Assembly: GCA_027485285.1 (NCBI GenBank) | Contig: JAIXRH010000097.1 | Location: 1 to 46,114 of the forward strand | Reading direction: 5' to 3' | Origin: Comamonadaceae bacterium | Lineage (GTDB): Bacteria; Pseudomonadota; Gammaproteobacteria; Burkholderiales; Burkholderiaceae_C | DNA length: 46,114 nt | Part shown: positions 1 through 46,114 of the stretch, one piece after another | How the letters are laid out: every line of letters begins with the position of its first letter | How positions within the stretch are numbered: the first letter of the stretch is position 1 | The notes under the pieces: model-generated | What the model was told of the DNA's origin: nothing | The model's input: the letters and a program-made list of their open reading frames with translations, nothing else | Database searches by the model: none | Position numbers and translations under genes: made by a program

Positions 1-1028
1 GTGAGCCATTTGCAGAAGTCGGCTTCGCTCAAATCTTTTTCAGGCACGCCCAATTTGTCGATGCGCACGCACTGAAAGTAGCTGCCTTCAGAGGGCAGCA
101 GTTCAAACTTGGTTTGGGCCAAGCCTTGGCGAAACAGGTCGCGCTTGGCGGCATAGAAGGCGGGCAACTGCAAGTAGGGCTGTGGGTCTTTCAGGAACGC
201 GGCCAAGCCGTGTTGCACAGGGGTGTTGACGGTGAACACGTTGAACTGGTGCACCTTGCGAAACTCCGCGCTGTAGGGGGCAGGTGCGGCCACGTAGCCA
301 ACTTTCCAGCCTGTGACGTGGAAGGTTTTGCCAAAGCTCGACACGATGAAGGCACGGTCGGCCAAGCCAGGAAAGCTGGATGCGCTGAGGTGCTTCAGCG
401 GGGCGTAGACCATGTGCTCGTAGACCTCGTCGCTGATGAGCACGATGTGGGTTGGGGCGAGCAGCGCTTGAAGCGTCAACATTTCTTCACGCGTCCATAC
501 GGTGGCGCTGGGGTTGTGCGGGCTGTTGACGATGATGGCGCGGGTCTTGGGCGTGATGGCCGCGGCGATTTTGTCAAAGTCGGGGCGGAAGGTGCCAGGC
601 GTGAGCGGCACGCGCACGGCCACGCCGCCCGCCATGTCGATGTTGGGGATGTAGCTGTCGTAGCAGGGCTCGAGCACGATGACCTCATCGCCTGCCCGCA
701 CCACCGCCAAGATGATGCTGAGGATGGCTTGCGTGGCGCCCGCCGTGATGGTGATTTCGCTGGTGGGGTCGTAGCGGTATTGGTAGAGCGACTCCATCTT
801 GTCGGCCACGGCTTCGCGCAGCGCGGGCACGCCGGCCATGGGCGGGTATTGGTTGAGGCCGTGGGTCATGGCGTCGTTGACGCAGGCCACCAGCTTGGGG
901 TCGCAATCAAAGTCGGGGAAGCCTTGGCCGAGGTTGACGGCGTTTTTTTCAGTGGCCAACGCAGACATGACCGTGAAGATGGTGGTGCCGATGTTGGGGA
1001 ACTTGGTGTCGAGGTGCGGTGTGGTCAT
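1..1028 (-). CDS. Pyridoxal-phosphate aminotransferase, class I/II (methionine/kynurenine type), 3' end missing
   Basis: The reading frame starts at the ATG at 1028-1026 and is still open at the window edge, giving 342 residues without the C-terminus. Visible class I aminotransferase signatures are NLGQGFPDF near residue 33, NSPHNPSATVW, and SSFGKTFHVTGWKVGY, in which Lys234 is the expected Schiff-base lysine. The order and spacing match the YbdL/kynurenine-oxoglutarate transaminase group, which acts on methionine, glutamine or aromatic amino acids in the cytoplasm. The usual Thr-Gly after NPHNP is Ser-Ala here. It starts 10 bp after the stop of the CysB-type regulator and is probably co-transcribed with it. 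The family is firm; the substrate is inferred. Confidence 0.88.
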   Translation of the reverse strand, partial: MTTPHLDTKFPNIGTTIFTVMSALATEKNAVNLGQGFPDFDCDPKLVACVNDAMTHGLNQYPPMAGVPALREAVADKMESLYQYRYDPTSEITITAGATQAILSIILAVVRAGDEVIVLEPCYDSYIPNIDMAGGVAVRVPLTPGTFRPDFDKIAAAITPKTRAIIVNSPHNPSATVWTREEMLTLQALLAPTHIVLISDEVYEHMVYAPLKHLSASSFPGLADRAFIVSSFGKTFHVTGWKVGYVAAPAPYSAEFRKVHQFNVFTVNTPVQHGLAAFLKDPQPYLQLPAFYAAKRDLFRQGLAQTKFELLPSEGSYFQCVRIDKLGVPEKDLSEADFCKWL

Positions 1029-1038
1029 GTTGCGAGGC

Positions 1039-1980
1039 TCACATGTTGAAGTCGGTGGGGTGGCCGTCGAGTGCTTTCATGATGAGGTTGCGGTCGAGGC
1101 GGTCGCTCAAGAGCGCGGCAAAGTCATACACAAAGTGGCGAATGTAGGCGCTGCGTTTGAACGCAATACGCGCGACGTTTTTGCCAAACAGCAGCGAGGC
1201 GGGGCGTGCCACGAGGTCGTCGTCCAAGCCGTCTTTCACAGCCATCTCGGCCACAATGCCCACGCCCAAACCTAAGCGCACATAGGTCTTGATCACGTCA
1301 GAATCAATCGCTTCGAGCGCAATGCGTGGTGTCAAGCCTTTGGCAGCAAAGGCTTTGTCAATGCGGGTGCGGCCAGTGAAGGAGGGGTGGTAGGTGATGA
1401 TGGGTTCAGCCGCCAAGTCTTCCAGCGTGATGCGCACTTTGCCCGCGAGCGGGTGTGACTTGGGGATGACCAACATGTGTTCCCACTCGTAGCAAGGCAG
1501 CGTCACCAGTTCGGGGTACTCAGACAGCGACTCGGTGGCAATGCCAATCTCGGCCACTTCGTCCATCACCATTTGCGCCACTTGTGCGGGCGCGCCTTGG
1601 TGCAGGCTGATGTTCACGTTGGGGTAAGCCTCGCGCAGCTTGGCCACGGGCACGGGCAGCACGTAGCGGGCTTGGGTGTGGGTGGTGGCGATGGACAAAG
1701 TGCCGCTGTCTTCGGCGCTGAACTGTTCGCCAATGCGCTTCAAGTTGCCCACTTCGCGCATGATCACCTCGATGCTGCGCAAGACGTGTTGACCTGGTTC
1801 GGTGACGCGCTTGAGGCGTTTGCCATGGCGCGAAAAGATTTCGATGCCCAGCTCTTCTTCCAGCTCAATGATGGCTTTGGACACGCCAGGCTGGGAGGTG
1901 TGCAGCGACTTGGCCACCTCGGTGAGGTTGAGGTTGCGGCGAACGGCTTCTTGGACGAAACGAAACTGATGCAGGTTCAT
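1039..1980 (-). CDS. cysB: CysB-type LysR transcriptional regulator
   Basis: This 313-aa protein has the N-terminal LysR helix-turn-helix (SLHTSQPGVSKAIIELEEEL) followed by an effector domain. It carries CysB/Cbl hallmarks: IATTHTQARYVLP, the TGRTRIDKAF segment and DSDVIKTYVRLGLGVGIV. CysB proteins activate cysteine and sulfonate assimilation genes and sense O-acetylserine or N-acetylserine. I chose the start at MNLHQFRF because CysB homologues begin there. An in-frame ATG nine codons upstream (2007) has an AAGG four bases before it and cannot be excluded. It lies 57 bp downstream of the epimerase gene on the same strand and 10 bp before the aminotransferase. CysB versus the paralogue Cbl is not resolved. 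Confidence 0.85.
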   Translation of the reverse strand: MNLHQFRFVQEAVRRNLNLTEVAKSLHTSQPGVSKAIIELEEELGIEIFSRHGKRLKRVTEPGQHVLRSIEVIMREVGNLKRIGEQFSAEDSGTLSIATTHTQARYVLPVPVAKLREAYPNVNISLHQGAPAQVAQMVMDEVAEIGIATESLSEYPELVTLPCYEWEHMLVIPKSHPLAGKVRITLEDLAAEPIITYHPSFTGRTRIDKAFAAKGLTPRIALEAIDSDVIKTYVRLGLGVGIVAEMAVKDGLDDDLVARPASLLFGKNVARIAFKRSAYIRHFVYDFAALLSDRLDRNLIMKALDGHPTDFNM

Positions 1981-2037
1981 GGTTTGGCGTTGGAATTTGC
2001 CGATCATTATGCCTTAGACATCTAACTAACCGATTCT

Positions 2038-3045
2038 TTATGCTTTGTAATAACCTCGGTACCACGCAACAAACCGAGCCATGCCCGTCTGCAAAGACGT
2101 GGCGGGCGTGAAGCCAATGCAGGCTTCCAGCTGGGTGGTGTCGGCAAAGGTGGCCGTCACGTCGCCGGGCTGGGCGGGCTTCATGATTTTGGTGGCTTCC
2201 ACGCCCACGGCTTGCTCGATGGTGTGCACAAAGTCCATGAGTTGAACGGGGTCCGAGTTGCCAATGTTCAGCACGCGGTAGGGTGCCCAGCTTTCAGCAC
2301 AGCCGGGTTCTTGGCCTTTGGCAAAGGTTTGTGGCACGGGTGGGCGGTCGAGCACACGCAGTGCGGATTCGACAATGTCGTCCACATACGTGAAGTCGCG
2401 CATTTGCTGCCCGTGGTTGTAAATCTCGATGGGCTGCCCTTTGAGGATGGCATCCGCAAATTTGAAAGGTGCCATGTCGGGGCGACCCCACGGTCCATAC
2501 ACCGTGAAAAAGCGCAAGCCCGTGGTGGGTGTGCCGTACAAGTGGCTGTAGGTGTGGGCCATCAGTTCGTTGGCGCGTTTGGTGGCGGCGTACAAGCTGA
2601 CGGGGTGGTCAACGGGGTCTGATTCTTTGAAGGGCAGTTTTTCGTTGCCGCCGTACACGCTGGAGCTGCTGGCGTAGGCCAGGTGCTTGACTTGCCAGTG
2701 GCGGGACCATTCCAGAATGTTCAAGAAAGCGACCAAGTTGGATTGCGCGTACACATGCGGATGGTCGATGGAGTAGCGCACGCCTGGCTGCGCGGCGAGG
2801 TGCAGAATGGTCTCGGGACGCCAAGTGCCTAGCTGGCTTTCAATGGCCGCCATGTTGACCAAGTCTTCTTCGATGAAGCGGAAATTGGGCTGACCCAGCA
2901 ACTGTTGCATGCGCGCGTGCTTGAGCTTGACGTCGTAATAGGGGGTGAAGTTGTCAATGCCAACCACCTCGTCGCCACGGGCCAAGAGTCGTTGGGCCGC
3001 ATGCATGCCGATGAAGCCGGCGCAACCAGTGAGGAGTACTTTCAT
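2038..3045 (-). CDS. NAD-dependent UDP-glucuronate 4-epimerase (LpsL/GAE type)
   Basis: This 335-aa extended short-chain dehydrogenase has the NAD-binding GCAGFIG motif at residues 7-13, a serine stretch followed by VYGG near residue 131, and the catalytic YAATK at 152-156. DNFTPYYDVKLK near residue 31 and RDFTYVDDIV resemble UDP-glucuronate 4-epimerases, which convert UDP-GlcA to UDP-GalA. The frame remains open further upstream to 3351, but MKVLLTGCAGFIG is the natural N-terminus. It is the last gene of the cluster that begins with UDP-glucose dehydrogenase, which would supply its substrate. A UDP-glucose 4-epimerase role is less likely from the overall motifs, but only an alignment would settle it. 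Confidence 0.85.
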   Translation of the reverse strand: MKVLLTGCAGFIGMHAAQRLLARGDEVVGIDNFTPYYDVKLKHARMQQLLGQPNFRFIEEDLVNMAAIESQLGTWRPETILHLAAQPGVRYSIDHPHVYAQSNLVAFLNILEWSRHWQVKHLAYASSSSVYGGNEKLPFKESDPVDHPVSLYAATKRANELMAHTYSHLYGTPTTGLRFFTVYGPWGRPDMAPFKFADAILKGQPIEIYNHGQQMRDFTYVDDIVESALRVLDRPPVPQTFAKGQEPGCAESWAPYRVLNIGNSDPVQLMDFVHTIEQAVGVEATKIMKPAQPGDVTATFADTTQLEACIGFTPATSLQTGMARFVAWYRGYYKA

Positions 3046-3077
3046 GCGGGCATTGTCCCGCAAAAAGTGAGGCTGAA

Positions 3078-3764
3078 TCAGGGCCGCGTCTTGTGCCTGC
3101 GTCTTGCGCGCCACTGCACATAGCTCCAGCGTGAGGCCCACGCGCAGCCCCACAGCAGCAAGCCGCCAAACAACACATCGCCTAAAAAGTGGCCGCCTTG
3201 GGCCATGCGCACCCAGCCCAACACCAAGCCTGCCGCCCAGCCCATGACGATCCAGCGGCGTCGCGTGCGTGTGTTGGCCAGTGCACCCACGGCAATCAGC
3301 ACAAAGCCCGTGCCCGCATGGCCACTCATGAAGGAGCAGTTGGTGTTGCATCCAGAGCTAGGCACCAAGGGCGAGGTGTAGGTTTCAGTGCCGCCCAAGG
3401 CCGTGATTTGGCTGGGCCGTGCACGGCCCCAGTTGTCTTTGAAACCCACATGCAAGATGAGCCACAAGCCCACGACCAAGCCGACGAGCAAGGCAACTGT
3501 TTTGCGGCGTGTGGCAGGGGTCAATCGGCCCCGTGCAAAAACCAGCATGAGCAAGCAGATCAACAGCATGGCGCGACCCACCCTGGGCACGCTCATGTGC
3601 CAAGTTTCCACCCAGGGCCATTGGTCAGCATCAAATCCAAGACCTGGGGTGTAAAACCAACGGGCCACGGTCAGATCCAAATCCGGCCAGACCAGATACA
3701 CCGCCAGGCAGATCAGGGTCAGGGCAAACCATGTTTGCACTTCGCGGCGTTGGGGACGTGTCAT
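3078..3764 (-). CDS. PAP2-family membrane phosphatase (possible lipid A phosphatase)
   Basis: This 228-aa membrane protein carries the three PAP2 phosphatase motifs: KDNWGRARP at residues 109-117, SGHAG at 147-151 and RMAQGGHFLGD at 186-196. The usual Pro before SGH is Met here (CSFMSGHAG). Hydrophobic stretches lie near residues 12-26, 63-76, 89-107, 152-163 and 173-185. Family members remove phosphate from lipid A (LpxE, LpxF), undecaprenyl pyrophosphate or phosphatidylglycerophosphate on the periplasmic side. Its ATG overlaps the stop of the upstream GT39 gene in an ATGA, indicating translational coupling, and the epimerase follows after 32 bp. A role on lipid A is inferred from the neighbours. 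Confidence 0.8.
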   Translation of the reverse strand: MTRPQRREVQTWFALTLICLAVYLVWPDLDLTVARWFYTPGLGFDADQWPWVETWHMSVPRVGRAMLLICLLMLVFARGRLTPATRRKTVALLVGLVVGLWLILHVGFKDNWGRARPSQITALGGTETYTSPLVPSSGCNTNCSFMSGHAGTGFVLIAVGALANTRTRRRWIVMGWAAGLVLGWVRMAQGGHFLGDVLFGGLLLWGCAWASRWSYVQWRARRRHKTRP

Positions 3765-5326
3765 GGCTTCGTGTGTTGGGTTTGCAGCAACCAAACTTGA
3801 AGTGTGATGCGGCCTGAATGCGCCTGTGCGAGTTGGCGTGCGTTGGGGTATCGGCTCAGCAGCTGGGGGTGTGGCTCTCCTGGGTTGATCCACACCACGG
3901 CAGGATCGGTGGCGTCGGCAGGCCAAGGCTGCTTCCACTCAAAGTGGTGATGCACGCTGCCATCCGTGTTCCAGGCATACAGCTTGGGCTCCAGCGTGCG
4001 AAGGCTGTAGGCGGCTTGCACCAAGGTGCTGCGGTCGCCGGTCAGCCAAGGCACATCTCGGTAGGGCTCTAGGGTGGGCTTGAGGGCTAGCAAAGAGGCA
4101 TCCCAGCCGCGCATGCGGCCCCAGATGTCCCACTTCGACTGGTTGGGCTGGGTTTGCACGCCCACCCATTGTTTGATGTCGCCACCCGTGGCGATGAAAC
4201 CACTCAGCACACAGCCTGCGACACAGGCCCAGACAAAGCGGGTGAGTGAAAGCTGCCACCGGTTGGCTGAGCAGGCCAACCACAAGCACACACCCAAGGC
4301 CATGGGCACCGACCAGTTGATGAGGGCTTTGGAGTTGAGGGCTTGAACCAAGCCCAACGCCAAGATAGGGCATGAAAAAGCCAAGGCGTAGACGCCAGGT
4401 GTCCAGAGGCGGGTCTGAGGGGTCTCGCGCTCGTTGGCGTGTGTCAAGCCGTCGGGGGCTGAGGTGGCTAAGTCATGGGCGCGTTGTTTGCGCCACACCC
4501 AAAAGCACAGCAGCCAGACGCTGGGGCCCAAAATCAACAATTGACCCAACGAAAACTCTAAGCCTGACGTCAACAGCCGACGCCAGCCGCCCGCGCCTTG
4601 GGCCACCGTCGAGCCCGTTTCTTGCACGGTGATTTCCAGCGTGTGTTGCGCTGTCGGCCATTGGTTGGCCACGTTCCAAAACAAGTGAGGCAGCAGCACC
4701 AACACGGCCACCGCGCTGGCAAGCAGGCCACCTAAAAAAATGCGGCGACGCTGCGAGGCGGGTGCCGCTGCCAACAGCCACAACGCTGAGATGCCAAGAG
4801 CCAAGGCGCTGTATTTTGACAACACACCTAGGCCCAAACTCAGTCCGCAAGCGACCCACCAAAAAGTGGCACGGTGGCCTGATGCGTGCGACGCTTGCCA
4901 AAGGGTGAGCATGCACAGCGCCCAAAACAAGGTGAGGGGTGCATCGGTGGTGACGCTCAAGCCCAACAAGCCTGACACCAAGGTGGCTGAAAACAAGCCG
5001 CCCGCATAGATGGCGGTGCGCATGCCACTGATGCGATAAGCCAACCAGCCCAGCACCCAGGCGCTGAGAATCCAACACGTCATGGCCAAGGCCTTCACGC
5101 CCAGGAGTGAATCGCCAAACAGGGCGGTGGAGGCCGTGATGAGTGCCACCAACACGGGCGGCTTTGAAAAGTAGCCCCATTGCAGATCGCGCGACCACAG
5201 CCAGTATTGGGCTTCGTCCACATGCAAACCCGCACCGCTGAGCGTGAACTCGAACATGCGCAAGCCCAACAAGGCAAACGACAGCAACGCGAGGATCGCA
5301 ATCGTAGAAATGGAGGGGCGGTTCAT
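3761..5326 (-). CDS. GT39-family polyprenyl-phosphate-sugar glycosyltransferase (ArnT/RgtA-like)
   Basis: This 521-aa polytopic protein has the acidic HVDEAQYWLW motif near residues 35-44, in the first periplasmic loop after TM1, followed by WGYFSKPPVLVALITAS. This is the pattern of GT39/PMT_2 transferases such as ArnT and RgtA, which move a sugar from a polyprenyl phosphate to a periplasmic acceptor, usually lipid A or core. Many hydrophobic segments follow, then a soluble C-terminal region. The start at 5326 (MNRPSIS) lies 22 bp after the stop of the other GT39 gene, although the frame stays open upstream to 5401. Its 3' end overlaps the PAP2 gene by 4 bp. Sugar and acceptor are inferred. 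Confidence 0.82.
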   Translation of the reverse strand: MNRPSISTIAILALLSFALLGLRMFEFTLSGAGLHVDEAQYWLWSRDLQWGYFSKPPVLVALITASTALFGDSLLGVKALAMTCWILSAWVLGWLAYRISGMRTAIYAGGLFSATLVSGLLGLSVTTDAPLTLFWALCMLTLWQASHASGHRATFWWVACGLSLGLGVLSKYSALALGISALWLLAAAPASQRRRIFLGGLLASAVAVLVLLPHLFWNVANQWPTAQHTLEITVQETGSTVAQGAGGWRRLLTSGLEFSLGQLLILGPSVWLLCFWVWRKQRAHDLATSAPDGLTHANERETPQTRLWTPGVYALAFSCPILALGLVQALNSKALINWSVPMALGVCLWLACSANRWQLSLTRFVWACVAGCVLSGFIATGGDIKQWVGVQTQPNQSKWDIWGRMRGWDASLLALKPTLEPYRDVPWLTGDRSTLVQAAYSLRTLEPKLYAWNTDGSVHHHFEWKQPWPADATDPAVVWINPGEPHPQLLSRYPNARQLAQAHSGRITLQVWLLQTQHTKP

Positions 5327-5348
5327 AGCGCAGCGATGGAAAAAGGGC

Positions 5349-6911
5349 TCAGAGCAAAGGCTTGAGCAGCAACAATCCGCGATGGCTGTGGGCGGTTGCA
5401 TAGCGGTTCATGTCTAGCCCCTCCACGCGGTCGTGGCGCACGATGACCCAGTCGGTCGCTGCGGGGGGCTGCTGCGTGGTGGGGGTGCCCAAGTAAAAAG
5501 CAAAGCTGGGTTGGTGCATGCGCCACTGCACGATGCGCGCGTCGGGATGGTGTTGGCGAGCCCAAGTAGCTACCTCTTGAAATGGCGCTTGCAACACTTG
5601 GCCCAACCAAGGAATGACAACGCCCACCCACAGCATACTGACCAGCCAAACGCAGGCCATGAGCCGCGCCCACGCGTCACCGCGCCAAATGAGGGCCAGC
5701 CACACACCTGCCGCAGCCACACAAGCGGCAGCGACATGAACCCAAAAACCATTGGGCGCACTTGCGAGCAAGGGTTGCACCCAGGAGTCGGTGACTGTGG
5801 TGGCGCCCCACGCTGCAATGAAAGGGACGGCAAAAGCAAGCGCGCAAGACAGCGCGGCAGAGACCCACAGCGCAGCCTGCCAAGCCACAGATGCGGGATG
5901 CTTGACAGACTGAGCCACGATCAACAAGACCAAGGGGGCCAAGCCATACAGCATGTAGTGCGGCAGTTTGGTGCCAGAGAGCGAAAAAAAGCCCAGCACA
6001 AACAACACCCAAATCCACAAAAAGCGCTGCAAAGGCTGAGCCCACTGAGTGATGACACTGCCAATCAAACGCACACACCAAGGGGACCACGGCAGCAACA
6101 ACACAGGCAAGACCACCAGGTAGTAAAGCGGGTTGCCACCGTGCCCCTCAAGAGTTCCCGTGAATCTTTGCACGTTGTGTTTGAGAAAGAAGCCCTCGAC
6201 AAAAGCCATCTCGTGACGCTGCAGAGCATAGAGGTACCAAGGCGCAGCAATGACGATCAAAAGTAGCCAGCCTTTGGGCTCCCAAAGTGCTTGCCAAGCG
6301 GTACGGCCACGGTTGGTGATCAACGACCAAATGAGCAAGGTGACGCCTGGAATCAGCAGCGCCACTGGGCCTTTGGTCAGCAGTCCCAGAGCACACCACA
6401 CATAAGCCCAACGCAAAGCAGTGCGAGAGCCTGTGTAGGCAAAGTTCCACAAGCACAAACCCGTGCCAATCAGCAAGGCATTGAGCATGCCGTCAGCGGT
6501 GGCGGCGCGGCCAATGGCCAACAGACCCAAGCTTGAGCCCAGCATGAACGCAGCGCGTTGCCCAGCGGCTTCGCCCCATTGCTGGGCAGCAAAACGCCAC
6601 ACGGCAAACGTGGCAGCTAGCACCGCCAGAGCGGAAGGCAGGCGAGCCACCCAGTCATGCGGGCCGAGCACGGCCATCAGAGCCGCTTGGCACCAATAAA
6701 TGAAGATGGGTTTGTCAAAGCGATCTGCGCCGTTGAGGGTGGTGTGTCCCCAATCGCCAGAGGCCAGCATTTCGCGTGAAGCTTCAGCAAACGCCCCTTC
6801 GTCCACATCAAACAGAGGCGCACCTGCCAAGCGAACCAAATACAGGCTCAGCAGGGCGAGAACGACCCAGGCGGCGCTGGTCCAGCGAAGGGGGTTGCAG
6901 GAATGGATCAT
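5349..6911 (-). CDS. Second GT39-family glycosyltransferase (ArnT/RgtA-like)
   Basis: This 520-aa multi-pass membrane protein has LFDVDEGAFAEASREML at residues 34-50, the characteristic acidic loop of GT39 enzymes, and then FDKPIFIYW. The DEG..AEA pattern is closer to ArnT (DETRYAEI-type) than that of its neighbour at 3761-5326, so the two are probably not recent duplicates and may serve different acceptor positions. It would act at the periplasmic face using a polyprenyl-phosphate sugar. Its start codon overlaps the stop of the GT2 gene (ATGA at 6911-6908). Without its own motif-matched homologue the sugar cannot be read from sequence; galacturonic acid is inferred from the cluster. Confidence 0.83.
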   Translation of the reverse strand: MIHSCNPLRWTSAAWVVLALLSLYLVRLAGAPLFDVDEGAFAEASREMLASGDWGHTTLNGADRFDKPIFIYWCQAALMAVLGPHDWVARLPSALAVLAATFAVWRFAAQQWGEAAGQRAAFMLGSSLGLLAIGRAATADGMLNALLIGTGLCLWNFAYTGSRTALRWAYVWCALGLLTKGPVALLIPGVTLLIWSLITNRGRTAWQALWEPKGWLLLIVIAAPWYLYALQRHEMAFVEGFFLKHNVQRFTGTLEGHGGNPLYYLVVLPVLLLPWSPWCVRLIGSVITQWAQPLQRFLWIWVLFVLGFFSLSGTKLPHYMLYGLAPLVLLIVAQSVKHPASVAWQAALWVSAALSCALAFAVPFIAAWGATTVTDSWVQPLLASAPNGFWVHVAAACVAAAGVWLALIWRGDAWARLMACVWLVSMLWVGVVIPWLGQVLQAPFQEVATWARQHHPDARIVQWRMHQPSFAFYLGTPTTQQPPAATDWVIVRHDRVEGLDMNRYATAHSHRGLLLLKPLL

Positions 6912-7921
6912 GCGGCTGCGGTATGCCAGCCCTCAGTGGGTTCGGGCGTGTTGTTGTGCATCACGTGGTAAGAGCGTGCGCCACTTTGGTCAAAGTAGCT
7001 GCGCATCAAGATTTCGGCCAACACGCCCGTGGTCAGCATTTGCACGCCAGCCAGCAAAGCAAAAAAGCCCAGCCAAAGCAATGGGCGGCCGCCCACTTGT
7101 TCGCCAAACAATTTCAAAAGCCCCAGGTAGGCCAAGACCAAGCTGCCCACTGCCGAAAAGATCAGGCCAATGCCGCCAAAGAAATGGCCTGGGCGCGTGC
7201 CAAAGCGCAAGAAGAAGTACATGGCCAACAAGTCAACGATCACACGAAACGTGCGGGAGATGCCGTATTTGGACTCGCCCAACAGGCGTGCGTGGTGACG
7301 CACAGGTTCTTCGGCCATGCGGCGCGGCGAGGTGACCGTGGCCAACCAAGCTGGAATGAAACGGTGCATTTCGCCGTACAACCGCACTTTGCGAAGCACT
7401 TCGCCGCGAAAGGCTTTGAGGCTGCAACCCAAGTCTTTGAAGTCAAGGCCTGAGACTTTGCGAATCAGGGTGTTGGCAATCAGGGAAGGGAACTTGCGCA
7501 AAATGAAGCCATCTTGTCGCTTTTGACGCCAACCGGCCACCATGTCAAGGTCTTCATTCAGCAAACGCGCGACCAGCTTGGGGATGTCGCGTGGGTCATT
7601 TTGCAAATCGCCGTCCATGGTGACGATCACATCACCCCGCGCAGCGTCAATGCCAGCTTGCATGGCGGCGGTTTGTTTGAAGTTGCGGCGCAGCTCGACC
7701 ACGCGGATGTGTGGGCCAATTTCTTTGGCGCGTTTGAGCAAGGCGACCACCGTGTTGTCTGAGCTGCCATCGTCGACCAAAATCAATTCCCAGGGCATGG
7801 GGTAGTGGCTCAACGCCTCTTGCACCGCGTCAATTTGCAAAGGTGCGTTTTCTTGTTCGTTGTACATGGGCACAACCACCGACAAGGTGTGCTGCGGCAT
7901 GGGGGCAATGGCGTCTGACAT
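6908..7921 (-). CDS. GT2 polyprenyl-phosphate sugar synthase (ArnC/RgtE/GtrB-like)
   Basis: This 337-aa protein starts with a GT-A fold: SVVVPMYNEQENAPL at residues 14-28, LILVDDGSSDNT at 47-58 and the metal-binding TMDGDLQNDP at 101-110 with DGD at 103-105. Two C-terminal membrane segments lie at about 242-264 and 278-300. This is the architecture of ArnC, RgtE, GtrB and dolichyl-phosphate-mannose synthase-like enzymes, which transfer a sugar from a nucleotide donor to undecaprenyl or dodecaprenyl phosphate on the cytoplasmic side. It lies between the putative flippase and the GT39 genes, which would use its product. The donor may be UDP-GalA or UDP-GlcA (inference). Confidence 0.88.
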   Translation of the reverse strand: MSDAIAPMPQHTLSVVVPMYNEQENAPLQIDAVQEALSHYPMPWELILVDDGSSDNTVVALLKRAKEIGPHIRVVELRRNFKQTAAMQAGIDAARGDVIVTMDGDLQNDPRDIPKLVARLLNEDLDMVAGWRQKRQDGFILRKFPSLIANTLIRKVSGLDFKDLGCSLKAFRGEVLRKVRLYGEMHRFIPAWLATVTSPRRMAEEPVRHHARLLGESKYGISRTFRVIVDLLAMYFFLRFGTRPGHFFGGIGLIFSAVGSLVLAYLGLLKLFGEQVGGRPLLWLGFFALLAGVQMLTTGVLAEILMRSYFDQSGARSYHVMHNNTPEPTEGWHTAAA

Positions 7922-7933
7922 GATGTGAAAACC

Positions 7934-8863
7934 CTATTGAGAAAATGTGACTGGCGCCCCGTCTAGGCGATGCAGCGGTTTTTGGCTCCAGCCCAACATG
8001 CGAGCCAAGGTGGCCGATCCCACCGTGACGGCCAGTGCCATCAAATGCACAGCCAAAGCCGTGGCGGCGATGTCGGTCCAAGGCAAAGAAGCTGTCCATT
8101 GGATGCCAAAAATGACACCGCCTTCATAGGGCCCAAACCCTGCTGGGGGTTGCAGAGGAAGTGTAGCGGCGAGCTCACCGCCCACAGAGCCGTGCAAGGC
8201 GGTGCGGAAATTGATGGGGAGCATGACCCAGAGCGGCCAAGCAATGGCGCAGGCTTTGACAATCCAATTGGAAATGGCGTAAATCCAGCTTTCCCAAGCA
8301 GGCGGTGGGGCTTGGAAGGGCTCGGTGCCTTCTTTGCGCGACATGCGGTACATCAGCCAGGTCCAGCTCAAAGGCAAGAGCCACATGGCCAGCACCATCA
8401 TGACCACCGCGAGTGCCACACTGATTTCAATAGAAAAAGGGGCAAACAAAGCAAGGGACAAACCGCCCAACACGGCCATGTCTTGCACACGCAACCTGAG
8501 CAAACTGATGCTGGCTTGGCGGATAGAAATGCCCCCTTGTCGGTGCAACACCCACACATAAATGGCTTCGCCGCCACGCATGGGCACCAGCACCACCCAG
8601 GCGCTGTGGCGCACCATCAGGCCCCAGGCCTCGCGCCAACCCATGTTGAGGGTGTCGCGCCATTCCATGCGCACGCGACCCGCCCGAAGCAGATGACTGC
8701 CGGCCATGCCAAGCGCGCTGACCAGCCACACATACAGGGGCACGCGCTGCCAAGCCGCCACGGCCACCGGCCAATCGACAGCTTGCAGCATCCACGCCAT
8801 GATGGCGATGGCAGCTAAGGTGACGACGGTGGACGCCCAGAGTTTTTTGGAAGATTTGTTCAT
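7934..8863 (-). CDS. UPF0104/LPG-synthase-TM family integral membrane protein, putative lipid-sugar flippase
   Basis: This 309-aa polytopic membrane protein resembles the transmembrane domain family of lysylphosphatidylglycerol synthase (PF03706/UPF0104). It has an early TM (residues 10-26), a Gly/Arg-rich cytoplasmic region (HLLRAGRVRMEW), VLVPMRGGEAIYVWVLHRQG and the late family signature PPAGFGPYEGG near residue 240. Stand-alone members have no catalytic synthase domain and are usually suspected of moving lipid-linked molecules. Its start overlaps the stop of the upstream PAP2 gene by ATGA, and the GT2 gene follows 12 bp later. This position suggests it flips the polyprenyl-phosphate sugar across the inner membrane. 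That role is inference only. Confidence 0.72.
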   Translation of the reverse strand: MNKSSKKLWASTVVTLAAIAIMAWMLQAVDWPVAVAAWQRVPLYVWLVSALGMAGSHLLRAGRVRMEWRDTLNMGWREAWGLMVRHSAWVVLVPMRGGEAIYVWVLHRQGGISIRQASISLLRLRVQDMAVLGGLSLALFAPFSIEISVALAVVMMVLAMWLLPLSWTWLMYRMSRKEGTEPFQAPPPAWESWIYAISNWIVKACAIAWPLWVMLPINFRTALHGSVGGELAATLPLQPPAGFGPYEGGVIFGIQWTASLPWTDIAATALAVHLMALAVTVGSATLARMLGWSQKPLHRLDGAPVTFSQ

Positions 8864-9663
8864 GCGGCTGGCTCAGAAGTTCGGAGCGCCCACCACGCTT
8901 GCACGCGCCACAGCAGGCTAGTCACGGCCAGGACGCCCAGCCCCCACTGCCAAACCAAGGCCAACGGCATGCCTTCGTCAAACGTGAAGGCCGCCCATGC
9001 GCCCACACCCTCGACCCACACAGGCAGCCATGGAAAAGCAAAGTCGTTTCTGCGCGGCCAAGGGAAAGGCAAGCGCCAAGCCACCCAGCCCACCATCAGC
9101 CCCAGCCCGCCGCCCACCAGCACATCGGCAGGCCAATGCGCACCCACGGCGATGCGCGATGCCGCGATGCCCAAGGCAATGGCCCATGCCAGCCAGGCCA
9201 TCCAACGCGGGTAGCCATGCGCGCGAATCAAGCAGACCCACAGCGTGCCCATGCACAGGGCGGCGAGGGCGTGGCCCGAAGGCATGGAGTGGTGGTTGAT
9301 GACTGGGTTGCCAATGAAATGAATCAGGTCCACGTCCAACACTGCCCCCGGTCTTGGCAGGCTCAGCCAAGGCTTGAGTGTGTGCGTCACGATGCCCCCC
9401 AGCACGAAGCCGGTGAGCACAACGCGGGCCCCGAGGTCGCCTCGACCCATGATGCTGACCAAGATGAGCACCGCCCAGCCCAAGCCAGACACGGTGAGGC
9501 AAGACCAAAACGTGTCGGACAAGCGCTGTGCTGCGTGGTTGAGCCCCAGCATCAGGTTTGGATGCCCATCTGAGAAATGGGTCAAGAGGCCCGCCCCAAT
9601 CAGCAAAGCAGCCAGCGCGAACCAAACACGTGCGTCAGGCGGCGGCGAAAAAGTGGGGCGCAT
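8860..9663 (-). CDS. PAP2-family membrane phosphatase (second copy in the cluster)
   Basis: This 267-aa membrane protein has canonical PAP2 motifs: KPWLSLPRP at residues 97-105, MPSGH at 127-131 and SRIAVGAHWPAD at 169-180. Unlike the PAP2 protein at 3078-3764 it keeps the classical Pro-Ser-Gly-His. Several hydrophobic helices surround the motifs and a further C-terminal pair follows. It is the second gene after ugd (26-bp gap) and overlaps the UPF0104 gene by 4 bp. Plausible roles are undecaprenyl pyrophosphate recycling or lipid A dephosphorylation. The sequence does not distinguish these. Confidence 0.82.
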   Translation of the reverse strand: MRPTFSPPPDARVWFALAALLIGAGLLTHFSDGHPNLMLGLNHAAQRLSDTFWSCLTVSGLGWAVLILVSIMGRGDLGARVVLTGFVLGGIVTHTLKPWLSLPRPGAVLDVDLIHFIGNPVINHHSMPSGHALAALCMGTLWVCLIRAHGYPRWMAWLAWAIALGIAASRIAVGAHWPADVLVGGGLGLMVGWVAWRLPFPWPRRNDFAFPWLPVWVEGVGAWAAFTFDEGMPLALVWQWGLGVLAVTSLLWRVQAWWALRTSEPAA

Positions 9664-9689
9664 GCGGGCGTTGAGGCGGCTGCGCTGAA

Positions 9690-10856
9690 TCAGTCGCTGC
9701 CAAACAAATCGCGGGTGTAGACCTTGGCTGCCACATCACTCAAATCAGGTGTTTGACGGTTGGCCACGATCACATCGCATTGCGACTTGAACGATGCCAG
9801 GTCGTGCGTGACCTCAGATTTGAAAAACTCTTGCTCTGCCAACAGAGGCTCATACACGATGACGCGCACACCCTTGGCTTTGAGACGCTTCATCACACCT
9901 TGGATGCTGCTGGCGCGGAAGTTGTCGCTGCCCGCTTTCATGATGAGGCGGAAGATACCCACGGTGTTGGGCTTGCGTCGCAATATGTCGTCGGCAATGA
10001 AGTCTTTGCGTGTGCTGTTGGCGCTCACGATGGCGCCAATCAACGTTTGCGGCACATTGTTGTAGTTGGCCAGCAACTGCTTGGTGTCTTTGGGCAGGCA
10101 ATAACCGCCGTAGCCAAAGCTGGGGTTGTTGTAATGGCTGCCAATGCGGGGGTCGAGGCACACGCCGTCAATGATTTGGCGGGTGTCTAGGTTGTGCGAA
10201 GCGGCGTAGCTGTCGAGCTCGTTGAAATACGCCACGCGCAAGGCAAGGTAGGTGTTGGCAAACAACTTGATGGCTTCCGCCTCGGTGCTGCCTGTAAAAA
10301 GCACTTCCACATCGGGCTTGAGCGAAGCTTCTTGTAACAAACCCGCAAACACTTGGGCACGTTCAGACACTTCACCCACCACGATTCGGCTGGGGTAGAG
10401 GTTGTCGTGCAAGGCTTTGCCTTCGCGCAAAAACTCGGGGCTGAAGAAAACTTGGTCTGTGCCCAAGTCGGCGCGAATTTTTTCAGTGAAGCCCACGGGA
10501 ATGGTGGACTTGATGACCATCACGGCCTTGGGGGCCATGCGCTTGACATCGGCAATCACCGACTCGACCGAGCGGGTGTTGAAGTAATTGGTTTGCGGGT
10601 CGTAATCGGTGGGCGTGGCGATGATCACGTAGTCAGCGCCTGAGTAGGCGTCGAGCGGATCAAGCGTGGCACGCAAATTCAGTGTTTTTTCAGCCAGGTA
10701 GGCTTCAATGTCGCGGTCATCGATGGGGGAGTGGCGCGCATTGATGGCTTTGACGCGCTCATCGACGATGTCGAGAGCCACCACTTCGTGGCGTTGTGCA
10801 AGTAAAACTGCGTTAGAAAGACCGACGTAACCCGTGCCTGCAATGGCGATTTTCAT
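9690..10856 (-). CDS. ugd: UDP-glucose 6-dehydrogenase
   Basis: This 388-aa protein oxidises UDP-glucose to UDP-glucuronate with two NAD+. It begins with the dinucleotide-binding [14 protein letters not shown], contains [11 protein letters not shown] and [14 protein letters not shown], and has the catalytic-cysteine motif [14 protein letters not shown] with Cys253. The length equals the E. coli Ugd subgroup (about 388 residues), shorter than the 430-450-residue class. It is the first gene of the cluster running to 2038 and supplies UDP-GlcA for the terminal epimerase. An imperfect palindrome at 10874-10892 lies 17 bp upstream of its start codon and could regulate the cluster. No strong Shine-Dalgarno sequence is visible. 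Confidence 0.95.
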
Positions 10857-10873
10857 AAGTTATCACGCAATTA

Positions 10874-10892
10874 TTAGGATCGTTGATTCTAA
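10874..10892 (-). promoter_or_regulatory. Imperfect palindrome upstream of ugd, possible operator/promoter
   Basis: On the plus strand the site reads TTAGGATC-GTT-GATTCTAA, two 8-bp arms with one mismatch. On the gene strand it contains TAGAAT, a reasonable -10 hexamer, but the region 15-18 bp upstream offers only weak -35 matches (TTGTCT at 15 bp). It lies between the cbiX stop (10905) and the ugd start. It may be a regulator site or simply an AT-rich chance palindrome. Confidence 0.3.
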
Positions 10893-10904
10893 CATTTGCC
10901 CCCG

Positions 10905-11273
10905 TCAGACAAGGCGCTCATCCAGGGCGATCTCGGCGAGTAAATCCAAGAGCTGGCTCTGTTCGCCCACCGCTGGCTGGCAAGTGATGTCCACTGAGGG
11001 ATGGTCAATTTTCAAGGCGCTGATCAACTCAGGCAGGTCTTCACGCGCATGGCGGCCGACGCCCAAAAACATGGGGACCACACACAAGCTGGTAGCGCCT
11101 TCTGCCACCAAAGCGCTGGCGACATGCGGCAAGTCTGGCTCGGTTAACTCTAAGTAGGCACATCGCACCACTGTTTGGGGGGAGCGCCGAACGATGCGTT
11201 CGGCGACAGATTGAATGGGCTTGTGCCACAAGGGGTCACGCGAGCCGTGGGCAAACAAAATGATGGCGTGCAT
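10905..11273 (-). CDS. Short CbiX/SirB-type sirohydrochlorin chelatase-like protein
   Basis: This 122-aa protein matches the single-domain CbiX/SirB chelatase family. ILFAHGSRDPLW at residues 5-16 holds the metal-binding His9, and VVPMFLGVGRHAREDLP at 65-81 holds the second conserved histidine. Family members insert Co2+ or Fe2+ into sirohydrochlorin for cobalamin or siroheme synthesis. The start at 11273 is supported by AAGG six bases upstream, although the frame is open further to 11588 inside lptG. It begins 7 bp after the lptG stop and is probably in the same transcript. A link to LPS export is not obvious; it may simply ride in the operon. Confidence 0.8.
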   Translation of the reverse strand: MHAIILFAHGSRDPLWHKPIQSVAERIVRRSPQTVVRCAYLELTEPDLPHVASALVAEGATSLCVVPMFLGVGRHAREDLPELISALKIDHPSVDITCQPAVGEQSQLLDLLAEIALDERLV

Positions 11274-11280
11274 AAAAACC

Positions 11281-12381
11281 TTATTGACGAATAACCAGCC
11301 AGCCGAAAGCGGCCAGTGAGGCGAGGGTGTAGAGCAAGCCTGGGGCTGCGGCAGCAAACCACGGCAGCCAGTTGTTGATGTTGCCCAAATAGCTGAAAAC
11401 GTTGTTGAGCAGGAAAAAGCTGATGCCCGCCAACACACCGCCGAACACATGGCTGGCAATGTTGCCGCTGCGCGAATGCAAGTAGGCAAAGGGCAGGGCG
11501 AGCACCACCATGACCAAGCAGCTGAGCGGGTAAAACACTTTTTTCCAAAATTCAATTTCAAAACGCTGCGTGGCTTGCCCGTTGGCACTCAAGTGCTTGA
11601 TGTATTGGAACAAGTCCACCGTCCCCATTCGCCCGGGCTTGAGAATGGCAACGGCGATCATTTCGCTCGTGATCTCGCTGGGCCAGCGAAGCGTGTCTTG
11701 CTGCGTGATTTTCAGTCGCTGCGAACTGTCATTGCCTTGCAGCGCCTGCCGTTCAGCTTGACGCAAAACCCACGCACCGTCTTCAATCTGAGCCCCTGAG
11801 GCTTTGCTCAAGGCAACCCATTCGCCAGCAGCGTTGAATTCAAAAATCCGAATGTCTTGTGGTGAACCATCGGCGGACAGGCGGTTGATGTTGAGAAATA
11901 CTTTTTGCTCCGGTTGGCTTTCACGCAGCCAAGCGCCCGTGTTGCCCACCTTGATTTGTGTGCCCAAGTATTTGGACTTGAGCAGTTGTGCATAGCGATC
12001 GCTCATGGGGGCCAGGTAGTCGCCCACGGCAAATGTGATGAGCACAAAAGTCAGGCCCAAGCCCAGCAGGTTGCGAAGCGCCATCAGCGGCGTCAGTCCA
12101 CTGGTGCGCAAAATGGTGAATTCTGAGCTTTTGGCCAAACGCGACATCACAAAAATTGTGCCGATCAAGACCGTGATGGGGAGCAGTTCATACAAGTGGC
12201 TGGGAACAGACAGCAGCACAAAGCCAAAGACATGCCTGAGTTGGTAGAGGTTGTTGTTGCCGCCGGCATTGGGCAACTCATCAATGAAGTCAAAGAAAAA
12301 GAAGAGCGCTAAAAAACACAGCGTGACAAAGGTCACGGCGACCCAAATTTCGTAGTGAATGAGTTTGCGAAGGGTTTTCAT
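11281..12381 (-). CDS. lptG: LPS export ABC transporter permease LptG
   Basis: This 366-aa protein is one of the two YjgP/YjgQ-family permeases that, with LptB2, extract LPS from the inner membrane and feed it to the LptC-LptA bridge. It starts MKTLRKLIHYEIW with TM1 around residues 12-34, further helices around 55-80 and 99-122, a periplasmic jellyroll of about 140 residues, and three C-terminal helices from about residue 275 on. LSRLAKSSEFTILRTSGLT-like coupling-helix sequence (SRLAKSSEFTILRTSG) is typical of LptG. It follows lptF after 13 bp on the same strand, the usual lptF-lptG order. Confidence 0.93.
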   Translation of the reverse strand: MKTLRKLIHYEIWVAVTFVTLCFLALFFFFDFIDELPNAGGNNNLYQLRHVFGFVLLSVPSHLYELLPITVLIGTIFVMSRLAKSSEFTILRTSGLTPLMALRNLLGLGLTFVLITFAVGDYLAPMSDRYAQLLKSKYLGTQIKVGNTGAWLRESQPEQKVFLNINRLSADGSPQDIRIFEFNAAGEWVALSKASGAQIEDGAWVLRQAERQALQGNDSSQRLKITQQDTLRWPSEITSEMIAVAILKPGRMGTVDLFQYIKHLSANGQATQRFEIEFWKKVFYPLSCLVMVVLALPFAYLHSRSGNIASHVFGGVLAGISFFLLNNVFSYLGNINNWLPWFAAAAPGLLYTLASLAAFGWLVIRQ

Positions 12382-12394
12382 AAGTCGAGGGGCC

Positions 12395-13483
12395 CTACGC
12401 GCCAGAACGCCCTAAGAGTTGACGCCAATTCCAGTTGTAATGACGCGCCGTGAGCCATGTGTAAGCCAAGACGAAAACCCCGCCGTGCAGGGCAATGAAA
12501 AAGGGCAGCAACTGAGCCTTGCCCGATCCCACCCAACTTTGACCCAAGTTGATCAGGTTGAAATAGACCACAAAAATCAGCAGGGCCTGAGCCAAATTGC
12601 CACCGCGTCCCACGCGTGGGTTGGCGCTGGTGATGGCCAAGGCAATGATGATGACGTTGAATGCTGAAAACGCCACACCCAAGCGCCATCCCAACTCACC
12701 GAGGTTGCCGGGGGTTGGGTTTTGCATCAGTTCAAGGCTAGAGATGGTTTTGAGTGGCGACTTGTCTTCTAACTTGGCGGATGGGTTGAGCTGCGTGGTG
12801 TAGCTTTTGAACTGGGTGACTTTCAATTCGGGCTTGCCAATGGTTTGTTCAACGCGTTGGCCGTTTTCTAGGACTAAATACTGTTCATCCTCCAGAATTT
12901 CAATGTGACCCGCTTTGGCCGATGTCATGGCTTGTTTGTTGTGGTCCGTCGATGAAATAAAAACGTTTTTGCCTTCTTTGTTGTCAAGGCTGTCTTTGTC
13001 AATGAAAAACACCCGCAAGCCACTGGCCGATTCTTGGAATTGACCAGGCGCCACGCGCTCCAAGTCGCCGCGTCGCTCGTAGCGGTTTTTGAGCTCTCCA
13101 ATCTGTTGGTGAGACCAAGGCCAGATCAACAACATCAGCACAAACACGCTCAGCAACATGGGCCAAGCAAAATTGAGCATGGGGGTGGCCAAAGTGCGAA
13201 GCCCTTTGCCACTGACAAGCCAAATCACCATTTCGCTCTCTAGGTACATCCTCGACAAGGTGCCGACGGCCGCAATGAACAAACTCATGGTCAACAAAAT
13301 CGGCAGTTGCCCCAGCATGGTGAAGCCAAGAATTAAGCTGACTTCGGCGGGGTTGACGCTGCCGATCGATGCTTGGCCCAGCGTACGGATCAGCATCATG
13401 GTCATCACAATGGTGACCAGCACGACCAGCGTGGCACCAAAACTGCGGGCCAGCTCTTTGCGAATGGAGGAATGGAATAACAT
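12395..13483 (-). CDS. lptF: LPS export ABC transporter permease LptF
   Basis: This 362-aa permease is the LptG partner in the LptB2FG complex. It has the N-terminal MLFHSSIRKELARSF, TM helices near residues 18-36, 55-75 and 100-122, the coupling-helix sequence MYLESEMVIWLVSGKG, a periplasmic domain, and three C-terminal helices from about residue 268. It is divergent from pepA with only 24 bp between start codons, an arrangement also found in E. coli. Promoters for both genes therefore probably lie inside the opposite coding region. No clear Shine-Dalgarno sequence is seen upstream. Confidence 0.93.
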   Translation of the reverse strand: MLFHSSIRKELARSFGATLVVLVTIVMTMMLIRTLGQASIGSVNPAEVSLILGFTMLGQLPILLTMSLFIAAVGTLSRMYLESEMVIWLVSGKGLRTLATPMLNFAWPMLLSVFVLMLLIWPWSHQQIGELKNRYERRGDLERVAPGQFQESASGLRVFFIDKDSLDNKEGKNVFISSTDHNKQAMTSAKAGHIEILEDEQYLVLENGQRVEQTIGKPELKVTQFKSYTTQLNPSAKLEDKSPLKTISSLELMQNPTPGNLGELGWRLGVAFSAFNVIIIALAITSANPRVGRGGNLAQALLIFVVYFNLINLGQSWVGSGKAQLLPFFIALHGGVFVLAYTWLTARHYNWNWRQLLGRSGA

Positions 13484-13507
13484 CAGCGACAGAGGAAAAC
13501 CGCAATT

Positions 13508-14959
13508 ATGAACTTCGAGCTCAAGACCCTAGATTTACACGCTGCAGCCACGCATAAAACCGATGCGCTGATTATCTTGGTATCTGCCAAGGACAAGCCC
13601 GTCAAAAGCGTTTTGGCACAACTTATTTCAGATGCCCGCAAAAGCGGCGATTTGGACGAGTCGCCCGCCAAGTTGTTGAGCGTGTGGCACCCGCAAGGCG
13701 TGAGCGCCCCTCGTGTGTTGTTGGTCTCGAGTGGCGATGGCAGCGCCCGCGTGGTGCGCCAAGCCGTCACCGCCGCTGTGGCCTTGCTCAAGGCGACGAA
13801 GCCGACGCACATCACGGTGTGTTTGGCTGATGCCAGCGAACACCGCTTGCAAGCTGCCGCCCAAGCCGTGTCTGACACCAGCTATGTGTACACCGCCACC
13901 AAGCCCTCGGCGAAAGCGTCTGAGTTGAAACGCGTGGTGTTGGCTTTGCCAACAGCTGAGAAGACCAAAGCCGCTCAACACGAATTTGCCCTTGCTCGCG
14001 CCCAAGTGGCTGGCGTGGCTTTGGCCAAAGAGTGGGGTAATCGCCCTGCCAACCACGCAACGCCCTCGCATTTGGCCCAAGTGGCCAAGGGATTGGGTAA
14101 GAAGGCAGGCATCCATTGCCAAGTCTTGGGGCCCAAAGAGATTGAAAAACTAGGGATGGGCTCATTCGCCGCTGTGGCGCGTGGCTCCGTGGAGCCATTG
14201 CGCTTCATCGTGTTGCACTACACCGGCGCGGCCAAAACAGTGGCCCCTACCGTATTGGTGGGCAAGGGCATCACCTTTGACACGGGCGGTATTTCTCTCA
14301 AGCCAGGCCCGGCGATGGATGAAATGAAGTTTGACATGTGCGGCGCCGCCAGCGTGCTGGGCACCTTTGAGGCGTTGGCGCAGTTGAAACCCGCCATCAA
14401 CGTGGTGGGCCTGATTCCCACCTGCGAAAACATGCCAGACGCATCGGCCTTGAAGCCCGGTGACGTGATCACCAGCATGAGTGGCCAAACCATTGAGGTG
14501 CTCAACACCGACGCAGAAGGCCGCCTCATTTTATGTGACGCCTTGACTTACGCCACGCGCTTCAAGCCCCGTGCGGTGATTGACATTGCCACGCTGACGG
14601 GCGCTTGCGTGATTTCTCTGGGCCATGTGCGCAGTGGCTTGTTCTCGACTTCAGACGACTTGGCCCAAGATTTGTTTGCCGCTGGCGAAGCCGCGTTGGA
14701 TCCTTGCTGGCGCTTGCCTTTGGACGACGAGTACGCCGAAGGCCTCAAGTCCAACTTTGCTGACGTAGCCAACGTGGCGGGGCGCGATGGCGGTGCCATC
14801 ACGGCTGCTAAGTTCTTGCAACGGTTTGCCAAAGACTACCCATGGGCGCATTTGGACATTGCGGGCGCGGCTTGGAAGAGCGGCGCTGCCAAAGGTGCGA
14901 CTGGACGTCCTGTGGGCTTGCTGTTGCACTATTTGTTGGGCACTGTCAAAGCGAAATGA
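13508..14959 (+). CDS. pepA: Leucyl aminopeptidase (M17, cytosol aminopeptidase)
   Basis: This 483-aa dinuclear-metal enzyme removes N-terminal amino acids from peptides and in E. coli also acts as a DNA-binding cofactor for Xer recombination. The C-terminal catalytic domain shows VGKGITFDTGGISLKP, the metal ligands, and the family signature NTDAEGRL at residues 333-340. The N-terminal macro-like domain is less conserved. A GAGGA lies about ten bases before the ATG. Its stop codon overlaps the holC start (ATGA), so the two are coupled as pepA-holC, a common proteobacterial arrangement. Confidence 0.95.
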   Translation: MNFELKTLDLHAAATHKTDALIILVSAKDKPVKSVLAQLISDARKSGDLDESPAKLLSVWHPQGVSAPRVLLVSSGDGSARVVRQAVTAAVALLKATKPTHITVCLADASEHRLQAAAQAVSDTSYVYTATKPSAKASELKRVVLALPTAEKTKAAQHEFALARAQVAGVALAKEWGNRPANHATPSHLAQVAKGLGKKAGIHCQVLGPKEIEKLGMGSFAAVARGSVEPLRFIVLHYTGAAKTVAPTVLVGKGITFDTGGISLKPGPAMDEMKFDMCGAASVLGTFEALAQLKPAINVVGLIPTCENMPDASALKPGDVITSMSGQTIEVLNTDAEGRLILCDALTYATRFKPRAVIDIATLTGACVISLGHVRSGLFSTSDDLAQDLFAAGEAALDPCWRLPLDDEYAEGLKSNFADVANVAGRDGGAITAAKFLQRFAKDYPWAHLDIAGAAWKSGAAKGATGRPVGLLLHYLLGTVKAK

Positions 14960-15384
14960 CCGAAATCGCTTTTCACTTCAACGCACCTGACAAATTGGCC
15001 TATGCCTGCCGCTTGCTGCGCAAGGCCGTGTCCAGTGGCGCGCGTGTGGTGGTGACGGGCGCTCCCGCCTCCTTGCAAGCGCTGGACACGCTGCTTTGGA
15101 CGTTTTCACCCCATGAGTTCGTGGCGCATTGCCGTGCGGGCAGCCCGGCCGAGCAGCTGATGGCTTCGCCTGTGGTGTTGGCGGCTCAAATTGAAGGTGG
15201 CCCAGAACTGCCGCATTACCAAGTGCTGTTGAATTTGGGTGATGAGGTTGTGCTGGGTTACGAGCGATTTAAGCGCACCATTGAAGTGGTCACGCTGGGT
15301 GACGAGGATCGCCAGTTGGCCCGTCAGCGCTGGAAGCACTACGCCGATCGTGGCTATGCCATCACGCGACATGATCTCAAGTGA
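14956..15384 (+). CDS. holC: DNA polymerase III chi subunit
   Basis: This 142-aa protein starts MTEIAFHFNAPDKLAYACRL and contains LDTLLWTFSPHEFVAHC and the PVVLA segment, typical of HolC. Chi, with psi, links the clamp loader to single-stranded DNA-binding protein at the replication fork. The start is fixed by the ATGA overlap with the pepA stop, although the frame extends upstream inside pepA. It has family-typical length (about 140-150 residues). No terminator is evident; a 185-bp AT-rich interval follows. Confidence 0.9.
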   Translation: MTEIAFHFNAPDKLAYACRLLRKAVSSGARVVVTGAPASLQALDTLLWTFSPHEFVAHCRAGSPAEQLMASPVVLAAQIEGGPELPHYQVLLNLGDEVVLGYERFKRTIEVVTLGDEDRQLARQRWKHYADRGYAITRHDLK

Positions 15385-15569
15385 AAGGACTTGTCTGCCT
15401 GGGTGCGAGCTTTGACGGAATGTTTTTTCGCCTTTTTTCAAAAATTAAATCTATATAAATCAAGTACTTAGCTGGTTATTTCTGATTTGATCTATTTTTA
15501 TTTCTAATTTGTGTCCTCCAAATGAAAGTCTGATGCGTTGATTTCTGACTAAGTTCTTTGGAGCCTAAA
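15385..15569. other. AT-rich interval between holC and the 63-aa gene
   Basis: This 185-bp stretch is conspicuously richer in A and T than its surroundings, with a run from about 15420 to 15520. It ends in GGAG (15560-15563), the ribosome-binding site of the next gene. A promoter for that gene must lie here if it has its own transcript, but I could not find a convincing -35/-10 pair. No other feature is seen. Confidence 0.4.
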
Positions 15570-15761
15570 TTGGATAAGTCAGTCGTTCAGATCGAATCAC
15601 CGAATGTTGCCGTGGAGCGCCGTTTCAAAACCGTGTCTACTGAAAACACCGGCATCAAAGCAACCTTTGATCGCATCCGTGCTCAGTTGGCGCAAGAGGC
15701 CGAGCAACGCAGCCGTCCAGCTTCTCGCATGTATTCAGGATTTCGCGCATTCAAAGCTTGA
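15570..15761 (+). CDS. Uncharacterised 63-aa protein with TTG start
   Basis: I do not recognise a family. The TTG at 15570 is chosen because GGAG sits six bases upstream; another TTG at 15558 overlaps that site and is less likely. The 63-residue product begins MDKSVVQIESPNVAVERRF, has a likely amphipathic helix in the middle (FDRIRAQLAQEAEQR) and ends in a basic, Ser/Arg-rich tail (SRPASRMYSGFRAFKA). There is no signal peptide or membrane segment. A perfect intrinsic terminator follows 16 bp after the stop, so this is a self-contained transcription unit or the end of the pepA-holC transcript. The ribosome site and terminator argue that it is a real gene. Confidence 0.7.
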   Translation: MDKSVVQIESPNVAVERRFKTVSTENTGIKATFDRIRAQLAQEAEQRSRPASRMYSGFRAFKA

Positions 15762-15777
15762 GCCAGCTTGATTTTTT

Positions 15778-15803
15778 AAGGGCACCTTTCAGGTGCCCTT
15801 TTT
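15778..15803 (+). terminator. Rho-independent terminator after the 63-aa gene
   Basis: A perfect 10-bp stem, AAGGGCACCT (15778-15787) paired with AGGTGCCCTT (15791-15800), has a TTC loop and is followed by a T-rich tail. It insulates the small gene from mreB. Confidence 0.93.
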
Positions 15804-15846
15804 ATTTGAGCTCTTAATGGTTAGTTTCCTTTTAAATTCAACGATT

Positions 15847-15893
15847 TATACGCCGTGCGGTGTATAGACTGACGCCATTGAATTACAGATAAT
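15847..15893 (+). promoter_or_regulatory. Candidate mreB promoter overlapped by an inverted repeat
   Basis: An imperfect 20-bp palindrome, TATACGCCG-TG-CGGTGTATA (one mismatch), spans 15847-15866. A possible sigma70 promoter follows: TAGACT at 15865-15870 as -35, 17 bp, then GATAAT at 15888-15893 as -10. The palindrome edge overlaps the -35 box, as expected for an operator. Transcription would start near 15900, about 25 bases before the mreB start. Both elements are inferred from pattern only. Confidence 0.35.
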
Positions 15894-15925
15894 TTCGCGC
15901 GAGCACTCCTTCACGCGAGGTTATT

Positions 15926-16969
15926 TTGTTTTCCAGTTTCACCAGATTTTTTTCGACCGACATTGCCATTGATTTGGGCACGGCCAACACGCTGATTTAC
16001 ACCAAAGAACATGGCATCGTGCTCAACGAGCCTTCCGTGGTGGTCATCAAAATAGACGGCAAGGTTCAGGGTAAAACCACCGTATTGGCGGTGGGTAACG
16101 AAGCCAAAGCCATGATGGGTCGAGTTCCGGCTGGCATTGAATGCATTCGCCCCATGAAAGACGGTGTGATTGCGGATTTCACGGTGACCGAGGTCATGCT
16201 CAAGCACTTCATCAAGCTGGCGCATCCACACATGTTGTTCAAGCCCAGTCCACGCATTGTGATTTGTGTGCCTTGCGGCTCTACCCAAGTAGAACGCCGC
16301 GCCATTCGTGAATCTGCCCTGGGTGCTGGCGCATCTGAGGTGTACCTCATTGAAGAGCCCATGGCTGCAGCGATCGGGTCGGGTCTGCCCGTGACCGAGC
16401 CTTGCGGCTCGATGGTGGTGGACATTGGCGGTGGTACCACCGAGGTAGGCATTGTGTCGCTGGGAGGGATGGTCTACAAGAACAGCGCCCGCATTGGTGG
16501 CGACAAGTTTGACGAAGCCATCGTCAACTACATACGTCGCAACTTTGGCATGCTGATTGGTGAGCAAACGGCAGAGCGCATCAAGAAAGAAATTGCCACC
16601 GCGTTTCCCACGGGCGAAGTGATGGAGATGGAAATCACGGGGCGCAACCTGAGTCAGGGGATTCCACAAAGCTTCACCATCAGCTCCACCGAAATTTTGG
16701 AAGCCTTGACCGACACGCTCAACAACTTGGTGTCCACTGTCAAGATGGCCCTAGAGCGCACACCGCCCGAGTTGAGCTCTGACATTGCGGAGCGCGGCGT
16801 CATGTTGACTGGCGGCGGTGCATTGTTGCGTGATTTGGATCGTCTGATTTCGGAAGAAACTGGCTTGCCCGTGTTGATTGCCGAAGACCCGCTGACCTGC
16901 GTGGCACGCGGTTGCGGCATGGCGCTGGATCAGCTGCACCGCGTGAACGGCATCTTTACCCCAGACTGA
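15926..16969 (+). CDS. mreB: Rod shape-determining actin homologue MreB
   Basis: This 347-aa bacterial actin polymerises under the inner membrane and guides the elongasome. It has the phosphate-1 motif [12 protein letters not shown] near the N-terminus, [18 protein letters not shown] as phosphate-2, and [15 protein letters not shown] as the adenosine motif. The N-terminus [12 protein letters not shown] gives the usual amphipathic membrane anchor. The start is a TTG at 15926, supported by GAGG at 15917-15920 and by alignment to the family N-terminus. Unusually, no mreC, mreD, pbp2 or rodA follows; the next gene is on the opposite strand. Confidence 0.95.
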
Positions 16970-17010
16970 TTTTCGCCAAGGGACTAGGCTTAGGGGCAAG
17001 CGACTTTGCC

Positions 17011-17466
17011 TTAAGCCAACTCAGCAATCAACTCAATTTCCACGCAAGCACCCAAAGGCAGCTGCGCCACGCCAAATGCGCTGCGCGCGTGTGCGCCTTT
17101 GTCGCCAAACACTTGGACAAACAGCGCACTACACCCGTTGGTGACCAAGTGGTGTTCGGTGTAGTCGGGGCTGGAATTGACCAAGCTCATTACTTTGACG
17201 ATGCGTTTGACCTTGTTCAAGTCGCCCACGGCGGCGTGCAACGTACCCAACAAGTCAATGGCCACAGCGCGCGCCGCCTGAGCGCCTTCGGCGGTTTGCA
17301 TGGTTTTGCCCAATTGGCCTGTCCAAACTTTGCCATCAAGTTTGGCGATGTGGCCACTCAAAAATACCAAATTGCCTGTTTGCACAAACGGCACATAAGC
17401 CGCAGCGGGCACAGCCACTGCGGGCAGGGCAATGCCCAGGGTTTGGAGTTGGTCGTAAACGCTCAT
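17011..17466 (-). CDS. RidA/YjgF/UK114-family protein
   Basis: This 151-aa protein belongs to the RidA superfamily. PFVQTGNLVFLSGHIAKLDGKV near residues 26-47 and VVMSLVN-like and CVEIELIAEL C-terminal strands fit the longer YjgF_like subgroup of about 150 residues. Archetypal RidA hydrolyses 2-aminoacrylate and other reactive enamines, protecting pyridoxal enzymes; this subgroup lacks the canonical C-terminal arginine motif as far as I can see, so the reaction is uncertain. The start at 17466 has AAGGA seven bases upstream. The frame extends to 17604, but that stretch is probably noncoding. It converges on mreB with 41 bp between stops. Confidence 0.82.
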   Translation of the reverse strand: MSVYDQLQTLGIALPAVAVPAAAYVPFVQTGNLVFLSGHIAKLDGKVWTGQLGKTMQTAEGAQAARAVAIDLLGTLHAAVGDLNKVKRIVKVMSLVNSSPDYTEHHLVTNGCSALFVQVFGDKGAHARSAFGVAQLPLGACVEIELIAELA

Positions 17467-17660
17467 GTGGAATTCCTTGTTTTGAATGGGTTTCGCGGTG
17501 ACGCTGTGCCTTGCGGCGCTGACAGCAATGATCAAGTCTAACAAGACACTCACCATGCCCAGTGCGCCCCAGCGGTGTAGGTTTTGGTGCATGTGTTGTC
17601 TCAAGTTTTGAGCGGTTGCGCCGATACCCTAGGCAAGTCAAACTACCTTTGTTCTCTCTC

Positions 17661-18089
17661 ATGCGTTCTCGCCACTGTTCTGTTGTTGCTTTCGTGCTTG
17701 CCAGCTTGCTGGCTTGGGCGACGCCTGCTTCAGCCGAGTGGAGCGAGCTGGTGAAGGACGACGACATCACGTACTACTTTGACAAAGAAACCGTGATGCC
17801 GGTGCACGTGTCGCGTTACGCCTGGGTGCTGACCGATTTGCCCAAGGGCGACAAAACACCCGGCGGTGAAAACTACAAGTCGATGATGTTGCGTGTGCGC
17901 ATGTACTGCAAGAACGACACCGTGGTGCGCCTGTCGGTGAGCTATTTTGACAAGCAAATGGGCAAGGGCAAAGAAGTGGCCTCAGACGATGTGCCTGAGT
18001 TTCGCCCGCGCGAGTATCCGATTCGCCCCAACACCTACATGGCAGCTTTGAAAAAAGAAGTGTGCGGGCCCAAGGGTGCAGCGGGTTAG
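17661..18089 (+). CDS. Small secreted protein, surface-adhesin E-like
   Basis: This 142-aa protein begins with a clear signal peptide (MRSRHCSVVAFVLASLLAW, cleavage after ASA near residue 25). The mature part starts EWSELVKDDDITYYFDKETV and contains YAWVLTDLPKGD and two cysteines (RMYCKND and KEVCGPK), a pattern resembling the surface-adhesin E family (PF16747) common in Burkholderiales. Its function is unknown and the adhesin name comes from a Haemophilus member. It lies between ridA (divergent) and comEC, which starts 36 bp downstream. No clear Shine-Dalgarno sequence is present, but the signal peptide fixes the start. Confidence 0.72.
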   Translation: MRSRHCSVVAFVLASLLAWATPASAEWSELVKDDDITYYFDKETVMPVHVSRYAWVLTDLPKGDKTPGGENYKSMMLRVRMYCKNDTVVRLSVSYFDKQMGKGKEVASDDVPEFRPREYPIRPNTYMAALKKEVCGPKGAAG

Positions 18090-18125
18090 ACGTGCCAAAG
18101 GCGGACGCGGCTTTTTAACTTGTGA

Positions 18126-20594
18126 GTGGGCATAGCCCCTGAGCTGCTGTGTTGGGCCGAACATGCGGCCATGTTTTCTGTCATCACACCTTGGGCTTTG
18201 GGCTGGATCGCAGGCACGGCTTTGCAGTTGCATCAGCCACAGTTGTGGGCGGCTGAGCTTTATTGGGCATTGGGTGCTGCGGCTGTCGTGCTGGTGAGCT
18301 GGCGTGTGTCTCGCTTTTGGCGTGCGGATTGGCAAATCCCCGCATGGCAAACCGTTGCGTGGTTTGCACTCTCCTGGGTCATGGCTTTTGCGCTTGCAGG
18401 CGCACGCGCCAGCCACTATTTGCAAACCGCATTGAACCCCGCGTTCGAAGGCCGCACCCTGCAGGTGGTAGGCATTGTGGCCAACTTGCCGCAGCGCAGC
18501 GAGGACAGCCTGCGGTTTCGTTTTGCAGTGGAATCTGCCCGCGAGCTGGACGGCACGCAGGTGCAGCTGCCACCGCAGGTGCTGCTGGGCTGGTATGGCC
18601 ATCGGCGTCATGCCCAGGTGGGTCAAAGCAGCAGCGACGACAAGCTTCAGCCACCCCCAGCTGATTTGCGCCCCGGTGACCGTTGGCAATTGGCTGTGCG
18701 CCTCAAAGCGCCGCATGGCCACATCAACCCGCATGGCTTTGACTACGAGTTGTGGCTCTGGGATCAGGGTTTGCAAGCCACAGGCTATGTGCGCAACGGG
18801 GCCAAAGACGCGCCGCCGCAGTGGTTGGGGCAGACATGGGCGTATCCGGTCGAGCGCTTGCGCCAGCGTGTGCGCAGCGCCATCGACGCGCAGGTGACAG
18901 ACCGCGCAACGGCCGGCATTGTGGCGGCTTTGTTGGTGGGCGACCAAGCGGCGATAGAACGCGCCGATTGGGACGTGTTTCGTGCCACGGGTGTGGCGCA
19001 CCTCATGGCGATATCGGGTTTGCACATCACAGGTTTGGCGTGGCTAGCGGCCTTGTGTGCGGGCTGGCTGTGGCGGCGCAGCGATGTGTGGTCGCCCCGC
19101 GCACCTTGGGGCTTGTGGTTGCCTGCGCCCATGGCGGCCAGTGCGTGTGCGGCGTGGGTGGCCTTGGCTTATGCGGTGTTCACTGGCTGGGGTGTGCCTG
19201 CGCAACGCACGGTGTGGATGTTGGGCGTGGTCACGCTGTTGCGCTTTTACGGCCTGCGCTGGCCCTTGATGCAGGTGTGGCTGACGGTGTGCGCCGTGGT
19301 GTTGGCGTTGGACCCTTGGGCACTGATGCAAGCGGGATTTTGGCTGAGCTTTGTGGCGGTGGCCGTGCTGTTTGCCTCGGGCGTGCAAGCGCCCGCAAGT
19401 TCGTTTTGGGCCGTCGTGCGACGCATGTGGCGCGAGCAATGGCTGATGAGTGTGTGCTTGGCACCGCTGAGTTTGCTGCTGTTTCACCAAGTGTCGGTCG
19501 TGGGCTTGTTCGCCAACTTGTTGGCCGTGCCGTGGGTGACTTTGGTGGTCACGCCGCTGTGCGTGCTGGGGCTGCTGCTGCCATTGGCGTGGGGTCTGGC
19601 CGCTGAAGCTTTGCAGGGCTTGATGTGGCTGCTCAAAGCAGGCGCGGGTGTGTCGTGGGCACAATGGTCTGCGCCTGCCGCGCCGCTTTGGGCGGGGGCT
19701 GCCGCGCTTGCGGGCATGGGTCTTTGGGCCATGCGTGTGCCGATTTGGTTGCGGTTCTTTGGCGTGGCCCTGGTGCTGCCCATGCTCAGTTGGCAAATGC
19801 CGCGCCCCGCACAAGGCACGTTTGAATTGGTGGCGGCCGACATGGGCCAGGGCCATGCCGTGCTGCTGCGCACGGCCACGCACAGCTTGCTCTATGACAC
19901 AGGACCGCGCTACTCGGCCGAGACCGATGCAGGTCAACGTGTGCTTGTCCCGCTGCTGCGCGCATGGGGCGAGCGGCTAGACCGCATCGTCATCAGCCAC
20001 CAAGACAGCGACCACAGCGGCGGCGCACCCGCGGTGATGGCCATGCAGCCGCAAGCGGATGTGTTGACATCCATACCCGCAGAACACCCTCTGCAACAAC
20101 TGGGCAGCATGCAGCGGTGTGAGCGCGGTCAATCGTGGGTGTGGGATGGTGTTCGGTTAGAGGTCTTGCACCCGAGTGCGGCTGATTACGAGCGAAAGCT
20201 CAAACCCAATGCGCTCAGCTGCGTGTTACGCGTCAGCGCTGCCAATGCCTCTGCCATGCTGGTGGGAGATATCGAGGCTGCACAAGAACAAAGCCTCGTG
20301 CAAAGCGGTCAAACGCTGCATGCCGATTGGTTGTTGGTGCCCCATCACGGCAGCGCCACATCGTCCACGCCACCCTTTTTAGAAGCGGTGCAGCCGTCGG
20401 TGGCCATTGTGCAAGCGGGCTACCGCAACCGATTTGGTCACCCAAGGCCTGATGTTTTGAGGCGTTACAACGAGTTAGGCGTGCAAGTGGTGCAGACGCC
20501 ACGTTGTGGTGCCGCGACTTGGCGCAGCGAGCAACCCAAGTGGGTTGACTGCGAGAGAAATCAAAGGCCACACTATTGGCAGCACAGCTACTGA
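18126..20594 (+). CDS. comEC: DNA internalisation-related competence protein ComEC/Rec2
   Basis: This protein of about 822 residues has the three-part ComEC layout. The N-terminal membrane region contains an OB-like domain (residues 90-200). The competence core has VAHLMAISGLHITGLAW, and many TM helices run to about residue 560. The C-terminal metallo-beta-lactamase-like domain shows DMGQGHAVLL, SHQDSDHSGG at 624-633 and LLVPHHGSATSS. ComEC forms the inner-membrane channel for single-stranded DNA uptake, and the MBL domain may be the nuclease. The chosen start is a GTG at 18126; an ATG at 18171 (MFSVITPWA) is an equally plausible start. No comEA neighbour is seen. Confidence 0.93.
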   Translation: MGIAPELLCWAEHAAMFSVITPWALGWIAGTALQLHQPQLWAAELYWALGAAAVVLVSWRVSRFWRADWQIPAWQTVAWFALSWVMAFALAGARASHYLQTALNPAFEGRTLQVVGIVANLPQRSEDSLRFRFAVESARELDGTQVQLPPQVLLGWYGHRRHAQVGQSSSDDKLQPPPADLRPGDRWQLAVRLKAPHGHINPHGFDYELWLWDQGLQATGYVRNGAKDAPPQWLGQTWAYPVERLRQRVRSAIDAQVTDRATAGIVAALLVGDQAAIERADWDVFRATGVAHLMAISGLHITGLAWLAALCAGWLWRRSDVWSPRAPWGLWLPAPMAASACAAWVALAYAVFTGWGVPAQRTVWMLGVVTLLRFYGLRWPLMQVWLTVCAVVLALDPWALMQAGFWLSFVAVAVLFASGVQAPASSFWAVVRRMWREQWLMSVCLAPLSLLLFHQVSVVGLFANLLAVPWVTLVVTPLCVLGLLLPLAWGLAAEALQGLMWLLKAGAGVSWAQWSAPAAPLWAGAAALAGMGLWAMRVPIWLRFFGVALVLPMLSWQMPRPAQGTFELVAADMGQGHAVLLRTATHSLLYDTGPRYSAETDAGQRVLVPLLRAWGERLDRIVISHQDSDHSGGAPAVMAMQPQADVLTSIPAEHPLQQLGSMQRCERGQSWVWDGVRLEVLHPSAADYERKLKPNALSCVLRVSAANASAMLVGDIEAAQEQSLVQSGQTLHADWLLVPHHGSATSSTPPFLEAVQPSVAIVQAGYRNRFGHPRPDVLRRYNELGVQVVQTPRCGAATWRSEQPKWVDCERNQRPHYWQHSY

Positions 20595-20643
20595 GCGCTG
20601 GGCGAGCGGCTGCAAAAATTGAGCGCGTTGCGCAACGCAGGCT

Positions 20644-21906
20644 TTATCCGCCGCGACGCATCATGTCGAAGAACTCGACGTTGGACTTGGTCGCCTTCAT
20701 GCTCTTCAACACCATTTCCATGGATTCGATCTCGTCCATGTTGTACATGAACTGGCGCAGAATGCGGGTCTTTTGCAAGATCTCGGGTGGCAGCAACAGC
20801 TCTTCACGGCGTGTGCCGCTTCGATTGAGTTGAATGGCTGGGAACACGCGCTTTTCGTACAAGCGGCGGTCGAGGTGAATTTCACAGTTGCCCGTGCCTT
20901 TGAATTCTTCAAAGATCACTTCGTCCATGCGGCTGCCGGTGTCGACCAACGCCGTGGCGATGATGGTGAGTGAACCGCCTTCTTCCACTTTGCGGGCAGC
21001 GCCAAAAAAGCGTTTGGGGCGTTGCAAAGCGTTGGAGTCCACGCCGCCTGACAACACTTTGCCCGATGAGGGGACGACGTTGTTGTAGGCACGGGCGAGG
21101 CGGGTGATGGAGTCGAGCAAGATGACCACGTCTTTTTTCAATTCCACCAAACGCTTGGCACGCTCGATCACCATTTCGGCCACGTGGACGTGGCGTGCGG
21201 CGGGTTCATCAAACGTTGAGGCAATCACCTCGGCTTTGACCGAGCGTTGCATTTCAGTCACTTCTTCGGGACGCTCGTCGACCAGCAACACCATCATGTG
21301 TGCGTCGGGGTAGTTGGCGGCAATCGCGTGGGCGATGTGCTGCATCATCACGGTCTTGCCGCTCTTGGGCGGGGCGACGACCAAAGCGCGTTGGCCTTTG
21401 CCGATCGGCGCAATGATGTCGATGATGCGGCCTGTGATGTTTTCTTCACCCTTGATCTCGCGCTCGAGCTTCATCTGTTCGCGTGGGAACAGCGGGGTCA
21501 AGTTTTCGAACATGACCTTGTGCTTGTTGTTCTCTGGCAGATCGTCGTTGACCTTGTCAAGCTTGGTCAGTGCAAAGTAGCGCTCGCCATCTTTGGGGAT
21601 GCGCACTTCGCCTTCAATCATGTCGCCAGTGTGCAGGTTGAAGCGGCGCACTTGGCTGGGGCTGATGTAGATGTCGTCGGTCGAAGCGGTGTAGCTGGTG
21701 TCTGGGCTGCGCAAGAAGCCAAAGCCGTCAGGCAAGATCTCGAGCACGCCGTCGGCAAACACTTGTTCGCCAGCGCGGGCGCGCTTTTTGATGATGGCAA
21801 ACATCAGCTCTTGCTTGCGCATGCGGCCTGTGTTTTCGATTTCGAGTTCTTCGGCTTGTTTCAGCACTTCAGACACGTGCAGTGCCTTGAGTTCGTTCAG
21901 ATGCAT
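20644..21906 (-). CDS. rho: Transcription termination factor Rho
   Basis: This 420-aa hexameric RNA helicase has the N-terminal helix bundle ([20 protein letters not shown]), the cold-shock-like RNA-binding domain with GFGFLR at 61-66, Walker A APPKSGKT at 178-185, [15 protein letters not shown] as Walker B, and the Q/R-loop regions. Length and motifs match E. coli Rho (419 residues). GGAG lies seven bases before the ATG. It follows trxA on the same strand but is separated from it by an intrinsic terminator, so it should have its own promoter in the 147-bp leader. It converges on comEC. Confidence 0.97.
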
Positions 21907-22053
21907 CTTGGGACTCCAATAAGGGAGTTCGTTAAAAAAAATAGGGGGGAGGTCGCAGCGAGGAGAGAAATACCTCTAGACCGGAATTCAAGCCCTGGTG
22001 GGGAACCGAGTGGCCGGATAGGCTGCAAGGTGAATTCGCAAGCAATTATGGCA
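21907..22053 (-). promoter_or_regulatory. rho leader/promoter interval
   Basis: Between the trxA terminator and the rho start are about 147 bp with no gene. On the gene strand a CATAAT-like hexamer lies just after the terminator T-run, but no convincing -35 matches it. A T-rich stretch (eight T) and a run of C lie close to the start codon. Rho leaders in other bacteria are autoregulated by Rho; this interval is a natural place for that, by inference. Confidence 0.35.
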
Positions 22054-22089
22054 GGAAAAAAGCCTGCAGATTAAAGAATCTGCAGGCTT
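22054..22089 (-). terminator. Rho-independent terminator after trxA
   Basis: A perfect 13-bp stem (AAGCCTGCAGATT at 22060-22072 and AATCTGCAGGCTT at 22077-22089) has a four-base loop. On the minus strand it is followed by a run of T, so it ends the trxA transcript before rho. Confidence 0.93.
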
Positions 22090-22115
22090 TCTAAATCGTC
22101 GGATGGACTGTTGGA

Positions 22116-22448
22116 TCAAGCCAATTGTTGGTCGATGAAGGCAGTCAACTGGGCTTTGCTCATGGCACCCACTTTGGTGGCAGCCAACTGGCCGCTTTTG
22201 AACACCATTAAGGTTGGGATGCCACGGATGCCGAGCTTGCCGGGGATGTCACGGTTTTCATCCACGTTCATTTTGGCGATTTGCAACTTGCCTTCGTAGG
22301 CGGTGGCCACTTCGTCCAAGATGGGTGCAATCATTTTGCAAGGGCCACACCATTCGGCCCAATAGTCCACCAAAACGGGTGTGTCAGCTTGTAAAACGTC
22401 TGCTTCAAAGCTGCTGTCGGTGATGTGTTTGATCAAATCGCTGGCCAT
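22116..22448 (-). CDS. trxA: Thioredoxin 1
   Basis: This 110-aa cytoplasmic thiol reductant has the active site WCGPC at residues 33-37 within [18 protein letters not shown], and the cis-proline loop [14 protein letters not shown]. Length and motifs match E. coli TrxA. It is upstream of rho, the usual trxA-rho order in Proteobacteria, but a strong terminator follows its stop codon. The start lies 71 bp from the divergent DsbA-family gene. Confidence 0.96.
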
Positions 22449-22519
22449 GGTTTTAGTTCCTCTTTTTAGTTGGCGATAGAGCTACAGTTGGGGCATTGTG
22501 GCAGAAAGCAAGAAACCCC

Positions 22520-23173
22520 ATGAAAACTCTCACCATCGATGTTGTGTCAGATGTCGTCTGTCCTTGGTGCTACATCGGTAAACGACGTTTAGAGCGCGCT
22601 TTGGCACTTTTGGCAGTTCATCACCCCGATGTGGACCCTCAAGTGAGGTGGCACACCTTCCAACTCAACCCAGACATACCACCCGAGGGCATGTCTCGCG
22701 CTGACTATGTGTTCAACAAATTTGGCGCTGGTGGCGTTGCCAAATACGAACACATTGCGTCGGTGGGCAAAGACGTGGGCATTGCGTTTGCCTTTGACAA
22801 AATCATCCGTCAACCCAACACCGTGGTGGCGCACAGCCTGATTGCTGTCTCTGAGCCTGGCTTGGCGCAAGACGCGATGGTGGAGGCTTTGTTCAAAGCG
22901 TATTTCTTAGAAGGCTGCGATCTGACCGAAGCTTCGGTGCTGATTGACATTGCCGTCTCCGCAGGCATGGAACGCGCAGAGGCTGAGGCGCATTTGCAAA
23001 ACGCAGGCCTCCACAGCCAAACCATCGACAGCGACAAAGCCGCGCGTGAGATGGGCATTTCAGGTGTGCCGTTTTTCATCTTCAACCGCCAAGTGGGACT
23101 GTCTGGCGCACACGACGGTGAAACTTTGTTGCAAGGCATGGTGGAGGCCATGAGTGCCGCCGCTGAGGACTGA
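22520..23173 (+). CDS. DsbA-family oxidoreductase, FrnE-like
   Basis: This 217-aa protein has a thioredoxin fold with an inserted helical domain. The N-terminus MKTLTIDVVSDVVCPWCYIG carries a CPWC active site (Cys14, Cys17), and GISGVPFFIFNRQVGLSGA is the cis-proline loop. There is no signal peptide, so it is cytoplasmic. FrnE-type proteins are disulfide oxidoreductases or isomerases, and relatives include polyketide-pathway and 2-hydroxychromene-2-carboxylate isomerases. The start at 22520 fits the family N-terminus better than the upstream 22496. It is divergent from trxA, a suggestive redox pairing, and is followed after 18 bp by an unrecognised small gene. Confidence 0.85.
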   Translation: MKTLTIDVVSDVVCPWCYIGKRRLERALALLAVHHPDVDPQVRWHTFQLNPDIPPEGMSRADYVFNKFGAGGVAKYEHIASVGKDVGIAFAFDKIIRQPNTVVAHSLIAVSEPGLAQDAMVEALFKAYFLEGCDLTEASVLIDIAVSAGMERAEAEAHLQNAGLHSQTIDSDKAAREMGISGVPFFIFNRQVGLSGAHDGETLLQGMVEAMSAAAED

Positions 23174-23191
23174 TTATTTCGGAGCACGTGA

Positions 23192-23491
23192 ATGTCTGAT
23201 TCATCTTCCAACATGGTTCGCGGCTTGGTTTTGCGTGAGCTAGAAGCAGGCAAGCGTGACGATGGCTTGTGGCTGCAAGCCATGTCCGAATCAAAGATGG
23301 ACATCGCCAAAGCGCAAGTGCGTTACGTGGCGCTGCGCACACAGGCTTTGCAAGGCGATGTGAAGGGCCTGTTGATCAAGCAAATTCGAGGCGCGGTGGC
23401 CAAAGACAGCGGCAACGCAGGCGTGCGCTTGAACAACGCGGGCTTGGCCGATTACTTAAAAGCCAACACTACTTCTTCGAAGAGGAAGTAG
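23192..23491 (+). CDS. Uncharacterised 99-aa protein
   Basis: I do not recognise a family. The ATG at 23192 has GGAG seven bases upstream. The product begins MSDSSSNMVRGLVLRELEAG and is largely helical and charged, with no signal peptide, membrane segment or cysteine. It ends in a Ser/Lys tail (TTSSKRK). It starts 18 bp after the FrnE-like gene and is probably co-transcribed with it. Its last 23 bases overlap the end of the convergent gene 23469-23996. Confidence 0.7.
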   Translation: MSDSSSNMVRGLVLRELEAGKRDDGLWLQAMSESKMDIAKAQVRYVALRTQALQGDVKGLLIKQIRGAVAKDSGNAGVRLNNAGLADYLKANTTSSKRK

Positions 23492-23996
23492 GCCGCAAAT
23501 TAGGCGGCATCAGCAGCACAGGTTGACGTTTTTTGGGTTTGACCTGTGACTGCTTGATGGACTCCAACAACGTGGTTTGCGCAGACGGCACGGGCAATAT
23601 GTATTCCTCGTAATTCATGATGCGCGTGGCGGTTGCTTTGCGTTGCAGCAGTTGCGAGGTCATCAAGTGCACGTAGGCGTTTTTGGCGCTGTCTGACATG
23701 GCCTCCCATTCTTCGCGGAATGTTTTGATGTGGGCACGCAAAAACCTGCTCAGCTCTTCGTCCTCAACCGCATGCTGAATGGTTTCAAACGCTCTGGTGA
23801 TGAAGGGCTGAATGGTGTCAGGCTCTTGGGGCGCTGGAGGCACAAGGGGTGCAGCTGAAGCTCCTTGAGCCGCAGGCTTTGCTGCAGGCGATGGCGATTC
23901 ACCAGTGGCCACGGCTTTGGCAGGCGCAAGGGCACCAGCGGGCACGTCGGGGATGCTCGCTGGGTCTTGGATTGCTTCTGAAGTTTTTTGGGCCAT
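23469..23996 (-). CDS. Uncharacterised 175-aa protein with Pro/Ala-rich N-terminus
   Basis: I do not recognise a family. The ATG at 23996 is preceded by an in-frame GTG at 23999; no Shine-Dalgarno sequence helps to choose. Residues about 15-60 are rich in Pro, Ala and Ser and probably disordered. The rest looks helical (FITRAFETIQHAVEDEELSR and LRAHIKTFREEWEAMSDSAK) and the C-terminus is basic (SSSKK). There is no signal peptide or membrane helix. It lies directly downstream of the SRP RNA gene on the same strand, and its 3' end overlaps the convergent 99-aa gene by 23 bp. Confidence 0.65.
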   Translation of the reverse strand: MAQKTSEAIQDPASIPDVPAGALAPAKAVATGESPSPAAKPAAQGASAAPLVPPAPQEPDTIQPFITRAFETIQHAVEDEELSRFLRAHIKTFREEWEAMSDSAKNAYVHLMTSQLLQRKATATRIMNYEEYILPVPSAQTTLLESIKQSQVKPKKRQPVLLMPPNLRPTSSSKK

Positions 23997-24051
23997 CACA
24001 CGTGATCGGCGTGAATTGAGCGTTTCTTGAGCAGGGCAAGAAAATAAAAAA

Positions 24052-24148
24052 GGTGACGGGCCCGACCCCCAGCACTGGCTCCACAGTTAGGGCTGCTCGG
24101 TTCCCCGCCTGACCCGGTTGGCCGCTTCACCATGTGGGGAGGCCCGTC
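24052..24148 (-). ncRNA. ffs: Signal recognition particle RNA, small bacterial (4.5S) type
   Basis: On the minus strand this stretch of about 97 nt folds as the 4.5S hairpin. The conserved domain IV core is visible: GGTCAGG, a CGG-GGAA-CCG tetraloop stem, then AGCAGCC (about 24096-24119), which binds Ffh. The ends pair as GACGGGCC with GGGCCCGTC. A run of six T follows at 24051-24046 and completes a terminator, and TACAAT (24161-24156) is a good -10 box. The RNA joins Ffh to target inner-membrane proteins. It is divergent from dnaX, with only 35 bp between its predicted 5' end and the dnaX ATG. Ends are estimated to within a few bases. Confidence 0.93.
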
Positions 24149-24155
24149 GTGGTCT

Positions 24156-24161
24156 ATTGTA
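24156..24161 (-). promoter_or_regulatory. -10 box of the SRP RNA promoter
   Basis: TACAAT on the minus strand lies seven bases before the predicted RNA 5' end. A matching -35 would fall at or inside the start of dnaX; the best spaced hexamers there are poor, so only the -10 is supported. Confidence 0.5.
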
Positions 24162-24183
24162 GGTCACATAGAATGGCGCGCTT

Positions 24184-25998
24184 ATGTCGTACCTCGTGCT
24201 CGCCCGCAAATATCGCCCCAAAACCTTCACTGAGATGGTGGGGCAAGAGCACGTCGTGCAGGCACTGACCAATGCGCTGACCACCCAACGTTTGCACCAC
24301 GCCTATTTGTTCACGGGCACACGCGGTGTGGGTAAAACCACGGTGTCGCGCGTGCTGGCCAAGTCGCTGAATTGCCAAGGTGTGGACGGCACAGGCGGCA
24401 TCACCGCCACCCCCTGTGGCGTGTGCCAAGCGTGCACCGACATTGATGCAGGCCGCTTTGTGGATTACACCGAGCTCGATGCCGCTTCTAACCGTGGGGT
24501 GGACGAAGTGCAAAGCTTGCTGGAGCAAGCTGTTTACAAACCCGTGCAAGGCCGCTTCAAGGTCTTCATGATTGACGAGGTGCACATGCTCACCAACACC
24601 GCGTTCAACGCGATGTTGAAGACGCTGGAAGAGCCACCTGACTATTTGAAATTTGTGCTCGCCACCACCGACCCGCAGAAAGTGCCTGTCACTGTGTTGT
24701 CGCGCTGCTTGCAGTTCAACCTGCGCCCCATGGCGCCTGAAACTGTGCTGGAGCACTTGGGCCATGTGTTGGGCGAAGAAAACATTGCTTCTGAGCCTCA
24801 AGCCTTGCGCTTGTTGGCCCGTGCCGCGCGCGGCTCCATGCGCGACGCGCTGAGCTTGACAGACCAAGCGATTGCTTACGGCGGCGGCCAACTGCAAGAG
24901 GCCGCCGTGCGTCAAATGTTGGGCAGTGCTGACCGCTCGCATGTGTTCCGCTTGATCGAGGCTTTGGCGCTTGGCGACGGCAAATCGGTGGTCGAAACCT
25001 CTGAAGCTTTGCGCGTGCATGGCCTGAGCGCCGCCGCCACGCTTGAAGACATGTCGATGGTGCTGCAGCGCATGGCGGTGTTGCAAGCCGTGCCCGACAC
25101 GGGTGAGGGCGATGCGGCTGACCCCGAAGCTGCGGAGATGGCCCGCCTAGCGGGCCTGATGCCGCCAGATGAGACCCAGCTGCTCTACAGCATCAGCCTC
25201 CATGGCCGGCAAGAGTTGGGGTTGGCCCCCGATGAATACGCGGCGCTCACCATGGTGCTGCTGCGCTTGCTGGCCTTCAAGCCCCCAGGTTGGGTCTCAG
25301 CTTCTGCATCGGCTGAAAAAAAAAGTCTAATTAAACCGAAACCTGCTGTTTCGGTGCCTGCGCCAAAGATTGAGTCACCCCCTGTGCCGGTGGCGGCAGA
25401 GCCCGTTCAGGCCCTGCCGGTGCGCGACATGCAACCCCGCGAGGTGGCCCCTTGGGAAGACCACCCCAGCTTCGACCCCGATGGCGCAGACAGCCCAACT
25501 TACGATCACGACTCTGACGCTGCGGTGGTGGCCATGCCCGTGCGCCAGCAAGCCGAGCCCAGCGCCGTGCTTGAGGTGCAAAACCCCAGCAGCGATGTGC
25601 CGCACATCGTGGCCACCCCCGAGGGCGAGTTTTGGCACAGGTTGGTGATGGACATGTCAGCTGCTGACACCATCAACGCCTTGGTGCGCGAGCTTGGGCT
25701 GCAGTCGCAGCTGGTGGCACGTGACACCGACACATGGATGCTGCGCGTCGAGCGTGAGTCGCTCAACAGCACCACCAGCCGTGAGCGCTTAGAGAAGGCG
25801 CTGGATGCCGCAGGCTATCCTGTGCGCTTGACGGTTGAGGTGGGCCGCGTGCAAGACAGCCCCGCCAAACGCAATGCCGCCGCTGCCGCGCAGCGCCAAG
25901 CGGAGGCTGAGGCCATCATCCTCAACGACACGTATGTCCAACGCTTGATCCGTGATTACGGCGCCAAAATCGTGCCAGGCAGCATCAAGCCGCTATAA
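24184..25998 (+). CDS. dnaX: DNA polymerase III tau (and predicted gamma) subunit
   Basis: This 604-aa protein is the clamp-loader ATPase and the hub binding polymerase core and DnaB. It has Walker A GTRGVGKT at 45-52, zinc-finger cysteines 64, 78, 81 and 84, Walker B DEVH at 131-134, and sensor segment LATTDPQKVPVTVLSRC. Residues about 370-480 form a low-complexity Pro/Ala linker, and the C-terminal tau domain follows. At codons 378-381 a run of nine A can shift the frame to a nearby stop (see 25316-25355), giving a 383-aa gamma form. There is no Shine-Dalgarno sequence before the ATG, and the SRP RNA gene starts 35 bp away. ybaB and recR follow in the usual order. Confidence 0.95.
   Translation: MSYLVLARKYRPKTFTEMVGQEHVVQALTNALTTQRLHHAYLFTGTRGVGKTTVSRVLAKSLNCQGVDGTGGITATPCGVCQACTDIDAGRFVDYTELDAASNRGVDEVQSLLEQAVYKPVQGRFKVFMIDEVHMLTNTAFNAMLKTLEEPPDYLKFVLATTDPQKVPVTVLSRCLQFNLRPMAPETVLEHLGHVLGEENIASEPQALRLLARAARGSMRDALSLTDQAIAYGGGQLQEAAVRQMLGSADRSHVFRLIEALALGDGKSVVETSEALRVHGLSAAATLEDMSMVLQRMAVLQAVPDTGEGDAADPEAAEMARLAGLMPPDETQLLYSISLHGRQELGLAPDEYAALTMVLLRLLAFKPPGWVSASASAEKKSLIKPKPAVSVPAPKIESPPVPVAAEPVQALPVRDMQPREVAPWEDHPSFDPDGADSPTYDHDSDAAVVAMPVRQQAEPSAVLEVQNPSSDVPHIVATPEGEFWHRLVMDMSAADTINALVRELGLQSQLVARDTDTWMLRVERESLNSTTSRERLEKALDAAGYPVRLTVEVGRVQDSPAKRNAAAAAQRQAEAEAIILNDTYVQRLIRDYGAKIVPGSIKPL
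25316..25355 (+). promoter_or_regulatory. dnaX recoding site: nine-A slippery run plus hairpin
   Basis: Nine consecutive A (25316-25324) follow the G of a GAA codon, so the zero frame reads GAA-AAA-AAA-AGT and contains the perfect slippery heptamer A-AAA-AAA. A -1 shift gives AAG-TCT-AAT then TAA at 25332-25334. A +1 shift gives GTC then TAA at 25328-25330. A perfect 8-bp hairpin, ACCGAAAC-CTGCT-GTTTCGGT (25335-25355), starts just after the -1 stop. Either ribosomal frameshifting (as in E. coli dnaX) or transcriptional slippage (as in Thermus dnaX) would make gamma. The hairpin spacing of 11 nt is longer than the usual 5-9. Confidence 0.7.
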
Positions 25999-26039
25999 AT
26001 TAGAGCGTTTTATTTTTTTAGTTTCTCAAAGGAAAAATC

Positions 26040-26363
26040 ATGTTCAACAAAGGACAACTGTCGGGCCTCATGAAGCAAGCCCAAGCCATGCAAGAAAACC
26101 TGAAAAAGGCACAAGACGAATTGGCTTTCGTGGAAGTGACCGGTGAATCTGGTTCTGGCTTGGTCAAGGTGTTGATGACCTGCAAGCACGAGGTCAAACG
26201 CATCACCATCGACCCCAGCCTGTTGGCCGACGACAAAGACATGCTCGAAGACTTGGTGGCCGCCGCCTTCAACGACGCGGTGCGCAAAGCCGCTGAGACC
26301 AGCGAAGCCAAAATGAGCAAGCTCACCGCTGGCTTGCCGCCTGGCATGAAACTGCCGTTTTAA
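26040..26363 (+). CDS. ybaB: YbaB/EbfC-family nucleoid-associated protein
   Basis: This 107-aa protein matches the YbaB family: [20 protein letters not shown], a central [14 protein letters not shown] strand region, and the C-terminal [16 protein letters not shown]. Members form dimers that bind DNA non-specifically. AAGGA lies just upstream of the ATG. It is 41 bp after dnaX and its stop codon is immediately followed by the recR start, the conserved dnaX-ybaB-recR order. Confidence 0.93.
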
Positions 26364-26960
26364 ATGAGCGACACGTCTGTGCTGGAAGGCCTGATTCAGG
26401 CCCTGCGCCGTTTGCCCGGCGTGGGGGTGAAGTCGGCCTCGCGCATGGCGTACCACCTGCTGCAACATGACCGCGAAGGAGCTGAGATGATTTCTCAGGC
26501 CCTGCACCAAGCGGCAGCCCAGGTGAAACATTGCGAGCGGTGCCACACCTTCACCACCCAACCCGTGTGCGACACCTGCCTAGACGACCGACGCGACGCC
26601 ACCCGTTTGTGCGTGGTCGAAACGCCTGCCGATCAATCGGCCGTCGAGCGCACTGCGGCCTACAAAGGCCTGTACTTTGTGTTGATGGGTCGCATCAGCC
26701 CTCTGGACGGGTATGGCCCCAAAGACATTGGTTTGCAAAAACTGATCGAGCGCGCAAGTGATGGCGCCGTGCATGAAGTCATTTTGGCGACCAACTTCAC
26801 CGCCGAGGGCGAGGCCACGGCGCATGTGTTGGGTGAGGCGCTGAAAAAGCGCGGTGTGCAAGTCACGCGTCTTGCCCGTGGTGTGCCGGTGGGGAGCGAG
26901 CTGGAATACGTGGATTTGGGCACCATTGCCCACGCATTGGTGGACCGGCGCAACGCGTAA
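26364..26960 (+). CDS. recR: Recombination mediator RecR
   Basis: This 198-aa protein works with RecF and RecO to load RecA on gapped DNA. It has the N-terminal helix-hairpin-helix ([17 protein letters not shown]), the C4 zinc finger with Cys57, Cys60, Cys69 and Cys72 (CERC and CDTC), and the Toprim domain starting near [16 protein letters not shown]. The ATG directly abuts the ybaB stop. Length is the family norm. It converges on mltD with a single base between the two stop codons. Confidence 0.95.
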
Positions 26961-26961
26961 A

Positions 26962-28287
26962 TTACCTTTTGGCGACTTGCGTTTTGCCAGAGCCCTTGCT
27001 GGCTTTGGCTGAGGCTGTTTTGGTGCCCTTGGAATTTTTGCCAGCTTTGGCGTTGGCTTTGCGCTTGGCCACGGCTTCGGGCGACAAGTCGAGCTTGCCG
27101 TGATCAGCCACCTGGGCCGTCACGTCACCGAGCATGCCAGCGCTGCGAGGCACCAACAGCGCAGAGCCTGCTTTGATGATCATGCGTGGCGGGATGTTGT
27201 TGATGGCGCGGAAATCGGCTTCGCTCATGTTCACGCGTTTGGCGGCCTCGGCGACTTTCATGGTGGCGGGTGCAATCCAGGCGGTCCAGCTGGCCATGCG
27301 GCTGAGGCTGGATGCTTCGTAGTTGCGTTGGAACACTTCAGCGTTGTCCCAAGGCAGCAAAATTTTGGGGGAGCCCGCAGCCAGCAGCACAGGGCGGTGG
27401 GCGGAGGGGTTCAGGGCTTTGAAGTCTTGTTCCGAAATATCAGCCAGCTTGGCGATCACGCTCACATCCATGTCGCGGGGCAGGGGCACGCTTTGAAAGT
27501 AGGGGTGGTTGGGAATGCTGGGCAGCACCACGTTGAACTGGGGCGGGTTGCCCACAATGTTTTTCATGGCCTGCAGCTTGGGCACGTACATGCGTGTTTC
27601 CATCGGCATGGTCAAGTCTGTGTAGCCGGTGGGCAAGCCTGCCCGTTTGTTGCGCGCGATGGCTTTGCCCACATTGCCTTCGCCCCAGTTGTAGGCAGCC
27701 AGGGCCAAGTGCCAATCACCAAACATTTTGTGCAGGCGTTCCAGGTAGTCCAGCGCGGCACGGGTGGAGGCTTCCACATCGCGGCGGTCGTCCCGAAAAG
27801 CGTTTTGTTTCAAGTCAAAGCTCTTGCCCGTGGCGGGCATGAACTGCCACATGCCGCTGGCCCGAGCGCTGGAGACCGCTTGCGGGTTGAAGGCGCTCTC
27901 GATGAAGGGCAGCAAGGCCAATTCCATGGGCATCTTGCGGGCTTCGATTTCTTCAACGATGTGATACAGGTACTTGTTTGAGCGCCCGGTCATGCGGCTC
28001 AAATAGTCGGGTTTGGCGGCGTACCACTGCGTGCGGTCGCTGACAAGGTGGGTGTCCAAGTCAGGCATTTGGTAGCCCTTGCGGATGCGCTCCCACAGGT
28101 CGTTGGGCAGGTTCAGCGTGGCCACGTTATCGCGCTTGGCGCTGCCTTGGGTGATGGGGCTCAGTTCCTCAGGCGCGGCGGCAGCAGGACTACTCGCCTG
28201 CACCGGCACTGGAGTGGATTCCGGCAAACTGGCACAACCGCTCAGCAGAGCAAGGCTGAGGCTAGATACGGTCAATAGAAATCTCAT
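26962..28287 (-). CDS. mltD: Membrane-bound lytic murein transglycosylase D-like lipoprotein
   Basis: This 441-aa protein begins with a lipoprotein signal (lipobox LLSGC, Cys18) and so is predicted to be anchored in a membrane facing the periplasm. The SLT domain has the catalytic Glu130 in PFIESAFNP, followed by GMWQFMPATGK and LALAAYNWGEGNV. Two weak LysM-like repeats follow, around residues 255-300 and 325-370, and the C-terminus is Lys/Ala/Ser-rich. It cleaves peptidoglycan glycan strands to 1,6-anhydro products. The start at 28287 is set by an ATGA overlap with the gloB stop and by the signal peptide. The mltD-gloB pairing matches E. coli. Confidence 0.92.
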   Translation of the reverse strand: MRFLLTVSSLSLALLSGCASLPESTPVPVQASSPAAAAPEELSPITQGSAKRDNVATLNLPNDLWERIRKGYQMPDLDTHLVSDRTQWYAAKPDYLSRMTGRSNKYLYHIVEEIEARKMPMELALLPFIESAFNPQAVSSARASGMWQFMPATGKSFDLKQNAFRDDRRDVEASTRAALDYLERLHKMFGDWHLALAAYNWGEGNVGKAIARNKRAGLPTGYTDLTMPMETRMYVPKLQAMKNIVGNPPQFNVVLPSIPNHPYFQSVPLPRDMDVSVIAKLADISEQDFKALNPSAHRPVLLAAGSPKILLPWDNAEVFQRNYEASSLSRMASWTAWIAPATMKVAEAAKRVNMSEADFRAINNIPPRMIIKAGSALLVPRSAGMLGDVTAQVADHGKLDLSPEAVAKRKANAKAGKNSKGTKTASAKASKGSGKTQVAKR

Positions 28288-29066
28288 CTGAAATCGTTCT
28301 TCCATTCACGAAGGGCGGCAAAGACAGCCACATCGTCGGTTTGTTCGAGCGCTGAGAGTCCAGCGTGCAGTGCCACGGCATGTCGCACATCGGGGTATCT
28401 GGCCCTTAAAAAAGGGTTGATTTGCAATTCGGTGCCCAGCTGGGCGGGCAGGGTGGGCAAACCTTTTGCTCGGAGCTGTTGGCAGTGCGCCATGTAGGTT
28501 TGCAACTCGGCGTTGCTGGGTTCGACGGCGAGGGCAAATCGCAAATTGGACACAGTGTACTCGTGGGCGCAGCACACCTGGGTGTGGGCTGGAAGGCCTG
28601 CCAAGCTGTCAAGCGAGGCCAGCATTTGCGCCGGGGTACCTTCGAAAATACGCCCGCAGCCGCCAGAAAACAAGGTGTCGCCACAAAACAGCACGGGGCT
28701 GGGCTGGGCGTTGGGTAAGTAGTAAGCAACATGGCCAGCGGTGTGGCCAGGCACGTCCAGCACTTGCACGGTTTGGCCGAGCACATCAAATGCATCGCCT
28801 TGCATGACGGGCGAGAAGGGCGCTGGCACCTCCTCAAGCGCAGGGCCAAACACTTGGGCGCCTGTGGCGAGGTGCAATTCGCGCACGCCACCCACATGGT
28901 CAGCATGGTGGTGGGTCACTAGAATGGCGGCCAATGTCAGACCTTGTTCGGCCAGCGCCTGCAACACAGGCGCCGCGTCACCGGGGTCCACCACCACGGC
29001 CATTTGGTCTTGTTGCCACAACCACAGGTAGTTGTCAGAGAACGCGGGCAGTGCAATCAGCTTCAT
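28284..29066 (-). CDS. gloB: Hydroxyacylglutathione hydrolase (glyoxalase II)
   Basis: This 260-aa metallo-beta-lactamase-fold enzyme hydrolyses S-lactoylglutathione, completing methylglyoxal detoxification. It begins [17 protein letters not shown], has the metal-binding VTHHHADHVGG (residues 50-60), and further ligands in LDVPGHTAGHVAYY and FCGDTLFSGGCGR. The C-terminal glutathione-binding part contains CAHEYT. The ATG at 29066 is chosen by homology; a GTG three codons upstream is possible. Its start codon shares the bases CATG with the divergent methyltransferase start. Confidence 0.95.
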   Translation of the reverse strand: MKLIALPAFSDNYLWLWQQDQMAVVVDPGDAAPVLQALAEQGLTLAAILVTHHHADHVGGVRELHLATGAQVFGPALEEVPAPFSPVMQGDAFDVLGQTVQVLDVPGHTAGHVAYYLPNAQPSPVLFCGDTLFSGGCGRIFEGTPAQMLASLDSLAGLPAHTQVCCAHEYTVSNLRFALAVEPSNAELQTYMAHCQQLRAKGLPTLPAQLGTELQINPFLRARYPDVRHAVALHAGLSALEQTDDVAVFAALREWKNDFR

Positions 29067-29805
29067 GTCATCCACACCTTTAAAAAACGATAGTTTGCCT
29101 GAGTGGCTGGCGTCACCCGCCGGCCAGTATTTGTGCGCGTGGGAGCAAAGCTATTTGGACCGCGCCGTGGCCAACGTGTTTGGCTTTCACGCGCTGCAAC
29201 TGGGCTTTCCCGCACTGGATGCCTTACAAGCCAACCGCATGCCGCATCGTTGGATGGCCTGCGATGCCCAACCCGAACCTTGTCCCGTGGGCCGAGAGGT
29301 GCTGCTGACCAACTACGAGGCCTTGCCTTTTTCCGACGCCAGCTTGGACTTGCTGGTGTTGCCCCACACCCTCGAGCTCAGCTATGACCCACACGCCACT
29401 TTGCGCGAGGTCCAGCGCGTCTTGGTGCCTGAAGGGCGCGTGGTGATTTGCGGCTTCAACCCCAACAGTTTGTGGGGCTTGGGCAAGTTGGGCGGGCTTG
29501 GCTTCGCCAACACGGGCGACTTCATTGGCTACGGTCGATTGCGCGATTGGTTGCGCCTGCTGAGCTTTGAGGTGGAATCTACGAGCTATGGCTGTTACAG
29601 GCCTGCCATGAAAACCGCGCGTTGGCTGCAGCGCTGGGATTGGATGGATGCGGCGGGTGTGCGCTGGTGGCCTATTTTTGGGTCGGTGTATGGCGTGGTG
29701 GCTGTGAAGCGCGTGCACGGCATGCGGCTCATGTCACCTGCTTGGAAAAAGGCGTCACGTCGCCAGGTGGCTGTGGTCACCACAGCCTCACAAGGAATGG
29801 AATGA
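29065..29805 (+). CDS. SAM-dependent methyltransferase, class I (YafS-like)
   Basis: This 246-aa protein has a Rossmann methyltransferase fold: [48 protein letters not shown] and a C-terminal [16 protein letters not shown]. The canonical glycine-rich SAM motif near the N-terminus is degenerate. Its position between gloB (divergent) and rnhA is that of E. coli yafS, whose substrate is unknown. The ATG at 29065 overlaps the gloB start codon, and the stop overlaps the rnhA start (ATGA). A start further upstream at 29032 is possible but would run into gloB. Confidence 0.85.
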
Positions 29806-30254
29806 ACACAGTAGAAATTTACACAGACGGCGCCTGCAAGGGCAACCCTGGCCCTGGCGGCTGGGGTGCCTTGCTGCGTTCGCCTTCGGGCCAAGAAAAA
29901 GAGTTGTTTGGCGGGGAGCTAAACACCACCAACAACCGCATGGAGTTGATGGCGGTGATCGAGGCCCTGCGTGCCCTCAAGCGCCCCTGCAAAGTGGCTT
30001 TGTATCTCGACAGCGAATATGTGCGCAAAGGCATCACCGAGTGGATTCACGGCTGGAAAGCCCGCAGCTGGCGAACGGCGGCCAAGCAGCCTGTGAAGAA
30101 CGCCGACCTTTGGCAGCAGTTAGATGCCCTCACGCATCAAGGTGACCATGACATCGCGTGGCATTGGGTCAAAGGCCATGCTGGGCACGTGGACAATGAA
30201 CGGGCCGACGAATTAGCCAACCGCGGCGTGGCGTGGGTCTTGTCTGCTGGTTGA
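29802..30254 (+). CDS. rnhA: Ribonuclease HI
   Basis: This 150-aa enzyme degrades RNA in RNA-DNA hybrids. The catalytic residues are Asp9 ([16 protein letters not shown]), Glu48 (NNRMEL), Asp70 (DSEYVRKG) and Asp136 (DNERAD), with His126 in VKGHAGH. Length is close to E. coli RNase HI (155). The start is fixed by an ATGA overlap with the methyltransferase stop. In E. coli dnaQ lies next; here it is absent and an RND efflux operon follows. Confidence 0.96.
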
Positions 30255-30354
30255 CGGTGGGTGGCCAGCGGCGGTCGATCTGGGATGATGCAGGCGGCTC
30301 GCTGGTACATTGCAAGCTTGGTTTAAAAGTAACTTATTGAAAAGAATCTGACGC
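30255..30354. other. Interval upstream of the RND efflux operon
   Basis: This 100-bp interval holds an AT-rich second half (from about 30310) just before the adaptor start. The adaptor promoter probably lies here, but no -35/-10 pair with good spacing stands out and no regulator gene is adjacent. Confidence 0.35.
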
Positions 30355-31896
30355 ATGGCCTCCAATAAGATGTATTCCGTTGTGGCAGTCCTCGGTATCG
30401 TGGCTGCTTCAGCCTTGGCCTGGTGGTTGCAAAACCCAAAAACGACTGCAGCCCCCACTGCGCCGGGTGCACGTCCTGCGGGCGTGGAAATTAGCCAAGT
30501 CAAAAAGCAAACTTTGCGTGACGACGCCGAGGCCGTGGGTTCGTTGCGCTCATCCCAAAACGTCATCCTGCGTCCTGAAGTGGCGGGCCGCGTGTTGTCC
30601 TTGGGTTTTTCCGATGGTGCGCGTGTGCGTGCTGGCCAGGTATTGGTGCAATTGGATGACACCTTGCAACGCGCCGAGGTGCAGCAGTCGCTGGCCCAAA
30701 TGTCTATTGCGCGTGCCAACCACAAACGCAACCAAGAGCTGGTGGCGCAAAACTTCATCGCTCAACGCTCATTAGACGAAAGCGCAGCAGCCCTGCAAGT
30801 GGCTGATGCCCAACTGGGCTTGTCTTGTGCCCGTCTTGAGCGCATGCGATTGATCGCACCGTTCAACGGCGTGATGGGTATTCGCAGCGTCAACGTGGGT
30901 GACTACGTGAAAGACGGCGCAGACCTGATCAACTTAGAAAACATTGGCAGCCTTTACGTGGACTATCGCTTGCCCGAGCGCTACCAAGCCAAGGTGAAGC
31001 CAGGGCAAACCATTGAGGTCAAGCTCGACGCCTTCAGTGGCCGTTTGTTCAAAGCCACGATTGACGCCGTGGACCCACTGATTGACGCCAATGGCCGCTC
31101 TATTGGTGTGCGTGCGGTGTTGGCCAATACAGCGGGTGAGCCGATCGTGGTGGCTGGCAGAAACCAAGGCCCGGGTGCGGGGGCACAAGCCGCAGCGGCC
31201 GCGCCAGCAACCTCTTCTGCCTCCGCATCCTCATCATCTTCGCAGGTCAAAGCTGTCATGCCTGTTGCTTCAGCCCCTGCTGCTAAGAAGCCCGAGCCGA
31301 TCAGCCGAGGTGTGGCCTTGCCTTCACCTCAAAGTTTGGGCTGCCCGCCCAACACCTTTGACCGCACCCGCACCAGCGCGGGCGGTGAACAAAATGGTCC
31401 TTTGCGCCCAGGCATGTTTGCGCGTGTGACCGCCGTGTTTGCGGTTAAACCCAATGCCTTGGTCGTGCCCGAAGAGGCCATCGTGCCGCAGGGTGGCAAG
31501 CAGTTTGTCATCAAGGCCATTGCGCCCAGTGAGTTGCCTGCCCCCCCCGCCAGCGCTGCCAGTGGTGCTGCCAGTGCACCGGTTGTGCCGCCAGATACCA
31601 AGTTTGTGTCTCAGCGCATAGAGGTGAAGCTGGGTATGCGCCGTGGCGGCCAAGTTGAAATTACCGAAGGCTTGGCGGAGGGGGACACCATTGTGGTGGC
31701 CGGCCAGCAACGCTTGCAAAAAGACGGCTCGCCTTTGCGTGTGGTCGAGCTGGGTCGTGGGCCAGCCAATTCGGCTTCGGCTGCAGCATCGGGTGCATCA
31801 CTTGGCGCATCGGCGGCTGCCGCCTCTAGCGCAGTCAATACCAGCATGTCAGCCAGCAACAGCGCCAGCGCTGCCATTCAGGCCGCCAGCCGCTAA
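30355..31896 (+). CDS. RND efflux periplasmic adaptor (membrane fusion protein) with large low-complexity insertion
   Basis: This 513-aa protein has an N-terminal membrane anchor (residues 6-25), then the lipoyl/barrel-sandwich pattern (VILRPEVAGRVLSLGFSDGARVRAGQVLVQLDDT region, 69-104), a short alpha-hairpin (105-165), the second lipoyl half (LIAPFNGVMGIRSVNVGDYV) and the beta-barrel. Residues about 262-348, rich in Ala, Ser and Pro, interrupt the normal join between LANTAGEP and GPLRPGMFARV. A second linker (391-416) and an Ala/Ser-rich C-terminal tail (about 462-513) are also unusual; typical adaptors are 370-400 residues. It connects the RND pump, 21 bp downstream, with an outer-membrane channel not encoded here. 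Confidence 0.9.
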   Translation: MASNKMYSVVAVLGIVAASALAWWLQNPKTTAAPTAPGARPAGVEISQVKKQTLRDDAEAVGSLRSSQNVILRPEVAGRVLSLGFSDGARVRAGQVLVQLDDTLQRAEVQQSLAQMSIARANHKRNQELVAQNFIAQRSLDESAAALQVADAQLGLSCARLERMRLIAPFNGVMGIRSVNVGDYVKDGADLINLENIGSLYVDYRLPERYQAKVKPGQTIEVKLDAFSGRLFKATIDAVDPLIDANGRSIGVRAVLANTAGEPIVVAGRNQGPGAGAQAAAAAPATSSASASSSSSQVKAVMPVASAPAAKKPEPISRGVALPSPQSLGCPPNTFDRTRTSAGGEQNGPLRPGMFARVTAVFAVKPNALVVPEEAIVPQGGKQFVIKAIAPSELPAPPASAASGAASAPVVPPDTKFVSQRIEVKLGMRRGGQVEITEGLAEGDTIVVAGQQRLQKDGSPLRVVELGRGPANSASAAASGASLGASAAAASSAVNTSMSASNSASAAIQAASR

Positions 31897-31917
31897 CCCA
31901 TCCATCAAAGAGCTCAC

Positions 31918-34900
31918 ATGCAGTTGCCTGAGATATCCATTCGCCGTCCGGTGTTTGCCACCGTGCTGTCCTTGCTCATTGTGTTGGTGGGCGTGGTGTC
32001 GTTCACCCGCTTGAACGTGCGTGAGTACCCCAAGATTGACAACCCCGTGGTGACGGTCGAGACCAAATACACAGGTGCGTCCAGCGCGGTGGTGGAGTCG
32101 CAAGTGACCAAGGTGCTGGAGGACTCGCTCTCTGGCATCGAGGGTGTGGACGTCATCACTTCCATCAGCCGCCAAGAGCAAAGCCAAATCACCGTGAACT
32201 TTGTGCTGTCGCGTGATGCCGACTCGGCCGCCGCCGATGTGCGTGACAAAGTCAGTCGTGTGCGCCAACGCTTGCCACAAGGCATTGACGAGCCGGTGAT
32301 TGCCAAGGTCGAGGCCGATGCCTTTCCCGTGATTTGGTTGTCGTTCAGCGCTGACACCTTGAACGTGTTGCAACTCACCGACTACGCCAACCGCATTGCC
32401 AAGCCCATGCTGCAAACCGCGCCTGGTGCGTCTGATGTGCGGGTGTTCGGCGAGCGCAAATACGCCATGCGCATTTGGCTGGACCCTGACCGTTTGGCCG
32501 CCTACAAGCTCACCACCCAAGATGTGGAAGATGCCCTGCGCCGCTCTAACGTGGAAGTGCCCGCTGGCCGAATTGAAAGCAAGCTGCGTGAATTCAACGT
32601 CAGCACATCGACAGATTTGCAGACCCCGCAAGAGTTTCGCAACGTCGTGGTCAAGTCGGTCAATGGCATACAAGTGCGCATTGGGGATGTGGCCCGTGTC
32701 GAGCAGGGCCCTCAAGCTGAGCGAACGGCCACACGCTTGAACGGCAAAGACGCCATCACCCTGGGTGTGATTCGCAACGCCACGGCCAACCCGCTGGACC
32801 TGAGCGCGGCCGTGCGCAGCATGATTCCGAAGATCAAAGAGAACTTGCCACCGGGCGTAGAAATTGAAATTGCCAACGACAACTCGGTGTTCATTGACCG
32901 CTCCATCAAGGCGGTGTTTCAAACCATCGTGGAAGCCGCCATCTTGGTGGCTTTGGTGATTTTTGTGTTCTTGCGCACGGTGCGTGCGTCCTTCATTCCT
33001 TTGGTGACCATTCCTGTGTGCTTGATTGGCACGTTTGCCTTGATGGCCCTGTTTGGCTTCACCATCAACACGCTCACCATGCTGGCGTTGGTTCTGGCGA
33101 TTGGTTTGGTGGTGGACGACGCCATCGTGGTGCTAGAAAACATTTACCGGCATATCGAGGACGGTATGTCGCCGTTTCATGCCGCCATCAGAGGCGCCAA
33201 AGAAGTGGGCTTTGCCGTGGTCGCCATGACCATGACCTTGGCGGCGGTGTATGCGCCTTTGGCCTTCACGCCAGGCCGCACGGGCAAGCTGTTTACTGAG
33301 TTTGCCCTGGCCTTGGCGGGCTCGGTGGTGGTGTCTGGCTTTGTGGCGTTGACGCTCACGCCCATGATGTGTTCTATCATGCTCAAGCACAACCACAACC
33401 CCAGTTGGTTTGACCGCACGATGGAGCGCCAGCTGCAACGCATGTCCAATGCCTATGGACGTTTGTTGCAATGGACGCTGACACCTGGCCGGGTGTTTGG
33501 CCGCTCGATATCTCGTCGGTGGTGGGTGGTGGCAGTGATGGTCTTGGCGGGTCTTGGCACTTGGACTTTGCTCAAGTCCACCAAAAGCGAACTGGCCCCC
33601 TTGGAAGACCGTGGCGTGATCTTGACCGTTGTCAACGGGCCAGACGGCGCCACCCTAGACTACACCACGCGTTACACCCTGGCCATTGAAAAAATGGCCG
33701 AGAAGTACACCGAGTTTGACCGCATCTTCACCGTGGTGGGCAACCCCACCGTGGCGCAGGGCAATGTGTTTTACCGCGCCAGGCCGTGGGAAGAGCGCAC
33801 CAAAAGCACCCTCGAAATTGCACGCGAGATGACGCCCATGGTGTCTGGCTTGCCAGGTGTGACCGCGTTCCCCATCACGCCGCCTTCCTTGGGTCAACCG
33901 TTTCGCGACCGTCCTTTGAACTTCGTCATCTTGACCTCGGACAGCTACCAAAACTTGGCGCAAGTGGTGCGCAGTTTTCAAGAAGAAATTGCCAAGAACC
34001 CAGGCATCGTGAGCGTGGACACTGACCTGCGCTTGAACAAGCCCGAGATCAGCATGGAAGTCGACCGCGAGCGTGCCGCCGACATGGGCGTGCCTGTGGA
34101 CCAAATTGCGCGCGCCGTTGAAACCATGATGGGCGGCCGCCAAGTCACGCGCTACAAGCGCGAAGGCGATCAATACGACGTGGTGGTTCAAACTGCATCC
34201 ACAGGCCGCGACACGCCAGATGACATTGAGCGTGTGTTTGTGCGAGGCAAGGGCGACGTCATGATTCCGCTGTCGGCTTTGGTGAAGATCAAAGAGGTGG
34301 TGGTGCCGCGCGAGCTGAACCATTTCAGCCAACGCCGCAGTGCCTCGATCACCGCCAACCTGGCGCCCACCTATTCACTGGGCGAGGCCATCACCTTCAT
34401 GAATGCCACGGCGCAAAAGGTCCTCAAGCCTGGTTACTCTACCGACCTCAATGGCACCTCGCGTGAGTTCGTCAAATCATCAGGCTCGCTGGTGATTGTG
34501 TTTGCGCTGGCTTTGCTGTTCATCTTTTTGGTGTTGGCGGCTCAGTTTGAAAGCTTCATTGACCCGCTGGTCATCATGCTGTCTGTGCCGTTGTCCATGG
34601 TTGGCGCGTTGCTGGCTTTGCAGTTCAGCGGTGGCACGCTGAACGTGTTCAGCCAAATTGGCTTGATCACTTTGGTGGGCTTGATCACCAAGCACGGCAT
34701 TTTGATTGTGGAGTTTGCCAACCAGCTGCGCGAGGAGGGCATGGAGTTGTTTGAGGCGGTCACGAAATCGGCCACCTTGCGCTTGCGCCCGATTTTGATG
34801 ACCACTGGCGCCATGGTGCTGGGCGCCATTCCGCTGGCTTTGGCCAGTGGCGCAGGTGCAGAAAGCCGCAAACAAATTGGCTGGGTGATTGTGGGGGGCA

Positions 34901-35019
34901 TGAGTTTGGGCACCTTGCTCACCATCTTTGTGGTGCCCACGATGTACACCTTGTTGGCCCGCAAGTCTGTGCCGGGGGCGATCACCATCCGTCATGAGGA
35001 CGCGGACGTAGGCGCTTGA
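31918..35019 (+). CDS. RND-family efflux pump permease (HAE1/MexB-like)
   Basis: This 1033-aa inner-membrane transporter uses proton flow to expel hydrophobic or amphiphilic compounds. It begins MQLPEISIRRPVFATVLSLL and has the 12-TM, two-repeat layout with large periplasmic loops after TM1 and TM7. The proton-relay aspartates are in LAIGLVVDDAIVVLENIYRH (TM4), and the TM10 lysine is in GLITKHGILIVEFAN. It follows the adaptor gene after 21 bp. No TolC-like gene is in the window, so the outer-membrane partner must be elsewhere. Substrates cannot be deduced. Its last codons form one arm of a hairpin (35008-35026). Confidence 0.95.
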   Translation: MQLPEISIRRPVFATVLSLLIVLVGVVSFTRLNVREYPKIDNPVVTVETKYTGASSAVVESQVTKVLEDSLSGIEGVDVITSISRQEQSQITVNFVLSRDADSAAADVRDKVSRVRQRLPQGIDEPVIAKVEADAFPVIWLSFSADTLNVLQLTDYANRIAKPMLQTAPGASDVRVFGERKYAMRIWLDPDRLAAYKLTTQDVEDALRRSNVEVPAGRIESKLREFNVSTSTDLQTPQEFRNVVVKSVNGIQVRIGDVARVEQGPQAERTATRLNGKDAITLGVIRNATANPLDLSAAVRSMIPKIKENLPPGVEIEIANDNSVFIDRSIKAVFQTIVEAAILVALVIFVFLRTVRASFIPLVTIPVCLIGTFALMALFGFTINTLTMLALVLAIGLVVDDAIVVLENIYRHIEDGMSPFHAAIRGAKEVGFAVVAMTMTLAAVYAPLAFTPGRTGKLFTEFALALAGSVVVSGFVALTLTPMMCSIMLKHNHNPSWFDRTMERQLQRMSNAYGRLLQWTLTPGRVFGRSISRRWWVVAVMVLAGLGTWTLLKSTKSELAPLEDRGVILTVVNGPDGATLDYTTRYTLAIEKMAEKYTEFDRIFTVVGNPTVAQGNVFYRARPWEERTKSTLEIAREMTPMVSGLPGVTAFPITPPSLGQPFRDRPLNFVILTSDSYQNLAQVVRSFQEEIAKNPGIVSVDTDLRLNKPEISMEVDRERAADMGVPVDQIARAVETMMGGRQVTRYKREGDQYDVVVQTASTGRDTPDDIERVFVRGKGDVMIPLSALVKIKEVVVPRELNHFSQRRSASITANLAPTYSLGEAITFMNATAQKVLKPGYSTDLNGTSREFVKSSGSLVIVFALALLFIFLVLAAQFESFIDPLVIMLSVPLSMVGALLALQFSGGTLNVFSQIGLITLVGLITKHGILIVEFANQLREEGMELFEAVTKSATLRLRPILMTTGAMVLGAIPLALASGAGAESRKQIGWVIVGGMSLGTLLTIFVVPTMYTLLARKSVPGAITIRHEDADVGA

Positions 35020-35026
35020 CGCCTAC
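35008..35026 (+). terminator. Hairpin spanning the RND pump stop codon, possible weak terminator
   Basis: GTAGGCG (35008-35014), loop CTTGA, CGCCTAC (35020-35026) form a perfect 7-bp stem that includes the TGA stop in its loop region and is followed by TTTCT. The T tract is short, so termination would be weak or partial. Confidence 0.35.
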
Positions 35027-35089
35027 TTTCTAACTTGCGCTTGACGCCTACTTTCTAAATTGCGCTCGACGCCTACTTGATTGTCAGCG
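35015..35089 (+). repeat. Three tandem 25-bp repeats between convergent genes
   Basis: Units start at 35015, 35040 and 35065. The first two differ at one base (CTTGACGCCTAC..., ...CTAACTTGCG versus ...CTAAATTGCG). The third keeps CTCGACGCCTACTT and the final GCG but diverges between. A partial fourth start, CTTGA, follows at 35090. The array fills nearly all of the gap between the RND pump stop and the moeA stop, and the first unit includes the pump stop codon. Confidence 0.9.
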
Positions 35090-35094
35090 CTTGA

Positions 35095-36378
35095 TTAAAT
35101 AGCGCCTTCAAACATCATCACATCCACCTCGTCGCCTACGGCGACATTGCCTTGCGCGTGATGCAGCACGATCAGGCCGTTGCCTTGCACCATCGAGCTC
35201 AGAACGCCTGAGCCTTGGTTGCCCGTGGTGCGCACGTGCAGCGTGCCGTCGGCGGCGCTGCTGACAAAGCCACGTTGGTATTCAGTGCGGCCCGCTTTTT
35301 TACGCAAGGGCTCTAGGCTTTTGGCGCGCAGCAGTGGTGCTGGCTGTGCGGTGCTGCCCATCATGCGCAAGAGGGCTGGGCGCACAAAAGCAAGAAAGGT
35401 GACCATCACCGCCACAGGATTGCCGGGCAAGCCAAACAGCACAGATTTGCCAATTCGGCCCACCGCCATGGGGCGGCCTGGGCGCATGGCGATTTTCCAA
35501 AACGCCACGTCGCCCAGCTTTTTCATCATGGCTTTGGTGAAGTCAGCTTCGCCCACACTCACGCCACCACTGGTGATGATGGCGTCGGCCTCCAGTGCCG
35601 CTTTGGCAAAGGCGGCTTCTAACAGAACGGGGTCATCACGCACCACCCCCATGTCCATCACTTCGCAGCCCATGCGTGTGAGCATGCCAAACACGGTGTA
35701 GCGGTTGCTGTCGAACACCGCGCCTTCGCGGGGGGCTTCGCCCAAGCTCAGCACTTCGTCGCCAGTGGAGAAATACGCCACACGCAAGCGCCTGTGCACA
35801 CGCACATCGGGCAGGCCCAAGCTCGCGACCAAGCCCAATGCGGCGGGTGTGAGGTGTTGGCCTGCTTGGAGGGCAGCTTGGCCTTGCATTAAGTCTTCGC
35901 CCATCAAGCGGCGGTTGTCGCCGGCTTTCAAAATATTGGGCGGGATGGTGATGGTGGTCACATCGTGTGAGGCGACCACTTGGCAAAACTCTTGAGGCAC
36001 CACGGTGTCTAAGTTGTCGGGCAGGATGGCGCCGGTCATGATCTTGAGGCATTCGCCCGCATTGACCTTGCCTTGCCACGCTTTGCCGGCGAGCGCCGTG
36101 CCCACCACGCGCAGCATGAGTGGCTGGTCGGTGTGCAACTGAGCGGCATCGAACGCAAAGCCGTCCATGGCCGAGTTGTTGTGCGCGGGCACGCTGATGG
36201 GCGAGACCACGTCTTGCGCCAAAACACGGCCCAAGGCGGCAAATAGAAAAGCGTCTTGCGATTCGTCGGCTGAGACGGGCTGCACCAGCTCAGCTAAAAA
36301 TGCGTGGACTTGGTTCACGCTCAAGGCGTTTGGGTCATAGCCTTGCAGGGCAGCGGCAATGTCGTCCAAACTTTTCAT
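35095..36378 (-). CDS. moeA: Molybdopterin molybdenumtransferase MoeA
   Basis: This 427-aa enzyme inserts molybdate into adenylated molybdopterin to form Mo-cofactor. It has the MoeA layout: N-terminal domain with [33 protein letters not shown], then the MogA-like domain III ([41 protein letters not shown]), and a C-terminal beta domain. Its start overlaps the mobA stop (ATGA), so mobA and moeA are coupled. The frame stops at TAA just beyond the 25-bp tandem repeat. Confidence 0.95.
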
Positions 36379-37013
36379 GGCGCGGCGTTTTCTAGGGCTT
36401 GCAGTTCGCTCAAGGTGTTGATGTTGGCAAAGGCCAGCGGGTCGTCACCGGGGGCATTAAAAGGTACTTCAACCGTTTTGTGTTGCGCGGTCCATGCGTC
36501 AATTTTGCGGCCACCGGCGTGGGTGAACTTGACCAAACTCTCCGACAGCTCAATCTTCATCAAGCAAAACACGGGTTGCGTGCGAAGCTGGGTTTGGCCG
36601 TGCGCATCGGTTTCAGGTGCTGCGGCCATGGCAATGTCAGCGTTTTCGCGCACCAAAGCTTCGGCCAGACGCTGGGCCAAGTCGAGGGGCAGGCGAGGTG
36701 TGTCGCAGGGGACGGTGAGGATGTAGGGGGTGTCGGCGCGTTCCATCCCCGCCAAAAAGCCAGACAAGGGGCCCGCAAAGTCGGCAGATGCATCGGGCCA
36801 AACCGAGGCGCCAAACGATTCATAGGCCGAGAGGTTGCGGTTGGCATTGACCATCACGCTCTCCACTTGGGGGCCCAAACGCATGAGGGTGTGCAGGGCG
36901 AGCGGGATGCCGTTGAAGTTTTGCAAGCCTTTGTCCACGCCACCCATGCGGCTGCCGCGGCCGCCTGCCAAGATGAGGCCGGTGATGTCTTGTGGGGCGA
37001 TGGTCTGTGTCAT
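36375..37013 (-). CDS. mobA: Molybdenum cofactor guanylyltransferase MobA
   Basis: This 212-aa enzyme adds GMP to molybdopterin cofactor for DMSO-reductase-family enzymes such as nitrate reductase and formate dehydrogenase. It has the nucleotidyltransferase signature [19 protein letters not shown] near residue 13 and [15 protein letters not shown] near 98. It sits between moaA (46 bp upstream) and moeA (4-bp overlap), so the three form a Mo-cofactor operon. Its presence implies bis-MGD enzymes somewhere in the genome. Confidence 0.94.
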
Positions 37014-37059
37014 GTCACTGTGGATGGGTTGTCTTTGATTTGTCAGGGTCCGATGCGAC

Positions 37060-38235
37060 TTAACCGCCGATGTAGCTCATCTCAACGCGGCGGGCGGTCG
37101 ATGACCCATGGCGGGCGTGGTCCGCAGGCAGGGAGGCACGCAGTTCGGAATAGCGGTCGTCGCGGCCTTGCCAAATGTGGCCGATGGCCGAGGCAAGGTC
37201 TGCATCGGTGGCTTGTGCGCCACGCATCAGGCTGCGCAAGTCGTAGCCTTGGGTCGCAAACAAGCAGAGGTAGAGCTTGCCTTCGGTCGAGAGGCGTGCG
37301 CGGTTGCAGTCGCGGCAAAACGCTTGGGTCACGCTGCTGATGACGCCGATTTCGCCCAAGGTGGGGTCAAACACACCTGCGTCGTTGGCATAGCCCCAGC
37401 GTTGGGCGGTTTCACCGAGGGCGGTGGCGTCTAGCGGGACAATTGGGAAGGCTTGTTGGATGTGTTGAATCACCTCGGCGGATGGCAGCACGTCGTCCAT
37501 GCACCAGCCGTTGGTCGCGCCCACATCCATGTATTCGATGAAGCGCAGCGTGATGCCGCTGCCACGGAAGTGGCGGGCCATGGGCAAGATTTGCTCGACG
37601 TTGGTGCGGCGTTTGACCACCATGTTGACTTTGAGTCCACTGAACAGCCCGTTGGCGTCTAACCCCAACCCCGCGTCTTTGGCGGCGGCAATGCCTTCCA
37701 ACACATCGGAGACGGGAAAGTCCACGTCGTTCATGGCCCGAAATACCGCGTCGTCCAGGCCGTCCAGGCTGACCGTCACACGGTTCAGGCCCGCGTCTTT
37801 GAGCGACTTGGCTTTGCGGGCCAACAGAGAGCCGTTGGTTGTCAGGGTGAGGTCCAGGGGCGTGCCGTCGGGTGTTTGGATGTTTGCCAGCTGGTCTACC
37901 AAGATTTCAAGGTTCTTGCGCAACAGCGGCTCGCCGCCGGTGAGGCGAATCTTGCGCACGCCGTGGGCCACAAACACCTTGGCGAGGCGGGTGATTTCTT
38001 CAAAGTTCAGCAGCTCGCCGTGCGGCAGGTAGGCGTAGTCTTTGTTGAACACCTCTTTGGGCATGCAGTAGTTGCAGCGAAAGTTGCAACGGTCGGTCAC
38101 GCTGATGCGCAGGTCGTGCAGCGGGCGGCCCAAGCTGTCGCTGAGCTGCCCCGTGGCAGCGATGGGGTGGGCAGGCAAGGTCGCAGGCAGAGCCAGCAGC
38201 CGTTGGTCGACAAGAGGGATCACACGTTCAGACAT
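37060..38235 (-). CDS. moaA: GTP 3',8-cyclase MoaA
   Basis: This 391-aa radical SAM enzyme catalyses the first step of molybdopterin synthesis with MoaC. The N-terminal 4Fe-4S site is CNFRCNYC (Cys50, Cys54, Cys57), the C-terminal cluster site is within [13 protein letters not shown] plus a later cysteine, and the protein ends in the conserved Gly-Gly (SYIGG). An N-terminal extension of about 35 residues precedes the core. The ATG at 38235 is preferred over 38283, which would add a Pro/Arg-rich segment. It is divergent from ppa with 143 bp between starts; I found no Mo-cofactor riboswitch-like structure there by eye. Confidence 0.95.
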
Positions 38236-38378
38236 AGGGGTGTGATTTTGCCTGAGTGGCCAATCCCTTGGGCCTTCAAGCAAAGAGTTTCAAAGGACAG
38301 GCCCAGACGCAAGCCCCGTGAAAGTAAAATCATGGTTAATCCATTGCGTTTTTCTTTTCACTTTTACAACAAGACACC
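38236..38378. other. Divergent interval between moaA and ppa
   Basis: The 143-bp interval must hold promoters for both directions. TAAAAT at about 38325 could be a -10 for ppa, but no good -35 is found at the right distance. The ppa ATG lacks a clear Shine-Dalgarno sequence. No other structure was seen. Confidence 0.3.
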
Positions 38379-38906
38379 ATGTCCCTGAATCAAGTCACCC
38401 CCGGTAGCAAAGTTCCTGAAGCCTTCAACGTGATCATCGAAATTCCGATGAACTCGGATCCCGTGAAGTACGAAGTCGACAAAGAGTCTGGCGCTCTGTT
38501 TGTGGACCGCTTCATGGGCACAGCCATGCATTACCCCACCAATTACGGCTATGTGCCACAAACCATCGCGGGCGACGGCGACCCTGTGGACGTGTTGGTG
38601 ATGACTCCTTTCCCATTGCCACCCGGCGTGGTGGTGCCTTGCCGTGCCTTGGGCATCTTGATGATGGAAGACGAGGGCGGCATAGACGGCAAAGTGTTGG
38701 CCGTGCCCACCGAAAAAATCTTGGCGCGTTACAGCCACATCAAATCATTGGCCGACATCCATGAGTTGCAGTTGCAACAAATTGCTCACTTCTTTGAACA
38801 CTACAAAGACCTCGAAAAAGGCAAGTGGGTCAAGGTCAAGGGGTGGGAAGGCATTGAGTCTGCCCACAAGGAAATCGTGGACGGCATGGCCAATTACAAC
38901 AAGTAA
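38379..38906 (+). CDS. ppa: Inorganic pyrophosphatase (family I)
   Basis: This 175-aa soluble enzyme hydrolyses pyrophosphate and pulls biosynthetic reactions forward. Family I signatures are visible: IEIPMNSDPVKYEVDKESG, FMGTAMHYPTNYGYVPQT, and the metal-site motif DGDPVDVLV (residues about 66-74). Length matches E. coli Ppa. A strong intrinsic terminator follows 20 bp after the stop, so it is monocistronic. Confidence 0.96.
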   Translation: MSLNQVTPGSKVPEAFNVIIEIPMNSDPVKYEVDKESGALFVDRFMGTAMHYPTNYGYVPQTIAGDGDPVDVLVMTPFPLPPGVVVPCRALGILMMEDEGGIDGKVLAVPTEKILARYSHIKSLADIHELQLQQIAHFFEHYKDLEKGKWVKVKGWEGIESAHKEIVDGMANYNK

Positions 38907-38925
38907 TTTTTGGCTGCCTTCGTCC

Positions 38926-38950
38926 AAAGCCCGCTTTTGCGGGCTTTTTT
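38926..38950 (+). terminator. Rho-independent terminator after ppa
   Basis: AAAGCCCGC (38926-38934), loop TTTT, GCGGGCTTT (38939-38947) form a perfect 9-bp stem running into a T tract. The A-rich left arm means it could also act on the convergent gene ending at 38973. Confidence 0.93.
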
Positions 38951-38972
38951 ATTTCTGTGGGTTTTGTGAGTT

Positions 38973-40148
38973 TTATTGCGGGTTTTGGCGTTTGAACGGG
39001 CTGCGTTCCGCCAAGTGGTCGAGGTAGTTGTCGACACCCGCAGATTCCCGCTCTAAAAACCGTTCCACGGCATCCGCAAATGCAGGGTGGGCCAACCAAT
39101 GCGCGCTGTAGGTGGCCACGGGCATGAGGGCGCGGGCCATTTTGTGTTCGCCTTGGGCGCCGCCTTCAAAGCGTTGCACGCCGTTGGCGATACACCAGTT
39201 CAGAGGTTGGTAATAGCAGGCCTCAAAGTGCAGGCAGTCCACGCGTTCTAAAGCGCCCCAATAGCGGCCATACGCCACAGCGGTGGAGGTGCCCAGCCCT
39301 TGCACAGCCACCAAGCTGCTGGCGATGGGCTGGCCCTCGCGCTCGGCCACAAACAGCACCCAGTTGTGGGGCATGTCGTGTTGCATGTGTTGAAAGAAGG
39401 CAGGGCTGAGGTAGGGCGCATTGCCGTGTTCAAGGTAAGTGCGTTCGTAGCACTTGTAGAAAAAGTCCCAGTCCTCGCTGCTGATGGCCGTACCCACCGA
39501 GGTACGGAAAGTCACGCTTGCATCGGCCACACGGCGACGTTCTTGTTTGATTTTTTTGCGCTTTTCTTGCGAGAGGCTGGCTAGGAATGCATCGAAGTGA
39601 TCAAAGCGTTGACCTTGCGGGCTGGTGTTGTCCCAATGGAATTGCACGGTTTGGCGCTGCATCAGGCCCAGCGCTTCGCAAGCGGCGCGGTCGTTGGGGC
39701 TGGTGAACAGCAGGTGCAGGGATGAGAGCTGGCACTGTTTTGCCAGATCCACCAAAGCTTGAAGCAGGGCTTGGCGAGCTGTTGTGTCGATGGCCAGCAA
39801 GCGCGAGCCCGGCACGGGTGTAAAGGGCACGGCGCAAGTCGCTTTGGGGAAGTAGTTCAGACCATGGTTGCCATAGGCGTTGGCCCAGGCCCAGTCAAAC
39901 ACGTATTCACCGTAGGAGTGGTCTTTGATGTAAAGCGCACTGGCGGCAGCTAAGGTGTCACCTCGCCACAGCGACACAAACTGAGGTGTCCAGCCCGTGT
40001 CGGCTGTGGCGCTGCCGCTGGTGTGCAAGGCGGCCAAATAGGCGTGCTGCATGAAGGGAGAGGGCGCGTCTTGCTGGGCCAACAAAGCGTCCCACGCGTC
40101 AGCGGGGATATCGAGCGGGCTCGCGTGAATGCGAATGACATAATCCAT
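38973..40148 (-). CDS. DUF482 / FemAB-like acyltransferase (peptidogalycan biosynthesis family)
   Basis: This 391-aa cytoplasmic protein fits PF04339, often labelled GNAT-family N-acetyltransferase. It has an N-terminal half with SPFMQHAYLAALHTSGSA and SYGEYVFDWAWANAYGNHGLNYFPK, and a C-terminal GNAT-like half with LSQEKRKKIKQERRRV, ASSLVAVQGLGTSTAVAYGRYWG and a late RFEGGAQGEHKMARAL motif. Family members are widespread in Proteobacteria but their acceptor is not known to me. It is divergent from nadE and convergent to ppa, with no operon partners. Confidence 0.82.
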   Translation of the reverse strand: MDYVIRIHASPLDIPADAWDALLAQQDAPSPFMQHAYLAALHTSGSATADTGWTPQFVSLWRGDTLAAASALYIKDHSYGEYVFDWAWANAYGNHGLNYFPKATCAVPFTPVPGSRLLAIDTTARQALLQALVDLAKQCQLSSLHLLFTSPNDRAACEALGLMQRQTVQFHWDNTSPQGQRFDHFDAFLASLSQEKRKKIKQERRRVADASVTFRTSVGTAISSEDWDFFYKCYERTYLEHGNAPYLSPAFFQHMQHDMPHNWVLFVAEREGQPIASSLVAVQGLGTSTAVAYGRYWGALERVDCLHFEACYYQPLNWCIANGVQRFEGGAQGEHKMARALMPVATYSAHWLAHPAFADAVERFLERESAGVDNYLDHLAERSPFKRQNPQ

Positions 40149-40192
40149 TTTCTTGTCAGACCTTTTTTACTTTGGACGATGTGCTTGCTGCC

Positions 40193-41920
40193 ATGACTCT
40201 CAAAATTTGTGTTGCTCAGTTGAATTACGTGGTGGGCGACATGGCGGGCAACGCCCAGAAAATCATCGCGTGTGCCACCCAAGCTTATGAAGACGGCGCG
40301 CGTTTGGTACTCACGCCCGAGCTGTCGCTGTGCGGCTATGCCGCCGAAGATTTGTTTCTTCGACCCTCGTTCATCAAGGCATGTGATGATGCCTTGAAAA
40401 CGGTGTCCACCGCTCTGAGTGGGTTAAAGGGCCTGCATGTGGTGGTGGGCCATCCTTCTGGCGGTGACGTGCGCACACGTTCGGTGTCTGTGCAACGCCG
40501 CTTCAACATGGCCAGTGTGGTGTGTGAAGGCCTGGTGGTGGCCGCGTATGCCAAGCGCGAGCTGCCCAACTACCAAGTGTTTGACGAGCGCCGCTACTTC
40601 GTGGCGGGCGACCAGCCTTGCGTGTTTGATGTGGCGGGCACAAAAGTGGGCCTGCTGATTTGTGAAGACGCTTGGTTTGAGGCGCCTGCTGCAGATGCCA
40701 AAGCAGCAGGGGCCGAGCTGTTGGCCGTGATCAATGCGTCGCCCTTCCATGTGGGCAAAGGCGACGAGCGCGAACAAACCATGCGTGGCCGTGTGCAAGC
40801 CACGGGTTTGCCTTTGATTTACGCGCATTTGGTGGGCGGCCAAGACGAGGTGGTGTTTGAAGGCCGCTCGTTTGCACTCAATGCCAATGCGACCTTGGCC
40901 GCGCGTGCGCCAAGTTTTGAGGAGGCTTCATTTGTGGTGAATGTGACGCGAGGTGACGTTGTGTCACAGGGCAAGCGTGCTGTGACTGATCAGGCCACAC
41001 GCGTCTCAGCGCAATCTTGCATCTCCCTTCATCTGTCAGGGGACGTCGCGCAAGACGGGTCGCTCGAAGCCGACCTCTGGCACGCCCTCGTGTTGGGCGT
41101 GCGTGACTACATCCGAAAAAACGGTTTTCCCGGCGTATTGTTGGGCTTGTCTGGTGGCATTGATTCGGCCTTGGTGCTGGCCATTGCGGTGGATGCCCTG
41201 GGTGCAGAGAGGGTACGTACAGTGATGATGCCGTCGCCCTACACCGCCGAAATCAGCTGGGTGGATGCGCGTGACATGGCGCAACGCATGGGTGTGCGTT
41301 ACGACGAGGTGTCCATCGTGCCAGAGTTTGAAGCGTTCTTGGGCTCTCTCAAGGCCGACTTTGAGGGCACGCAGCTCGACACCACCGAAGAGAACATCCA
41401 AGCGCGCATCCGTGGCACGCTGCTGATGGCTTTGTCCAACAAGTTTGGCGCTATCGTGCTGACCACAGGCAACAAGAGCGAAATGGCCACAGGCTATTGC
41501 ACGCTGTATGGCGACATGGCGGGTGGTTTTGCCGTCATCAAGGATGTGGCCAAAACCTTGGTGTTCAAACTGGCGCGTTGGCGCAATGCCCATGACCCTT
41601 ATGGCACGGGTGCCGAGCCGATCCCCGAGCGCATCATCACGCGCCCACCCAGTGCAGAGCTGCGTCCTGACCAAACCGACCAAGACAGCTTGCCGCCCTA
41701 TGAGGTGTTGGACGAGATCGTGTCGCGCTTCATGGAAAATGACCAAAGCTCAGAAGACATCGTTGCCGCCGGTTTTGAGCGCGCCGAGGTGGAGAAGGTG
41801 ACTCGCCTGATTCGCATCAACGAGTACAAGCGCCGTCAATCGCCGGTGGGAATTCGCGTCACACACCGCAGTTTCGGCAAAGATTGGCGTTATCCTATAA
41901 CCAATCAATTTCGCGCCTAA
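40193..41920 (+). CDS. nadE: Glutamine-dependent NAD+ synthetase
   Basis: This 575-aa two-domain enzyme makes NAD+ from deamido-NAD+ using ammonia released from glutamine. The N-terminal nitrilase-fold glutaminase shows the triad Glu43 (LTPELSLCGY), Lys121 (KRELPNY) and Cys157 (LLICEDAWF). The C-terminal synthetase has the P-loop LGLSGGIDSALVL and TTGNKSEMATGYCTLYGDMAGG. The ATG at 40193 is chosen because the protein then starts at the conserved TLKICVAQLNYVVGD; a TTG at 40172 is less likely. The PII gene follows 36 bp later, probably in one transcript. Confidence 0.94.
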   Translation: MTLKICVAQLNYVVGDMAGNAQKIIACATQAYEDGARLVLTPELSLCGYAAEDLFLRPSFIKACDDALKTVSTALSGLKGLHVVVGHPSGGDVRTRSVSVQRRFNMASVVCEGLVVAAYAKRELPNYQVFDERRYFVAGDQPCVFDVAGTKVGLLICEDAWFEAPAADAKAAGAELLAVINASPFHVGKGDEREQTMRGRVQATGLPLIYAHLVGGQDEVVFEGRSFALNANATLAARAPSFEEASFVVNVTRGDVVSQGKRAVTDQATRVSAQSCISLHLSGDVAQDGSLEADLWHALVLGVRDYIRKNGFPGVLLGLSGGIDSALVLAIAVDALGAERVRTVMMPSPYTAEISWVDARDMAQRMGVRYDEVSIVPEFEAFLGSLKADFEGTQLDTTEENIQARIRGTLLMALSNKFGAIVLTTGNKSEMATGYCTLYGDMAGGFAVIKDVAKTLVFKLARWRNAHDPYGTGAEPIPERIITRPPSAELRPDQTDQDSLPPYEVLDEIVSRFMENDQSSEDIVAAGFERAEVEKVTRLIRINEYKRRQSPVGIRVTHRSFGKDWRYPITNQFRA

Positions 41921-41938
41921 TGACGGGCCTCTCCCTAG

Positions 41939-42295
<357 letters not shown>

Positions 42296-42318
42296 TCTGG
42301 TCTTTTGTGGGATGAGGT

Positions 42319-42906
42319 TTAGAGACCCGCCAGTTTGGGCTCTGGCGCAAAGCCTGCGGCTTGCACCAGTTCTTTCAGCAAGGCTGATGGCTCAGTGTCG
42401 CTGCGAATCAAATCCATTTGCCAATCATTCAAAAAGCCTTGGCTCACACTGTGGTTTGTAAATGCCAGCAAGCCATCGTAATAGCCTTGGGTGTTGAGTA
42501 GGCCAATGGGTTTGTCGTGGTAGCCGAGTTGGCGCCAAGTCCACACCTCAAAAAACTCTTCAAAGGTGCCAATGCCGCCGGGCAAGGCCAAGAACACATC
42601 GGCGCGCTCAGCCATCATGTGTTTGCGTTCGTGCATGGTGTCGACCACATGCAGCTCGGTGCAGGCAGTTCGCGTGTTTTCTTTGGCTTGCAGCGCTTTG
42701 GGGATGATGCCCACCACGCGGCCACCCGCATCGGCAGTGGCTTGAGCCACCAGCCCCATCAAACCGTTGCCGCCGCCGCCGTAAACCAGCTGCCCATTGT
42801 GTTGGCCAATCCATGTGCCAACTTGGCGTGCCACATCCGCATAGACGGGTAAGCTGCCATTGCGCGAACCGCAATAAACGCAAACAGAAAATGCGGGTGA
42901 ACTCAT
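42319..42906 (-). CDS. LOG-family protein (cytokinin riboside 5'-monophosphate phosphoribohydrolase-like)
   Basis: This 195-aa protein belongs to the TIGR00730/LOG family. It shows VCVYCGSRNG at the N-terminus, VYGGGGNGLMG, MHERKHMM with Arg94 and Lys95, and the signature PGGIGTFEE at 109-117. Members hydrolyse nucleoside 5'-monophosphates to base and ribose 5-phosphate; in bacteria the physiological substrate may be AMP or other purine nucleotides. Its start overlaps the RDD gene stop (ATGA), making it the last gene of the ECF sigma operon. It converges on glnB with 23 bp between. Confidence 0.9.
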   Translation of the reverse strand: MSSPAFSVCVYCGSRNGSLPVYADVARQVGTWIGQHNGQLVYGGGGNGLMGLVAQATADAGGRVVGIIPKALQAKENTRTACTELHVVDTMHERKHMMAERADVFLALPGGIGTFEEFFEVWTWRQLGYHDKPIGLLNTQGYYDGLLAFTNHSVSQGFLNDWQMDLIRSDTEPSALLKELVQAAGFAPEPKLAGL

Positions 42907-43424
42907 AGATGCAAGCCCAAGTCGATTTTTTTGGCGGCAATGGGCTCAGCGTTGACGAGTCGTGTCCCAGCCAGCGCATCGTGCCAAAACTGTCGCAGCG
43001 GATGAAAGCGGCTGAGGACGGCCCAGACTGCCACCCATCCCAAAAATACCAAGGCAGTTTCTCCACCGCTGAGCGCATAGGGCCCGACGACGGCCAAAGG
43101 TGGAATGAACCAAATCCAACTCACCACATACCTGAACAAGGCACGTTTTTGTGTCAGTGCTTGGCCGTGGGCATCGACCACACGGATGTGCCAAGTTTTC
43201 ATGGCCAAGGTTTGGCCTTTTTGTCCGAACCAAGTGAAGTAAATTCCGACGACAAGGAACAAAAAAGCCTGTAAGCCGAGGCGGTTGTCCAGCGCGTGGC
43301 GCGTTTGGCTGAGCGTGCTGAACAAATAGCCCGAGATAAAGAGCACAGCAAACAAAAGCATGCCCTCGTAAAGCCAACACGCCATGCGGCGCAGCAGGCT
43401 AGGGGCCGTTAGCTCGAAAGTCAT
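42903..43424 (-). CDS. RDD-family inner-membrane protein
   Basis: This 173-aa protein has the RDD layout: an N-terminal LLRRMACWLYEGMLLFAVLF helix with the conserved Arg pair, although the usual Asp is Glu here. A second helix (LQAFLFLVVGIYFTWFG) follows, then GQTLAMKTWHIRVVD, and a third region before the C-terminal FWHDALAGTRLV. RDD proteins are poorly characterised; some are proposed transporters or cation exchangers. It overlaps both neighbours by 4 bp (DUF3106 gene upstream, LOG gene downstream), so it is translated as part of the sigma operon. Confidence 0.88.
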   Translation of the reverse strand: MTFELTAPSLLRRMACWLYEGMLLFAVLFISGYLFSTLSQTRHALDNRLGLQAFLFLVVGIYFTWFGQKGQTLAMKTWHIRVVDAHGQALTQKRALFRYVVSWIWFIPPLAVVGPYALSGGETALVFLGWVAVWAVLSRFHPLRQFWHDALAGTRLVNAEPIAAKKIDLGLHL

Positions 43425-44077
43425 TGCGGTGTCACTGCGCTTTCGTTGCTGACATTGGCCGGTGCTGAGCTGGTGACTGGGTTTGGCAGCAAGGTGGCGG
43501 GCGCCACTTGGTCGGTTGCGATACGGGGCAGGGGTTTGTTGGCGTTTGCGACAGGCGACGCGGTGAGTTTGGCAGCAGACACGGGTTTGATCGCCGGCGC
43601 TGCACCTTGGATGGGTTGATTTTGCTGCGCCGCTAGTTTTTGTTTGGCCTCAGGTGACAGCGCTTGGTAGGCCTCCCACTTGGCTTTTTTGTCTTCTTGC
43701 AGCAGTTGTTTGGCGTCGGCGTAATTCAAACGCGCAGCGGTTCGTTGCTGCGGGCTGAGTGCAGCCCATTCGCGCATGCGACTTTGCACAGTGGCCTGCT
43801 CATCAGTTGTGAGTTGGCCAAAGTTTTGTGAAACAGCCAGCCATTTGCGCTTGTGTGGTTCCGTCATCGTGGGCCACAGCTGAGCCAGAGGAGCCAAGGC
43901 TTGTTGTTGGGAGTCCGCCAAATCCATCCACAAAGGTCGACCAGGCAAGCTGGGGGCTGGCTTAGCAGCTACCACGGGTGACGTTTGTGCGGCAACCCCT
44001 GTGCTACTGAGCAACACCGCACCACTCAACAAGAGTTGAGCAATGAAGGTGGCGGTGATTGCGGATTGAAGCAGCAT
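43421..44077 (-). CDS. DUF3106-family periplasmic protein
   Basis: This 218-aa protein has a signal peptide (hydrophobic residues 5-28, cleavage near VAAQ at about 30). The mature part holds repeated helical units rich in Leu, Gln and Trp: WPTMTEPHKRKWLAVSQ, LTTDEQATVQSRMREWAAL, LSPQQRTAARLNY and LSPEAKQKLAAQQ. The C-terminus is Pro/Ala-rich. This matches DUF3106. The LSPxQ helical repeats recall CpxP/Spy/CnrX-type periplasmic sensors or chaperones, which is analogy rather than homology. It lies 8 bp after the DUF3619 gene and overlaps the RDD gene by 4 bp. A separate promoter is not seen. Confidence 0.82.
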   Translation of the reverse strand: MLLQSAITATFIAQLLLSGAVLLSSTGVAAQTSPVVAAKPAPSLPGRPLWMDLADSQQQALAPLAQLWPTMTEPHKRKWLAVSQNFGQLTTDEQATVQSRMREWAALSPQQRTAARLNYADAKQLLQEDKKAKWEAYQALSPEAKQKLAAQQNQPIQGAAPAIKPVSAAKLTASPVANANKPLPRIATDQVAPATLLPNPVTSSAPANVSNESAVTPQ

Positions 44078-44085
44078 GCAGGCAG

Positions 44086-44523
44086 TTACTCTTTGGGGTC
44101 GATGGCGATGGGGTTTTTCAAGAACTGAAGAAAACCAGGGTCGGCATATGCGGCAGGGGGCAAATCGTCGATGAGCAAGGCAGAGTCGACTTCGGCCAGT
44201 TCATTGGCGCGGTCGTCATCCATGATGTTTTGAATCAGGGCCAAGCCTGCAACCAACGCGATCAAAGGCAGGAAGGAGGCCAAGCGGCTCCAAAGGTTGA
44301 GGCCTTCGTCACCGCCAAAGTTCAGCAAGGCTGCACCGTTTTGGTGAACCAACGAAGTGCTGGTTTGCAAGCGAGTTTGGGGCTTCAAGCGGGCAGCCAC
44401 CGCACGGGTGCGTGCGGCACGCAGGCGCTCAGTGATGTCGTGGGGCAGCGCAAGGCTAGCTGAATTCAGTTGGGCAGCAATGCGCAAACCAAACTGGTCT
44501 TGGGTATTTGCGGTATGTGTCAT
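44086..44523 (-). CDS. DUF3619-family single-pass membrane protein, possible anti-sigma factor
   Basis: This 145-aa protein has a cytoplasmic N-terminal part of about 80 residues with a basic helix (ITERLRAARTRAVAARLKP), one transmembrane segment (about residues 82-100, ASFLPLIALVAGLALIQ) and an acidic C-terminal tail of about 45 residues outside. The pattern fits DUF3619. The ATG at 44523 overlaps the stop of the ECF sigma gene, so the two are made together. This topology and coupling are those of many anti-sigma factors, but no ZAS or RseA motif is visible, so the role is inferred. Confidence 0.8.
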   Translation of the reverse strand: MTHTANTQDQFGLRIAAQLNSASLALPHDITERLRAARTRAVAARLKPQTRLQTSTSLVHQNGAALLNFGGDEGLNLWSRLASFLPLIALVAGLALIQNIMDDDRANELAEVDSALLIDDLPPAAYADPGFLQFLKNPIAIDPKE

Positions 44524-45086
44524 GGTTGAATCCCCTTTAATTGAAGCGCTTTGCTGAGCGCCAGAACAGCCCGAGAGCAATGTGTTTTGACGCTTCCTTC
44601 GGAACAGCCCATTGCAGTAGCGGTCTCGGAAACGTCTAGATCCTCCCAATAACGCAACAGGAAGGCTTCTCGTTGACGCGCTGGCAGGTTTTGTATTTCT
44701 ACCTCAATATCGTGAACATTTGCTACGCTGGCGAAGTGATCTTCTGCACTTTGTGTGGTTTGGCTCTCATTGTCGACGGCCAAGGCCTCTAAAAGGTTGA
44801 ATTCGCCATCGTCATTGTCGGAATCAAACTCACTGAAATTGCTGAACAGCGCTTTTCGAGTTTTGTTGCGCCGAAACCAGTCCAATGTGGTGTTTGACAA
44901 GATTCTATGAAACAGCATGGGCAGTTCTGCTGCTGGCTTGTCACCGTAATGCTCGGCGAGTTTCATCATGCTGTCTTGCACAATGTCTAAGGCCGCTTCA
45001 TCGTCACGAACGTGATAGACCGAGCGTTTGAAGGCACGCTTCTCGACGCTTTTAAGAAAGTCTGACAGTTCTTGTTCGGTGGCCAC
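44520..45086 (-). CDS. ECF-type RNA polymerase sigma factor
   Basis: This 188-aa protein has sigma region 2 (residues about 27-75: AALDIVQDSMMKLAEHY, MLFHRILSNTTLDWFRRNK) and region 4 (about 134-180: LPARQREAFLLRYWEDLDVS, then GSVKTHCSRAVLALSKAL helix-turn-helix). The linker (86-122) is long and acidic. Regions 1 and 3 are absent, as expected for an ECF sigma. The start is a GTG at 45086 with no clear Shine-Dalgarno sequence, chosen because Burkholderiales homologues begin MATEQELSDF-like. It leads the operon sigma-DUF3619-DUF3106-RDD-LOG. Its own regulon and signal are not evident. Confidence 0.9.
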   Translation of the reverse strand: MATEQELSDFLKSVEKRAFKRSVYHVRDDEAALDIVQDSMMKLAEHYGDKPAAELPMLFHRILSNTTLDWFRRNKTRKALFSNFSEFDSDNDDGEFNLLEALAVDNESQTTQSAEDHFASVANVHDIEVEIQNLPARQREAFLLRYWEDLDVSETATAMGCSEGSVKTHCSRAVLALSKALQLKGIQP

Positions 45087-45347
45087 TGACGATGGGGTTC
45101 TGGGTTGAATCGGGCGCGATTATGGCACTAGCCTCAGGTTTTTGTGTTCAAAAGACCGAATGCATTTAAAGAAGGTGTCATAATCGTGGGCTGCAATTCG
45201 ACAAAAAAGGCAAACGGGTCTCGGTCCGGCGCGAACCATGCGTCTATGGCTTCAGGTCCAAAGTTTCGACGCTGCCCCACAAGGGTTCGCCAAGAAGCAC
45301 CCAAGGTTTTTCGTTGACGAAATTCACTCAGGTTAAAAGGTACACAA
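45087..45347 (+). promoter_or_regulatory. Divergent interval with ilv leader region and possible short leader ORF
   Basis: The 261-bp interval separates the sigma gene from acetolactate synthase. A weak promoter candidate for the plus strand is TTGTGT at 45142-45147, 17 bp, TTTAAA at 45165-45170. A 32-codon frame runs from ATG 45238 to TAA 45336, ending 11 bp before the synthase start; it has no Shine-Dalgarno sequence and only scattered Leu and Val codons, so an attenuator role is doubtful. No strong terminator hairpin is seen. The reverse frame at 45134-45355 lacks support and is not called. Confidence 0.3.
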
Positions 45348-46114
45348 ATGGACACTACAAAGTCGGAATCGCATTCCGCAACCGCTTCCAGCGGTCATGC
45401 ACAAGAACTGATGGGCGCCGAGATCCTCGTGAAGGCGTTGCAAGCTGAAAACGTCAAACATGTCTGGGGCTATCCCGGCGGTGCAGTTCTCTACATTTAC
45501 GACGCGCTCTACAACCAAAACACGATTCAACACGTGCTGGTTCGCCATGAGCAAGCCGCGGTTCACGCGGCCGATGGCTATGCGCGCGCCACGGGAGATG
45601 TGGGCGTGGCCTTGGTCACTTCTGGCCCAGGTGCCACCAATGCTGTGACTGGCATTGCTACGGCTTACATGGACAGCATCCCCATGGTGATCATCACGGG
45701 CCAAGTGCCCACGCACGCGATTGGCTTGGATGCCTTCCAAGAGTGCGACACCATTGGCATCACGCGCCCCATCGTGAAACATAATTTCTTGGTCAAAGAC
45801 GTTCGCGACTTGGCCACGACCATGAAGAAAGCGTTCCACATTGCGCGCAGTGGACGGCCAGGCCCCGTGGTGGTGGACATTCCAAAAGACGTGTCTTTCA
45901 AGAAGACGGCTTACGAAGGCTATCCCGCTGAAGTGCACATGCGCTCCTACAACCCGGTCCGCAAGGGCCATGGCGGTCAAATTCGTAAGGCTTTGCAATT
46001 GTTGATGGCGGCCAAGCGCCCCTACATTTACACCGGTGGCGGTGTGCTGCTGGGCAATGCGTCGCAAGAGTTGCGCACCTTGGTGGACATGCTGGGTTAC
46101 CCAGTGACCAACAC
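45348..46114 (+). CDS. ilvI: Acetolactate synthase large subunit, 3' end missing
   Basis: The frame opens at ATG 45348, with AAAAGG seven bases upstream, and is still open at the window edge after 255 codons. The thiamine-diphosphate-activating Glu68 is in [19 protein letters not shown], preceded by [16 protein letters not shown] and followed by [20 protein letters not shown] and [13 protein letters not shown]. These are the PYR-domain signatures of acetohydroxyacid synthase, which condenses pyruvate units in valine, leucine and isoleucine synthesis. The ilvI or ilvB label cannot be decided without the rest; ilvH and ilvC usually follow in Burkholderiales. The N-terminal 18 residues are a Ser/Ala-rich extension. 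Confidence 0.93.

Follow-up and report, generated by a model that had tools for sequence, protein, structure and literature searches.

Organization of the eight-gene run

Lipid A carrying galacturonic acid (GalA) is known from Alphaproteobacteria and Aquifex, and a gene run in a Comamonadaceae bacterium raises the question of whether Betaproteobacteria may build it as well. The window analyzed here is the whole 46,114-nucleotide stretch (contig JAIXRH010000097.1), in which positions 2038-10856 hold one minus-strand run of eight genes in the order ugd, PAP2-a, UPF0104, GT2, GT39-a, GT39-b, PAP2-b and UDP-uronate 4-epimerase (Table 1). A sequence-only reading had described this co-directional run, which was borne out: all eight frames are open, intact and start with ATG, and each product has a Pfam match over the cut-off. 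Its statement that the genes are mostly joined by ATGA overlaps was overstated, because the junction spacings from ugd to the epimerase are 26, -4, 12, -4, 22, -4 and 32 bases, which places a 4-base ATGA overlap at three of seven junctions.

Table 1. Genes of the run and the upstream LPS export genes (coordinates in the window).
Gene	Product	Position	Strand	Matches
ugd	UDP-glucose 6-dehydrogenase (predicted), 388 aa; first gene of the run	9690..10856	-	Pfam UDPG_MGDP_dh_N, 109 bits; NCBIfam PRK15057, 658 bits (below cut-off of 757)
PAP2-a	LpxE-like membrane phosphatase, 267 aa	8860..9663	-	Pfam PAP2 (74 and 68 bits for the PAP2 pair); PDB LpxE 6ebu
UPF0104	UPF0104/PF03706 membrane protein, 309 aa; candidate polyprenyl-phosphate sugar flippase	7934..8863	-	Pfam LPG_synthase_TM, 33.9 (barely over cut-off of 33.4)
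GT2	ArnC/RgtE-like polyprenyl-phosphate glycosyltransferase, 337 aa	6908..7921	-	Pfam Glycos_transf_2, 112 bits
GT39-a	ArnT-family transferase, 520 aa; proposed partner of PAP2-a	5349..6911	-	Pfam PMT_2 (62 and 71 bits for the GT39 pair)
GT39-b	ArnT-fold transferase, 521 aa; proposed partner of PAP2-b	3761..5326	-	Pfam PMT_2
PAP2-b	LpxF-like membrane phosphatase, 228 aa	3078..3764	-	Pfam PAP2; NCBIfam LpxF, 116.6 bits (cut-off 400)
epimerase	UDP-glucuronate 4-epimerase (predicted), 335 aa	2038..3045	-	Pfam Epimerase, 177 bits; YxxxK 152-156; RFFTVYGPWGRPDMA 178-192
lptG	LPS export permease; upstream, context only	12381-11281	-	Pfam LptF_LptG (209 and 147 bits for the lptG/lptF pair)
lptF	LPS export permease; upstream, context only	13483-12395	-	Pfam LptF_LptG

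The lptFG genes lie upstream of the run in the same direction, one gene away, and their homologues were found within the examined stretch of loci L047, L070, L112 and L150 and, counted over the best 80 of 505 relatives, in that of 3/80 loci. No Rfam match was obtained in window positions 1-14000, and a simple scan of 10700-11400 detected no sigma-70-like promoter. A mobile or viral origin was rejected, since viral contigs contained no close relative of GT39-a (single-protein query) and the G+C content was 0.594 in the run versus 0.577 in the rest of the window.

Predicted synthesis, loading and transport of the donor

Homology strongly predicts that UDP-GalA is made in place by Ugd and a UDP-GlcA 4-epimerase. 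The nearest solved relatives of the epimerase are PDB 5u4q (431 bits) and 6zl6 (163 bits), and its Arg188, within an RPDMA stretch, aligns with Arg185 of 6zl6 and is invariant in 12 aligned sequences; the role ascribed to this arginine and the activities of the two solved enzymes are background to the assignment. Of the family genomes, all 15 that have a GT39-a orthologue also have the epimerase, versus 69/185 others; leaving out the six genomes with an in-cluster epimerase, it was still present in 9/9. Among the best 80 of 505 relatives, 14 loci have the epimerase no more than 10 kb from GT39-a, in several arrangements, against an expectation of about 0.16 under a rough binomial in which genomes are taken as 4.3 Mb and kinship is disregarded; in the other 66 it falls outside the examined stretch. 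Kinship is likewise ignored in the p values from the surveys, and the locus survey and the family-genome survey overlap, several loci being the same contigs.

The reaction type of the GT2, loading of polyprenyl phosphate, is strongly predicted by homology, and the linked epimerase suggests GalA as its sugar. The protein shares 51% identity with a Sinorhizobium GT2 versus 35% with ArnC, in a comparison set without a sequence verified as RgtE, and this Sinorhizobium GT2 lies between a PF03706 gene and a GT39 gene. Its nearest named NCBIfam model is ArnC, with a score far below the equivalog cut-off. A GT2 homologue was found in 15/15 genomes with GT39-a, two of the three distant ones lying beside ugd and the epimerase. 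Related GT2 genes occur among polysaccharide genes in Leisingera and, in A. lipoferum, in a neighborhood lacking an annotated GT39.

No PDB sequence matched the UPF0104 profile below E 0.05 or the GT39-b profile at 0.01; therefore models were used. In its model the UPF0104 protein folds like the flippase domain of MprF and this, together with its adjacency to the GT2, suggests that it flips a polyprenyl-phosphate sugar. GtrA was rejected as the flippase, since none was found in the organism's own genome, which is 98% complete.

Phosphatases and transferases

PAP2-a carries the motif K97x6RP, PSGH (128-131) and SRx5Hx3D (169-180). The best PDB match of its profile was LpxE 6ebu, presumably the Aquifex enzyme (85.8 bits over 169/239 profile positions), whereas YodM, PgpB and acid phosphatases scored 44 bits or less. 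Against NCBIfam, SepP matched 14/14 PAP2-a members and PRK11837 12/14 (both Und-PP phosphatases) versus 2/14, weakly, for LpxE. A plasmid collection searched with PAP2-a gave four weak records only. In PAP2-b, with K109x6RP, SGH (147-149) and Rx5Hx3D (186-196), the catalytic residues K109, R116, P117, S147-G148-H149, R186, H192 and D196 are invariant in 16 sequences. LpxF is the best NCBIfam family of the window protein and matches 16/16 aligned members, with the score of the window protein staying below the equivalog cut-off (Table 1).

ArnT-family GT39 transferases, which an Rgt-type pathway calls for, are present in the run. For GT39-a the nearest named NCBIfam model is ArnT, and it matches ArnT rather than the Sinorhizobium GT39 beside the related GT2. 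GT39-b is distantly ArnT-like by sequence (43 bits, NCBIfam). Its profile scored 55 bits against that Sinorhizobium GT39 versus 31 bits against E. coli ArnT, an order reversed when the window protein alone was compared by BLAST (42 versus 46 bits).

Conservation among relatives

Of 505 relatives, the best 80 were kept for the locus survey, and many of their loci are cut by contig ends. All eight genes in identical order were found in 5/80 of these loci, three of the five from Malikia, and also in the same-genus genome G225 (L150). The neighborhood survey that the sequence-only reading had proposed thus recovered the same order in Malikia and other relatives, and because of this recurrence the run is not a chance arrangement. 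Cultured carriers include Malikia spinosa and M. granosa, which have the complete set of eight, and Aquabacterium commune, which has the PAP2-a/GT39-a pair. Parts of the run recur across Burkholderiales and Rhodocyclales. Two modules separate: PAP2-a and GT39-a occur with no other gene of the run in 12 of the best 80 of 505 loci (3 of the 12 on stretches below 9 kb), and genome G033 carries PAP2-a and GT39-a on one contig and UPF0104-GT2-GT39-b-PAP2-b on a second. In 16 of the best 80 of 505 loci, some of them truncated at a contig end, PAP2-a had no match, and GT39-a stands alone in L045.

UPF0104 adjoins GT2 in 59/59 loci, and GT2 occurs without UPF0104 in 7/66, some cut by contig ends. GT39-b adjoins PAP2-b in all 13 loci having both among the best 80 of 505. 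Strict pairing nevertheless failed across all loci of this set, because PAP2-b is absent from 28/41 GT39-b loci and GT39-b from 15/28 PAP2-b loci. A PAP2-b homologue was present in 8/15 family genomes with GT39-a versus 7/185 others.

Proposed pathway and alternatives

On balance, the operon probably makes polyprenyl-phosphate GalA and uses it to replace lipid A phosphate. Ugd would oxidize UDP-Glc to UDP-GlcA and the epimerase convert this to UDP-GalA, two steps strongly predicted by homology; the GT2 would then transfer GalA onto undecaprenyl phosphate at the cytoplasmic face, and the UPF0104 protein may turn the carrier to the periplasmic face. There, LpxE-like PAP2-a would remove the lipid A 1-phosphate and GT39-a add GalA in its place, while LpxF-like PAP2-b and GT39-b may do the same at the 4'-phosphate. 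Lipid A as the acceptor and the positions on it are suggested, with the transferases assigned to positions by gene pairing, and the product would be lipid A with uronic acid in place of phosphate charge. The GalA pathway proposed by the sequence-only reading gains support from the homology of Ugd and the epimerase and from the occurrence of the latter in every GT39-a genome. We further count in favor the nearness of the epimerase to GT39-a in 14 loci, the GT2 homologues in all GT39-a genomes, the co-occurrence of PAP2-b, the separation of the modules, the adjacencies, the LpxE and LpxF matches, LpxK in the own genome, the lack there of GtrA, EptA and an ArnA over the cut-off, and the position of lptFG. 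Against it count the scores of PAP2-b and GT2 far below the NCBIfam LpxF and ArnC cut-offs, the PAP2-a members that appear closer to Und-PP phosphatase models, the loose GT39-b/PAP2-b pairing, the loci without PAP2-a, UPF0104 or a nearby epimerase, and the GT2 relatives in other settings.

Part of this evidence would also fit other readings. PAP2-a might be a general undecaprenyl-diphosphate (or PGP) phosphatase supplying carrier lipid, with only PAP2-b editing lipid A, as the SepP and PRK11837 matches suggest; Aquifex LpxE itself also accepts such substrates. The PDB profile prefers LpxE, however, and the GT39 reaction releases a monophosphate carrier and so needs no Und-PP phosphatase, yet 12 of the best 80 of 505 loci keep just PAP2-a and GT39-a. 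We regard this role, compatible with the next two readings, as somewhat unlikely. A reading with the same donor, made and flipped as above, but with the LPS inner core (the acceptor of rhizobial RgtA-C) as the site to which one or both GT39 enzymes attach GalA, and with the PAP2 enzymes acting elsewhere, is unlikely. The distant ArnT likeness of GT39-b, its profile without a PDB sequence match and with preference for the Sinorhizobium GT39 (reversed by BLAST), and the many GT39-b loci lacking PAP2-b among the best 80 of 505 speak for such an acceptor; its constant adjacency to the LpxF-like gene where both occur, and the loci of that set pairing GT39-a only with an LpxE-like gene, speak against it.

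A sugar other than GalA is improbable. The sugar handled by the GT2 and GT39 enzymes would then be Ara4N, GlcA or, as for Bordetella Lgm, GlcN, with the epimerase serving capsule or O-antigen, in line with the 66 of the best 80 of 505 loci without an epimerase in the examined stretch and with ArnC and ArnT as the nearest named models of GT2 and GT39-a. Against this stand the epimerase in all GT39-a genomes and the eight genes themselves, among which Pfam detected no deacetylase or formyltransferase. In the own genome no ArnA match passed the cut-off, the best of four scoring 133.6 bits against 777 and covering positions 4-319 of the 649 in the profile; for ArnB, which like ArnA the sequence-only reading had noted as absent from the run, six short DegT/DnrJ/EryC1 matches of 22-33 bits were obtained, the one in the window being a class I/II aminotransferase. 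The Ara4N reading was rejected because both an ArnA over the cut-off and a good ArnB candidate are missing. Very improbable is a general surface-sugar operon whose GT39 enzymes add sugar to proteins or to an exopolysaccharide.

Relation to known systems

By analogy, the proposed GalA operon may work like the rhizobial system of RgtA-F with LpxE and LpxF (Rhizobium leguminosarum, Mesorhizobium loti) while being built differently. Both would share a polyprenyl-phosphate sugar GT2, ArnT-family GT39 enzymes and lipid A phosphatases, but here genes for donor synthesis, a candidate flippase and a pair each of phosphatases and transferases are joined in one operon. The Arn pathway, which places L-Ara4N on lipid A (ArnA, B, C, D, T, E, F), has similar GT2 and GT39 enzymes, whereas the present genome lacks an ArnA over the cut-off and a good ArnB candidate and the operon has a 4-epimerase and phosphatases, with UPF0104 as candidate flippase in place of ArnE/ArnF. 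Aquifex and Caulobacter lipid A carries GalA at both ends, the product predicted here; this likeness is one of chemistry, beside the LpxE match of PAP2-a. Bordetella LgmA-D and Francisella FlmF/FlmK, which decorate lipid A with hexosamines, also combine a GT2 with an ArnT-like GT39 but include a deacetylase, a gene missing from the run by Pfam. Unlike the lipid flippase domain of MprF (PF03706), the UPF0104 protein stands alone, lacks a synthase domain and travels with a polyprenyl-phosphate GT2. To our knowledge, no protein has been assigned to the carrier-flipping step of the rhizobial pathway, and a cassette of this composition is not known to us from Burkholderiales.

We tentatively put forward, as possible though doubtful, the fuller proposal that UPF0104 is a dedicated polyprenyl-phosphate-GalA flippase and that the operon, by way of two matched phosphatase-transferase pairs, gives Betaproteobacteria a lipid A that is free of phosphate and carries two GalA residues. 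If true, GalA lipid A would extend to environmental Betaproteobacteria, the carrier flippase would have a named candidate open to test, and the operon would be a natural case of phosphatase and transferase genes travelling as position-specific pairs.

Organization and surroundings of the operon

The window represents an entire contig (C44) of a source genome of 2.35 Mb with a completeness of 98%. The co-directional run of eight genes that had been claimed by the sequence-only reading was recovered in full, and all eight genes start with ATG. Successive genes are spaced by 26, -4, 12, -4, 22, -4 and 32 bases (negative values are overlaps). In run order, Pfam assigned the products to UDP-glucose dehydrogenase (Ugd), PAP2 (PAP2-a, LpxE-like), LPG_synthase_TM (UPF0104), GT2, two PMT_2 proteins (GT39-a and GT39-b), a second PAP2 (PAP2-b, LpxF-like) and an epimerase. 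Homologues of lptFG, which lie upstream of the run in the window, were also detected near the cassette in three of the 80 named loci (the best 80 of 505 relatives; L047, L070 and L112) and in L150, a locus from a genome of the same genus.

Coordinates of the operon, its surroundings and related loci
Feature	Location	Coordinates	Strand or direction
Eight-gene run	window	10856-2038	minus (8/8)
CbiX gene, then lptG and lptF	window, upstream of run		same as run
LysR regulator	window, downstream of run		
RND efflux pair (HlyD-type and AcrB-type genes in tandem), unrelated to the operon	window	30355-35019	
Epimerase, GT2, GT39-a, then PAP2-a (altered order)	L112, Noviherbaspirillum massiliense	7745-12208	
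GT2 and GT39-a, ~0.9 kb apart	L077, Azohydromonas caseinilytica	8058-11425	
Second-clade GT2 with ugd, epimerase and another PF03706 gene	L146	4845-10490	
Second-clade GT2 with ugd, epimerase and another PF03706 gene	L147	5488-11489	

Distribution and variants of the cassette

Among the 80 named loci (the best of 505, many ending at contig edges), GT2 was found in 66, PAP2-a in 64, UPF0104 in 59 and GT39-b in 41, while PAP2-b (28), the epimerase (14) and ugd (8) were rarer. The record titles of these best 80 of 505 include Malikia, Aquabacterium, Ramlibacter, Polaromonas, Limnohabitans, Zoogloea and Azoarcus. Several variants were observed. A Malikia-like locus (L034 and L051), whose public record title, Chitinophaga pinensis, looks wrong, carries seven genes in unchanged order without PAP2-b. 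In the rearranged locus L112, UPF0104 was not found by profile and the lptFG homologues lie ~5 kb beyond. In L006, which matches L077, a weak PAP2-a match (55.8 bits) is situated between GT2 and GT39-a, and UPF0104 was not found.

In 200 genomes of the family, any match to GT39-a was obtained in 93, and an orthologue, defined by an E value of 3.9e-103 or better (next match 4e-39), in only 15. The epimerase (E 1e-70 or better) was present in all 15 of these and in 84 of the 200 overall (Fisher p 1e-6, kinship being ignored in all p values); when six genomes with a cluster-borne copy were removed, the association persisted (9/9 vs 69/185, p 2e-4). PAP2-b was likewise found in 8 of the 15 orthologue-bearing genomes vs 7 of 185 others (p 6e-7). 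Of 84 genomes of the genus, including the source genome, three others harbor a GT39-a at 85-94% identity (one of them a fragment) and six one at 42-43%; the operon is therefore patchy.

Lipid A and Arn genes in the source genome

LpxK was found in the source genome, and phosphorylated lipid A is therefore expected. No ArnA match exceeded the cut-off in this 98% complete genome, and DegT matches were all weak. EptA was looked for in the same genome and not found. Apart from GT39-a and GT39-b, no gene of this genome gave a PMT_2 match.

Relationships of the epimerase and GT2

The epimerase scored highest with 5u4q (431 bits), followed by 6zl6 (163) and MoeE5 (142), all three of them UDP-GlcA 4-epimerases, and then by GalE-type enzymes (at most 135). 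Its Arg188, within RFFTVYGPWGRPDMA, aligned to Arg185 of 6zl6 and was unchanged across all 12 aligned cassette epimerases.

For GT2, ArnC was the top named model (177.6 bits vs a cut-off of 529). In a plasmid collection, the best matches were Sinorhizobium proteins (51-52% identity), followed by Indioceanicola and Leisingera (51%, with some three quarters of the sequence covered), Azospirillum (44%) and ArnC (~35%). Two entries named as plasmids in this collection, CP090106.1 and NZ_CP134663.1, are 3.7 and 4.9 Mb long and look like chromosomes. The matching gene of S. meliloti Ak57 has a GT39 gene on one side and, on the other, a PF03706 gene in divergent orientation. The A. lipoferum GT2 follows a PF03706 gene, with no GT39 among the annotated neighbours, and the Leisingera GT2 is surrounded by polysaccharide genes. 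Phylogenetic analysis grouped cassette and Sinorhizobium proteins to the exclusion of ArnC (support 0.90); their placement as exact sisters received a support of only 0.44. A second GT2 clade, ~48% identical to the window GT2, was seen in L146 and L147; L146 also has a GT39 gene beside it. In both genomes, PAP2-a and GT39-a are located elsewhere, without GT2.

Proposed pathway

The operon would work similarly to the Rgt/LpxE/LpxF system and may be a member of it in the strict sense; however, the curated cut-offs for LpxF and ArnC were missed. Formation of UDP-GalA and of polyprenyl-phosphate GalA, the first two predicted steps, is well supported by homology and co-occurrence. Polyprenyl-phosphate GalA may then be flipped, UPF0104 being the candidate flippase, and the acceptor positions are presumed to lie on lipid A. 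The simplest reading of the operon is a polyprenyl-phosphate GalA route, in which UDP-GalA would give rise to polyprenyl-phosphate GalA and, after flipping, GalA would be exchanged for phosphate on lipid A.
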